Source: Vitis vinifera (Eukaryota; Streptophyta; Magnoliopsida; Vitales; Vitaceae). From it: a stretch of DNA of 64,000 bases. The notes under the pieces are model-generated. The model was not told the origin of the DNA, did no database searches, and was given only the letters and a program-made list of their open reading frames with translations. The DNA lies in contig NC_081818.1 in assembly GCF_030704535.1 (NCBI RefSeq), positions 757,001 to 821,000 on the forward strand. The letters run 5' to 3'. Below are positions 1 to 64,000 of this stretch, in pieces; position 1 is the first letter of the stretch, and every line of letters starts with the position of its first letter. Made by a program: the position numbers and the translations under genes.

Positions 1-322
1 TGCTCTGTATATATGCTCTCATCATGGTATTCCACATGAACCCATTAGAATTTTCAATGCGGTCGAAGATTTGAAGGGAGTAATCGAGGCCAATGAAGGG
101 TGAATCAGTTGAGAACTTGAGGAGTCGGCTGGCAGCGAATGTATCAGAGATGAACCCAGTGAGGATCATCTGAGAGAGAATCCGGTTGAATTGTTTGAGA
201 TTGTGGCAGTTGTGCAAGTGGGTCTCTAAGATTGATAGAGTTATTGTGGGTTTGAACGTGGGTTTGTGATTAAACGTTGATTTAAGGGCTGAAGAAAGTT
301 GATTCAGTTTCGAAAGTTTCAT
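1..322 (-). CDS. Pentatricopeptide repeat protein, N-terminal part (cut by window edge)
   Basis: An open frame runs on the minus strand from an ATG at 320-322 to the window edge without a stop (107 codons seen), so the gene continues to the left. It begins MKLSKLNQLSS and contains a segment typical of plant PLS-class PPR proteins: a helix with 'HNCHNLKQFNRILSQMILTG', then 'AASRLLKFS', then 'SLQIFDRIENSNGFMWNTMM'. The last of these is the usual first PPR motif, in which the residues before W-N-T-M contact RNA. Family knowledge: such proteins bind organellar RNA and act in editing, splicing or stability. The class (E or DYW) depends on the C-terminus, which is not in view. No clear transit peptide motif can be judged. 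It lies head to head with the Agenet gene that starts at 695. Confidence 0.85.
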   Translation of the reverse strand, partial: MKLSKLNQLSSALKSTFNHKPTFKPTITLSILETHLHNCHNLKQFNRILSQMILTGFISDTFAASRLLKFSTDSPFIGLDYSLQIFDRIENSNGFMWNTMMRAYIQS

Positions 323-694
323 AAGAGAGAGATGGGCAGTAAGGACTCCGAGACTCATAGATGTGGAGCCCCTACTGGACGTTTCACAGGTCAAAGGCCC
401 AAAAAAGGATCAAATAAATAATCCATGCTAGTAAAAATCAAAAGAAAATATGGGGGAATATTAGAAAAATAAAATAAATTTAAAATCAATAAAAATATAT
501 AAATTTGTAATAATTATATTTATTTATTTTTCATATTTTTATATTGAAAAAGAATATGAAAAAATCATTTCCATTATCATTTTTTTTTGTCTTTACTTGA
601 TATATATGTATATATATCTCCCGCCAATTCTCAGTCCATTTCCGTTTGGTTCGCTTCAGTTCCACGGCAGAAACCCTTGACTCCAAATTCCCCA

Positions 695-3105
695 ATGGAT
701 TATTTCAAGAAGGGAGCGGAGATTGAGATTAGCAGCGACGAAGATGGCTTCCGAGGCGCCTGGTTTGCCGGAACGGTGGTCAAACCGCCGGCAAAGAAGA
801 AAAACAAAACCCTAGTGGTTGTCGAGTACAAAACCATAATGGCTGACGAATCTGGAGCGAATCCGCTGAGAGAGACCATGGATGTGTTGCAGTTGAGGCC
901 CCCGCCGCCTCGAGAGCGCTCTAGAACCTTCCAGATCAGCGAGGAGGTCGACGCGTATTACAATGATGGGTGGTGGGAGGGTGTGATCACCGAAGCTCAT
1001 GAAAATTCGCGGTTCGCAGTGTTCTTCAGGACTTCCCGGGAGCAGTTGGAGTTTTCTGAGAACGACTTGAGGCTTCATCGCGAATGGATTAATGGGAACT
1101 GGGTTCCGCCATTGGAAGAAGAGGTATAGAAGTTGATCTACGGTGGTTGTTTTTGGGTTTGCTTTGATTTTCTTTCTTTATATTGAGAATATCAAAGGAA
1201 TGTCAGTTCTGTTGTTTGGTTGCCATGAAAAATAAATTATTACGTGCATTAGGAAAAAAGTTTTATAAGTGTTGAAACTTCAAGAAAACTAGGGCAAGTT
1301 CAAGGAAATTTTTAGAGCAATGCTGTTCACTCCTATGTGATAATACCCTTGATTTTTCGGTTTCCTGAAAATTGGTGTTGCATTTAAGGAATGTCAGTTC
1401 TGTTGTTTGGTTGCCATGGAAAATAAGAAGAAAAATAAATTATTAAGCACATCAAAGTTTTATAAGTGTTGAAACTTTAAGAAAACTAGGGCAAGTTCAA
1501 GGAAAATTTTAGAGCAATGTTGTTCACTCCAATGTGATAATACCCTTGATTTTTCAGTTTCCGAAAGGCGGTGATGCATTTAAGGGATCACTGATAAGAC
1601 GGTTACCTAGAATTTCCTTTTGAAAGAAATGATGAAGAAACTGTAGTGAGAATTGAAATTATATACATTATTTACCTTGTAGTGACAGTGCTTTATGTAC
1701 ATGATTACAAAACTATCTTAAGTTCTTTGTGGAAAGCTTATGGTATCTCTCTCTGGTGGAGACTTTTTCAGTTTGAGAAAAAAGAAACAAGTTGAAGATG
1801 TTCCAATTGTAAAGGAGTAAGGAAGGATATTTCAACAAAGAAAATGGCCTGAATGTAAAAACATGAATACCTCTTTTTGAATCAAATGGTTCTTCATAAT
1901 CATCTGCTATTCTGTATATTTTATCCCTTGCTTTTCTTTCCTTTGTGCTGTTGCCATGCTTAATTTAAGCACACAGCATGTTAAAATTTGGACTGCAGAA
2001 AGTTAAAACAGAAGAGAAGTCAGCAGTTGATGTTAGCAGTGTGTTTAGTGAAGGGACACTGGTTGAGGTCAGCAGTGATGAAGATGGTTTTCAGGGCGCC
2101 TGGTTTGCTGCAACTATTGTTAAAGTAATAGGGAAGGACAAACTCATGATTGAGTACAAAAGCCTAAGGACAGATGATGATACTGATTTTTTGAGAGAAG
2201 AGGTTGATGCTTTGCACATTAGGCCTTATCCTCCAGAAACTGTAGTGGTTGACCGTTTCAATCTGCTTGAAGAGGTCGATGCTTTGTACAATGATGGATG
2301 GTGGGTGGGCGTGATTTCCAAAGTTCTTAGTCGATCATGTTACGTAGTCTATTTCAGGAGCACCAATGAAGAAATGAAGTTTGACCACTCTGATTTAAGG
2401 CTTCATCAAGATTGGATTGATGGCAAATGGGTTAAGGCTTCCCAGGTATGACTTCTAGGTACTCTAACAAATTTCCTGATTGCACATTTGGTAATGTGGA
2501 TACTTGTTTGGGACACTGGAAAATCCAGTCTTGTTTGCACAAGGGTTTTAGATTTGCTATAAAGCCACAATCAGGTTTCCATGAGAGGAGCTTGTTCGTT
2601 CTTGATTTATAGTCGTAATTGGACTAATTATTGTATAGGTTTCCATATATAGTGGAGTTTGAGTCATATTCTGATTAGATCTTGTATTTTATGCGGAGGA
2701 TCTCTCATCCTTCTCTTGATCTATATCAATATACAATATATCTTTGTTTCTGATAAAAATGAAAAATAAAGCCACATCCAGGTTTCCAATTGAGATTAAG
2801 ATGGTCCACTTGAGCTTAATTGGGATGAAATCAAGTTAAGAAATTTAGATGGTTTCAAAAAAAGTATTCAGAAAATTTTAGCAGTTTTGAATCTTTTTCC
2901 TTTTTCTTTTTCTGAATATTCAAGAATTTCATATCTTCATTGGAACTCCTGAATTGGTGGCATAGTTTGAATCTTGCCACCTTTATTTTCCTTCGAAAAT
3001 CTCACTTCTCTGATTTTTCTGTTTTTGGGTAAAATTTATACTTGTTATTGAAATTCCATGCTTGGTTGCCTAACTGAGAATCCTGGCCAGGCTCTGGAGT
3101 TGTGA
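695..3105 (+). CDS. Agenet/Tudor-domain protein with four Agenet units
   Basis: Three exons: 695-1123, 1999-2445 and a tiny last exon 3091-3105, all phase 0, giving about 296 residues. The ATG at 695 (MDYFKKGAEIEISS) is chosen because the family starts there; an upstream in-frame ATG at 587 lies in a low-complexity leader. Each large exon encodes a pair of Agenet units: 'EISSDEDGFRGAWFAGTVV' then 'EVDAYYNDGWWEGVI' in exon 1, and 'EVSSDEDGFQGAWFAATIV' then 'EVDALYNDGWWVGVI' in exon 2. The gene therefore looks built by duplication of an exon. Agenet folds are Tudor-like and usually read methylated histone tails or bind other chromatin proteins; no DUF724 C-terminal domain is present. The end of exon 2 is clear, but the last exon (A-L-E-L-stop) rests only on a plausible acceptor; reading through exon 2 would add one Val and stop at 2451. 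Confidence 0.85.
1195..1584 (+). repeat. Tandem direct duplication inside Agenet intron 1
   Basis: Two adjacent copies of about 190 bp, roughly 1195-1385 and 1386-1584, share 'GGAATGTCAGTTCTGTTG', 'TTTTATAAGTGTTGAAACTT' and 'GATAATACCCTTGATTTTTC' with scattered substitutions and small indels. The divergence is low, so the duplication is fairly recent. It lies wholly in the intron between the two Agenet-pair exons and has no coding content. Confidence 0.9.
2582..2765 (+). mobile_element. Truncated LINE-like tail with target-site duplication
   Basis: About 184 bp in the second intron of the Agenet gene, ending 'TATCTTTGTTTCTGATAAAA'. It is bracketed by near-identical direct repeats at 2559-2581 and 2766-2788 (each starts ATAAAGCCAC and ends GGTTTCCA, two mismatches). 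The long target-site duplication and oligo-A end are typical of target-primed reverse transcription. A related tail in the opposite orientation is visible near 22860-22930 in an importin alpha intron. Confidence 0.7.
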
Positions 3106-4112
3106 TTATTGAAGAAGTGCAAGAGGCTTGTTCATACAGCAGAATCAGCATATTTTTCATCTTGAGTTTGATTGTTTATTGCCTTTGATTTGAGGGCCTT
3201 TTGTGTTAAGGTGGCAGCATAATATGAGTGCTTCCTCTGATTTGAATTTCAGATTTCTCCAGTTCTCCTATCAGACAAGCTGTCTAGTGGCCTTTATATC
3301 CATACAGTTAGGCATTCTTATGGATTTCTTTTTTGTAATTGTGGAGTCTCTTTATTGCAACCCTTACCACTTCACAATTATTACAGCTATAACTTTTCAT
3401 GTAATTATTTCTAGTTCATACATATACATAGACATTGTTTATGAGATCAAGTGTTGAGTTTTTCTCCTCATGTGATAATGGCTTCTTGATTTGCGTCTCT
3501 ATGCCTAATTTAGCAACTTGTTAAATAGGCCTGGGTTCGGTATTGCTCATTGATCATGTGCTTTGAAAGTATTGAACTTAAAGTCATCTTGCTGTATTAG
3601 TATATGAGAATTAAATTAGAGTGGTTATGAAAGGCTTTAATAATAACAGTTATCTGACTTTGTCCTAGCTCTCAACCACTATCTTTAATCTTTCTGTCAT
3701 AAAAGCCAGTACACTAGAGCCATATAGGAAGAGGCATTCATCACTTGAAAAGGAATATGAATTCCTCTTTTCTTGGAGTGGGTTCAAGCTTGGATGGACC
3801 TTGTCTCTCTTAATTGTGAACTTGTGTGAAATTATTAAACAATAAAACCAGAACATGATCAAGAAACCAATTTAGAAGTAAAAGAAAATGAAAATGAAGA
3901 ACTCATATTGAAAGTAAGATAAGTTTTCATTCTTGGTAGAAGTTGCTTTCAGCGCTGCGTTCCATGCATATGATTGAAACTCTTGTTGAAATTCTAACTT
4001 TATTTTATTTTTCGGTACTGGTAGTAGTAAATGGGAAAAGCATCAAAACACATCAAAAGAGAGAAAGCATTATACTAAGATGAAGCATTCGGTGCTAAAA
4101 ACTTGTCCAAGC
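3106..4112. other. Spacer and probable 3' UTRs, no gene seen
   Basis: This is the convergent spacer between the Agenet gene (plus) and the DUF538 gene (minus). It should contain both 3' UTRs. Short open frames here (3203-3457, 3665-3862) have hydrophobic, low-complexity translations without recognisable motifs and are taken as chance. Confidence 0.6.
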
Positions 4113-4613
4113 TCACACCTCCTTCACTTCCCCTGATCCAGCCTCTTCCTCAGCTTTCTTCACATCCATGGCTTTCTTCACATCCTTGACATCTTCAAGC
4201 ACAAAAGCCGACACTGGAAAAGACCTGAACAGGCCTGCAGGAGTCTTGAAAGTGATTTTGCCGGTTGGTGGATCATCGACATAAATATCACTCAGAGTGA
4301 TCCAAAGCAAGAGCTCCTTGGTCTTCACACCAGTGAGCTTCTTGATCTTGTTTTGTTCAACGTAAGCTGTGATTTCAGGTTCATAGGATACAAGCTTGCC
4401 AATCTTTTCGAACTTGTGAATTGTTTTCTTCTTCTGCTTGAGCCACACAAAACCAGTTTCCCTCACATACCCACATTCCTCAATGTCCTGTAAAGGCAGC
4501 AGCCCATTGGGCAGCCCTACTTCTGTGAGCAAAAGCTTTGATTTCTCTTGACAGATCTCATCTCCATGGTAGACTTCAGCATTGGCTTTGATCTCCTCTC
4601 TCACCAGAGCCAT
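4113..4613 (-). CDS. DUF538 family protein
   Basis: Intronless 166-residue protein starting MALVREEIKANAEVYHG at an ATG complementary to 4611-4613. Family hallmarks seen in order: 'GDEICQEKSKLLLTEVGLP', 'NGLLPLQDIEECGYVRETGF', 'GKLVSYEPEITAYVE', 'LTGVKTKELLLWITLSDI', and 'KITFKTPAGLFRSFPVSAF'. The C-terminus is a charged Asp/Lys/Glu tail with a repeated 'VKKA' unit. There is no signal peptide, which fits the cytosolic branch of DUF538 rather than the secreted one. DUF538 forms a beta-barrel-like fold; its proposed roles (stress response, chlorophyll-related hydrolysis) are not settled. The gene is convergent with the Agenet gene and lies downstream of ICP55 on the same strand. The 5' flank carries an 82-bp tandem duplication. 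The product family is certain, the function is not. Confidence 0.93.
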   Translation of the reverse strand: MALVREEIKANAEVYHGDEICQEKSKLLLTEVGLPNGLLPLQDIEECGYVRETGFVWLKQKKKTIHKFEKIGKLVSYEPEITAYVEQNKIKKLTGVKTKELLLWITLSDIYVDDPPTGKITFKTPAGLFRSFPVSAFVLEDVKDVKKAMDVKKAEEEAGSGEVKEV

Positions 4614-4722
4614 TTCCCTTCCCCCCCCTTTGGTTGCTTTCTGCCTTGGGCTGTTGACAGGTGTGGTCTGGAGTGAAAGGTGATGTGTTGATATAGCTGA
4701 GAAACCCTAAATTTGCCCTTGT

Positions 4723-4886
4723 GTTTTCACTCAACTACCAAAATGCCATTTCAGTGTCACCCTTTTTGAACTATCAGCCACAGTAGGGTTCAGGGGTTGC
4801 TTTTGTTTTCACTCAACTACCAAAATGCCATTTGAGTGTCACCCTTTTTGAACTATCAGCCACAGTAGGGTTCAGGGGTTGCTTTT
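4723..4886. repeat. 82-bp tandem duplication upstream of the DUF538 gene
   Basis: Two copies, 4723-4804 and 4805-4886, are nearly identical (one substitution, 'CATTTCAGTG' against 'CATTTGAGTG'). The unit includes 'ACTCAACTACCAAAATGCC' and 'TATCAGCCACAGTAGGGTTC'. It sits 110-275 bp upstream of the DUF538 start codon on the promoter side, so any regulatory site in the unit is present twice. Confidence 0.93.
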
Positions 4887-6625
4887 TTAAGGTGGTAGGA
4901 AAATCAAAACCTCTTTGAAATGATCGCCTAAACTCCCTTACCAAAGGTTTAATGCTACAAGACTTTTCAGTATTTAAGTCGTGTAAGATAGAAGGATGAT
5001 TCCATATCTCTAAGGTTATGTAACATCATTAGTAGTGTTACTAGGGGCAAATGTGTTTCTTTTCTAGCTTAGAAGTCGGGCTCAAGGAAAACATTTTCTG
5101 GGAACCCAAACAACATTAATGGCTACGCATTCTAAAGCATTGAACACAAATCAAGAGCAAGAGATGGGGATACAATGGTCTCACCAACATAGTCACAGAC
5201 AGAGTGGCAGCACTGCAATTTGAATGAAGAAGAGGGGTATTTGACCACATGCTCTGGTAATTTAATAGTGCAGTTGATATTTAAGGTGACATTAAAGATG
5301 AGCGGTGGGAAGGAAGGAGTAACCAATGGTGGTGTGACACGCGCGATCTGGTTGGAACTGTAACCTATATAGAGAAATGTTCAAGTAATGGACACCCTAC
5401 CTATATCATGATGCATTTATTTTATTAAAAATTGATAATTGACCAACTGTGACCCACCATCATAAATCGGACCCACCTAATCATACAAAACTCTCCCATG
5501 ATCAAGCTCTGAACCTCCTTATTAATGTCCACTCTTTTGCCTCTAAATACCTCATATGATATATATATATGTATGTATATATGCATATAGGTATGTATGA
5601 GTGATAGGATGAATAGATCTATATTTTCTTAATGTCTATTTCGTGATGGAAATTTTATCAATAATGTCCATATCTAATTTATGATTTGAAAACGAAACTA
5701 TGATGAACTAAAGTTTGACATAGAGAAAAATGTTACTTGTCTGATAGGAGAAACAATATGCTAAAATTATTTGATAAAGTGATGGTTTAGAAATACATAG
5801 ATGTATATTTAAGTTATTTGTGGGGTTTTACCATTTGGTGAATGGATGAGAGGGTAGCACAAGAAAGGGGAAAGGGTGGGTTCAATCAAAGTATCAAACA
5901 CATGGAATTGGGCACATGGGGTGTGGTTGATTTTAAGTTAAGTCAACTTATACCTATCATAATCACTCATCACTCGTGTCTGCATGGGTTGGTGGTTTCA
6001 TTATATGCCCTCTCCCCATTTTGGTTTGTGCCTAGGGTTACAAAATTTGTTTCCCCTTTTTTAAAATGTTAAATTAACCCTTACTTTGAATGAATGTATA
6101 TAACAAATATTATTAATTTTATAAACAAAATTACTAAGATAATAACCTCAATTTGCTCTAGGTTCTTGAAAATTATTTACAATTTTGACCTTAACTTCAA
6201 CTTTAAAATGGGTAGATAGATGGAGCAGAGAAAACTCATATCACTCATAATTTACCTAGCTAACACGAAGACAGTTGCCAAAAATAGGCATAACTTTCCA
6301 TACGAATGGATGGTTCAACCTCTCAATTAAATAGCTTCAACCACCAACTCCTTTGTCTTCAATGGAGCATCCTCTTCTTCATAGTAAAGGAATAAGTACA
6401 AGACAAAAAGCTACGCTCCTCAGACTCAATTTCCATTCTTGAGGCAAATTTTGGAGCTTTGTGGACAGGTAGAGAAGGTCTTTAAATGAAAATTCACACA
6501 TCAAAACAAGGAAAACCCTACAACACCCAACTCCAAAACCCTCCCCCTTCATGATGTATACTGCTTTTGAGAAGCTTTTTGGGTTGTTTCCATGGCTTCA
6601 AGCTCCATTTAGGAAACAAAATTAA
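4887..6625. other. Intergenic spacer, no gene seen
   Basis: AT-rich spacer between the DUF538 promoter side and the 3' end of ICP55. It holds a short TATATATA/TGTATG microsatellite near 5558-5600. Open frames at 5132-5326 and 5842-6072 show no family motifs and are treated as chance. Confidence 0.6.
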
Positions 6626-6928
6626 GGTTTATTTGACAATTGCTTTTTAAAACAATTTTTTTGTTCTAAAGAATATAAAAGGGCTTTGTAACTTAAATGA
6701 TAAACATATTTGGTAAATTTGCCACTAAAATATAGGATGCTTTTTAACATAAAATTGCCAATTAGAATACTAAAATATGGATAAGTGTCCTTTATCTCCA
6801 TAAATACAGATACCTTTATAGGTCAATGGAGTTTTCAAACAAATTTTTGTTCATAAAAACAATAAAGAACTTGTCTTTAAGCACCATTTTTTTGAGAACT
6901 GTTTTTGAAAACATTTGCCAAACAAACC
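6626..6928. mobile_element. MITE with 'GGTTTRTTTGRCAA' terminal inverted repeats
   Basis: The left end 'GGTTTATTTGACAATTGC' and the reverse complement of the right end 'GGTTTGTTTGGCAAATG' match, and the subterminal 'AAACAATTTTTTGTTC' / 'GAGAACTGTTTTTGAAAAC' parts also mirror each other. The element is about 300 bp, AT-rich and non-coding. A similar element occurs at 51721-52073, with a partial copy ending near 54332. No clean target duplication is seen here. Confidence 0.65.
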
Positions 6929-7168
6929 CTCAGCTTTCTAAAAGCACTTTTCTACAAGATTAGAAAGCAACAATAAGGGAAAGATTCAAAGCTAGAATTA
7001 GGGTTCTGATAAATTGAATGTAGAGTACAATTTATATTGGAAAATTGCCTATAAATAATGAGCACCCTGGGGCTAAAATACAACAAAAATTTGTTTCACA
7101 AGGCTTCCTATTTATTCCCACCATGGCCTATGCATCAACGTGTTCTTGTACCTGAAAATGCAAGAAGC

Positions 7169-10100
7169 TCATGAAATGGATGCAGCTCTCATATTGTTTT
7201 GGTTCTCTGTATTTACTCCATGGCAGAAGTTGTTTAGCAATGTCTCGATATGCTTAACTTCTTTTGGCATCGACCCAGTTAGGACCTATTTCCAACACCC
7301 AAAAGATAAAAGAAAATCTCAATGACATTACCTAGAACCGATATATATTAGTGTTAATGTATTAAAAAGAATGAACCAAACCAAACCAAGCCCAATGCCC
7401 TGACGTAGGACTTAGTCTGAGATATATACCTCATATCCTGTTTCTGTGATAAGGACCTCATCCTCAATCCTTATTCCAATCCCTCGAAACCTGCATTAGA
7501 TATCCTCAATATATGAGCACCAAGGACATCATCTAATGCTGAAAAGATAAGACATGATATTGGTCATGTAATATGAAGAAGACGCATGAAATATGGGACA
7601 TGTCCAGAATTTTGTAGCATTTAGTCGCTAATGTGCTAGTTGGTTGCTCAAAGATGAATCCCCTTGCAAGCAAAGATGGTTAACACGATTCACCTCATGT
7701 TGGCTCATTTTGCTAACAAGAAGACGGTTCAATCTATCATAATTAGTATGCTAAAAACTAACCTATTTGGAGGGAAACACCAATGTAAAAAATGTTCAAC
7801 AAGAAACTGAAAAAAAATGATAATAAAAATCAGATCATGTTTCCTGTACGAAGATTGTTGGTGCATGACATTGTGATTTATTTGCAGCTACTACAGTTTG
7901 TGCCTCCCACATGTGGGAATAGTACTGCATGTAATGGGGGGTGTTGGAGCAGGATGTATGTTGTAGGCTCAAATCTCAATAGTTTAAGCTTTTTGGAGTA
8001 CTGGCAACTTAACATGCTATTAGGGTCCTAGTTAATTCGAGCACATACCGGAATAGGGCCGCAGATAAAGGGGGGTGTTGGAGTAAGATGTATATTGTCG
8101 GTTCAAATCCTAACAGTTTTAAGATTTTCAGAACATTGACCACTTCACATGGTATTAGGGCTCTAGTTAACTGGAGGTCTCACATTCAAGTCCTTCCCTT
8201 ATCTATTTATCTATCTTATTATATATAATTACAGGTTTTAAACTGTATGTGTCTTCAACATGCGGATATGAGACTACACATCTTTTTAGGAAAATTGACA
8301 ACTTAACAAAGATACATGGGCCTTTCATGAATGAGAATCTGCCCCTTCAAATCGTCACAGCTTGGGCAAGGAAGAGGACTACAAGAAACTGTAATTAGAG
8401 AGCTAGCAAATAGGACCCATCACTTTCATGTTGTGGAGTTATCATGGAACAATAATTTGACAAAGCAAAGTTCAGAAGTACCTCTCTGGACCATCAAAGA
8501 AAGATGGGATGTAAATTCCTGGCTCAATTGTTATCACCTGCTCATGAAAATATTTTGCAGTAAAATCATGTCAACATCAAAGGAAAAAAGTGAGAAAATT
8601 TACAAAAGAATGTTTTTTTTATGAGTAAGAGATTGTATTAAAGAGTTTTTTTATGAGTAAGAGAATGTATTAAAGAGCAAAAAGCACACAAAAGTACACC
8701 GGGGGTATACAAAGAGCTAAAAACAAAACAAAAAAAACAGCTCCCACCCTCAAGGACCCAACCAATCTACACAATCAATTAAGGACAAAGAATTCCCATC
8801 AATGTACACAACCGAATCCACAACAAATATATCACCTAGAAAATATAATGTCCATATTTGTGCATGCTGAAACAATATTAAAAGAACTGTTGGTTTTTTA
8901 TCATGACACTAAACTCATTCTTAAGCTAAAGTAGAGCTAGCTAAGATTGTTAAAGTATGATATACATTGTGGGTCCAAATTCTAACTTAAGGTATCCTTG
9001 CTTTGCAAAGAGATTCGAACCTTATTGTATCTTTATTTCCCCCAGTTAATTGAATCCAATGTTAGGAAAATTTGTAGTAGCTTAACATGGTTTAGAACTC
9101 TGGTTAACTGGAGGTCTTGAGTTCAACTCTGTATGAGAGCCTTGCTTAGCGAGAGATCATGAATTTGAACCTCACTGTATCTTTATTTCCCCCAATTAAT
9201 TGAATCCAATGTTAGGAAAATTTGTGGTAGCTTAACATGGTTAACTAGAGGTCTCAAGGTCAACTCCTCCCCCTCCCCCCCCCCGCCCCCGCCCCCCAAA
9301 ACATCTATTTATTTGCCTAATTATCTCTAATCACAAATGTGTGATTTTTCTGCAGCTATTGCTATCTATGCCTCCCATAGTGGTTATGGGGTTGAGCATA
9401 AGGGGGGCCCAAATACAAACCGTTTAAGCTTTTAGATAAATTGATTATTTCACAAACGTAAAATTGTAATCTTACTAACGAGTAAAATTGTAATCTTACC
9501 AATGAAGTACAGAAAGTTTAAACGAAAGATTAAGGTGATAAGAGAGACAACTTACAACACCTGGCTTCAAGGGCTGGTCATCCCCAAGTGAATGGCAGTC
9601 GTGAACATCCATTCCTAGATAGTGACCTGGACATCAAGGTGGAGAGGAGTGATGAATCAATAAATTTAGATTTGACATTCAAGAATGATTTCTATTACAA
9701 GCTCAAAATTTTCATGCTCTATATTGGCAAGAAGGAACAAACTGGAAAGTCAATGGATGGTTAGAGAAACCTATATTAGTAGGGTTCAGCTGATGGTAGC
9801 TGTGATAAATATTCCGACTGTCTTTCAAAATTCCTAACTCCTTGAGTCCATGGAGTAGCTTTTCAGCCTGTCCAATCACATAGCATCACAAGGATTAAAC
9901 ATTTCTGTAATGCAAAACATTGATTAAAACAAAATCATGGGGCTCATTAGAGTAAAGTGAATGCCAAAGGCATAATTGAGAAGAGAATCCAGGTGCTCAC
10001 CTTGGTGAGCCCCAGTAAGTAGGTAATTGTAATTACCAGAATTAACAAAATAGATATGCATTTTGTTGTCACAAAATCATCACATTGAATGTAGGGGACA

Positions 10101-13100
10101 ATATTGGGTCCAAGAGAGCAAACCTAGACCTCCTTATCTTTACAAGATGCTAAATTAGACCAAGCCTTATCCATGTTCATGTTCATAAAATAAGGTGCGG
10201 GGGAAACTAAGAGTAAGGCCTAATTGGGCTATTGTTTTTAGTTACAAGCATGGGAGATTGAATCTTGTTGAATTTTGTTGAATTTTGTGCCATGACACTC
10301 CTAACAGGCAAAGATTCTCTTCCCAAAGTAAACAGACAGCATTAATTGAGGGACTGATTCCATCCCATCGCTTCCAGTCCATCTACCAAACTACCAAGTA
10401 AAGAAGGTATAGATATCTCTCCAATAGAGGATACAGAACAAATCTGTAAACTCTCATCATCTCATTTCCTCTTGAAAGATGATATGCTTAGGAAAAATAG
10501 AAACGCTAGAAAAACAATATTTTGGGTTTATTAGATCATTACCGAATAGTGGTGTATTTGTCGAATGCTTGTGCCAGGTCTGCAGAGCTTCACACATTCC
10601 TTGTTTGTCTCTAAGATAAGATCATAAAGTTCCCTCTGCAATTTATGCATCAAAGCTATTAGCCTCAGTTAATAGGGGCACATACCAAATGGCAGGAACC
10701 GTCATATTTAACATGACAAAATTTCCTGAAAATTCAGATCCTTAAGAAGATTTTAGGAGCTATGATGAAAGTTGGAGCACATGAGAACAATAGGGGATGA
10801 AAAGTTGATGGTTTGTAATCAATAGAAGCCATAATGCAATAAGGTAAAGAATTGACATGGAACAAACTTTACAAGTATTGATAGAAGTTCCAAAATTTAT
10901 AGATAACCGGGGAACTTTTTCAGTAATAAGATTGTGGGAGAACATAAAGCAATTAAAGGGCATACTTGGGCTGCAGAAAAGAAGCCACAGGGTGGCCATG
11001 TACGAGTAAGATCACTAAGATATCCATGCAACTCACATCCAATGTCCATCAAAACAAGGTCCCCGTCTTTAACCTGTATATATAAATTATAAAATTGTTT
11101 ATAAAAATGGATCCTCTCTAGTAAATGTAATTACAGATGAAAAAAAATGTATCAGCATACGATATAAATGAACTTACCTTCTGATCATTTCGAGAATAAT
11201 GTATGACGCTAGCATTAGGGCCACCACCAACCACAGGGTTGAATCTAGTAAAGGGGAAAGGCACAAATCATAAGCCTTCAGGAATATCTAAGCATGCAAT
11301 TAATTATCGCAGAATTCAATTATTCAGGTTCTGGAGCACATCAAGTGGGTTGCAAAAACAAAACAAATCTCCCATTCACGGGCACAAAACCATTAAAAAG
11401 GAAAATGCTTACGCCATTCTTTGGGCCCCTCGCATTTTGCACTCATATTCAACCTTAGCCGATAGCATACTCTCATAAGGATATGTTTTCGAGTGAAACA
11501 TTGTCTGCAAAAGAGCCTATTCAACAGAAAAATAAATAATTAGTATTGCTATTTCAGCAAGATATATCCAATAAAATTTCACATTTATGCATGTATACAA
11601 AGGTGCAGGATCACTGTGGAGAACAATTTGAACAAGAACTAGGATCTTGATGTTGTGAGAAATATTTTTCTTTGAGATCTGAATTCCTGTAGATGGACAA
11701 ACTTGGAACCAAGATCCTACGAAAAGAAAGGCTAAGGATCATTTGAGATCATTTCCATCAGATAAGGGGTCATTGTACAAAATTTTCTTAAAAGTAACAT
11801 CCAAAGTTCTTATATATCTATGGGAGAAGAGATCAAGTCAAAAGGAAATCACTAATCTGATCATATGTTACTTAGGAACCAGAATGAGCTTGACCTTGAA
11901 GGTTTCAAAGCTCAACAAGCTACAAAATCCACTTTTAGTAGGAACATTTTGAATATCTTAACTACTAAAGAAGTAACTTCTATGGTGGGAGGGGGGGCAT
12001 GCTAAAACCAAAATATGAACTGCCAGTTTGAATGCTCAATATTCTACACCCATCTCCTTTCAAAATACAATTTCTGATTATCTGGTTTGAGTATGGCATC
12101 AAATGATGCTATTATTTCTTCCTATACAAAAGTAGAAAGCAGGTTGTCAAGAAATTAAGACTTTTTCCTGGGGAAAGCCAACTCAACAGCACTCTGTTGG
12201 CCCAACTTTTTGCTTTTCATAAAAAATGGATTACCTTAACTAGACTAGCCGCAAAAGTAAAAAAAATCAGGACAGACAAATTATATTACCAAAAAAAAAA
12301 AAGTTATATAGTGTTATCTCTTTCTATCGTTAAATCTTAGTCTCTGTATGCATATCTCGCTAGTTACTGCCTCATCAAAAGGCCAAAATTTGTTGACAAG
12401 AACATCACAAGGCATAGTTAGAAATTCATGGGTGGCCATTGCACCAAGGCAAGAATTCAACAGCTGAGTTCAATGAAAATAGTTTGCAGTAATTTAGACA
12501 TGGGAATACCTGGCAAGCAATCGATGCAGACTCTCTCAATAACTTCAGCTCTGCCGGTGATTTTACCCACCGCAATTCATGAGTGTATACAGAAAGATCT
12601 TTTACTTTGCCACTGTAAGCAGCCTTTTGAAAGGCCTCCATTTCCATATAAGTTGGTATGGCTGTCTTCACATTGTGAACCAATTTGGAGGATCTTCCCA
12701 TCATGCCAGGAAGAATCTGCAGCAATCAATACAAAAATAAGCAAAAGACTAGCATAAGACAGGTATATGAGCAGCATTAAAGCTTTTTTTTTTCTCTTTT
12801 GTGTGTTGAGTTTTATGACAGAATAAAGAACCATAGTTAAAAAAAATTTCTGTCATGACAACTTGACAGCTTCTGTTTGATATTTACCAAACCAAACCCC
12901 ATGGCATAATTAGAGCTAGTGGGTGATGCCCTACATTGCCGAACACATTTTAAGGCAGATGTAAAAACAAGAAGAAGAAGATGATGGCTGCAATAGAGCT
13001 TCAATCTCTTGTAGTTTTCTCTCGAGAATGTTCCCCCCATGTGTATCCCATATCACAAGACACCAGAAAAGGATCTGTCTGTAAATTATAGGGTTACTAA

Positions 13101-14945
13101 CGGTATGGCAGAACAGATTTGTCCAGACATAGCACTTGTTAAAACTAAGGCAGTATTTAGTAGTTATTCAGAGGCAATATCTACAGTATAAAAGGTCAAC
13201 AGAATGTTTCCCTGCATGGATACAGTAGTTTATGTGCAGATTGACAAAACTTTCCAGTTAGTGCCATAACCGAAGGAAAAGGTAGCCAACTCACCTCTTT
13301 TAATTTACTCATTGGATATGCTTTTTCAGCTTTGAATGTGTCCAAAGCTGTGTCAACTCCCGCAATCTGCCCTTGCCAAATAACATCCTAAACAATCGAT
13401 ATATAATTAGCCATAACTCCTATAACTGTGTACAACTTAAATGCTAGATAACATCATTAACAGAGTATTAAGAATCCATCATACAAGTGTGGGCATACAT
13501 GAGGGTGTGATTCCGGCATGAACATGCATAGGCCACACTCATGACCTAAAACTGCTATGCCACCAGGTTGCTGACAGCCAGTAAGATATGAATAATCAGC
13601 ATCTTGTCGAAAAGTGTAAGGCACCACATCTGTCATCATCTTTACAGGAGCAGATGCAACGATGGCTAAACTGTTCTCAGGAAGAAGCTCCAACAATCTT
13701 TTTCTCCTTGAGACATATTCTTCGCTAGTTATGCCAGGTGTGATCTCCCCTTCATTTAGTAACTACAGAACCACACGACAATAATTTTATTAAATTAAAA
13801 ATAAAATGACTTCCGACTTTAATTAAAAGCACAGAGGTATATCCCTTATGTCAAGGCAATAGTGACACTAATTATTTTTCTGATTTTTCCCGTAGATGTA
13901 CCCAAATAAATCCAGTTATTTAAAGGCTAATCGCATGAAAACAGTTTGATTAACTCCTTACAGTGATTTTTGTTTGAAAAAAACTTTTCTGTTTCTGAAA
14001 ACAGGGGAAAATGAAAAGTCTGAATATAACACTTAGGCATTGAATTTTTGGAAAATCGTTTTCTTGAGATTTCTCTCAAAAAATAGCCCAATACGGGAAA
14101 CTACAAAACAATTTATAAGTCTTGTTGAAGAAAAATGAAACAAACAGAAAGCACACATCCTCAGAACTTCCAAATTATTTGAAACCCGAATCTACTAGGC
14201 ATTCATCTGCCTTCCTGCATTCCTACAATTAGCCAATAATATGCAGTGATATGCTTGCTAATATGTTTTGTTTAGAAAAAAGAAAGAAAAAATTAGGTTA
14301 ATCAGAATTACACATTGGATATAAAGTTAACAGTACCTGAGGGTGAGATGCAGGGGTTGGCTGCCCTGCATCCACGATATTTTTTGAACAATACCCGCAT
14401 CTTCCAACTCCCTGTAAAACCCGAATTCATGAAATATCATAACTCATCTTTATCAAAAACCAACTGGGCATTCCATAAAAACTAAAAATTAATCAAAATC
14501 TACCCAAATTACCACTTTCAATGAGAATGTTGGAACCACTAGAACTCTACTTTACAAATAACTTCATTTCATCATTATCCAAAACAACTAAAACCCAATA
14601 TGAACAAAACCTAAAGACGAGAGATAAAGTGAAATTGGGAACAAAAGACAAAAGAAGAGGAGCAAAAAAAATTTCTTATTAAATCCCGAGAACTGTTTTT
14701 TGAAAATACCCTTTTCAAATATCCATAAAATCCATCAAAATTAGATCAAATGCTGCATGAAAGTTCATAAAGTTACAAACTTTAACGTGGATACAGCTAT
14801 CTATTAACTTAATTACCAGTTTAGAATCCAAAAATTCACCCCAAAAAAAATACAGAAGAGCACAAAATAGAATGCTTTCTGAAAAAGAGTACTGTACTTG
14901 TATGAATGAGCTCCTTTGCAGAAGTTTTCTTCGGAGAATCTGCAT
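7169..14945 (-). CDS. ICP55: Intermediate cleaving peptidase 55 (mitochondrial M24B aminopeptidase P-like)
   Basis: Fourteen exons on the minus strand: 14945-14898, 14411-14337, 13762-13499, 13387-13295, 12716-12510, 11516-11413, 11244-11178, 11073-10966, 10635-10543, 9867-9771, 9626-9556, 8537-8482, 7490-7430, 7285-7169. They total 1461 nt (486 residues), close to the Arabidopsis length as remembered. The start MQILRRKLLQRSSF is an Arg-rich presequence. The N-terminal aminopeptidase P domain shows 'VPYTFRQDADYSYLTGCQQP'. The five M24 metal ligands are present: D296 and D307 ('LMDIGCELHGYLSDLTRTW'), H387 ('GHYLGMDVHD'), E414 ('IEPGIYIPS') and E437 ('RIEDEVLIT'). Family role: removes one residue from precursors after the matrix processing peptidase, stabilising imported proteins. 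It is followed by the TrhO-hydrolase gene upstream in the same orientation. Confidence 0.95.
7870..9440. repeat. Dispersed repeat cluster in ICP55 introns
   Basis: Several copies of one repeat family lie in the introns between exons 11 and 13. Shared phrases include 'GGGGGGTGTTGGAG', 'TAGTTTAAGCTTTT', 'CTTAACATGGT' and 'CTGGTTAACTGGAGGTC'. Two tandem copies lie at about 7880-8200. Two more in 8940-9260 repeat 'CTTTATTTCCCCCARTTAAT' and 'CAATGTTAGGAAAATTTGT', and a fragment lies at about 9350-9440. A further copy lies at 39430-39545. The structure suggests pieces of an LTR or TRIM-type element; the ends were not defined. A C-rich/G-poor tract lies at about 9268-9297. Confidence 0.6.
8608..8830. 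mobile_element. LINE-type 3' tail fragment (tentative)
   Basis: A run of T, then 'ATGAGTAAGAGATTGTATTA' occurs twice in a row (about 8617-8650 and 8646-8680), followed by 'CACACAAAAGTACACC' and 'GGGGGTATACAAAG'. This resembles the reverse-complemented 3' ends of plant L1 LINEs, like the 'GTATATAGGGCGTATACAAG' phrase at the LINE end near 24860. It lies in the ICP55 intron between exons 11 and 12. No target duplication was found. Confidence 0.45.
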
Positions 14946-15046
14946 TTCCTCTGTTTTTCCGGGTGGACTCTCTTCATGATCGACTCTGTTTTTATAGTGT
15001 CAAGAATCCCTTTATCGGTCAAGTTTCCTGGATGTCTCAAATTCTC

Positions 15047-15090
15047 AGTTTAGGGTTTTAGGCCTTTTGGGCTTCTGTTGGCCCAAACTT
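15047..15090 (-). promoter_or_regulatory. Telobox-like and site II-like promoter motifs upstream of ICP55
   Basis: About 105-145 bp upstream of the ICP55 ATG, read on the plus strand, are 'TAGGGTTTTAGG' (telobox-like), 'TTGGGCTT' and 'TTGGCCCAAAC' (site II-like TGGGCY elements). In plants this pairing is typical of nuclear genes for mitochondrial and translation-related proteins. The motif match is direct; the regulatory role is inferred. Confidence 0.5.
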
Positions 15091-15761
15091 TTTAAGGACC
15101 TAAGTAGAAAATTTTGTTATTGTGTAGATTATATTTATTTACGACATTGGATGAGAAAAACTCTTTATTATTTGTAATGAAACATAATTATCCAGCTTAA
15201 AAAACATAATCTATAAATTTTGAACTAAAAAATTTTATTTGAAGAATTAAGATGTTTTTAAATATTTTTTTATATAGTATGATAAAAAGACAATTGAAAA
15301 TATAAATAACACTTTAAAAAATACATAATTGAGACCTGTTTTTTGAAAATATTACCCAATATACCCTTGTTTTTTGGAACACAATTTTTGTTTGGAAACG
15401 TGATTATGAAAAACGACATAAAATTATTTCTAAGAACCTGTCTCCAAAGGTAATTGTTGGAAAAAAAAAAAAGAAGCAGAGTATAATTCCAGAAATAAAT
15501 ACTTTTACAAGGCCTCATGAGAGATTATACTCCAAATATTTCAAAATTTTGTTCTGTTTTGGAAGACAAACTGGAGAACAACTGTACTGCAGAGCCAAGA
15601 CCAAGACAAGGGTGATTCATGGCATCAGGCAGCAAAGAATGTGAGCCAGAAATCTAGAGGTTGTAGTAGTCTCATGGAAAGCATTGGGGTGGTGAATCTC
15701 AGAGGCTTGAGCCTTGAGATTCAAAGATGAAGAACAATACTGGAATTCTGAAATGGGATTA

Positions 15762-20374
<4,613 letters not shown>

Positions 20375-21365
20375 TGCAGAGAGCTTTTTCCTCTGCAATC
20401 AACAAAACCGTAAAAACTAAAAACCCTAATCTGGTGAGTCTTCTCAGATTCTCTACGCTTCCATTCCAAACGGTTCAGCCCATGGAGGGAAGTCAATTGA
20501 CCGTTTTGCCCCCTTATTAATAATGTATTTATTTTATTTCTGTAATTTTGAATATTTTATAGAAATATCGCTACAGTATTTCACCAATATTTTAACTATT
20601 TTCTTCCACAGATGTCATATAAATATATATTTTTAAAAAAAATTAATATAATATATATACCACTTTTATTATTTTCCAAAATCTTTTATTCGAACTAAAA
20701 TTTTCATAATTTTTTTTTTTCAAAAATTTTCATCAATATTGATATTTTCAGAAAATCAAAACACGAATATTTTCAAAAAATTATCACAAATAGAAGAATT
20801 TATTATATAAGTTAAAATAAAACTTATATTTTTAAGCCATAAACTCTTTAAGCAAAATTAGTCAAATAGACGAGAAAAAAAAAAAAAAAAAAAGGACTCT
20901 TATTAAGCTTAAAATAGGGTTTTTATTCTTTAGAAGTCAATACCTTAGTGTTTTACCCAAAATTCCAAATCCATGCCGTTAACGGCATACCTACATGACA
21001 CATGACATTTTCTTCCACACTAGGAATCATGCAGGAAAGTAAAAGCCTAATTCTCAGTTGATGAAGTTCAACTTGAGTCTACAAAGGTGAGTAGTAATCC
21101 AAGATAAAAGCCAATCACAAGAACAATTTCTTTTTATCATGAAAATATAGAAGTACATATAAAGATAAAAACCACAAGTTGAAAACCTTTTTGCTTCTAA
21201 TAAATTCGTAGACAAATTAAGCCTATGTGCCAGACCAAAAACCCTGACCCTTGGCAATGAGGAAAATCTGAAGCACGTCTACAAATTCTTTTCATTTCAA
21301 CCAGAAAAGTGAAGAAGAAGAAGAAGCCTACAAAGACTAGAAAATTGAGACTCAGAAACCCGGCT
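20375..21365. other. Promoter/spacer between the rhodanese-hydrolase gene and importin alpha
   Basis: The first 150 bp contain the 5' UTR and promoter of the minus-strand rhodanese-hydrolase gene. The rest is very AT-rich, with an A-run near 20876-20894, and then the 3' UTR of importin alpha. No gene is supported in it. Confidence 0.6.
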
Positions 21366-24300
21366 TCAACCAAATTTAAAGCCACCTGGAGGAAGGTTGG
21401 GCTGGCTACTTCCAAAACCGAATCCCTGTTGATTTCCATCCCCATCCTGGACATTCTGGACTTCCTCGTCTTCCTCTGCCCAGTATCTCTCCAAAAGCTT
21501 TACAGACTTCTCATATATCTCATTGTTGTCGTGGGTCTGCAGCAGCTCAATCTTATCCAAGCCATCACACTCATCAATCATTTGTGCGTAAAGATTGATT
21601 CCACCATTCTTTCCCGATTCTTTGTCAGCCTCACCCACCTTCAGAATGTTCTCAAGGCCCTCGAGGCATACTGTCACAATCCTTGGGTCTGGACACATTA
21701 GAAGATCGCACAGGGGCTTTATGCAACCTTGGCTCACTAAAAACCTGCAAGAACATGTATACAATACCAGTTATCTCATTGAGTGGCAAAGGGCATTGTA
21801 TACTGAAAAAATGCATATAGAGAAGCTCAAGGTAATGAAGCTTACAGGCAAAAGAATAGTGCATTCTTATAAGCTAGAAACATTTTGGTCTTAATTCAGC
21901 TTAGACATGGAAATAACAAAAAATGGATGACTGAATCACTGAACAAGAAGATACATCCCAAATGGTCATTCCCATATTTGTAAAATGATACTGCACTTGG
22001 TTGGATGCATTGTTTTGCAAAATATAGCGTGAATTCAACATATGGATTCTTTTTTCTTTTTTGATAGGCACTACATAATTCATGGCATGGGTACACATAT
22101 AAACAAAACACCAAATGGGGCAAACCCACATGCATAGGAGGTAATCAAGTTGCACCCAACATATAGGGCAAAAGAAAGGGGGGGGGGGAACAGTAGAGGC
22201 AGAGAAACCAAGAACCCGTCTAGCTATCAATGAACTCCTAAAAAGCAGCATTCTTCTAATATGATGAAAGAAACAGGAAATTTTTTTACTTATTCAAGCA
22301 GGACCCACTAAATTTAGCTCTTCTCAGAACTTATTAAGATAAACTGCGGTTCTCATAAACAAAAATTAACATCATGATGTTTGCCATTGTTCCAAAGAGT
22401 CGAGGACAGCCCAGCAGTCGACCATTATGATCAGAAGTTTTGGAGTTGGTATTTATAATTATATGATTTATCCACATGTAAATATTTACAAAATGGCAAC
22501 TGGGGAAAGTGAAAGAAAGAAAATGGGGCAAAAGGAAAGAATAACAGGACATGGATCTGATGGTCCATGCATCACTAGATTCAGTTATATATAACCAAAA
22601 TAGAGAATGAAAAAGGTTATACAGCAAAGAGAATGAAGAGAACATACTGAATCTGCTCATGAGAGCCTCCAGACGTGGCATTTGAGATACCCCAAGCAGC
22701 CTCCTTTTTGATGTCAAACTCCGCATGTTGAAGTAGGTTTACAAGAGGGAGGATGATATTAGCCTCAATAACAGCCTGTTTCACAGAGATGTAGAAGAAA
22801 ATAATTAAAACAATTGCACCAAGTAAAGTTCCCTGGGACTTGGTTTGAATTTTTATTTTTTTTTATTTATATCAGAAACAAAAGATATATATTGATTATG
22901 AAAAATATATAAGAGAAGGAGGAGTGGTCCTCCCCACAAAATATAGACTATACAAGGAGAACTGTATATAAAGGTATAGACCGCTTAAGGATACACAAAG
23001 GTAACATCTCCTCAAAACTGGACTCGACTCCTCTCATTGTTATCCACCCTCATTGAATTACAAACCGAAGGCCAGCTGAGTTGAATAACATTGAGTGGAA
23101 TGCCTTTAACGGTACAAGAGGCCCACAAGGAGGAAGTAGTAGAAGTGAACTAGTTCCCACAACATCTCTTCCATTCTCCACTTCTCCTCAAAGATCCTAG
23201 TATTTCTCTCTTGCAAGTCATTTCATAGTAGAAAAACTATTTCTAAATTGGCTATCACAATATCGTCAATAGAATCCAGAATCTAGATTGTTGTAATGGG
23301 ACCTAAATTTCTTCTCTACCAGTATTCTTGTTTTCCCAAGTCTTTCATTATTTTAGATACCCTCCACAAGATCAAAGAGAAGTTGTTTCCACCAATCCAT
23401 CATAAAGAGAAGCATACACACCGCTATAGCAGTTGATATTTGCAATCAATTCACATTATAGCTTTCGATAGCAGAAAGTTCTATCAGCAACAAAAGGAGC
23501 CTATGGCAATCCTTGCCAAAGAATGGATATAAAACAAGAGTGCCTTCACACAAAAACAGCAACAGTGATGCATGGGCTTCCCTAAAGGCATAACAGATGC
23601 TGGAACTTGCTCTGAGATCTCGAAGAATATTTTAGACTATATTAGCAGAAATACTGAAATTACTTCGAAAAAGTTTACCAATGTAACAACCAAACAAGTT
23701 TACACAAACTCAAAAGGGGTTTAATTTTCAGTTGTTAATGAGGCAACAGTAGTAACACAAACTTTCCATAAGAAACTATTTCAGTTCAAAATAAAAGAAT
23801 TCTTATCAAGAAAACAAGCATCTCTAAAATGAATAAACAAAGTTCATTCTCAACAACTATTCATTCCCATCAATATAATAAACTGTAAGTTATCTTTTCA
23901 CGATAGTGATGGTTGAAGCAACCAGGGATGAAACCAAAAAGAAATGATTCCAGTATTTCAGCTGAGCAGTAGGCAACATATATAGAGTTTGAAACTTCAC
24001 AATTTTCATCAAAAACATAGTCTACAAAGAAACCTATACCTGTATTTGACCTTTGTTCCCAGCAGTGATATTTGAGATTGTCCAACAAGCTTCTTTCTTG
24101 ATGCTTTTTTTGTGATTTTGCGTAAGAAGTTGATAGAGACAAGGGAGCACTTGGTTGTCAATTACAAACTGAAACAAAAATGATAGATTATTTTGTCACT
24201 AAGAGGAAAAGAACAACCTTGCATACATGCACAAATACACGACATATAAGAGAGAGAGAGAGAGAGAGAGAGAGGAGAACAAAATATCTTAGCATTATTC

Positions 24301-27300
24301 TCAAATAATGTCTTTGTTAGTATTACTGTTTCCCTTCCCATTCATACTTAGAGAAATCAGCCATTTTCTAACTCAATATATACTGCCCAAGTAACCTAAG
24401 CCAGAAAAGAGGTATTACATCATTTCTTTAGGTTCTGGCTGTGAATTATTGCTTAAACCATTAGATTTTTTGCACATCTTTTGCACCAATACACCCTTTG
24501 GTATCAATCAAAATCATGTGAATTAGTGAACAAAATATTACTGATCAAAAGGTTACTTAGGATATTATAACACCATTGCCTATTTCTGATAATAGAGTCG
24601 TCGAGAGGATCTAGTGCTTTCTGTCCAGCTAAGTATATGTTTTGAGCTACTAGTGTTCAGAAACAAATCTTACAAAGGGCCTCAAAATGGTACGCAACAT
24701 AAAGTGATAGGTTTATGATTTTCTAATTTTATTCATAGAAACTTTTTGAATTTCACTTAGAAACCAGCAAAATTTTCTTAATTTCTGAAAAAGGTCTTAA
24801 TTTTATTTTTTTTGATAAGCAAACACAATTCATTAAAAGAAAAGACTGAAAAGCCCCAACGTATATAGGGCGTATACAAGGCAACAAAGGCCAAACAAGC
24901 AAAAAGCGAAAAAAACAAACCTCCCCTTAACTGGAGGCAAACCACTCCAGGAAATCTATAAGGGAAAGCGGCCCCTCTACCATATACAATTTAGCCCAAT
25001 CCCAGAAATTACAAACAAAAGAATATTTAAACCTCTGAATTGCTAAACCCCCCCCCCCCCCTAAAGGCTAATCTATTCCTTTCCTTCCAAACCATCCAAA
25101 AAATGAATAACGGAATGGAATTCCATAATTTTTTCCTTTTTTTCCCCACAAAAGCACCCCCCCAACTATATAAAACTCCTTTACAGTATTAGGGAACACC
25201 CACTTGACCCCAACTAAACCCAACACTAAGTCCCAAAGCACTCTAGCCACTGTACAATGAATAAGTAAATGATCCACACTTTCCGCTTCGCAAGCACACA
25301 AAAAACACCGATTAGGTAGCTGCCAGCCTCTCTTTTGTAGCCTATCAAGAGTCAAGATCTTTTAGCATTGTTGCTTCATTGAATTACAGTTTTGAATCAA
25401 GTTATAGGATATTTGAGTTTTTCAAATTTTCTTTTCAGCTATATCTTTTAGAACAAATTCCTCTCACCAAGCAATGGAAGAAATTTTTCATTTCTACCCC
25501 ATGAAAGAGTCATGTTAACCCAAAAGGTTCCTTCTAACTGAAGAAAGCATCACCTAAACTACTACAAAGAGAGAAAGTATCAATTGTCACAAAATACTTG
25601 CTTTGGAACAATGGAGAAGCAAGGTATTTGATGTTTACTCCTCACCTCTGCACAAATAACACCTTTTTTTTTTTTTTGATAGGTAATCTGCACAAATAAC
25701 ACCTATTCATCAAATTTCAACCACTTCTTTTGAGTTGATCAAGAGTTAGAATTTTGCCCCAAATCGTTTCCAAGCAAAGAAAGCAACCCTTGATGGTGCC
25801 CATATGGTCCACACTACACTTCTTGGGAAGGCTCTCAATCTTCCCTAGTCAAGGATGGAAAGAGGGATTTGACAGAAAAGATGCCACTCTTGGATTCATT
25901 CCATCTCGGTTTGTCCTCTTCTTCCCTATTAATTGAGAATGATTGCCATTTCTGGAAGAGAATCTTCACTTCCTCAAACTCCTAACCATTAAACGACCTT
26001 GAAAAGCGGGAGCTCCAACCACCCCCTTCCCTAACCTGCTCCCGCACTTCCTCTACCCATATCTATCTTTGTTAGAAGCAAAAGAGAATAGTTTGGGAAG
26101 GCTTCTTCCAAGGGTAAATCCTCACACCATAAGTCTTTCCAGAATTTAATCCTCCTCTTTTTCCTAACTGAAAAGCTAGACTTGCTTTTTATACCCTCCC
26201 ACTTGTTTTTATGGCTTTCCACACCTCCACTCCATATCCTCCTCTCACCCTTCTCAAACACTACTCCCCTTTCCCCTTCTTCGAACTTCTCTATTATGAT
26301 TTGTTTCTATAAGAACTCCCCTTTAGTAACAAATTTCCAATTCCGATTACCAAGCAAAACCTCATTTAAAGTTCAAAGATTGTGAGCCTTGAATTAACCT
26401 TTCTCATAATGACAAAAAAGGATATGAAATAAATTGGAAGGCTTGATAAAGTGCTTTTGATTAGCGTAAGACCCCCCCCCCCCCCCCCCCCCCCCCCACA
26501 CACCCCAACAAAAAGGTATTACGAGGCTCCCAAAGGGAGACCCAAATAGGTAGAGGGCAACTCCCCTATTCTACACTTCAACATTGAGGTTGATTTCTCC
26601 ACATTAGCTACATCCCAATAGGAATTACCTCACTCTTATCCAAATTAATTTTAAGCCAGATATTGTCTCAAACCACATAAAAACCCAACTCAAATAACTC
26701 AGTTGATCATGATTGGCATCATAAAGAATCATAGTGTCATCAACAAACAAAATGTGAGACACATCCATCTCCTCCCCACTTCTTCTACCACTTTAAAAGC
26801 CCTTGACTAAGAGCCTCCTTGGCTCTAGCCAACATCTAACTAAGTACCTCCATTGCCAAGATGAAAAGACAAGAAGAGAGGGATCGCCTTGCCTTGGTCC
26901 CTTAGAGCTCTAAAAAAAACCAGACAGAGTTCCATTAACAAGAACAGAAAAGCTTGCCAAGGAAATACACCATTTTATCTAACCAGTCCACTTTTTTCCA
27001 AGCCCCATTTCAAGACCGCAATTAAGAAGTCTTAGTTAACATGATCATAGGTATTCTCAGTGTTCATCTTTAAAATAACCCCCCAAATTATTGTTCTTTA
27101 ATCTTGAGTCAATGGCTCCATTAGCAATAAGAATGGCATCCAAATATATATGCCTTCTACAAAAGCATGTTGATAATTAGAACCCACCTTTCCCACCATA
27201 TTTTTAAGTTTGTTCGTCAACACTTTAGCTAAGAGCTTGTAGTGGGTTTGAAGTCTTTCAAATCTTCTGCACCACTTTTTTTTAGGGACCAATACCAAGA

Positions 27301-30300
27301 AACTAGTGTTTAAGCTTCTTGGAAGTGCCTTGAGTGAAAAACTCTCTCAAAACACCCATGATGATGTAGGACAACCCTAGGATGGTTGCCTACACTCAAG
27401 GGTAGGTGGGCTAGGGTTTTATTTTTAGGGTGTAAGGAGAGGAACAAGGAATAAATTTTATGGTAGAGAAAATTATAAGATAAGAAATAGAGAGAAAAAA
27501 GAAACAATGAAGAAAAGATGGAAAACCTTAGAGTCTCACTAAAGCCTTCTAGGAGTCTCACCTAGAAGAAAATCAATGGAGTCTCACCATTGAGGGTTGC
27601 AACCTTGCAATGAAAGAAAGTATAATATTATTCATCAAATTCATTCCTTTGATTTACATTGATTAGCCTATTTATAGGCTTCTGTAAGAAATCCAAAGTC
27701 TACTAGGACTCTAAAAACTTATCATAATTCTAATTCTAATTATAACATCCAAAGTCTACTAGGACTCTAATAACCTATCATGACTCAAATTCTAATTATA
27801 TTATAACTCAACTAGCTAATCCTAATTAGACTTCAACAAATACCAATCCCTATTCAATTCTAATTAATATTAATCCTACTTAAAGTTTACTTAGGTCTTC
27901 CTTTTCTTCCTTGAATAAACTTTAAAAGACTTTCCCCCATCACATGACCTCAAACTTAATGATGTCCCAACATTAGTAAAATCGTTTGACCTTGGAGCCT
28001 TGTCCCCACCTAGACTATAGAGAACTTCAAAAACCTCCTCCTTAAAAAAAGGCTCCTACAATCTCCTAGAACTTTCACTCCCCAAAACCTCATAATTTAA
28101 TCCCCAATGCTCAGTCTCCAATCTCTTGACTCAAAGAGAAGAGAGTGGAAAGCTCTACACGCCCTATCCTTAACTCTCACTTTAGTCAACAAGTTTACCC
28201 TACTACGCACATTAGCCATTTTGTGGAAAAACTTAGCATTCTTATCTTCATCCTTTAACCAAATTTCTCTATATTTCTATCTCATAATGTTTCTTCCATT
28301 AAAGCCCACTTTATGTACTCTTTTCAAAGCCACCCTTTTAGTCTTTACCTCCTCAGTCGAAAGAGGAGAGACTCTTTCCTTAGAATCCCAAAAACAAATT
28401 TAAGAAAGAGCCTTTACCTTTCTAGCCATAACATCCCCAAAGCCACCCTAAACTTGTTGGCTCTAATTACCCTTCTCACCCTATCAAGAAAGTGCCTCCA
28501 CAAACTATCTCCACAACCCTCTAGGGCGAGTTCCCCAAGCAAATCAAGATTGTCCCAAGGGCATCTTTTACATTTTTCTCAAAGGTGCCAAGTAACACAT
28601 GTCTAAAAGCTTCACATCTACCTCATTCAAGAGTATGGTTTGAGGTGCTCAAGTTTTGGCTTCATGGCGATGGGCTCAGCTTGCTCCACCATTAAATGAT
28701 ATGGTTTTAGTGTCTTGGTTTGGTGATTGGAGTTGGAACCTCACATGGTAGACTAGCATGAACAACCCAAATTTTAGTGAACCTGTTTTAGTTGGATTGA
28801 AATAAATGGAGTTCCAAACCAGCACCATGTCAATCATGTCACTCTTACCACATTACTTTCACTTGGCTACATATTGTCTCATTAGCTCTCAGTAAGGGAA
28901 AAAAAACAAAAAAAAAACTTCTATATAGGCTCATCTCTAAGGGGTTAACATGAAAGATTTCTCCAAAAAGTCTTGGTCTCTAAATCCTCTATTTGAGACC
29001 TCCCAGAAAAATAATTTCATTCTCTCCAAACGCCTTTTGTCTCCCACTAAGATTAGCTCTTCCCTAAACTTGGAGATCCCACTGTCTACATGTTGACCTC
29101 TTCTAAAAAAGAAATTTCGTTTAGACAAAAGGATAAGTTGTAGAACAAAAATGAGTCCTTTTTCTAATTCGAAAAAAAAATTTATATGAGCCCTTTTGAT
29201 TATCATCCAAACTGTTATCTGCTACAATCCTTTGTTTTCCTTCCTTTTATTGACTAAAATTAAAAATAATAATAACAATTTAGGAATATAGGAACATTTT
29301 AGTGATTATCATCAATACTTTGTAAAAACAATTTAATATTTGATATTGGTACTAATACTTATGCAAATAAAATTAATAACCCTGAGTTCTAAGAGATGCA
29401 AGGTGCACTAAGGTACAAAGGTCCCCTGGAGGCTGGAGGCCAGGCCTAGTGCAACCCAAGGCATGTACTGATCAAAGTAAGATGCGCCCTTAAGGTGTGT
29501 ATGTGCAATTTTATAAAATAGTGTTTATTTAAACACGCTAATATTTATCATTTACTCATACACTAACAAATGTGCTCATAAATTAACTCTCACTAAATTT
29601 ATAAATCAGTTTAAACAAAAATTTTAATAGTCATGTTTTAAGATCACCTATATTCTTCTTCAAAAATCAGTCAAAAAAACACAATCTTTTTATTTTAAAA
29701 AAAAAAGGAAAAAAAAAATCTTTTGCCTTCTTTAAAATAGTTTTAAAAAATCATTTTGAAAAAAAAATGTGGAAGATTTATTTAACACACCAATCAATTT
29801 TGATAAAAATAAAATAAAAATTACCCTCCAAAAAAAAACATCAAGTAAAAGACAAAACCATAAAAATCCTGGAAGCTGTGTAATGGCTCTTTTGGCATTT
29901 CAGTTTTGTCCTAGAGTGTATGGGAGATAGTGGAGAGGGAGAGAAGACTGTAGGTGGGTTGCTTGTAAACAGCATGGGCAAAAGGAGACTGTTTGCATAT
30001 ATTTTTCTAAAATAAATTAACAGAAAAATGGAGAATCCTTGCACAGCTGGATTGCTTTTATAAAGCATGGGCAAAATGATGTCACCAAAATAAATAAATA
30101 ATGGACAGCAAAGCGATGTTGTTCTGGCCCAGGGCAAGAAAATAAAAAATTCTAAATGAACCAGAAGTGCTGAAGTGCCTCACTGGGAGGTGCACACCTT
30201 GGTGCAGTAGCCACACCAGCTCCAGACGAGGCACACTGGCAACCGTGTCATGTTGCCTTACAACTAGGCACACCTTTGATAACATAATGACAGACATGTA

Positions 30301-33300
30301 TTCAAATGACACAACAAAAATCTAGTGTAAATGTGGATGATAAAAATACCTGAGTCTGAGCATCATCACCCGTAACAATGTTTCCCACTGTTCGAAGAGC
30401 AGGTATAAGAACAGTTGGAGATGGATGCCTTGAAAAAAAGAAGTTTTAGTTAGCAGCCACAATCTTACAGATCCCTTAAGGAAAAAAAGCAAACAAAATC
30501 CCGCTAAAACAAAAAAAAAATCTAAATTAAAAGGAGGTCATTGGCAAAACTGGAAAGTTCATTGAGGACATTAAAACTTACAATAGAAGCTCGACAAGTC
30601 GTGGACAAACACCTGCTTCAAGCACGGCCTGAATTTTATCATTGGGGCCATCAGAAAGATAGGATAGAGCCCAGCAAGCATCTGTTAGAACTTCTTCATC
30701 ATTTAAGTGGATGAGTTGCCGAAGAACTGGTAATGCAGGCTTCACCTGACAGAAGTCAAAACCGAAAACCAATTACAACTAACTAATTAACTTCTTTACA
30801 TATCTGAGATCCGGAATGGGAGGTGAGCAGTGTTTAAAATCCTATTATTCCATATCTTCAAGCTTACTCTAGCATAACATAAATGTGCACATGACTGCCC
30901 ACCTGTTCAAATGGTGTTGGTGGCTTGCCACGACAGAAGTTAGATAAAGTCCATGTAGCATTCCTCAACATAGATAGCTTTGAGTGTTCATTTAACTGAG
31001 ATAATAATGGCATAAGGGCACCATGACCAAGAACAAGATCCCTACAACTTGGAGAATCACCAGCAACATTACCCAAAGCCCATACTGCCTGTTTACAAGA
31101 TGGGAAAGTGAGCATTAAACATTATTAGATAAGACCTGGACTATTATAAGTATTCAGAGAGTTTTCTTGCTCTGAAGCAACAAAAGAAAAAATGGTTTAT
31201 TAAGGATACAAGAGCTGACCTGCTCTCGCACGTCATCGCTGGCAGAGCTAAGAAGTTGCACAAACATGGGGACAGCACCATGTTCAATGACAACTCGAGT
31301 ATGTTCCGATGTCCCAGAAGCAACATTAGTCAATGCCCATGCCGCCTCAAACTGCACCAAAAAAGAGAAACATGCAAATCAAGCAGGTTCTAGATTGATA
31401 ACTTCATACTGATTGCTTCAGATGAAAAGGAAAAGAAAGACTTTAAACAACTCCTACTTGCAACTGGGGCAAATCATGCCTTCCAAGGAACTCCACAAAT
31501 CGGGGAACAACACCTGCTTTGATCACCTCATCAATTGGAGGGCTGCGCTCTACAAAATAATATCAACTGAAAGTCAACTATATAAACGCGCATGTTTCCT
31601 GTCAAATAAATTTATCGCAAAAGAACTGCACCCATACCAATAGATAGTAGCTTTCTGAATTGAGTGGTTGCTTCCAGTTGTGAAGCAGGATCATCAGACC
31701 ATACTCCTTGAACCATCAAAGTAATACTTTCCAACTGTTAGATGAGACCAAGAATAAAGAAGTAAACATTGAAACCGTTAATTATCAAGTCAAAAGCACC
31801 AAGTGAAAACAAAAATACAAGTTTAAAGACTACAGTTTATCACAAGAACTGAGCCATTAGAGCACTCATGTTTGCTCTACTACTAACCTGTACTGCTTTT
31901 TGCAATTGTAAAGCATTTTTAGTTTGTTGTTTGTCCTCTTTCCTTTTTTTTCGGCCTACAATCCATATCTTTCAACCAAAATTTACAACTGATAACGCCT
32001 TCTTTCTCTACAATTTATAATTCTTTTCTTGGATTTTTAAAATTTATTAATTCAATTAATGCTCTTATAGACATCTAAGCACCGGCAAACAACTACTTGC
32101 CCACAAAAAACCAATGCATTTGCCACCATTAGCAAGAAAAGAATGCATCATTTTCTTCACACATCTTACTACTATAATTCATCTCCCTATTTGATAATAA
32201 TCACACTAAGGATATATTTTTGAGCCTTTCAACCATTAGGATCTTTCTGTTTGTATCACACTCCACTCAGTGGATGGAGAAGCAAGTTTTCCCAGGCCCC
32301 AAACATCAAAATTCTAAAAGTTCCCTTTCCTTTCTACTTAAAACTCTGCAACTAAGCATGTCCATACAAAGTAAAGAATAGAGAAGAAAATTAAGTACAG
32401 AAACCATCAATCACGTCCATTTTGGGTTTGAGAAGAATCATACAATTGATAGGATACCCTTCTCTCCAATTCTCACAAATATTATCGGTTTCCAATAGAT
32501 GAAATTACTCATTTAAACTAACCAAATAGATGTACCAGGCTCCATTGGTGGAGAATCAAATTTCCACAGGTCCCAAACATCGAAATCTAAATTCATTTCC
32601 TAAATTTTCTCTGCGCATACAGAAAAAGCCCATGAAAACCCACGGATCAAAGATCAAAACAAATAGGCGAAATGGCAAAACGAGTAACAATTATTTTCCA
32701 ATAGCAATAAGGTCCAAGAAGCATCTTTTGAGTCGAGATTTAAGCTTGCCCGGGTCCAACATAATGAAAGGCTAAAAATTTGCTTCCCTACTCCTACAAC
32801 TTTCTATGCAATCAAACATAAAACATAAGAAAGCCTGAAAAACCGAACCAACTCGAGATCATCAAACATCGACATGAGCTTCAAATGGGTACCTTTTTCA
32901 ATAGAAACACCAATCTGAGTAAAAAGATTCAACTTTTCCCAGTCACCAAACAACCCAACATTCCCTCCCTAATCACCACATTCACCCACCAATCCAAACT
33001 AACAAATCCCAAAAGCCCCATAAAAATCCACCAGCCAAAGATCAAAAAAAAAAAACCAGCGAATTCACCAACAAAAAAATATAAAGAAAAAATAAAGAAA
33101 ACCCATTACCCTTTTTTCAACTACGGCAGTGGTTTGAGAGGCATCAGAAGAGAACTGCTGGGACTGAAGAATAAGCCCCTCCCTCCTCTTTTTAAGGAGA
33201 TTGTCCTCGCGCTTGTTCTTCCTGATCTCCACCAGATTGTCCTCTCTTCTCCGGCGAGCCTCCTCAGCGTCCACGCCGGTCTTATAGGATTTCTTGCGCA

Positions 33301-33331
33301 CATCTGTGCGAGAACCGGGCCGCAGCGACAT
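21366..33331 (-). CDS. Importin subunit alpha (nuclear import receptor, IMPA-4-like)
   Basis: Ten exons on the minus strand: 33331-33110, 31734-31638, 31549-31458, 31351-31220, 31088-30903, 30745-30582, 30428-30350, 24168-24040, 22775-22648, 21744-21366; 1608 nt, 535 residues. Exon 1 carries the importin-beta-binding domain ([20 protein letters not shown], then '[18 protein letters not shown]'). The following exons encode armadillo repeats with the expected NLS-pocket Trp/Asn pairs: '[18 protein letters not shown]', '[17 protein letters not shown]', '[13 protein letters not shown]', '[14 protein letters not shown]', '[17 protein letters not shown]', '[18 protein letters not shown]'. The C-terminus 'LPPGGFKFG' is typical. 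The protein binds nuclear localisation signals and ferries cargo with importin beta. The gene spans 12 kb because the intron between exons 7 and 8 is 6.2 kb of transposon debris. Exon borders and reading frame are intact throughout. Confidence 0.96.
22050..22990. mobile_element. LINE-tail fragments in importin alpha introns (tentative)
   Basis: Near 22052-22110 a T-rich start followed by 'TTGATAGGCACTACATAATT' resembles the reverse-complemented 3' ends of plant LINEs. A second one near 22855-22930 has 'TTATATCAGAAACAAAAGAT' and 'TATTGATTATG'; it matches in reverse the tail at 2700-2765. Both are outside the exons (exon 9 is 22648-22775). A G-run lies near 22180-22189. Confidence 0.4.
24249..24274. 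repeat. (AG)13 microsatellite
   Basis: A perfect dinucleotide run of 13 AG units in the large importin alpha intron, 80 bp outside exon 8. It is likely to be length-variable between individuals. Confidence 0.95.
26472..26497. repeat. Homopolymer run of 26 C
   Basis: Twenty-six consecutive C (G on the minus strand) inside the decayed LINE, followed by 'ACACACCCC'. A run of this length could form a quadruplex on the G strand and is error-prone in sequencing, so its exact length is uncertain. Confidence 0.8.
27365..27972 (-). mobile_element. Probable solo LTR nested in the LINE
   Basis: About 608 bp that breaks the LINE reverse-transcriptase reading between 'GDKAP' and 'FLVLVPKK'. On the minus strand it begins 'TGTTGGGACATC' and ends 'GTTGTCCTACA', so it has TG...CA ends with short inverted similarity. 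No matching target duplication was found, and some LINE sequence is missing at the junction. The block contains a 56-bp internal tandem pair ('ATCCAAAGTCTACTAGGACT' at about 27690 and 27747). Confidence 0.55.
29221..30349. other. Rest of importin alpha intron 7
   Basis: Non-coding and AT-rich, with two GC-richer patches around 29400-29500 and 30150-30260 sharing phrases such as 'GGTGCACA' and 'AGGCAC...CT'. They look like fragments of a dispersed repeat. No exon is expected here because the flanking exons join in frame. Confidence 0.5.
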
Positions 33332-34040
33332 TGATGCCTCTCTGTGTTCGACGAAATGTCGCGGAGAGAGAAGGAGAGGTGGGAGAGAGGAGAAGTGGGA
33401 TCGAAGAGAATGAGAGCCACTGTGCGTGAGTGGAGAATATAAAAATTGTGAGTTTGGGAAGGGTGATTCTGTCTTTTTAGTATTTGGTTTTAAAAAAATG
33501 AAAATGAAAATAAAAATTAATTTTATTTTAAAATTTTTACATTATTTAAATTTTGAAATGCACAATATTTTACCGTTTTCTTGAATCTTCACAACTAATT
33601 TCCATAAAAGAATTTTGAAAAACTATACATTTTCCTATTTTTGTTATTAATTTATAAAATCAAATAAAAAATGTGGCAATAAATTTATTATACTACATCT
33701 ATTTTTAAATTGGAGGGTTGTTGTCTTTTTGCCATTTTTATTTTAAAATTTAAAATAATTTTTTAGAAATGTTTTTCTTGTTTAAATTAAAAAAAAAATA
33801 AGCATGTGGGTTTTTAATTATTGTTTGGTTGCCTAGAAATGGTAAGGAAAAGAAAAGAAAAAAAAAGAGAGAATTTGGACTTATGGGTTTTCTTGACTTC
33901 CTTTTTCCCTTTAAAATTATCAAATGTTTCTGATCTCACCATCCATTTGGTTGGTTGCATGGAAAATGCAAGAAAACAGATGATAAGAAAAGGAAAGGAA
34001 AATTGGAGTTTTGGGTTTTGTTTTTGGGTGTATATATACA
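33332..34040. other. Importin alpha 5' flank
   Basis: The first 100 bp upstream of the ATG form a GA-rich 5' UTR on the sense strand's complement ('GAGAGAGAAGGAGAGGTGGG'). Beyond it the sequence is AT-rich. A 'TGTTTGGTTGCCTAGAAA' motif at 33823-33840 belongs to the recurring 5'-end motif described under findings. Confidence 0.5.
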
Positions 34041-34041
34041 T

Positions 34042-34326
34042 AAGGTGGCGTTTGTTTTTTTACTTAATTCTAAATAGAATTTTAATACTTAATAATATTA
34101 AATATTAGGTTGTTTGTTTTTGTAGTATTTTATTTCTATTAAGTATTAAAAAGTAAAAAAAAAACCATTGTGTTATTTTTTCTATTTAGAAAAAGCCACA
34201 TATTCTGGCTTTTTCTATTTAGTAAAAAGTTTATAATAAGTTATAAAAAAGTAAAAAAAAACAAACAACCTAAATTCTAAAACTAAATGGTTTTCAGGAA
34301 AAAGCCAAAAAAACAAACATCACCTT
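34042..34326. mobile_element. MITE copy A ('AAGGTGRYGTTTGTTTTTTT' ends)
   Basis: Terminal inverted repeats: the left end 'AAGGTGGCGTTTGTTTTTTT' and the reverse complement of the right end 'AAGGTGATGTTTGTTTTTTT'. Internal phrases 'TATTTAGAAAAAGCCACATA', 'AAGTTTATAATAAGTTAT' and 'CAAACAACCTAAATTC' recur in the related element at 60048-60595. It is non-coding. Lies upstream of importin alpha. Confidence 0.75.
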
Positions 34327-37300
34327 AGTAAAGCCAAATGGTTGAGTGGGAGTTGAGGCAACCTGCAAGTGGAACAACAAATCATGCGGGTCACCAAAAT
34401 TCTTAATCGCCTTTAATTTGGTTCTCTAGAAAATAGTAGGAGGATGGAGGAAAATTTGCCACATGAAAAGGGATTTTTGTTTTTTGTTTTTTTTTTGGCA
34501 ATAGATTATTCAAAATTTTAAGTTGAATTATTTAAAAAATTTAATCACTCTAAAAAATTATTTGCAATATTAAAATATCACCTATAATTTTATGTTAGAA
34601 AAACATTTTATTAGTGATTCTTCCCCATGAAACATTTTAAGTGTTATAAATATGAAAAACGCTTTATAAAATAACTCTCAAATCGATTCTTAATTGACAA
34701 GGATAAGGTGTAATAAAAATTTTTAAAAATAAATAAATAAATATAGAAATTTGGTTAGGTACTCTTGTCATAAAGTATGGGTTGTTTTTTATTTTTTTCA
34801 AGGGCCACCTCACCCTTGCTTTTACGAAGCTTTCCCAACTAAAGATTTAATTTGGTCATTAATGAAATTGAGACTAAATTCATAATATATGGTCCTTAGT
34901 CTTTTTTTGTACTTACCATTATTTTGGAGTTCTTTTATGAAGGTTGCTTTTGTCTTTCTTGTAGGTTATGATCAAAATATACTAAAATGTGGAAATTTTG
35001 ATCATTGAAATCGTAAATATCCATTGCGAAAATGTCGATGGACGATTAGAATTAATTAATTTATTAAAAATTTACTTTAATATTTTATTTTGTATGTGAA
35101 TATATCAGAAAGTAAGAGTAAAATTTGGCTTGGTTCTTTGACTTAAAGCATTGACCATCTTGGGCTTTACTCTTTTAGGTTGTTGTACTAATTAGACTGA
35201 TCTTGTTAAAGGTTTCCATGGGGCAATCCTTTGATAATTAGTATCTTCCTTGACTTGAGTATTAGGTCTTTACCTAAGATGGTCTTTCAGCAAGGATGGC
35301 AGGCCCATGATGTGGTTGGGTGGTCTGCGTCATAGTTGCCTTTGCCAATGTCTTTTACTCCATAGACAGACAGATTGGCATATTCTCTACTCTACAATTT
35401 GAGAAACAAACAATTACTATGTTGTGCAAAGTAATTTTTAAAAACACTTTTTGAGAATATTTTTTGAATACCGTTCTATTATATTTTGTAAAATAAAAAT
35501 TTATTTGAAAATTTGAAATGTTAAAATTTTAACATGTTTTAAAATATATTTTAAAAATAATTTTTATATATAGTGTCATATTTCTAATCATTTTTCATAT
35601 TTATATAATTATTTTTTGAAACAATCTTAAATAAACAAGTAAAAACAAATAAAACAACTAAACAAAATTTTCCTTTGGCTGCTTTACATGTTTTTTTTTT
35701 TAAAAAAAAAAAAAATTAAATAGTTAGCAAACAAGACTTAAGATTGTACAAGATTATTTTATTTTTTTGGTTTTATTTGCTTAATCTTAATACTTAGAGA
35801 GTGCATTAGATACATACATTTTCTCTATTATATGGTTTCTTATAAGAATGCATTAAATGCAATTTTTTCTTTAATGATATTTTGTTATCGAGGAATTTGA
35901 TAAAAATGCGTAAAAATCATGATAACATAATTGACATTTTTTATAAAAAAAATTCACAATAAGATGTTGATAGAAGGCATTTTCATGCTAATAAATATTT
36001 GAAAGGAGAAGAAAAGGTGATTAAGGTTATACTTCATAACTATTTTTTAGAATAATTATATGATTTTCAAAATAAAGAAACAGGAAGATACATTTGATAA
36101 TAACAAAAAGAAAATAATTTTTATTTTTAAAAACATAAAATAAGATATTTTTATAAAACATATTTTAGTTTTTTATTATTATTTTCACTTATTTTTAGAT
36201 GTCTGTTTTAATCAAATATTTAAATATGAAGAATGATTAAAAATAAAATATTGTATAAAAAAAAAGTTGTTCTTAAAAAATATTTAAAAATATAGAAAAC
36301 AAGATAAAAACGTTACCAAGTTTTCAAAATAGACTTTTCCCTTATAAAATATAAAAAAAAAAAAAAAATTAAAAAACACATTTCAAACAAAGCATACTTA
36401 ATTTTTTTGTTTAAACTTTTTAAGTGAATTCAAAAAAAAATTGGTGGGAAAGGAGAATTGACTCCATGAAAAGTAGATGAAGTTTTCAAAATGCATGAAA
36501 GTGAAAGGATTTGACTTCTTGTGTCACAAAGTCCTTTAGCACGAGACAATAGGAGGCCCAATATAATCCAACAAAAAGAAAAATCCCATTCATCACTTGA
36601 GTTATGCCTTTGATTCATCATCAATACACTCACCTACACAACCTTATGTACCTATAAATTATAACTAGGGTTTTTTTTTTCTTTCCTTCATTTTTCTATA
36701 AGAAAACTAATTGAGTCAATGAGTTAGTTGGATTGATAATTATCTTTTTATTTTTTATTCCAATATGAAATTGAAGTTTAAATCATGACTCAATTTTCAC
36801 TAAATATGAAAATATTTTATATATTTAAAAAATATTTTTAAAATATTATTTTTAATTTAGTGTTTAATTTGAGGAAGATCGTATTCGAAAGTTTTATTAA
36901 ATTTTTTAATATTTTCAAAGCTATTATTTTTATACTTTAATATTTTTTTTTAAAACTACATTTGGTTCTTAGAGAATTTAAAGGAAACATACAACGAAAA
37001 AAGATTAAATAATTTTAAAACGTATCCTTGATTTAAATTATGTTTTTTTTTTTTTTTTTTTTTTATCTTTAAATTTCATAATAAAATAATTCCTAATATT
37101 GACCGTTAATAACAATAACTGTCAAATCTGCATCACCGCACGTATCAGTCAGATTCAAAATCCGAGGGCCCACCGAAATTACAATTCCATCAACCAGTCT
37201 GAGACCCCGCTTATCTAACGGTCCAAACTACTCCAATAGCATGGTGCACTGTTCTTAAACTAGGCCCGGATGCATCGTATAATTCCCCTGGAGATTATTT

Positions 37301-37388
37301 AAAATGGCTCATGGCCGCGAAGACACACAGAGCTTGAGAGAGAGGGAGAGAGAGCGAGCGAGAATCTAGAGAGAGAAAGTCGACGGAG
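34327..37388. other. Long AT-rich spacer, no gene seen
   Basis: Mostly low-complexity A/T sequence with poly-A/T runs (near 35690-35715, 36350-36370, 37044-37064). The last 100 bp before 37389 is GC- and GA-rich and forms the 5' UTR/promoter of the small membrane protein ('GAGAGAGAGGGAGAGAGAG' near 37337). A minus-strand open frame across 37295-37774 is antisense to that gene and is not accepted. Confidence 0.6.
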
Positions 37389-37637
37389 ATGGCTTGGGGG
37401 TGGTCGATGTTGCGCTGGCTGGAGCTCGAATTCACTCCGCTGCTCTCGATTTTCCGGTGGCCGGAGCTGGTCTCCTCGTACTTCTCTCCGAGGTGGTCCA
37501 GTCGCGGGTTCCGGTGGCCGGACCTGGACTTCTCGGTCGTTGACAACGTGCTGTGGAGTCTGGTCACGGCTTTCGAGTCCGTCGCTCTGATCTCCATGCT
37601 CTGCTTCTTCTTCCTCTTCTGCGGCTGCACTGTCTGA
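37389..37637 (+). CDS. Small single-span membrane protein, 82 residues
   Basis: A single exon from ATG 37389 (MAWGWSMLRWLELEFTPLLS) to TGA 37635-37637. The middle has three 'RWPEL/RWPDL'-type segments ('IFRWPELVSS', 'GFRWPDLDFS'). The C-terminal half is a hydrophobic helix ('ALISMLCFFFLFCGCTV', about residues 54-80) ending in Cys-Gly-Cys. Base composition is much more GC-rich than the surroundings and a GA-repeat leader precedes the ATG, both signs of a real gene. From memory, similar 70-90 residue plant proteins ending in '...FCGCT' exist and have no known function. It looks tail-anchored; the membrane is unknown. Confidence 0.75.
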   Translation: MAWGWSMLRWLELEFTPLLSIFRWPELVSSYFSPRWSSRGFRWPDLDFSVVDNVLWSLVTAFESVALISMLCFFFLFCGCTV

Positions 37638-39138
37638 TCTCTCTCCAGGAGTTCTTCTACAACATTCCGGAAGCTCATAAATGCCGGATTCTCGCCGGCC
37701 GCCGGCATCTTAGGCGGAGTGAGCAATGCTGTAGACCATGAGGGCTGGTAGCTGAGCATGTGGCGTTGAGCCACGTGGAGTGTGAAGGAAAGTTCTTTTT
37801 TTTTTTTCTAATTATATAGTATCGGCCAATCAGATCTGGACACTTCACTTCTCGAGGAGTAGTTCACCAATTTGATCGCACAATTTGTAGTTTTTTTGTC
37901 ATCTGATTTTGTAGTTTTTCTATTGTTTATCTTGTCTTAGTTGTTTCTAAATTTCTTTAATTTGTCCTTTTCAAGACTATTTTTGAAAAAATCATGGAAA
38001 AAAAAAAATTAGAAGAAGAATTTCCTCTTGAATTCAATATCTTCGGTTGAATCAATCATGAATAAATTCAACGATACTGAGTGGAATTTTTCAAAATATT
38101 TTAAAAAGAACTGAAAAAAAAAACCCTAATTATTATCTAATGAGGATGATAAGAAAAATAAATTTTTAGGGCTTTGAAGCGGAATTTATTTTAGCTAATA
38201 ATTGTTCAGAGTGTTTGGGCACGAATTCACAAAAGGAAAGTGAAATACAATATTTTGAAATCTGAAAGACGTGCCAGCCAATTGGGGAGCTGTGAATGAG
38301 CTGTATCATGGATTCAATTGCAGACTTGCAGTAGTCAATTTCATATGTGTAACCAAAAATGCCTGCCAATTGTCTCCATTTGTGGAAGCTTTTTGAGCCA
38401 AAATGGTTGTCTTCCCACCATTTTCTCCCAAAAAAGCTGCATCGATTTGGGGCAGATTTGAAATTTGGTCGGCCCACCCATGTTGCAAATTATGGGACAC
38501 ATCAACATCTGAAAATAGGTGATCATTTCTCCATTAGTCAAAATCAATTATTATTATTTTTGTTTTATATCATCCGATGATTACAATATCATGTTCTATC
38601 ATTTTTTTTATCTTATGGTAAAAGTAATAAAAACTTCCGCTATAAACCCTAAAATTTATAATGAAATCTTTCAAACGCGACTCAATGACAAAATTATAAA
38701 AGATTAAAGTAGATAGGCTTTAGTTGAAGTCCAAAAACCCTAATACCTCTAGACATATCCTTCTAACAGCATATACAAAAGAAACGTTAAAAGGTGAGTT
38801 GTAAGAAATCGGTAGAATGTGAGGTTTTAGGTTTGAATTAGGTTCGAGTCTCAACATGGAACATGAGCTCACATGTTAATCCAATACTTCACTTAAAGAA
38901 GGAATGTGTTGAGTAAAATTATGTATACATATGCTTTTCAGTTATCATTCTTATCAAATACTCATTCATATTTTCCAAAGTTTTCAATGACTTATCCATT
39001 TATCCAGCTTCAACAAATTGTTCAACTCTCCCCGCCTGCCCTAAACTGAAAAAACAATACTTCAATAGCAAGATTCAGCCAAAAAGAGCAAATATGTACA
39101 TATGTTAAAACTTAAAACCCAAGTGACAGCTCCATTTT
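37638..39138. other. 3' flank and spacer, no gene accepted
   Basis: The first few hundred bases are the likely 3' UTR of the small membrane protein. Overlapping open frames on both strands at 38166-38707 show no protein-family features; the region 38160-38530 is less AT-rich than its surroundings and could be an unrecognised gene relic. Confidence 0.4.
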
Positions 39139-39430
39139 CATTCAAATATGAAGGATCATGTTAGCATCTCATAACTTGGTTCTTTTTGCGGTTCGGTTCC
39201 ATATCATTTGTTTTTCTCTGGTTTCTCTTTATGTTGTGATTTTGGGATGACAAAAAGGTTGGAAATCATCAACTTTAGGGCTTGTTGTAGAGTAGTCCAT
39301 GAGTCCTGCAAAGATGACAACAATGTTTGTCAAAAAAAGATCAATACTGCTACCATTGAGCATCATAACTAGGAGAACTTGCTTAGGAAGTGATCACTTG
39401 TGTTATGCTTCATGAGACAAACTCAATTAT
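39139..39430 (-). repeat. Diverged duplicate of the PPR gene 3' flank
   Basis: The sequence parallels 40526-40815 in order: 'GGATCATGTTAGCAT' against 'GGATCATGTTTGCAT', 'TTTGTTTTTCTCTGGTTT' against 'TTTGTTTTCCTCTAGTTT', 'CTGCAAAGATG' against 'CTGCAGAGATG', and 'AACTAGGAGAACTTGCTTAG' against 'AACTAGGAGAGCTTAGTTAG'. Together with the broken PPR fragment at 39560-40240 it marks a tandem segmental duplication. Confidence 0.7.
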
Positions 39431-39545
39431 TGGAGAGCATGATATACATTGTGGATCCAAATTCTAACGGTTTAAGTTTTTAGAAAAATTAGTTGTCGAG
39501 CATGGTATTAGAACCTTATTTACCAGGAGGCCATGAGTTTGACTG
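39430..39545. repeat. Copy of the ICP55-intron dispersed repeat
   Basis: It contains 'GAGCATGATATACATTGTGG', 'AACGGTTTAAGTTTTTAG' and 'GCATGGTATTAGAACC', matching the repeat family seen at 7880-9440. It lies between the duplicated PPR fragment and its duplicated 3' flank. Confidence 0.6.
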
Positions 39546-39559
39546 CCTTCCAAGGTACA

Positions 39560-40240
39560 GGCTCTCCAATTTCAACATTCTTATAAACTCTACATGTTGA
39601 AAAATTAAACCATAAACAGAATCTCATGTAGACATTAAAGCATACAATAAAAATTGGGAATTAAGAAAACCTAACCTTGATTAATCCCATGGAAAGTTCT
39701 GGTGTTCAAGGTTATGATCAGTTCATGATGGAGAGAAACCTCGAGTTCAATTGGCTCTTCCCTTTCTACATCCAAAATAGTCGTTGTGTGTGCTCTGAAG
39801 AATTCGTGCAGTACGTGCTCTTCTCAGCCCCAAGAGAAAACAGAACAGGATCTAACAACAACCTGCCTTTTTTTTTTTCTAGCTCACCCTAAATAAAAAT
39901 AATTCATATATATATATATATATTACATATCACACATACACAGTTTGGACCACTTGACTTAATGGGCTAGTCAAGTGAATTAGGCTGAGCCCATAGAAAT
40001 CAAGCAATAATGTGTCCAACCCCATTATGATGCACAATGCAAAAATTAAATTAACATTGATTTATGACATTATCAAATTGATTATGTAAGTCCACACATA
40101 AAAATTCCAACACAACATGCATTAAGAAGAGCGCCCCAAATGGCAGCATTAGGCTTAGAAGGCATATCCATTCTATCAGAGTAGCCTAAGGCTACATCTG
40201 GATAGAAGCACAACAAATGTCACTGCATTCCAAGTCTCGA
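39560..40240 (-). pseudogene. Broken duplicate of the PPR gene 3' part, split by a solo LTR
   Basis: Pieces match the PPR gene at 41029-42531: 39566-39594 ('TTCAACATTCTTATAAACTC') matches 41306-41334, and 40118-40160 ('CATTAAGAAGAGCGCCCCAA') continues the match at 41337, exactly where the gene reads on. Further parts at 40167-40240 ('ATTCTATCAGAGTAG', 'ACAAATGTCACTGCATT') match 41489-41571 with deletions. The reading frame is destroyed. It lies directly downstream of the intact gene in the same orientation, so it is a decayed partial tandem copy. Confidence 0.8.
39595..40112. mobile_element. Solo LTR inserted in the PPR pseudogene
   Basis: A 518-bp block with ends 'TGTTGAAAAATT' and 'AAAATTCCAACA' (TG...CA, imperfect inverted repeat). 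It is flanked by CTACA (39590-39594) and CAACA (40113-40117), a 5-bp target duplication with one change. Removing the block and one duplicate restores the PPR alignment without a gap, which fixes the borders. No gag or pol inside; it includes an (AT)n run near 39905-39921. It is probably a Copia-type LTR. Confidence 0.8.
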
Positions 40241-41028
40241 TAACCTACTTTTTCTTCTTATCAATGATTTGGTTTCAAATTTTCCTAAGTTTGCCAAATC
40301 CCATGGATTATTTATCCAAGCTTTTGCCCAAATTGTTCAACACGATTAAGGGGCTACAAAATGACTAAAACAAAAAATAATAATCATTTTCCAATCAGCA
40401 TTCAACAAAAAAACAATTGCACATGCTAAACCAAGTCATCATTCCACTTTTATGCAAGTATGAACATATGATTAAGCTATATGTAGGGAATGGAATCTCA
40501 TCTTTTAGCTATTTATCACATGGGAGAGCAGGTAAAATGGAGGATCATGTTTGCATTAATACCTTGTTCTTTGTCGATGGTGGATATCCTTAATCAGGGT
40601 TCAGTTCCACATCTTTTGTTTTCCTCTAGTTTTTCTTAATCTTGTGCTTCCAGAATGAGAAAAACATTAAACCCATCAACTTGTAAGTTTGGCTTAGCAC
40701 TTCCCCTGGATCCTGCAGAGATGCCAATGGTGCTCATTAAACACAGTTTGACCTTGCCAACCATTGTGCATTACAACTAGGAGAGCTTAGTTAGGATGTG
40801 ATCACCTTTGATGGTTTTATATTGGAGCTCTTTTCATTACTACTCAGGGGATCATGTCAACTTGGTTTCTTTGCCATTCCATCTGAGAAGTTCAACCAAA
40901 TTCACACGAAAAGTCCTCTTTACCATGATGTCCCCTGCAACTAAATCAGAAGGCTCACATAATATGAGCAAAAAAAAAATTTGAGGTTATGAATCTCAAA
41001 TCCTGGATTTGAACTTGAAGCACTCAAT
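40241..41028. other. 3' flank of the PPR gene
   Basis: Non-coding. The part 40526-40815 is the source (or sister) of the diverged copy at 39139-39430. No other gene or element was recognised. Confidence 0.6.
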
Positions 41029-42531
41029 TTATTGTTCCTGAAATTCCCTGATCGCTTTACTAAGATTCAAACATATTTCTACCGCACAAGGATGTGATTT
41101 GTCTCCCACCACAAACTCATAACAAATGCCACCCACTTCAATCAAGCTACAACCAGGGCCCTTTCTACAACCAACCTCCTTCATTTTCAGCTTCACCTTC
41201 TCCACCTCATCCCATCTCCCAGCTTCGCGATACAAACTCAACAAAGTCATATAAAGAGCCCCATTCCATGGCTCATCCTTAATCAGCCACTGGGCAGCAA
41301 GCTCACCGATCTCAACATTCTTATAGACTCTACAAGCATTAAGAAGAGAACCCCAAATGGCAGCATTAGGCTCAAAGGGCATCTCGCTGATAAGTTGCAT
41401 TGCTTGATCAATCAATCCAGCCCGACCAAGAAGATCAACCACACAACCGAAATGCTCGACAGTGGGCTCAACCCCAAAATCGCTCTCCATTCTATCAAAG
41501 TAGTACAACCCTTCATTTACCAGACCTGAATGGGAGCACCCAGATAGGAGTGCTACAAATGTCACTCCATTTGGCTTAACTCCAGAGTCCACCATTTTCT
41601 CAAAGGCCTCAATTAATTGCTCACCAAGACCATGCATTGCCAGTCCTGATAGCATTGCTGTCCATTCACCCACATGCTTCTCTTTGGCTCCTTCAAAAAC
41701 TAGCAGTGCATGCTCTATGCTACCGCATTTGAAGAACATATCGATCAAAGCAGTAGCAATTCGACTATCGACATAATCCCCCTTACTTTGACACACATAG
41801 GAATACACCCATCTGCCCACATCTAAAGCTCCTAAATTAGCACAAGCACAAAGCACACTCATCACACAAGAATCACTCGGCTCAATCTTCACACTGAATA
41901 GCTCCCTAAACAAATCCAAAGCTTCCCTAAACCGATTCCCTCTGACATAAGCCGCAATCATAGCACTATATGAAATAACACTTCTCTCAGGCATTTCATC
42001 AAACACCTTCCTCGCAGCCTTCACAGAACAAGAATTCGCGTAACACGCGAGTAGAGTCGTCCAACTCGCAATGTCTCGATAACCCATCCCATCAAATACC
42101 CTCCTGGCGCTGTCCATCCCAGAGTTGGACCCATACAAGTGAATCAAAGAATTCTCAACGAAGACATGGCCACCTAAGCCGAATTTCAAGGCTTGGCAGT
42201 GGAGTTCCTGGCCTTTGGGGAGGTGTGCGAGGGCGGAGCAGGCCTTGAGCAAGAAGGGGAAGGTGTAGGTGTCGGGAGGAGGGCCGTGGCGGAGCATGTG
42301 GCGGTGCAGGAGCAAGGCGTGAAGTGGGGTTGGGCTGGCGGCGTAGACCCGGAACATGGTGTTGTAGAGGTAAGTGGAGGGGTGGTGGATGGCATCGAAG
42401 AGGAGGCGAGCGTGGTGGAGAGAGGAGGAGGAGGAGGAGGTGTAGAGAGTGATGAGCTTGCGTAGATGGTTCTCTTGCTGGTGGAGACCTGAGGTGATGA
42501 GATGGGCGTGGAGCCGCTTCGCTTCTTGCAT
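41029..42531 (-). CDS. Pentatricopeptide repeat protein, PLS class, E subgroup
   Basis: A single exon of 500 residues. The first in-frame ATG is at 42529-42531 (MQEAKRLHAHLITSGLHQQE); extending seven codons upstream would need a GTG start and is rejected. The protein is a run of PLS-type PPR motifs such as 'ARLLFDAIHHPSTYLYNTMF', 'ARRVFDGMGYRDIASWTTLL', 'ARKVFDEMPERSVISYSAMI', 'PNGVTFVALLSGCSHSGLV'. It ends in an E domain ('NAAIWGSLLNACRVYKN', 'WDEVEKVKLKMKEVGCRKGP', 'GCSLIEVGGICYEFVVGDKS'). There is no DYW deaminase. Family role: site-specific organellar RNA binding, often recruiting a separate DYW deaminase for C-to-U editing. The target and organelle are unknown. The 5' half is GC-rich compared with the flanks. 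A broken partial copy follows at 39560-40240. Confidence 0.93.
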   Translation of the reverse strand: MQEAKRLHAHLITSGLHQQENHLRKLITLYTSSSSSSLHHARLLFDAIHHPSTYLYNTMFRVYAASPTPLHALLLHRHMLRHGPPPDTYTFPFLLKACSALAHLPKGQELHCQALKFGLGGHVFVENSLIHLYGSNSGMDSARRVFDGMGYRDIASWTTLLACYANSCSVKAARKVFDEMPERSVISYSAMIAAYVRGNRFREALDLFRELFSVKIEPSDSCVMSVLCACANLGALDVGRWVYSYVCQSKGDYVDSRIATALIDMFFKCGSIEHALLVFEGAKEKHVGEWTAMLSGLAMHGLGEQLIEAFEKMVDSGVKPNGVTFVALLSGCSHSGLVNEGLYYFDRMESDFGVEPTVEHFGCVVDLLGRAGLIDQAMQLISEMPFEPNAAIWGSLLNACRVYKNVEIGELAAQWLIKDEPWNGALYMTLLSLYREAGRWDEVEKVKLKMKEVGCRKGPGCSLIEVGGICYEFVVGDKSHPCAVEICLNLSKAIREFQEQ

Positions 42532-43029
42532 GACTGACTGAATTGATCGCACGTAGTTTTTGAAATTGATTTATAAATAAAAAATATGAAAATATAATTA
42601 AAATTTATATATATATATAAATTATTTAATATAAAAAAATTTAAATGACAAGGGATTAATATAAAAATTAATTTATTATATAAAAATCATTTTTAAGAAA
42701 TATTTAGAAACATGGAAAAATACATTGAGAATATTTGAAGTTTTCGAATAGATTTATTTTTAAAAAAATGGATAATTATTTTTTCACATTTGATAAAAAG
42801 TTTTTTTTTTTTCATATTTTTTAACATTTGGTGATTTTCTTTTTAAAAATCAATACTTTTTTTTTTAAATGTGATTTAAATTGTTTAAAAAAATTAAATA
42901 AAAAAAATTAATTTTTAATTATGAAAATTAGGAACTAAAAAATAATTTTGAAAATGTGTTTGAAGACCTAAATAAGATTTTTTTTTTCTTTGGTTTTAGC
43001 ATGTTTTAAAAATTGGATTGGATCGACCA
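42532..43029. other. PPR 5' flank, AT-rich, no gene seen
   Basis: Low-complexity A/T sequence between the PPR start and the repeat into which the large LTR-bounded element inserted. Confidence 0.6.
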
Positions 43030-43166
43030 GTCATGGTTCTGATTTGATCCAATCAATTAGATAGAAAAATCTGACCGACGAACTTGGAAACCCCGCCCTC
43101 ATGACCCTATTGGAAAGCCCTGCCGAAATTAGGTGATATTTCGGTGTGGCAAGATTCGAACCCCCA
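43030..43166 (-). mobile_element. Part of a tRNA-like SINE/repeat split by the large element
   Basis: On the minus strand the sequence next to the insertion reads 'TGGGGGTTCGAATCTTGCC' (B-box-like), and the other half lies at 48043-48105, where the minus strand has 'TTTGCCCTAGTGGAATTGGG' (A-box-like). Joined across the LTR-bounded element, the two halves give one A-box/B-box unit about 60 bp apart, as in a tRNA-derived SINE. The family is not identified. Confidence 0.45.
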
Positions 43167-44117
43167 TGTAGACCCCCATTTTGGGGCTCGGTTTCTCACT
43201 TTTATGCAGCTTGTGTTGCCAAGTGTCGCAACCCTAAGAGACCACATGGCATCTCTTAGTTGGCTACTATGGAATCAGACAATGCTTTTTGGAGGAACAA
43301 TCAAGGGTGGACACCTGTAAAGGTTGTCTGGCCGTTAGGAGAGTGTTTTTGGCTGCCAGCTGCATGGTAGTGGGGACGGTACCTGGAGGGCAGGGGGTGT
43401 CGTCTGGCAGCTGCAGGTTTTTACTTTAGTGAGGGAAGGGAGAAAACCAGAGAAAAAAGGCTAGGTGGAGGAGGAGTTTTGAGAGGGAAGGAGGAAAAGA
43501 AACAGAGGAAGTTTCTGGAGAGAACAAAGAGAGCATTGTGAGTAGCTTGAGAGAGAGGAGTAGGGAGCTTTCACAGAAGAGGCAGGAACAGAGGAGAGAG
43601 GTTGCGGCTAGCTGAGAATCAAACGACTTTTGATCGAAAGGATCACTCAGGTTTAGCGATTTTTACACTTTGAGTTCTCCATTATTTCAGTCGTTCCATT
43701 TTTCTCCTGGATATTTGGATGCGTATTTTGGCGGTCGAATATGAAAATCGGTTTCTCAGCTTCCAGTCGTTTAATCTCTGTTTGTTTTTCTTTCATTTCT
43801 CTATATGAGTTGCATTGTGATTATACTGTTTATTTGTGTTAAAATGACTCAAAAACTCCCCACCAGCTCTTAACTCTCATGGTTTTTCATGGAGGAAAGA
43901 CAGATTTAATCGTGTTACCTATTTCATATACTCTGTTTTCCTTCACTGTGCCTCATTGTCTATTCTGTGAGTAGAAGTTCATCTGGATGCTCTGTTTTTG
44001 TGCTGGCTTCCTTGCTTTTCACTCTCTGTTCTCGGAAGCTATTCATACCCCCAAGGAGAAGGGTCATGGCCGGTATTACCCTTGATTTTCGTATGGGCAT
44101 AGTCTCTGAACCTGTTT

Positions 44118-44415
44118 TGTAGACTGGATGACAAGTTTTTGCTTATGGACCTAGCTTCGTTGGAAAGCAAACTCCACTTTCCTCTGAGAAACCTCCCAGA
44201 AGCCAAGGCTGCCCTTACAGTGGGAAGAACAGCAGCCAATGCTATTTATGTACCTCTTGCTCAACAGGGTTCTATAGATTTGTAAGGTGGGATGCTTCAT
44301 GCAGGAGAAAAGGATTACAAAACTGCTCAGGGATATTTCTTTGAATTAGTTCCTTGAAGTTTTCAACGTTCTCAAAAAGCCTCGAGCAATGTTTAGCCTC
44401 GAGTATATGTTGCTG
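44118..44415 (+). pseudogene. Captured fragment of proteasome lid subunit RPN6 (PSMD11)
   Basis: The translation reads '[20 protein letters not shown]', '[20 protein letters not shown]', '[13 protein letters not shown]', then a stop in place of Gln (TAA), then 'GGMLHAGEKDYKTAQGYFFE', and after a frameshift '[20 protein letters not shown]'. This is the PCI-adjacent helical region of RPN6 without introns. It is broken and incomplete, so it cannot make a functional subunit. The minus-strand open frame 44039-44239 is antisense to it. Confidence 0.85.
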
Positions 44416-44420
44416 GTGCT

Positions 44421-44605
44421 GAATCCCAAGCAGGGCAGATATTCTGTCAGGTTGGTGTTCTTGCTTTGACGGGTCCTCTGCACCATGTTGACGATGACCT
44501 CTTTGGGTGGTGGTTATGTGAACGACAAGTCCAATCTGGAGGACTGAATGGTCTGCCAGGGAAGTTTCCTGATGACTACTACTCATGGTGAATGCTATCA
44601 TGGAT
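44421..44605 (+). pseudogene. Captured fragment of Rab geranylgeranyl transferase beta subunit
   Basis: The translation reads '[20 protein letters not shown]', '[20 protein letters not shown]', '[16 protein letters not shown]', matching the prenyltransferase repeat 'H-A-G-Q-I-F-C...G-G-L-N-G-R-P-x-K-x-P-D-x-C-Y-S-W-W' of RABGGTB. The catalytic zinc ligands of that repeat are altered (Cys of 'DVCYSWW' is Tyr here; 'SHAGQ' is 'SQAGQ'). The next Trp codon has become TGA. It joins directly to the RPN6 fragment at 44415-44421. Confidence 0.85.
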
Positions 44606-44719
44606 GAATGGTTTACTCTCCGTCTTCTCTTTCCAGGGTCGAGCGAAGCAGATGAAATTTACAGAATATGCATTGTTATGGGCAACGCAACATTGATGGG
44701 TTCACTATTCACGTATGCA

Positions 44720-45240
44720 TGCCACTCTTACTCCTTCAAATACCCATTAAGCTCCCTGCTCATGTTCCTATTCAACTTTAACACCCCACCCATATCTGTC
44801 TACACTATTTCTGCCCGTATATAGGCCCCCTAGACCCACTACCTTTACCCGCTCATTAAACTAGTGTTATACCCATCTTTGCATCCCCACTTACACCTTC
44901 ATCTCACCACTCCCGTCTTCATCTTTTTCTAACCAATCCAGTACCCCACTTACCCATATTTTCTTACCATACTTCTCACCCTACACAACACCACATATCC
45001 ATCCTGTATAAGTGACCTTCAAGCCCATCCCACATACTCACTGCCAGTTGCCCATACCTCTTTCATCCATCCTCAAATCATTTCCTTCCTATTCTTTCAT
45101 CTGCGTGGAGTTCATGTGTATGACTTCCTAACCCCTTTTTCAACGCTGTCCCTCGAGATCCACTTTCTACTCAGTTCACTCCCCATTACCACCAACCATC
45201 CATGCTATCAATAACGCCTCAACTCATCACCTTTCCATGC
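44720..45240. other. G-poor, C/T/A-rich stretch inside the LTR-bounded element
   Basis: About 500 bp in which G is rare on the plus strand (long runs such as 'CCCACTTACACCTTCATCTC'). It does not translate into a recognised protein. Strand-asymmetric composition of this kind is unlike the flanking captured fragments. Origin unknown. Confidence 0.6.
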
Positions 45241-45267
45241 ATGAAATACACTCAAATCTCTGTTCTG

Positions 45268-45450
45268 GGGTTTCTCTTTTCGATTCTAACCCAGAGATGC
45301 CTTATTCAAAGGAAGAAAGATCTGTTTCACCTGCCAACTCGGGTTCACCCATTCGGGGGCAACGACCAAGGTCAAGGTCGAAGTCAAGGTCATTGTCGAG
45401 GTCTAAGAGGAGTCGCTCGAGAAGCCGCGATTCGATAGATGCCGACAGGA
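45268..45450 (+). pseudogene. Captured RS-domain fragment of an SR-type splicing factor
   Basis: The frame reads 'PYSKEERSVSPANSGSPIRG' then 'QRPRSRSKSRSLSRSKRSRS' and 'RSRDS'. This is a typical plant RS domain. Only this C-terminal piece is present; no RRM is seen nearby. Which SR gene it came from cannot be told. The frame is open to 45551 but loses RS character after about 45440. Confidence 0.7.
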
Positions 45451-46087
45451 GACACTTGAATTTGTTACTACTGCTGATCAAAGTCCATAACTTACCCACG
45501 TACACCCATCACAGCCTCCTCTCTTCCAGTTTGGTCAACTCAGGGAGTTAGCAGTCCAGATGCAAGTCAAAGCTGTGGGGTTTAGCAGATCATCAAGGCT
45601 CTCCTGCAAGTGTGGGTTTAATATTCGTTACTAGAGAAAGAGATGGGGAGTGCACTAGAACAAGATCAGCAGAGAGATAGAGTCTAAGCTAAGTCCATCA
45701 ACTCTAGTCACTAAAGGGGCCTCCTGAATTGATGAAGCTATTAGTTTGTTTTTGAGAGAGAAGTTGACATTTGCTTCAGTGATTGACGGCTCAAAAGAAA
45801 GGGGAATGGATTTCTAACAAATCGGACACGTTTCAGCAGTGACATGAAAGTCTGCGCCAATGCTTCAGATTCATTCACACGCACTGTAAGATTTGGAGAC
45901 CCAATGGAAATGGTTGTTGGCGGGTGCGATTTTGCTATGAGGATGACTGTACCTGCAGATAGGAGACTTGGGCACTCATTTTCTGGTGATACTACTTCTA
46001 GTCACACACAAAGAGAAGATAGAATTCATGGGGAGCAAGCTTTGACTTTGGTTTTGTGGATACGAAGAAAGGAGCTCTCACTTTGGA

Positions 46088-46660
46088 TATAGGAACTTTG
46101 GCTATTGATAGTGATATTGCAGGCTCATATCTTTACCTCACCTTGGGACTAAAAGAATTAGGCAAAGGGGTTATAGGAACCCCTCGGGTTTTATTGCTTC
46201 TTTCTTCTCTTCTTTGGAGGTCTGTTCAGAAAAAATGAGACATTACTAGGGACGGCACAAATTAAAGATGCCATTACAGTATTTCATGGATCAAGAGCAC
46301 CCACTCTGAGTGTTCGACGATATATTGACCGCATTTTCAAGTACTCAGGCTGTAGCCCATCCTGTTTTGTTGTTGTACACATTTATGTGGACAGATTCCT
46401 TCAACACACTGATGTTCATTTAACTTCCCTCAATGTTCACCAGCTTCTGATCACAATGTGTAATGGTGGCAGCAAAGTTTATAGATGATGTCTTCTTTAA
46501 CAATGCTTACTATGCCAAAGTGGGGAGGAGTAAGCACAACAGAGCCGAACAGATTGGAGATGAAGTTCTTGTTTAGTCTGGATTTCAGACTTCAAGTTAC
46601 GGTTGAGACATTTAGGAGCTACTGTTCACAATTGGAAGGAGAACCGACTAGAGGGCTTCC
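46088..46660 (+). pseudogene. Captured P/U-type cyclin copy without introns
   Basis: Pieces in order: 'LYLTLGLKELGKGVIGTPRV', 'LLLLSSLLWRSVQK' then a stop; in another frame 'TAQIKDAITVFHGSRAPTLS', 'VRRYIDRIFKYSGCSPSCFV', 'VHIYVDRFLQHTDVHLTSLN', 'VHQLLIT'; a one-base insertion near 46457; then 'DDVFFNNAYYAKVGG' and 'NRLEMKFLFSLDFRLQVTVE'. This covers nearly the whole cyclin box of the plant CYCP/CYCU family, without introns, with at least two frameshifts. It is dead as a cyclin. Lack of introns suggests capture through RNA, if the parent has introns (not verified). Confidence 0.85.
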
Positions 46661-46689
46661 CAAGGACATGCAGAATATGATCCAGTTTT

Positions 46690-47095
46690 GGTAAACGTGT
46701 TAATTGGTCCAGCTGTTGCCAGGATCAACAGTATGAACCAGACAGAGATTGTTTGTGGTGGATTTGAGCAACTTGATGTGTCCACCAAGTTTAAACATTG
46801 GAGCATCCACTGTGATGTGTCATTGAAGTTCTATGGCCTAAATGCTCCTGAAGGTTCATCGGCACAGAGTGTGAGCAGCACGCAGAAGGAGAATGCATTA
46901 GTTGCTAGTTTGGTACACTCACCTGTTGGAGAGAATGTGGGCTGGGAGTTTTCAGCTACTACTTCTCCCTGCTATGCTACGGTTTTGTTGGAAAGTTATA
47001 ATCGTTTTCTTGAGTTTGTGCAGAGGAGTAAGGCGGTGGCTCCTCCCACTAGAAAATGCAGCGACAGGATCGAAGGGTCAAATGTTGGCATCTCT
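46690..47095 (+). pseudogene. Captured fragment resembling a VPS13-like lipid-transfer protein
   Basis: An open stretch reads 'CGGFEQLDVSTKFKHWSIHC', 'DVSLKFYGLNAPEGSSAQSV', 'ENALVASLVHSPVGENVGWE', 'ATTSPCYATVLLESYNRFLE', 'FVQRSKAVAPP'. From memory this resembles the segment of plant VPS13/chorein-type proteins preceding 'SPTVALETATALQ'. The match is a recollection and was not searched. It is a fragment with no start of its own and loses similarity after about 47050. Confidence 0.5.
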
Positions 47096-48381
47096 CAGTG
47101 CATTCTAGTAAACGTGTTCCTCTAGGATGGGTCCAGAAGGGAATTCTCCATGCATGGCCACCTTAGGCATGTAACCCAGGGGCACGTGTCATATTCCCAT
47201 TCTCCAATCCTCTTTGTTTTTGAAAATAATTCTCCCAAACTTCATTTTGTAAATAATTTCCTAAATTCCGGTTTTTAAATAACTTCAGGTCTTCAAAGCT
47301 TTCATCCTTAGAGTTTTCAGGACTCAAAATCCCATTTTCAATAAAATTTGGTTGCCATTTTCTTTCTGGCAAGCCACCTTTGAATTTTCTCAGATTTTCA
47401 AAATGTTTTAAAATAAGCTAGAATAAAATTCCGTAATTCCAAGCAAGGGAATTTATGGAATTAATTCATGCAAAAATGAATTGGGTCTTGGTGGGGACCC
47501 TACATATGAGATTCCATGATTGATTGATTTATTTGTCATGCATGATTGGTTTACTCTATTCCTTGATATGCGCTTAATTATATCTGTTCATTGTTCACTA
47601 ACCATTTTTCATGATAGCGCGTTCGTGATTGCCGCCCAGGTGCGCATCTATTCATATTTTGCCCATTCTTTATACATGCTTTACTTCTCATATTGTGCAT
47701 GATCGATTTGAGTATTCATCGATTTTCTCATTGATTGCCATGATAGCTTCATTCTATTAGTAGAGACCCGACTTTAGGGACTTAGAGGGGTGCTACGGTC
47801 TTTACCGTACCTTCCCGATAAGCAACCTGACCCCCGAACCCGATCCGGTTTTTCGTAGATCACCTTTTCCAAAATAAGGAGTCGCGGTTTTCTTTCTTAT
47901 TTTGTTTACCCTTTAAAAATAAAACAAAAATAAGTGGCGACTCCAAGTCATTTTCAAATAATCAATAAAAATCAATTTTTCAAACAAAATTCGAGCTCGC
48001 CATCGAGTGGGAAACGCATTGAGCCGAAATGCGGGGTCCACACCCCAATAAAAGGTTCATAGTGCATCCCCAATTCCACTAGGGCAAACGTGCCATTTGA
48101 TTAATAATATGCACTAAAGAAATATATATTAAAATTTATGATATAAATAAAATATTAAAAAAACACTTTAAATAACAAATTAATTATAACTATTTTATAA
48201 TTAAATGGAAAATTTTCATTTAATTGATTAGTAAAAATATATCATAATTTTATTCATAGTGTTTTTAATATTATTAATATATTAAAAATTTATACATTTA
48301 TCATCATTTATTTTATAATATATCATAATTTTAATATTAAATAGATTTTAAAATTAAACATATTATAATCACAATATTATC

Positions 48382-48860
48382 ATCAAATAATATTTTATAT
48401 AATTCAATAATCAATATACACTTATCAAATTTATATTTTTTTTATTAACATGTATAATATAATATATATATATCAATTTATTAGAAAAAAATAACTTTAA
48501 AATGTCTATTATGTTTTTAATTTCATTTCTAAAAGTTTGATTTTATATTTTTATAAGTTTTGATCAATTTTATATTTACGGATATTTTGTGTTAAAATAT
48601 CCATTGAAATATATTATAATAAAATATCATAATATAATGATCAAATAATATTTAATATAATTTAATAATCAATATATACTTATCAAATTTATATTTTTTA
48701 TTGACACGTACAATATTATAAATATATATATATAAATTTATTTAATAAAATAACTTTAAAATGTCTATTATACTTTAATTTCATTTCTAAAAGTTTTATT
48801 TTATATTTTTCTAAGTTTTTGTCAATTTTAGGTCTACTGATATTTTATGTCAAAATATCC
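48382..48860. repeat. AT-rich tandem duplication of about 220 bp
   Basis: Copies at about 48382-48602 and 48643-48860 share 'ATCAAATAATATTT', 'TACTTATCAAATTTATATTT', 'TAACTTTAAAATGTCTATTA' and 'TTTCATTTCTAAAAGTTT'. Non-coding. It is followed by 'CGATATATC'-type short repeats (48863-48925). Confidence 0.85.
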
Positions 48861-49484
48861 AACGATATATCTCCGATATATCCGTAAAATCGAAATACCG
48901 ATATATTTGTAATTACCGATATTTTCATCCTTGGTTGGAAAGCCTCGCAACCTGGAATCCCAAGTTAAAAAAAACTCTTCCCCTTTTTGCCTACCCCACT
49001 CCTCCCTTCTTCCAATTTTTTTTTTTTTTTTTTTACCTTATCTCATTATTTATTTTCTTTTATATTTATTATTTTCTACTTCACGATGTTAAAACTTATA
49101 ATTTTAATTTTAAATAATCCAAATATTATAAATTTAAATAAATTTGTGATTTTAAAATAAGTTTTTTTATTTAAAAATGAATTTTGAAATTTTAAATTTT
49201 AAATTAAAATTAAAATTTCTAATTTGAAACTAATTTTTTGATTTTTCAAATAAAAATTTAATTTTTAAATAATATATAAATTATTATTTTATTTTAATAA
49301 TTATTTTAAATTTTAATAATTTATAAATTATATATTTATGACCAGTTGGAATTGTGAACCGATAACTTTTTCGGTTCACTGAGCGGTTCGATTTTGAAAA
49401 CATTGGTTTTAGGTTTAGATATTTTATTTTTTAAAAATAAAGAAGTTTATTCCCGAATTGCAGGGTTAGGTTTCCAAAAGCTGA

Positions 49485-49556
49485 AAACGACGTCGTTTCA
49501 ATAGACTGCATCACGGCCTATTTGGAGAGTTTGCAGAGGCTTAAAACGGCGCCGTT
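49485..49556. promoter_or_regulatory. Paired palindromes upstream of mS41
   Basis: 'AAACGACGTCGTTT' (49485-49498, perfect 14-bp palindrome) and 'AACGGCGCCGTT' (49545-49556, perfect 12-bp palindrome) lie 59 bp apart centre to centre, 90-160 bp before the mS41 ATG. Both share the AACGrCG...CGyCGTT pattern. GC-rich islands in an AT-rich flank suggest a core promoter; the binding factor is unknown. Confidence 0.55.
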
Positions 49557-49644
49557 CAACCGGCTGAGGGGAAGAAGCGAGAGACCGGTACGGCTGTGTG
49601 GTGTGGGTGGTGTAGAATCTTGAAATCATAACAGCAGATCGAAA

Positions 49645-52600
49645 ATGGCTTGGAGGCAAATCATCAGCAACAGAATGGGAGTTTCATGGCAAGCTGGGTT
49701 GCCTAGATTCTTCTCCAAATCCACTCCTTATATAGGTACTGATAACATCATCTGTTTGGTTGCTGAGAAAACAATTTTTTTTATTCTTCTTCTTCTTATT
49801 ATTAATTTAACGGTTAGGCCGAAATGCGCAAGATGGAAAATTACGTTTGGTTGGTAAGAAAAACGAGGAGAAGTGTATAGAAATTGAGTATGTCAAGTTA
49901 AGCCTAATTATTTTAGTGGGTTCATGCCCCAAGTGATTATCAATCTAGGGTTTAAAAAATTTAAATTCCTCTTGTTTTCCTGCATTTCTTCAACCATCAA
50001 AAGTGGGGGTTTGGGCTTTTGATGAGTTTGAAAAATGGGTTGGTCTGATTTCTGGCGTTGAAGGTTAGAATACTGGAATTTGTAGAGACCCAAGTGGCCA
50101 AGCTTGAAACTGAGATGAGATAATTGTATTAGGTTCATGCCTCAGATTCTAGGGTTTAAAATTTTAAATTCCTGTTATTTTCTTACATTTTCTCAACAAT
50201 CAAAAGTGGGGTTTAGGGTTTTGCTGAGTTTGAAAAAGGGGTCTGTTTGATTTGTGGCAGTGAAGGTTGGAATACCAGAGTTTCTTAATGGAATAGGTAA
50301 AGGGGTTGAGACCCATGTGGCTAAGCTTGAAACTGAGATAGGAGACTTTCAGAAGCTGCTTGTCACCCGCACTCTCAGGCTTAAGAAACTCGGCATTCCT
50401 TGCAAACATGTGAGTATTTCTCTATTCTGCATATCTGTATGCTGCTGATTTTTCCATATCAAGTTTAACTGGGCCTCATGTGATTTGTAAAAAATTAATG
50501 ATGTTCTTTAATTGTAATCTGATCATGATTCAAAGCAGTAGCATCTTTTATGGGCCCAATTGATCAATGTTCTTTACTTATACACTTATCACGACTCTTT
50601 CAGTATGATACTACTTCTAGTTGTTCTTCCAGCATGTGTTGTTTTTAGGCAATATGAAGGTCTTGAGTTATAAAATGGAGCTAGTATATGGCCTAAAGGC
50701 GATATTCATATTGGTTTTGGCAGAGTAATTTTTCTTTGTTAGCAAATGATTATATGGGTTACTCATACATGGCCTTTTTCGAAGTTATGTATATAATGCT
50801 AGAAAGGCATGAGTATCCTTGCTTCTTAGAGGGGAAAATTGCAGACCTGGACCAATATTATTCAAATTGCTGTTGGATTGCAACCAAATGATCACGTTAT
50901 GACTGGTGGTTCCTTTTGAATCTGTAGTTTGTTGAAGTTGCATTTCTACTAGTTGCTTTATTTTCTTTGTTTTTGAGAGTCCAATGAAAAAATGATATGC
51001 ATTATTTAAATTTGTTAGGCAAGGAAAACTGGTAGATTTCCCTTGAGGCGGCCGAACATTAGATGCATTATTGAAGTTTTTTATTCAGGTGTAAGGGTCT
51101 TTGGTTTTTTCCCCTTTTATTTTTGAGAGATTCTTGTACGCATCCCTTCAACATGGGATGTGCTCCCTTTAGGTGTTTGTTTCTATATAATCTTATTTAT
51201 TTATAAACAAAAGGTTTTTTTCAAGTGCTGAAAGTCTTTGTACAAGTTGAGTTAAAATAAATAAATAAATAAATAAATAAATAAAATAAAATAAAAAAAT
51301 CCTATTTTTCCATTCCTGAAACTTTATGGCTTTTGGCTTGGCCTTCATGTTGCAGCCTCTTCGACCTGAATCAAATATTCTTCTTGATTACAACATCTTC
51401 AACCAGAATCACATCTATCCTTAGTGATAAACTTACAGATCTTCAGAAAATGACAAAACAATTTCTTTGCCTCATTCCATCTACAATTTACTATGCTATT
51501 CTTCATGACTGAGATAGCTTAATTGGGAACCTAACACATGGGTCACAAGGACAACCCTTTTTTCCCCCTTGGTTTAGAGTAGGGCATGGTCTCTTTATTT
51601 TGGACATCAACACCCTATTTGCCTGAATGTTTGGAAGTTCTACACAATGAGACAGGGTAGATAGTGATAATAAGGCTAAAAATGTCCAAGTGGGGATAGA
51701 ACAGGATACTTGAAAGTTAAGGATCTGTTTGAGAACTGTTATTGAAAACAGTTTTTTGTTCTTTTAAACAATTTCTAACTTACAAAACATGTTTGATAAT
51801 TTTTTTACTGAAAAACAGGTTTTTGAGAATTTGTTCTGAAAACAAGTTGTGTTTTAGAGCAATTTTGAGACGTTTTAAGGTGTTTTTTTGTAAAGTATTG
51901 TAAAAAACAATTAAAAATGTGGAGAATAATTTGAAAATTTTGGCATCGTACACAAGTACATGGTACTTTCATGGAGAATAAGTTGAGAAAACTATTTTTT
52001 ATATTTGAATTCTCAAACAAAATTCTGTTTTTGATAACAATCAAGAGCTGTTTTTGAGAACATCAAACAAGCCTAAATCTCTCAGATATGTAAGAGACTA
52101 GTTTGGTGTTGCATGATTCATGTTGCCCATCATGCCCATCATGAACAATGGCATTGTCTAGAAACTCCCATGGTCACACACAAGCAATAAACTTAAGCAA
52201 ATTTATTAGCTGCAATATTAGATTCCTCATTCTCCAAAAAAAGATCATACTTAATCAGTAAAATAATTGTGTGCTTCTCCACATAACTATGGGATATGCC
52301 TGAATGGAAGCTATGTCCTGACGGAAAATCAGGTCTCTTATGGTTACTTTTGTAAACTAGTGGAATTTACATTTCTCTTGTCACAGCTAACACTCAGTTT
52401 CATAAAATAATTTCCATTCTAAAGAAAAATATTTGTTAAAAAAATGGGGTGGATTTTACACTGGACATGTCTGGAACTGAAAAAAGCCCATGTATGGTTA
52501 CTATGGTACTATTGCCTTAAATTACTGTTGCCCTGCCAAATTTTCCAAAGAAACGACCTCCCCTGCCACTGATAAGGCCTTTACACTAAATCTTTTGTGG

Positions 52601-52788
52601 TTTGTGGCTTAATTTGTTGATGCCAATGAATTAATTAGAAAATGTGAAGTTTCTTGCTCTTTATTAAATCAATTCTAATGATGCGTTTTGTGGTAATGCA
52701 GAGGAAGCTGATCTTGAGACACACCCACAAGTACAGGCTGGGACTATGGAGGCCTCGGGCAGAGCCCATCAAATCTCAATCTTCTTAA
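49645..52788 (+). CDS. Mitochondrial small ribosomal subunit protein mS41-like (IGR motif)
   Basis: Three exons: 49645-49735, 50261-50409, 52702-52788; 327 nt, 108 residues. The start MAWRQIISNRMGVSWQAGLP and 'RFFSKST' look like a mitochondrial presequence. The mature part 'VKVGIPEFLNGIGKGVETHV' ... 'LKKLGIPCKHRKLILRHTHK' ... 'YRLGLWRP' fits the IGR motif family (yeast Fyv4/mS41; Pfam IGR): 'I-P-x-F-L-x-x-I-G-(K/R)' then 'L-G-I-(P)...R-(K)...I-L'. It would act in the mitoribosome small subunit. All junctions keep frame. Intron 1 holds a decayed duplicate of exon 2; intron 2 holds a MITE (51721-52073) and an (AAAT)n run near 51257-51290. The gene is convergent with the membrane-protein gene at 53597-56049. 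Family assignment is from motif memory. Confidence 0.8.
49906..50340 (+). repeat. Tandem duplication including mS41 exon 2, left copy decayed
   Basis: Copies 49906-50119 and 50121-50340 share 'TCTAGGGTTTAAA', 'CAACAATCAAAAGTGGGG'-like sequence and 'GTGGCYAAGCTTGAAACTGA'. The right copy carries the start of functional exon 2. In the left copy the acceptor 'GGCAG' has become 'GGCGT', and 21 bp coding LNGIGKG are missing in frame, so the pseudo-exon (50059-50119) lacks the IGR core. Confidence 0.9.
51721..52073. mobile_element. MITE with TAA target duplication in mS41 intron 2
   Basis: Ends 'GGATCTGTTTGAGAACTG' and the reverse complement of the right end 'GGCTTGTTTGATGTTCTC' match as terminal inverted repeats; TAA flanks both sides (51718-51720, 52074-52076). 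The TAA duplication and G-G start are Tourist/PIF-like. About 350 bp, non-coding, related to the element at 6626-6928 and to a partial one ending at 54332. Confidence 0.7.
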
Positions 52789-53596
52789 GTATCATAGAAC
52801 TAGTCTTTTGAGGGTCAGCACTCAAGACCTTTTAGTATCACTTTGGCTGCTGCAAAATTGATTGCTGAACATTTTTACATGAAACCGTTCTGGAGATTAC
52901 TGTTTTGGGTTCTTATGTTTGTACTCTTCATGTATCCTCATTCTGGGGTCTTATAATTTAGATCCAAGGATTTGCTACCTATTTGTCTCAAATTTACCTT
53001 GAACATAAAGGTTGGTTCACTGGTTCAATTTCAGTTCTGCATTCCTGCCATCCTGTAGCCTATCTTGTCTCTTTAGCAGTAGCAGATTACTTTTGCAGAT
53101 GTTTACGTAACCAATCCCTAAAATGGAGAATGAAATGTGCTTATCTATTGGGTTATGGGCAACATTTTGCCAAATGTTTCTGTTGTATCAATGGACCTAG
53201 TGATTCATATTGAAAGATAGAGGTGGGTGCAGAGTAGACAATTTCAAAGTACACTCCCCATTCATTAGATTGAGGAGATCACCAACATTTTGTGATCTTG
53301 GACAAGAAGATTTGATCTTAGGACCACAGAACTCTCCATTTGTGTACTACTATCGGGGAAAGCCAAGCAAGAAATCAGCATGGGCAAGGTTCTGAACTTT
53401 GTCAAAATGTGTAAAAACAACAAATTTCTGCAGTGTGTTAGCTTCAATGTAAGAACAGGGGCATGTCTCTACAAAATTACAAAAATTCGAATTCCTCCAA
53501 CAGTTCTGTACAGCCTAGAACATGGCAAAAACATCAAAGCTCTATACATCTGCAGACTTCTGAGAACTCTTCCTAGAAAACCCCAGCTGAAAATTT
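52789..53596. other. Convergent spacer and 3' UTRs
   Basis: Lies between the stop codons of mS41 (plus) and the membrane-protein gene (minus). Open frames here (52983-53213, 53210-53395, 53265-53447) have no family features. Confidence 0.6.
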
Positions 53597-56049
53597 TCAT
53601 TTTCCTCGAAATTCCTTTCTTCCATCCTGCAGTGCTGCTTGTTGAAGAGAAGCAGATTCTGCGTAACTGCAAAAAACAGATTGATTTTTCACAAGATATT
53701 TTTACCATTGATGGTGGATAAACATTAAAGAAAAATAAACTTTGAAGCTAAGGAGAGTGATATACCTTGGAAAGCCAGAACCAGGTCCATTGGTTTCAGT
53801 TGCAGGTGGGTTCATGGAATGCTCGATGCTAATCATACCACCATCTCCTGCAGTCTCTGGAGATCCATGGAAGCTCATATTTGAACTGCTGCTCCTAGAG
53901 CAGATTCCTGTAGTGAACATATCTTATCAGAGAGAGTAGATGATAGAATATATGCATTTATTACGACAAAAGGTACTCACTGAAAGAGGGAAGAGAGGCT
54001 TAAGGACTTTTGGTAAAGTTTTGGAAGAGAGTCCTATGTTTTCAGGAACAAAATTTTGTTCGAGAACTCAATTATAGAAAACAGCCTTATTCTGTGTTTA
54101 AAGCAAGACAATATGAACGAACTAGTGAAATTTGTTCTCAGAACAACCTAAAAAAACCAGTGAGAAAACCTAAAACTCTTACAAGAATCATCCTGTTTTC
54201 AAACCAAATTCTCAAAAGCTAGTTTTAGTAAAAAAAAAAAAAAAGAAGGGTTTTTGAAGTAAGGAAGTTATTTTCTGTTCAAAAAACAGAAAACCGTTTT
54301 TAAAAACAGTTGCCAAACAAGCCCTTGCTCATCCTATTATAAGGCAAAGTGTTATCCATTCTGAAAATAGAGTAACAGCAGCTGTAGTGCTGACATGAAA
54401 GTAAAAGCAGGCATGAAAATACACAAAAAGAATACTGGGCAGCAACTTATAGACTTCCTATACAGTTTCATACTTGAGAAGATTTTTTTGATGATTTAGT
54501 GAATCACACACAAGAATGCGGGAAGGTGGACCATCGAGACTAAATGCACACACATTCATAAATTTTACAGGTTTATTAAATATTAGTAGCAAAACCTACA
54601 TACTCACAAAGAAAAAGCAATAGGGTTATATCATAAAGGGTATATTTTTGGAAGCCCCTTTTGATTTCGCATAAATACTTCATATTGCACTTTTTAATAG
54701 ACTATTCTGACAGCTTCTTCTGTGTATCTTTAGAACAAATATGCTGATAGCTTCTATTTGTTTTATTTCACTTTTTTTGATAGATAAGCAAGCAAATAGA
54801 CTAGCAAACTCCCATCTGAGTTATCAATAAGCAACCAAATATGAGATATTGAATAGCCAAGCACCGAGGAAAGTGAAATTTAGTTGCCTCGTCAACATTT
54901 TGGTCAAAAATCAACAAAGCTTCAAACCCAACTTTGATGAACTTTGTGGAGTGGTTAAGTTTTAAGCAAGACGTGGTTGTTATTTTTAGTGTACCCTCTC
55001 GCCTTCTTGGCTTTGGGCACTTGTTGAAAGGGAATGGTGACATGCAACACAACAGTATGTGAAGAGATCCAATGGGTTTGAGGAGAAAAGGAAAAAAATG
55101 CCTGAGAGTAAAAGATCTGCATTATCCAATCTATTGCTGAATTTAGAAAACCTAGTCTAAAAAACCCAAGAAGAATCCTAAGTCCTTCAGTAGTGAACTG
55201 GAAAATCAATGATGAAATGGGTGGAATAATGAGCCTCAATTCTGGATTAAGATTATGGACAATGTTGGGAAGCGTTGTTTCAATTAAGATGGCCTCAATT
55301 AGGAATCATAACAAAAAAATAAGACAATGCAGACAAATGCGTGCAAGAAAATGAAGCACAGGAACTTTTGACGTAAAATTTACAACCATAAGGTCATGGC
55401 CTACATCACAATTAAATCATCATAGTGACCAACCAGATTGTACATATGAATCATAATACCAAGGTGGATATGATTAGAAAAAGTTCTGAAAGAACAAATT
55501 ACCTTGAAAGATCAAAATGAAGCAAAAGAGGATGGTGATGATCATTGCAATGAAATTACTGCATGATAATGAAGATGCCTTTTCCGTTTTCATCTTCAAT
55601 GCTTTCATCCTTTCAACCCTTGCACGCTTCATCATGGCTAGTTCAGTTATTTCTCTAACCATCTTCATATCAGCTGCATCCAATGATGGACCTCTAGGAG
55701 CCCGGGGTGGCTTAGAAGGCTTTTTAGAGCCTATCTTTTTCCGCTTCTCCTTGTTCATTTTCTTCCCCACAAACTCCATTTGCTCTTCTCCCAACCCACC
55801 CACCAATGAGTCCACACTATTCCCACAAGCCCCACCATAATTTAACTCACTCTTGCATATGCTTACACTATCTGCACTCCTAATACATCCATCAAATCCC
55901 ACAATCCCGCTCCAAGCCCTTCCTAATGTTTTCTTTGCAGGTATGCCACCAGAGGACCACGGGTTTCTACCCCCCTCTTCTTCACTTGTATTCCCCCCAC
56001 TTTCCAAATCAACAACTAAATCACTTTCCTTTGAGTCTGGATGACCCAT
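53597..56049 (-). CDS. Uncharacterised plant membrane protein with basic stalk
   Basis: Three exons: 56049-55503, 53907-53766, 53666-53597; 759 nt, 252 residues. The start is MGHPDSKESDLVVDLESGGN, an acidic, disordered N-terminus. Next come a Lys-rich stretch ('KKMNKEKRKKIGSKKPSKPP', 'RAPRGPSLDAADMKM', residues 96-130), a charged helix ('REITELAMMKRARVERMKAL', 132-151), and one transmembrane segment ('FIAMIITILFCFILIFQ', about 166-182). The tail, encoded by exons 2-3, contains 'SRSSSSNMSFHGSPETAGDG', 'MISIEHSMNPPATETNGPGS'. I recall similar unnamed plant proteins with the 'PRGPSLDAAD' and 'AMLKRARIERMKALK' phrases; no function is known. Exon 1-2 splicing is firm ('FQ|G'); the last exon ('YAESASLQQAALQDGRKEF') rests on frame and a good acceptor. 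The start has a short spacer from a 5' leader that may begin near 57000. Confidence 0.75.
54010..54332. mobile_element. Partial MITE related to 51721-52073 (tentative)
   Basis: It lies in the intron between exons 1 and 2 of the membrane-protein gene. The right end 'AACAGTTGCCAAACAAGCCC' and internal 'TTCTGTTCAAAAAACAGAAA' match the subterminal style of the other two elements; the left end is unclear. Confidence 0.4.
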
Positions 56050-58065
56050 TACATATAAAATCTCCCTTCCAATGCCAAAAAAGCAAAACTTTTACTTGGT
56101 ATTTCTAAAACCCTAAAAGTTTCCTGTTAAGAAGTTATGCTAATCAAACGAAGCTCATGGTTTGGGAAATTTTGGATGATACCATCACACCCTCAAACAG
56201 GAAACCGCCTTTTCTACTTTGAAGTCATGATTAAAGCAAAGAGGATTTCTATAATTGCATTATCCAAGCATGTCTCAAACAGTGAAACCATGCAACTTTA
56301 AAAAAGTAACCTCTTTTTCTTCTGGTTTGTTCTTCACGCCTCAAAAACCTGAAAATGAAATCATCCTGCAAAAAATCCAGGCATCTTATCAGGTTTCTGA
56401 CAATATAGAGATAATTGAATTGTGATACTGATCTAGGAAAATGGTAAAAAAAAAAAGCAAAACATAGAGATTTGGTTAAGATTTTCAAAAAAAATATATA
56501 CTGACATCTATGAGTGTTTGAGATATAGATATGGGTTTTTCAATGGATATTCAACACCATGATCACCTCCAACATGATTTTCTTTTATCACAAGCAGTTT
56601 ACAACTATTTCATTCACAATTTGCTGGAAATTTGAGTCATAACCAACAACTCATCAAAGAAAAAAAAAACCACTATCAAACAAGCAACTAGCCTAGTACA
56701 CTGTTTGGTTACTGAGAAAACTGTGGGAAAACAAAAGAAAAGAAAAGAAAAAGGAAGTTGAGATTCTAAGCAAAAAGCACTACTCAACTTAGCTTAGCAC
56801 AACCATTTAGCTTGGCTAGGCCGCTAGGGTAAATTCTGCATTTCAAATCAAAACACCATAAAACACAGAACTCCAAATTTTCTCTCCTTTTCTCAACTTT
56901 TTCTCATCTCTCTCAGGAACCAAACAAAATCCTGGAACGAAATCATGAAGCATAGGATATTCCAAAAAAAACCCAAAAATAAAAAAGAATAATATCAAGA
57001 AATGAACACAAAGCCGAGATGAAATCCACAGTACGTACATTGATTACAGAGTGACAGCGAAGAAACCCATTTTCCGATTCCCAAAAGGACTAGAGAAAAG
57101 AGGGATGGAGGACTCTGAAAGCTCAAAGGAAGCTCCTTTCACAAAGCGATTGTTTCGAACCCCTGTTTGGGAGCTGAGAAAACAAAGCAAAAGAATATGG
57201 AACAATTCAAGAATATTCAGAGCCCGTTTCGAAAAGTTCGGCAAAAACGCGTTTTTTTGGAAGAAGATAGTATTTTTTTAAAAAAATAAGACCCGGATAA
57301 AGCCTTTCAGATCGGACGTGTTTGCAGCAAAGAGGACAATGACCAAACACGTTTTGAGTTTTTTTTTTATCTTTTTATCTTTTTTTTTTTTTTTTTTTAA
57401 ATTTTAAAAAAGGTCATTTTCAATAATCAAAGCACTCGTATTTTCCAAACATATGACACATGATGATTTGATGTTTTTTTTTTCAAAAATAAATATAAAT
57501 TAAGGATTTTATTGAATTTTTTTTTGTCTTTTTCTTCCTTTTTTTTTTTTTTAAATAATTTTTCTCCATTAAAAAAATAAAAATAAAAACAAAAATTTTA
57601 AAATTTTATTTCCAACCAGTCAAAATCATAATAATAACAAGATAATTAATAAATTCTCCAAATTGACTTTTTCGCTGAGAGCTAGTTTTATAGCCAAAAA
57701 AAAAAAAAAAAAAGAGACAATTATAATTGTTGACGACATATATCGAATTTGGTTATGTCTATCAACTCTTTTTATTTTCAATTGTAATAGACATGTGAGT
57801 GAGTGCACTATTAAGGCATGACATACGTCTTTCTTCGTAGAAATTGTTTTTAAGAGAGTTTGTACGTTCTACAAGTGGTATCAAAGCTAAGGTGATGGGT
57901 TCGAACATCATGGGTGTCGGATTTGTTTTTAAAATAAACATTTGTTTTTAGAATGATTAGAATCTATAACTTCATAAATACATCAAAAAATTTTAAAAAT
58001 GAACAAAAAAAAAAAAAAACCTGGGAAGACGATCCTCTCATACTCAGTGGTGGGGCTTCATTTTT
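56050..58065. other. 5' flank of the membrane-protein gene and spacer
   Basis: Contains a MITE-like unit at about 56701-56930 ('CTGTTTGGTTACTGAGAAAA' at the left, 'CTCTCAGGAACCAAACA' at the right), and a GA/AG-rich, less AT-rich stretch at 57050-57260 that may be the transcribed leader or promoter. Poly-T runs lie at 57360-57400 and 57536-57552. No gene beyond this is supported. Confidence 0.5.
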
Positions 58066-58500
58066 ATGGGCCCCCATTATGTTAGGCCCAAATCTGTCTT
58101 ATTATCTGTCTTTAGGTTTGGGCTTAGGCCCATATTACTGTTTGCAAGCAGCATTGACCGTACATTTTTGTCATATATAGCATACGTATTATGCATGTAT
58201 GTATATTTTTGTCACATTTATGACTCTTTTTTGTTGTTTGCTTGTCAGGGAAAAAGGCCCATGGACCACCACTTGGGCATAGGCCCAAATTAATGGATGG
58301 GTTCGAAACCCGATTAACAAAGCCGACCCTAAGAATATATTGGTTTTGGTACGCTAATAGAAGATAAAGCCCTAAAGTTGACGGGAGGACTGACGTTGAC
58401 TTGAGTCTTTCCCAACTTTTTTGATAAAGAGAAAGAAAGAAGATAAGAATAGGTTGACGGGGAGGATTGATGTTGACTTGATTCTTTCCCTAACTTTTTT
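58066..58500. other. Orphan region with repeated GGCCCA elements and a short tandem duplication
   Basis: Five GGCCC(A/C) hexamers occur between 58068 and 58286 ('GGGCCCCCA', 'TAGGCCCAAAT', 'TAGGCCCATAT', 'AAGGCCCATGG', 'TAGGCCCAAAT'), a density like plant site II promoters, but no coding region follows. At 58375-58425 and 58452-58500 a unit with 'TTGACGGG...ATTGATGTTGACTTG' is repeated. It may be a relic of a transposon leader or promoter. Confidence 0.4.
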
Positions 58501-59156
58501 TTTTCTTTTCTTTTTAATCAAAACAAAATAAATTTTAGTAGATAGAAACATAACATCCTATTTAATAATTGTTTTTGAAAATAATTTTTATTTTCTAAAA
58601 TGAAATAATAGAAATACATATTTAATAATTAAAAATTAAACAATATGATATTTTTGGAAAACATATTTTAATCACTTTTATTAATATATTTATATTTAAA
58701 AATATAAAAATAAGTAAAAAATATTTTAATTTCTTAAATATGTTTTTATTTTAAAACACGTGGAAAAATGGATTTTAAAATATAATTTTAAAAATTAATT
58801 TTTAGAACTATTTTAGAAAACATTTTCCAAACACAACCCGACTTCTCCAAAGTACCCATCTCCAAACAATGTTTTTAATGTTTAATAAGCACTTGGTCTA
58901 GTAGGAATAATTAAGAAGGTAGCAAAGAAAGACTTCTTAATATACCCATTACCTTCATAACACAAAATTAAAAACTTCTTAATACACCCATTACACAAAA
59001 TTAAAAACAAACCCACAACAAGCAAACCCAAAAAAAGAAAAGGAAAATACAGCCACCTTCTACCAACACAAAACCCTAGTAACCACCCAGTACAAACACA
59101 AAACCCTAGCTATTGCAGGGCAGGAAGACAAACACAATTCCTAAGAGAAAAACATC

Positions 59157-59789
59157 TTATTTTTCTATGATCAGCTTGTGGCCAATCTTGTAAGAAGCAT
59201 AAGCATCAATGCAAGCGTACTCAATCTGATTTTCACTGAGAACCCTGGCCTCCCAGTTACTCATGCTCACATGCTTGGGCTTTTTCATGGGCAGGTTCGT
59301 TACTTCCCATGCCAGGTCCTTCAGTCCCGGCCGCCGGAACCTCCCCGGCCACCGCTGCATGGCAAGATCCCTAATGTCGGCGCTGCGGCTGCAGTCTAGC
59401 CCATATTCATTCTTCAGCTTCGCAATATCGTCACCTACCTCAATCCCCACAAAAGTGAAGTTGGAGTCTGCGAGGAAGCTCTTGAGGGACTCCGGGATTT
59501 CGTCCATGTAGAACAGCTGAAGAATCAGGCACTTGTCGTCGATGCAGAGTTGGAGCGTGGCGGACTTGTTGCTCATTGATCGGATCGGGTGAGGCCGCCA
59601 CTCGATGTCTAGGCCGACCACCATGGGCTTTCCGGCATGTATGGAGAGAATTTCACGTACCCATTCGTCTGCAATGGCTGCCTTGTCGGTTAGGGTTGTT
59701 TCTATGGTTTTTCCGGCTAAGATGACGGAGTATTTGGAGGTAGTGGGGTTGAAGGTGATGGAGGAGGGGTTGGTGATGAATCCGAACAT
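59157..59789 (-). CDS. Small DEDDy 3'-5' exonuclease (Werner exonuclease-like)
   Basis: A single exon of 210 residues starting MFGFITNPSSITFNPTTSKY. It is only the exonuclease fold, no helicase. Motifs: Exo I D61 and E63 in 'VVGLDIEWRP'; Exo II around D120/D121 in 'FVGIEVGDDIAKL'; Exo III Y191 and D195 in 'YACIDAYASYKI'. All four acidic metal ligands and the Tyr are present, so it should be active on a nucleic acid end. Plants have a family of such small WRN-exo-like proteins, some acting on RNA; the substrate here is unknown. No organelle targeting is evident. A TATA box lies about 60 bp upstream. Its coding GC content is higher than the AT-rich surroundings, as for the other intronless genes. 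Confidence 0.93.
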   Translation of the reverse strand: MFGFITNPSSITFNPTTSKYSVILAGKTIETTLTDKAAIADEWVREILSIHAGKPMVVGLDIEWRPHPIRSMSNKSATLQLCIDDKCLILQLFYMDEIPESLKSFLADSNFTFVGIEVGDDIAKLKNEYGLDCSRSADIRDLAMQRWPGRFRRPGLKDLAWEVTNLPMKKPKHVSMSNWEARVLSENQIEYACIDAYASYKIGHKLIIEK

Positions 59790-59847
59790 GGCTTCTTTGT
59801 TGTATAAGATGAAGGTGTTGTCTGGTTAATTCTTTGCTACTAGTTGG

Positions 59848-59856
59848 TATTTATAG
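59848..59856 (-). promoter_or_regulatory. TATA box of the exonuclease gene
   Basis: On the minus strand 'CTATAAATA' sits about 60-67 bp upstream of the ATG at 59789. Position and match to the plant TATA consensus support it; transcription start is inferred to be near 59820. Confidence 0.65.
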
Positions 59857-60047
59857 AGCTTAATTTTGATTTTTAGCTTAGCCAATAGCCATATGACTCT
59901 TTGGAATCTTGCTTTTACTTTTCTTTAATGCATATCTAGCACGTAGTAGGTTAATCTTTTCTCCACAGTGGCCAAAAATTTTGAAACCTTATATTTGATG
60001 GTGAGATCAGGTTTGGTAGGGAATTTAAGAACTGGTTTTAGATTTTG

Positions 60048-60595
60048 GTAGTGTTTGTTTTCTTGACTTTTCGTTGAAAGCAATTTATTTTCAAAATTTA
60101 GGTTGTTTGTTTTTTTACTTTTTCATAACTTATTATAAACTTTTTACCAAAATAGAAAAAGGCAAATGTGGTGTTTGTTTTTTTGACTTTTTGCTGAAAG
60201 CAATTTGTTTTCGGAATTTAGGTTGTTTGTTTTTTTACTTTTTCATGACTTATTATAAACTTTTTACTAAATAGAAAAAACCAAAATATGTAACTTTTTC
60301 TAAATAGAAAAAATAACATATTGATTTTTCTTTACTTAATAGAAATAAAATATTACAAAAACAAACCTAATATTTAATACTATTAAACATTAAGGTTCTA
60401 TTTAGAATTAAGTAAAAAACCAAACATAACCAAAATATGAACCTTTTTTTAAATAGAAAAAATAACGTATTGTTTTTTTTTTTTTTTTTACTTTTACTTA
60501 ATAGAAATAAAATATTACAAAAACAAACAATTTAATATTTAACACTATTAAGCATTAAGGTTCTATTTAGAATTAAGTAAAAAACCAAACACTAC
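60048..60595. mobile_element. MITE copy B, larger and internally duplicated
   Basis: Ends 'GTAGTGTTTGTTTTCTTGAC' and the reverse complement of the right end 'GTAGTGTTTGGTTTTTTAC'. The left half is duplicated in tandem (60051-60173 and 60173-60290; 'AATTTAGGTTGTTTGTTTTT' in each), and the right half is also duplicated (around 60290-60425 and 60430-60595; 'AATAGAAATAAAATATTACA' and 'TTCTATTTAGAATTAAGTAA' in each). Same family as 34042-34326. Confidence 0.75.
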
Positions 60596-63500
60596 TTTTG
60601 TAACAAATTTTTATTTTTTAAGTATTAAAAAAATTAAAAATATTTTTTATAATTAGGTGAAATGCACTTTAAATTAAGAGCCTATTTAGTTAGGATTGAT
60701 ATGATGATTAAAAGTCCATTTGTTGGTCATTTTGGGAAGCACTTTTAGCTTAAAAAGTGTATTTTTTTTTTTTTGAAATTAGATGATTGATAAAATTTAG
60801 AAAACATTTCTAAAAATCTAAAAAATCATGTATGATGTTTCCTAAAGAAACATTGATAAATAATTCTCCTAAAAACATTTTTGAATACACTTCAAGCAAA
60901 TGTACTCTAAAGCAATTTTTATTTAAAATTCTTTTATTTGGGAATATTTACATTAGAAATACATGTAAAAGAGAATCATTGTTTGGATATAAAGTAAAAG
61001 AAAGTGTCTCGATAGTGTTTTTTATTATCTATTATATAATAATAAAATGTTTTTGTCTCAGGATCACTTGAAGTGAGTCCTTTAGGTTTTGAAAAGTATT
61101 TTTGAAACTTTGTGAAACATTTAATTTTTGTAAGAAAGTTCATCCAACAATAGGTAACACTTTTAATCCATATGAAAATCACTCATAAACAGGTTTTAAG
61201 AATAGATTTGGGAGTGATTGTGGTAAGATCGAAAATGCTTTGTAATGCTTAGAAGTGATTTCTTTATAAAGTTAAGTTATTACAAAGTTTCAAAAATCAT
61301 TTTTAAAATTCTAGAGAATCATTTCATTTAATGTGATTTTTTGGCCTTGAAGAAGTCAAAACCTCTTTTTTAAATTTCACAGAGCTTTTATGTCCATTTG
61401 GCTAGTTGTATTCAAAGACCCTAATTAATATAGAAGTTAAGAAAATATCATTTCACGTAGAAGCTCTATTCTACCCTCATCCTAGTGTTTGCCAGATTAC
61501 TTTTTAAAATGGGGGAACATTAGGGGTGCAAATTAGGTGGGTTAATCCCACCTAACCCAAATCTAACATAGTGTTTGGATGGATTTGGGCAAATATTTTC
61601 AATATTCAAGTTAAACTTGAGTTAAGTTTTCTTAACTCGAACTTAATTTGGGTTCAAGTCGAACTAAGGTTCGAATAACTCGAGCTTAACTCAAATCCGA
61701 TTTAATATTTTTATAATATTTATATCATATATAATATATTAATTTTCTTTTTAGATTTTAAAGAAAAAAATATCAAATTAAAATTATATTATATATTTTT
61801 TCATTTTTTTCAAGTAGATATGTAAGTTTATTTTTACTTTTGATTGTTTTCTTGATTTTTTTAAATTTTGGTATAAATATATAAAATTTTCTTTTTATAG
61901 ACAAAAAAAAATAAAAATGCTATGAATGGATTTTGAATCATGCAACCTAATTAACCTAACCAATTCAAGTTTAACCTGATCAACTTGAGTTTAGCCTGAC
62001 CAGCTCGAGTTTAACCTGATCAGTTTGAATTCAACTTGATTAACTTGAATTTAAAAAAATAAGGTTAAATTGAACTTGGACTGAGTATCTCGAATTAGAG
62101 GTCGGATTAGATTAAACTTGAGTTGATTGTTTCCTAATCGGGGTTAGATTCAAAATAACCATTAATTCAACCATTCCAACTAAGTTGTAACGCTGGAAAA
62201 CATCATCATAATTACATCATAAAATAAAAAATATTAATTCACTTGAGACTGATTTGGAGTCTTTGGACATACATTAGAAAGATCCCGAAAGTTTCATGGA
62301 AATTGATCGGTCATCATTGTCATTGATTAGACACAAGGAATATGTAATACTTTTCCAAGCAAATTAAAGTTCCTTGGTGCCTAAGGAATTTTACTTGCTT
62401 TTTTCATAGCTATGATACATGCTGAAAACGTCATCAAAGAAGTATTCACAAGGTCATGATCAGCCTTGACACCTATGGAACTTTCACTAGTGGAAATTAA
62501 AGGCCACTAGAGATTATTGGAAATAGTTTCCAAAAATTTGTTTTTCACCATAGTTTTTTGGAAACAATTTTCCCCCCACTCTATGTGTGTTTTTTCACTC
62601 AAGACTTGTGAACTTTTTTACCATGGATGGATTTCCATTAATGGAAATCAAGGGTCATTTGAGAGTATTTTTAAAAATAATTAATATAAAATATATATCG
62701 ATTTTTTACAACTATTCTTAAATATGAAAAACAATTTCCTTAACCTATTACGAATATTATTCGTAAAAGCATTATATGCATGCATCTACGATATAAAAGT
62801 TTTAAATCTATTTCCTATATTTTTAATTTTTTCATGGAACATTTTATGAAGTATTTTAAAACATCTTAAATTTCACTTTATTTTCATAATAAATTTTGTA
62901 AAGATTGTTTTCGGTTCAAAATAAACATGCTTTTGAAGTTTGGAAAAACAATTTTTTATTCTAAAAAAAAGTACAAAATTGTTTTTAATAGCAAATAGTT
63001 CTTAAAAGAGTTTATCATCCTACCTCTAATATTCAAAACAAAAAAAAAAAAAAAGGAAAAAGAAAAGAAAAGCAAACAAGTGAACGTACTATGGCTAAAG
63101 TGAAATGCATGGCCGACCATTTGTGCTTTAATGAAAATAAAGTTGGGTAGGTCACAAAATCTTTGATCTCCTTGATGCTTTGATTAGAGAAATATGAAAT
63201 CTAGTGTGTAAGTAGTGGTCCTCTAAAAGCACATATGAAATCTAGTTAAAGCTAAAAGAGCACGAAAATTTTACATAGTTGATGAGAAGCTTTAAGTTGA
63301 AGCTAGTATGAGGTATAAAGCATAGGCTAACTCAAATGACTTTTTAAGAGTAAAATTTTATTAGTTTGTTACGTTTTTTTATGCTTTATTCGTAACATCT
63401 CGAACTTAGAGGTCGAAGGTATCACAATCATTTCATATTTCGAATCCAATGCTCAATATATAAATGACCCTAATTAATAAAACAACAATATAGGTTGTTT

Positions 63501-64000
63501 AAAATTTTAATATAAATTAATTGTAAATGGCCAATCAATGTCTAAATAATAAATTCATTCAATAATTATCTAAAAATACTTAAAATAATAATTCTAAAAA
63601 ATCTGAATCAAATAGAGTACTAAATCATCTATGGTAAAAGATGATACTAACAAAAGGGCATTTTCATCGCTATTACTTATTGTTAATATGATTTGCATAT
63701 GAATTGTGAGATAAAAAAACGAGGTTGAGATTTAACATTATACATAAATAGTGGGATTCACATTAGGTAGTTATCTTATTTTTTTTTTTTTGGTAAAGAA
63801 AAAGATTTTCAATCAATAGTATACTAAATAATTAATTATATAATTATAAAAATAGATTAAAAATAAAACATTATATATAAAAATTATTTAAAAATAATAA
63901 TTTTGAGGAGAAAAGTTTTAAAGGGTTATTTATATGGGATGTCCCTGTTTGGCAACTTTGATTTGAAACCCAACTTAGTTTCCAAGGTATGGACCAATAA
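60596..64000. other. AT-rich terminal spacer, no gene seen
   Basis: Apart from the minisatellite below, only low-complexity A/T sequence, short runs and weak repeats are visible. 'CTCGAACTTAGAGGTCGAAG' near 63400 resembles LTR remnants. Short open frames at 60832-61182 look like chance. Confidence 0.55.
61958..62055. repeat. 20-bp minisatellite, about 4-5 units
   Basis: Successive units resemble 'TTGAGTTTAACCTGATCAAC' with substitutions in each ('TCGAGTTTAACCTGATCAGT', 'TTGAATTCAACTTGATTAAC'). It sits within a longer region rich in 'AACTCGA' and 'AACTTGA' phrases (61600-62170). Confidence 0.8.

Follow-up and report, generated by a model that had tools for sequence, protein, structure and literature searches.

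The interval 43167-48042 of the window, which is the whole 64,000-nucleotide stretch of DNA that was analyzed, is a solo LTR of a Vitis vinifera retrotransposon family. In our judgement it very probably belongs to a recently active Tat family of Ty3 elements whose LTRs took up spliced host mRNAs through template switching by reverse transcriptase, with the resulting mosaics then being inherited and exchanged. Gene capture by LTR elements is already known; in the literature searched we found no precedent for several host mRNAs per LTR occurring repeatedly in a single family.

The termini of the element, TGTAGACCCC at 43167 and GGGGTCCACA finishing at 48042, are complementary at 9 of 10 bases, in keeping with the 10-bp near-inverted repeat at TG...CA ends that had been reported from the sequence alone (the sequence-only reading), and an exact 5-bp duplication, CCCCA, adjoins both edges (Table 1), so that the interval has the ends and the short target duplication of an LTR. 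That reading had also seen no gag or pol inside the element, and indeed no retroelement domain was found in its six frames at E<=1 with Pfam; ARAGORN, run with the bacterial code, found no tRNA in the window. Of the two identities it had offered, a very long solo LTR and a non-autonomous LTR derivative, the first stands and the second does not: complete LTRs of relatives run from the same start type to the same end type, with either a PBS-like site after them or a purine tract before them. A non-autonomous element with its own two LTRs inside the interval would account for the missing gag/pol, but relatives' LTRs span the full distance between these types of ends and no direct repeat was found linking the two ends of 43167-48042, on which ground it was ruled out, and we give it practically no credence. 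The 40 best of 3770 candidates gave 47 matches, and none of these is a second copy of the whole 4.9-kb LTR: what recurs is its 3' end (39 of 47) or its internal modules, and the solo-LTR claim is for this reason made at the level of the family.

Table 1. Features of the solo LTR and its flanks (positions in the window).
Feature	Position	Strand	Basis
Left target-site duplication CCCCA	43162..43166	.	Letters read directly
Solo LTR, 4876 bp, Tat (Ogre/Retand-like) Ty3 family	43167..48042	+	Ends and duplication; two-LTR relatives with PBS-like site and PPT; domain order in one relative
5' end module (U3-like)	43167..43406	+	At 10 other places, 71-98%; two only over the first 130-151 bases
Segment common to another solo LTR (contig C9, 10875404-10880164, duplication CATAG)	43481..45196	+	99% identity
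Leader-like repeated module (q378-787)	43544..43953	+	Found at 14 further sites, entire or in large part, 75-98%
RPN6 (26S proteasome subunit) fragment	44121..44415	+	Protein match; DNA matches
Rab geranylgeranyltransferase beta fragment	44404..44614	+	Protein, Pfam and DNA matches
Possible CDK-like kinase fragment	44591..44686	+	Weak match to CDK2 chains, E 0.018
Arginine/serine-rich (RS) coding stretch	45300..45440	+	Seen in translation
Module that the solo LTR on contig C19 (3597009-3602232, minus strand, duplication CCCAT) also contains	45535..46087	+	96% identity
Cyclin mRNA fragment	46077..46657	+	Pfam; DNA match C7:2152406-2153236
VPS13-like mRNA fragment	46662..46983 (may reach 47148)	+	DNA match C5:2512578-2513168 (minus)
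3' module of the LTR	47151..48042	+	Wholly or mostly common to 14 other LTRs examined, which were selected by it
Right target-site duplication CCCCA	48043..48047	.	Letters read directly

The search for complete elements with two such LTRs and gag/pol, which had been proposed as a check, gave four full-length relatives of 18.1-21.3 kb (lengths from coordinates), each with two LTRs. The LTR pairs measure 5441/5428, 4042/4034, 3335/3333, and 2753/2854 bp, with p-distances of 0.0041, 0.0005, 0.0030, and 0.0084 in the same order, and this divergence of 0.05-0.84% (partners 99.2-99.95% alike) suggests that the family moved recently. The relatives contain a PBS-like site, TGGCGACTCCACTGGGGA, and a purine tract (PPT) before the 3' LTR, and the same types of ends thus occur elsewhere on paired LTRs that flank a PBS...PPT interior. 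One relative, on contig C15, has separate ORFs for gag and RT and a third for RNaseH-RVT_3-integrase, which, when RVT_3 is read as the second RNaseH, places a second RNaseH between RNaseH and integrase; the order RNaseH, second RNaseH, integrase is given as the criterion for the Tat clade (Ogre/Retand) (PMC6317226). Judged from the domain order of this one relative, the family belongs to the Tat clade of Ty3 (Ogre/Retand-like), and the earlier comparison with Ogre-like Ty3 elements is upheld at the level of Tat, whether Ogre or Retand. LTRs in the family are 2.8-6.5 kb long, within the 1.9-6.5 kb given for Ogre LTRs (PMC6431247), and the elements share the giant size. The sequences L025/L026 (C18), L032 (C19:6199480), and L035 (C10), which do not present a single LTR with both ends, were left out of the counts, and L001 and L003-L008 were left out as LTR sources on account of short flanks.

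All gene fragments of 43167-48042 lie on the plus strand, the single orientation that the sequence-only reading had described. The RPN6 piece matches, over 44118-44282, solved structures of a PCI-domain chain and of 26S subunit 11/RPN6 chains (best E 1.3e-21), and its DNA matches at C14:6495702-6495992 (86%) and C1:13421915-13422214 (79%) are candidate parents. An apparent splice acceptor before it, TTTTGTAG, was dropped as an intron edge, since the DNA matches begin at its AG (q955), which is accordingly read as coding, in an AGA codon. The Rab geranylgeranyltransferase beta piece was recovered by protein match (E 3.2e-25) and as Pfam Prenyltrans (1.1e-11), and seven further sites carry its 211 bp at 90-92%, in addition to the longer matches on C9 and C11. 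The cyclin piece, which we take to be of the P/U type, matches PF08613 at 9.7e-13 in one frame and more weakly in two more, a spread over three frames that indicates breakage by frameshifts; one solved chain (PHO80) was found at E 0.0044, and a viral-contig search with this piece gave no relative. The piece at 46662..46983, presumably VPS13-like, had no match in Pfam or among solved structures; a contiguous 87% match at C2:5017815-5018092 covers 46872 to 47148, and the piece may extend to the latter position. Solved structures likewise gave nothing at E<=5 for 45787-46089. The fragments are beyond chance in view of the Pfam E-values, the antisense frames of the LTR, which have no Pfam match even at E<=1, and two precise intron absences.

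The sequence-only reading had taken an intron-free cyclin copy as a hint of capture through RNA and had proposed comparing the fragments with their parent genes, and this comparison bore the hint out. The cyclin locus (C7:2152406-2153236) contains a 253-bp GT-AG intron that is missing from the LTR at junction 46491/46492, and the VPS13-like locus (C5:2512578-2513168, minus strand) contains a 268-bp GT-AG intron that is missing at junction 46867/46868, both established by reading the letters. With three fragments of other LTRs, judged from match coordinates, there are five captured fragments that align to two adjacent parts of a host locus and lack the DNA between those parts; the three are a protease fragment (216-bp gap, with 7 query bases unmatched between the pieces), a helicase fragment (85-bp gap), and an NDK fragment (814-bp gap). 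Intron absence is visible only where two exons both match, and the H+-PPase, DXS, RPN6, and RGGTB pieces are uninformative in this respect, while the split matches at C17:6065914/6067327 (unassigned) and C11:18299484/18301768 (another mosaic copy) and a 95-bp step near q780 in four relatives were left out of the count. The host mRNAs were thus spliced before being copied, sense strand, into the LTRs, and the loss of parent introns is that expected of LTR-mediated retroduplication. Helitrons and Pack-MULEs mostly capture DNA and keep its introns; captured genomic DNA with introns kept is not what these fragments contain. A fragment-bearing Helitron or Pack-MULE that inserted in an LTR and was then copied along could bring in several gene fragments at once, as Helitrons can contain (PMC6431247), and in maize Helitrons capture genes more commonly than LTR elements do (PMC2774510), but the missing introns, which contradict this route for the two fragments whose introns were read letter by letter, the orientation described below, and the different genes in different LTRs led us to reject such capture at the DNA level, which we regard as very improbable.

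The view of the element as a gene-fragment collector extends to the family at large. Host Pfam domains were found at E<=1e-3 in sense frames of 10 of 15 LTRs, amounting to 17 LTR-by-family matches (two of which, FPP and DUF3537, fall below curated cut-offs) from 16 families; the other five LTRs have no Pfam match at 1e-3, and 48 antisense frames gave none at that threshold. These figures cover one LTR per pair in the full-length relatives, three of which (of four) carry host-domain matches, and 3589 of the 4761 bp of the C9 sibling LTR. At E 1e-3 to 0.1 the strands differ little, with eight further sense rows (cyclin's other frames aside) against five antisense. All 16 distinct families are in sense orientation (two-sided sign test 3e-5, with families treated as independent); matches within one LTR are not independent, and counted per LTR without the C9 sibling the figure is nine of nine. 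Single LTRs contain up to four supported host pieces, and different LTRs carry different host genes. One LTR contains a piece of the silencing factor RDM1. In every clear case the captured pieces follow the direction of the element, and they are spliced where this could be tested. Processed pseudogenes made by LINEs and inserted serially into LTRs would also be intron-free, and LINEs are a suggested cause of the many retro-pseudogenes of grapevine (PMC7935947), but LINE insertion predicts both orientations, against the sense orientation of all 16 families, and there is very little chance that this route produced the mosaics.

Different LTRs also have modules in common. The C9 solo LTR is 99% identical to 43167-48042 over 1717 bp, yet their 3' ends are only 77% alike, and the C19 solo LTR is 96% identical over 553 bp, such that the LTR stands in a mosaic relation to both. 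The search for other copies with the same ends, suggested earlier, showed that the final ~0.85 kb is found repeatedly through the genome, and that the full-length relatives have the same end types.

The model that best fits these observations is template switching from element RNA to co-packaged mRNA in the course of reverse transcription. Reverse transcriptase would leave the element RNA during minus-strand cDNA synthesis, copy stretches of a host mRNA, or of more than one, and return; if the switch falls within the region of genomic RNA that gives rise to the LTRs, the mosaic would appear in both daughter LTRs. It could then be inherited, amplified, and exchanged among members by the same template switching, and LTR-LTR recombination in one mosaic element would have left the solo LTR at the CCCCA site. 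Here we infer the co-packaging, the moment of the switch, and the movement of modules between members. Sense-only, intron-free pieces would also result from read-through and splicing of the kind known from retroviral oncogene transduction: a donor in the leader would be joined to the exons of a neighbouring host gene, and the packaged chimera would recombine into the LTR. By eye, several LTRs do have a GA-rich leader followed by a donor-like CAGGTATG or CAGGTAAG. However, the loci matched by the cyclin piece and by the VPS13-like piece are on different contigs, for which read-through would need serial events, and the cyclin match seems, from translation and DNA match, to start in the amino-terminal coding part and not clearly at an internal exon start, and we consider this explanation unlikely. 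Returning to template switching, a more far-reaching and doubtful proposal, offered tentatively, is that the family has a true LTR capture zone of ~1-5 kb, between the 5' U3/leader part and the conserved ~0.85-kb 3' part, which is continually refilled with spliced host mRNA and reshuffled among elements by strand-transfer errors. The LTRs would then be a sense-strand archive of the transcriptome that adds to the excess of retro-pseudogenes in grapevine and could give rise to small RNAs targeting donor genes, including RDM1.

What emerges is a recently active plant retrotransposon family with several pieces of spliced host mRNA within a single LTR, and as the LTR, usually the promoter-bearing repeat, holds the captured pieces, they are doubled with each jump. 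This may bear on the high number of grapevine retro-pseudogenes, which has been discussed in terms of LINEs, with the reservation that the study concerned searched hard-masked sequence and that the surplus it reported lay in introns and UTRs (PMC7935947). The LTRs are in addition a natural record of template switching, one that allows genome-wide counts of orientation, splicing, and junctions.

Comparison with known systems places the family close to Ogre (Tat) elements, which likewise have long LTRs, giant size, and a second RNaseH between RNaseH and integrase (PMC6431247, PMC6317226), but the portions of these descriptions drawn on here do not mention host mRNA mosaics in LTRs, and one speaks of long noncoding terminal repeats generally. 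The maize LTR retroelement Bs1 contains segments of three host genes (PMC13317346), though within the element sequence, whereas in the present family such segments are found repeatedly in LTRs, with different genes in different members. LTR elements that contain host genes or gene fragments are also on record from rice and sorghum, counted within full-length elements (PMC3726574), and from pepper and others, where spliced mRNA was captured and intron loss was the test (PMC5664825). In contrast to the present up to four supported pieces per LTR, a maize survey reported, under its conditions, no single LTR element that combined fragments from two or more nuclear genes (PMC2774510). Abnormal template switching is described for BARE-2, with foreign sequence in the LTR, and for Veju, a lengthened element (PMC13317346; model in PMC1950507), but in those cases the donated sequence came from another retrotransposon or from unknown DNA, and here it came from host mRNAs. 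Finally, Helitrons and Pack-MULEs similarly collect gene fragments, several per element in Helitrons (PMC6431247), but differ from these LTRs, in which introns are absent and the pieces are ordered in sense only.

The 4876-bp element starts TGTAGACCCC and finishes GGGGTCCACA, termini that are complementary at 9/10 positions, and CCCCA adjoins it at both ends, which bears out the near-inverted TG...CA-type ends and target duplication claimed in the sequence-only reading. That reading had also denied it gag and pol, and the six translated frames contain no retroelement domain at E<=1, while Pfam recognizes Prenyltrans (1.1e-11) and Cyclin (9.7e-13) in them. Matches to solved chains confirm the identity of the RPN6 and Rab geranylgeranyltransferase beta pieces, a kinase-like piece gives a weak match, and the RS stretch is a candidate from its translation. 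Neither Pfam nor solved structures support the VPS13 name of the VPS13-like piece. Taken together, the two flanks (12 kb each, 24 kb scanned) contain host-type domains but none typical of retroelements at E<=1e-3, and the surroundings of the element are therefore genic.

Coordinates and host domains of the window element, its flanks, and the related LTRs (host domains at E<=1e-3)
Element	Coordinates	Feature	Strand
Window solo LTR	43167-48042	Prenyltrans, Cyclin	plus (LTR); domains sense
Window solo LTR	~43942-43953 (q776-787)	95 additional bases in four relatives, between a match ending q787 and one starting q776 (12-base overlap); the window LTR may have lost them by deletion across short direct repeats
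Window solo LTR	47934-47944	GTGGCGACTCC, within the LTR and close to its end, resembles the PBS-like TGGCGACTCCACTGGGGA that full-length relatives have behind their 5' LTR; looks like the trace of an older LTR/PBS boundary now part of the LTR
Window flanks	31167-43166, 48043-60042	PPR/E motif; importin-alpha IBB + Arm; mS41 SAM; 3'-5' exonuclease (both flanks together)
Window, close to right end of LTR	48368-48870	AT-rich direct repeats, 258-base spacing
C3 element	163468 onward (L021)	right-hand LTR followed by a second PBS-like site; 1.3 kb further lies a more distant LTR end; tandem or nested arrangement
C3 LTR		Tubulin_C	sense
C5 LTR		LSM, Peptidase_C1, Amidohydro_1	sense
C12 LTR		Aminotran_5, DUF3537	sense
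C9 sibling (solo LTR)		Prenyltrans	sense
C19 sibling (solo LTR)		HSP70 (two frames counted once)	sense
Second C9 LTR		NDK, Arm	sense
C17 LTR		FPP (6e-4)	sense
C15b LTR		Helicase_C, H_PPase	sense
C14b LTR (solo copy)	L034:1628-1804	RDM1 (4.4e-15); also DXP_synthase_N	minus (LTR); domains sense

When the 495.6-Mb assembly (21 contigs, the window being on C14) was searched with the whole window LTR, 39 of the 47 matches obtained from the best 40 of 3770 candidates fell in its last 0.1-0.9 kb. With the 3' end left out of the query, the first 0.13-0.25 kb was found at ten other places, including three same-strand pairs spaced by 14.6-15.9 kb, which is what the two LTRs of one element would give. 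Each of four fetched regions contains two long direct repeats that start TGTAGACCCCCATT and finish CGGGGTCCACA; the 5' LTR is directly followed by AAATGGCGACTCCACTGGGGA, and the 3' LTR is preceded by GAAGAGGGGCATATT or by that sequence with one base changed. The LTRs of these full-length relatives measure 5.4, 4.0, 3.3, and 2.8 kb, and their LTR-LTR p-distances are, respectively, 0.0041, 0.0005, 0.0030, and 0.0084, corresponding to ages of roughly 0.02-0.3 million years at the 1.3e-8 rate quoted in a passage of PMC5664825, which may not be the rate of this host. One relative encodes gag, RT, and RNaseH-RVT_3-integrase in separate ORFs. Other copies with ends of the same type and a gag/pol-bearing relative with two LTRs do exist in the genome, and the window element is, as one of the two proposed readings had it, a very long solo LTR, here of a large family. 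All four full-length relatives carry internal arrays of direct repeats that end ~0.5-0.6 kb before the 3' LTR.

Fifteen LTRs of 2.9-6.5 kb, selected for similarity to the 3' end and the presence of both end motifs, were compared; besides the window LTR, four belong to full elements, one is a 5' LTR with a PBS-like site behind it, and nine look solo. The 14 others have the last ~0.76-0.92 kb in common with the window LTR, this being their selection criterion, and the middle is mostly private; the C9 and C19 siblings were picked for middles in common with the window LTR, and the C15 element likewise matches over a short part of the middle. By eye, 12/15 are flanked by matching 5- or 6-base duplications and one by 4/5 bases, a count that covers 13/15 (the C3 right LTR meets a second PBS-like site, and the C19 5' LTR was assessed without its partner). 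In the 5' part (~450-800 bases) of several LTRs, inspection by eye shows a GA-rich leader and, after it, a CAGGTATG or CAGGTAAG that resembles a splice donor, then T-rich sequence.

Pfam scanning of 48 sense frames (three per LTR, one LTR being scanned as two segments and the C9 sibling over 75% of its length) gave 17 LTR-by-family hits to 16 distinct families at E<=1e-3, counting FPP and DUF3537, which lie under their curated cut-offs. The hits fall in 10/15 LTRs, which extends the suggested role of gene-fragment collector to the family, and the other five have no host domain at this threshold; with the window LTR and its two siblings set aside, 7/12 retain a hit. RDM1 is a component of RNA-directed DNA methylation. 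The 48 antisense frames yielded nothing at 1e-3, the best being a BED zinc finger at 0.0021. In the range from 1e-3 to 0.1, eight more sense rows (cyclin's other frames aside) stand against five antisense rows, so the strand contrast depends on the strong hits, for which a sign test over the 16 families gives 3e-5 and the count per LTR is 9/9 sense if the C9 sibling is left out. Every clear hit to a captured host domain lies in the sense orientation. Since each of 14 stretches examined contains 0-2 stops and the cyclin piece of the window LTR is split over three frames, the captured pieces seem to be fragments in decay, not genes.

The cyclin piece matches a C7 locus in two parts (94% and 91%), and the 274 bases read over the gap run from GATGATGC through GTAAGT...TTGCAG to ATTCTTCAA where the LTR has GATGATGTCTTCTTT; a 253-base intron is therefore missing, and the intron-free state first taken as a hint of capture through RNA is real. 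Likewise, the VPS13-like piece matches a C5 locus in two parts (94% and 92%) separated by GCACAG, GTTTGC...ATGCAG, and AG where the LTR has GCACAGAG, and so lacks a 268-base intron; this piece, whose intron-bearing match stands even as its name goes unsupported, also has a contiguous match at C2. By coordinates only, three more pieces leave out part of the locus that they match: 216 bases of C3 for the protease piece of the C5 LTR, whose two matches are separated by 7 unaligned query bases, 85 bases of C17 for the helicase piece of the C15b LTR, and 814 bases of C9 for the NDK piece of the second C9 LTR. No retained intron was recognized, but a fragment can reveal loss only if two exons match, and long uninterrupted matches may come from other copies of such LTRs. 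Judged by two introns read and three gaps placed by match coordinates, the captured pieces are derived from spliced RNA.

Some pieces recur. The window LTR is 99% identical to the C9 sibling over 1717 bases and 96% identical to the C19 sibling over 553, while the last 0.88 kb of the former sibling and the end of the latter are only 77% and 79% similar to the window LTR, respectively. Seven further places carry the 211-base geranylgeranyltransferase piece (90-92%), and two of these copies are on one strand with a spacing of 14.8 kb; the helicase piece is present twice on C7, with 15.4 kb between the copies. Such modules common to otherwise different LTRs indicate that captured pieces spread through the family and from one LTR type to another.

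Template switching onto co-packaged mRNA probably explains these mosaics, in which sense-only, spliced pieces of unrelated genes lie side by side within LTRs whose partners are 99.2-99.95% alike (one LTR per pair scanned). During minus-strand synthesis, reverse transcriptase would leave the element RNA for co-packaged host mRNAs and then return, and the excursion would have to fall in the part of the RNA that becomes LTR; we infer the switch, the co-packaging, and the position of R. For the same spliced mosaics, the main rival, a route by read-through and splicing, seems improbable to us. Plant LTR elements that switch templates abnormally are described in passages of PMC1950507 and PMC13317346. 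A rather doubtful extension is that the LTR capture zone serves as a sense-strand transcriptome archive, contributing to grapevine retro-pseudogenes and maybe to small RNAs against donors; the link to the grapevine surplus is made weaker by the fact that, according to the relevant sections of PMC7935947, the sequence searched was hard-masked and it is introns and UTRs that hold the surplus.

More broadly, the analysis reveals a Tat-clade family that was active recently and in which many LTRs contain pieces of spliced host mRNAs. That LTR elements can capture genes is already documented for Bs1, rice, sorghum, maize, and pepper in portions of PMC13317346, PMC3726574, PMC2774510, and PMC5664825. 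A search mostly outside subscription journals yielded no paper in which LTRs throughout a family had captured several host mRNAs, so this absence is not proof. Under its conditions, the maize survey, as excerpted from PMC2774510, found no LTR element that by itself combined pieces from two or more nuclear genes, although Bs1 is a known exception. The Ogre-like assignment also holds at the level of the Tat clade (Ogre or Retand): the ORF order in the gag-bearing relative would be that of Ogre and Retand, which a passage of PMC6317226 describes as having a second RNaseH between RNaseH and integrase, if RVT_3 is taken as that second RNaseH, and the LTR and element sizes of the family fit the figures quoted for Ogre in part of PMC6431247.
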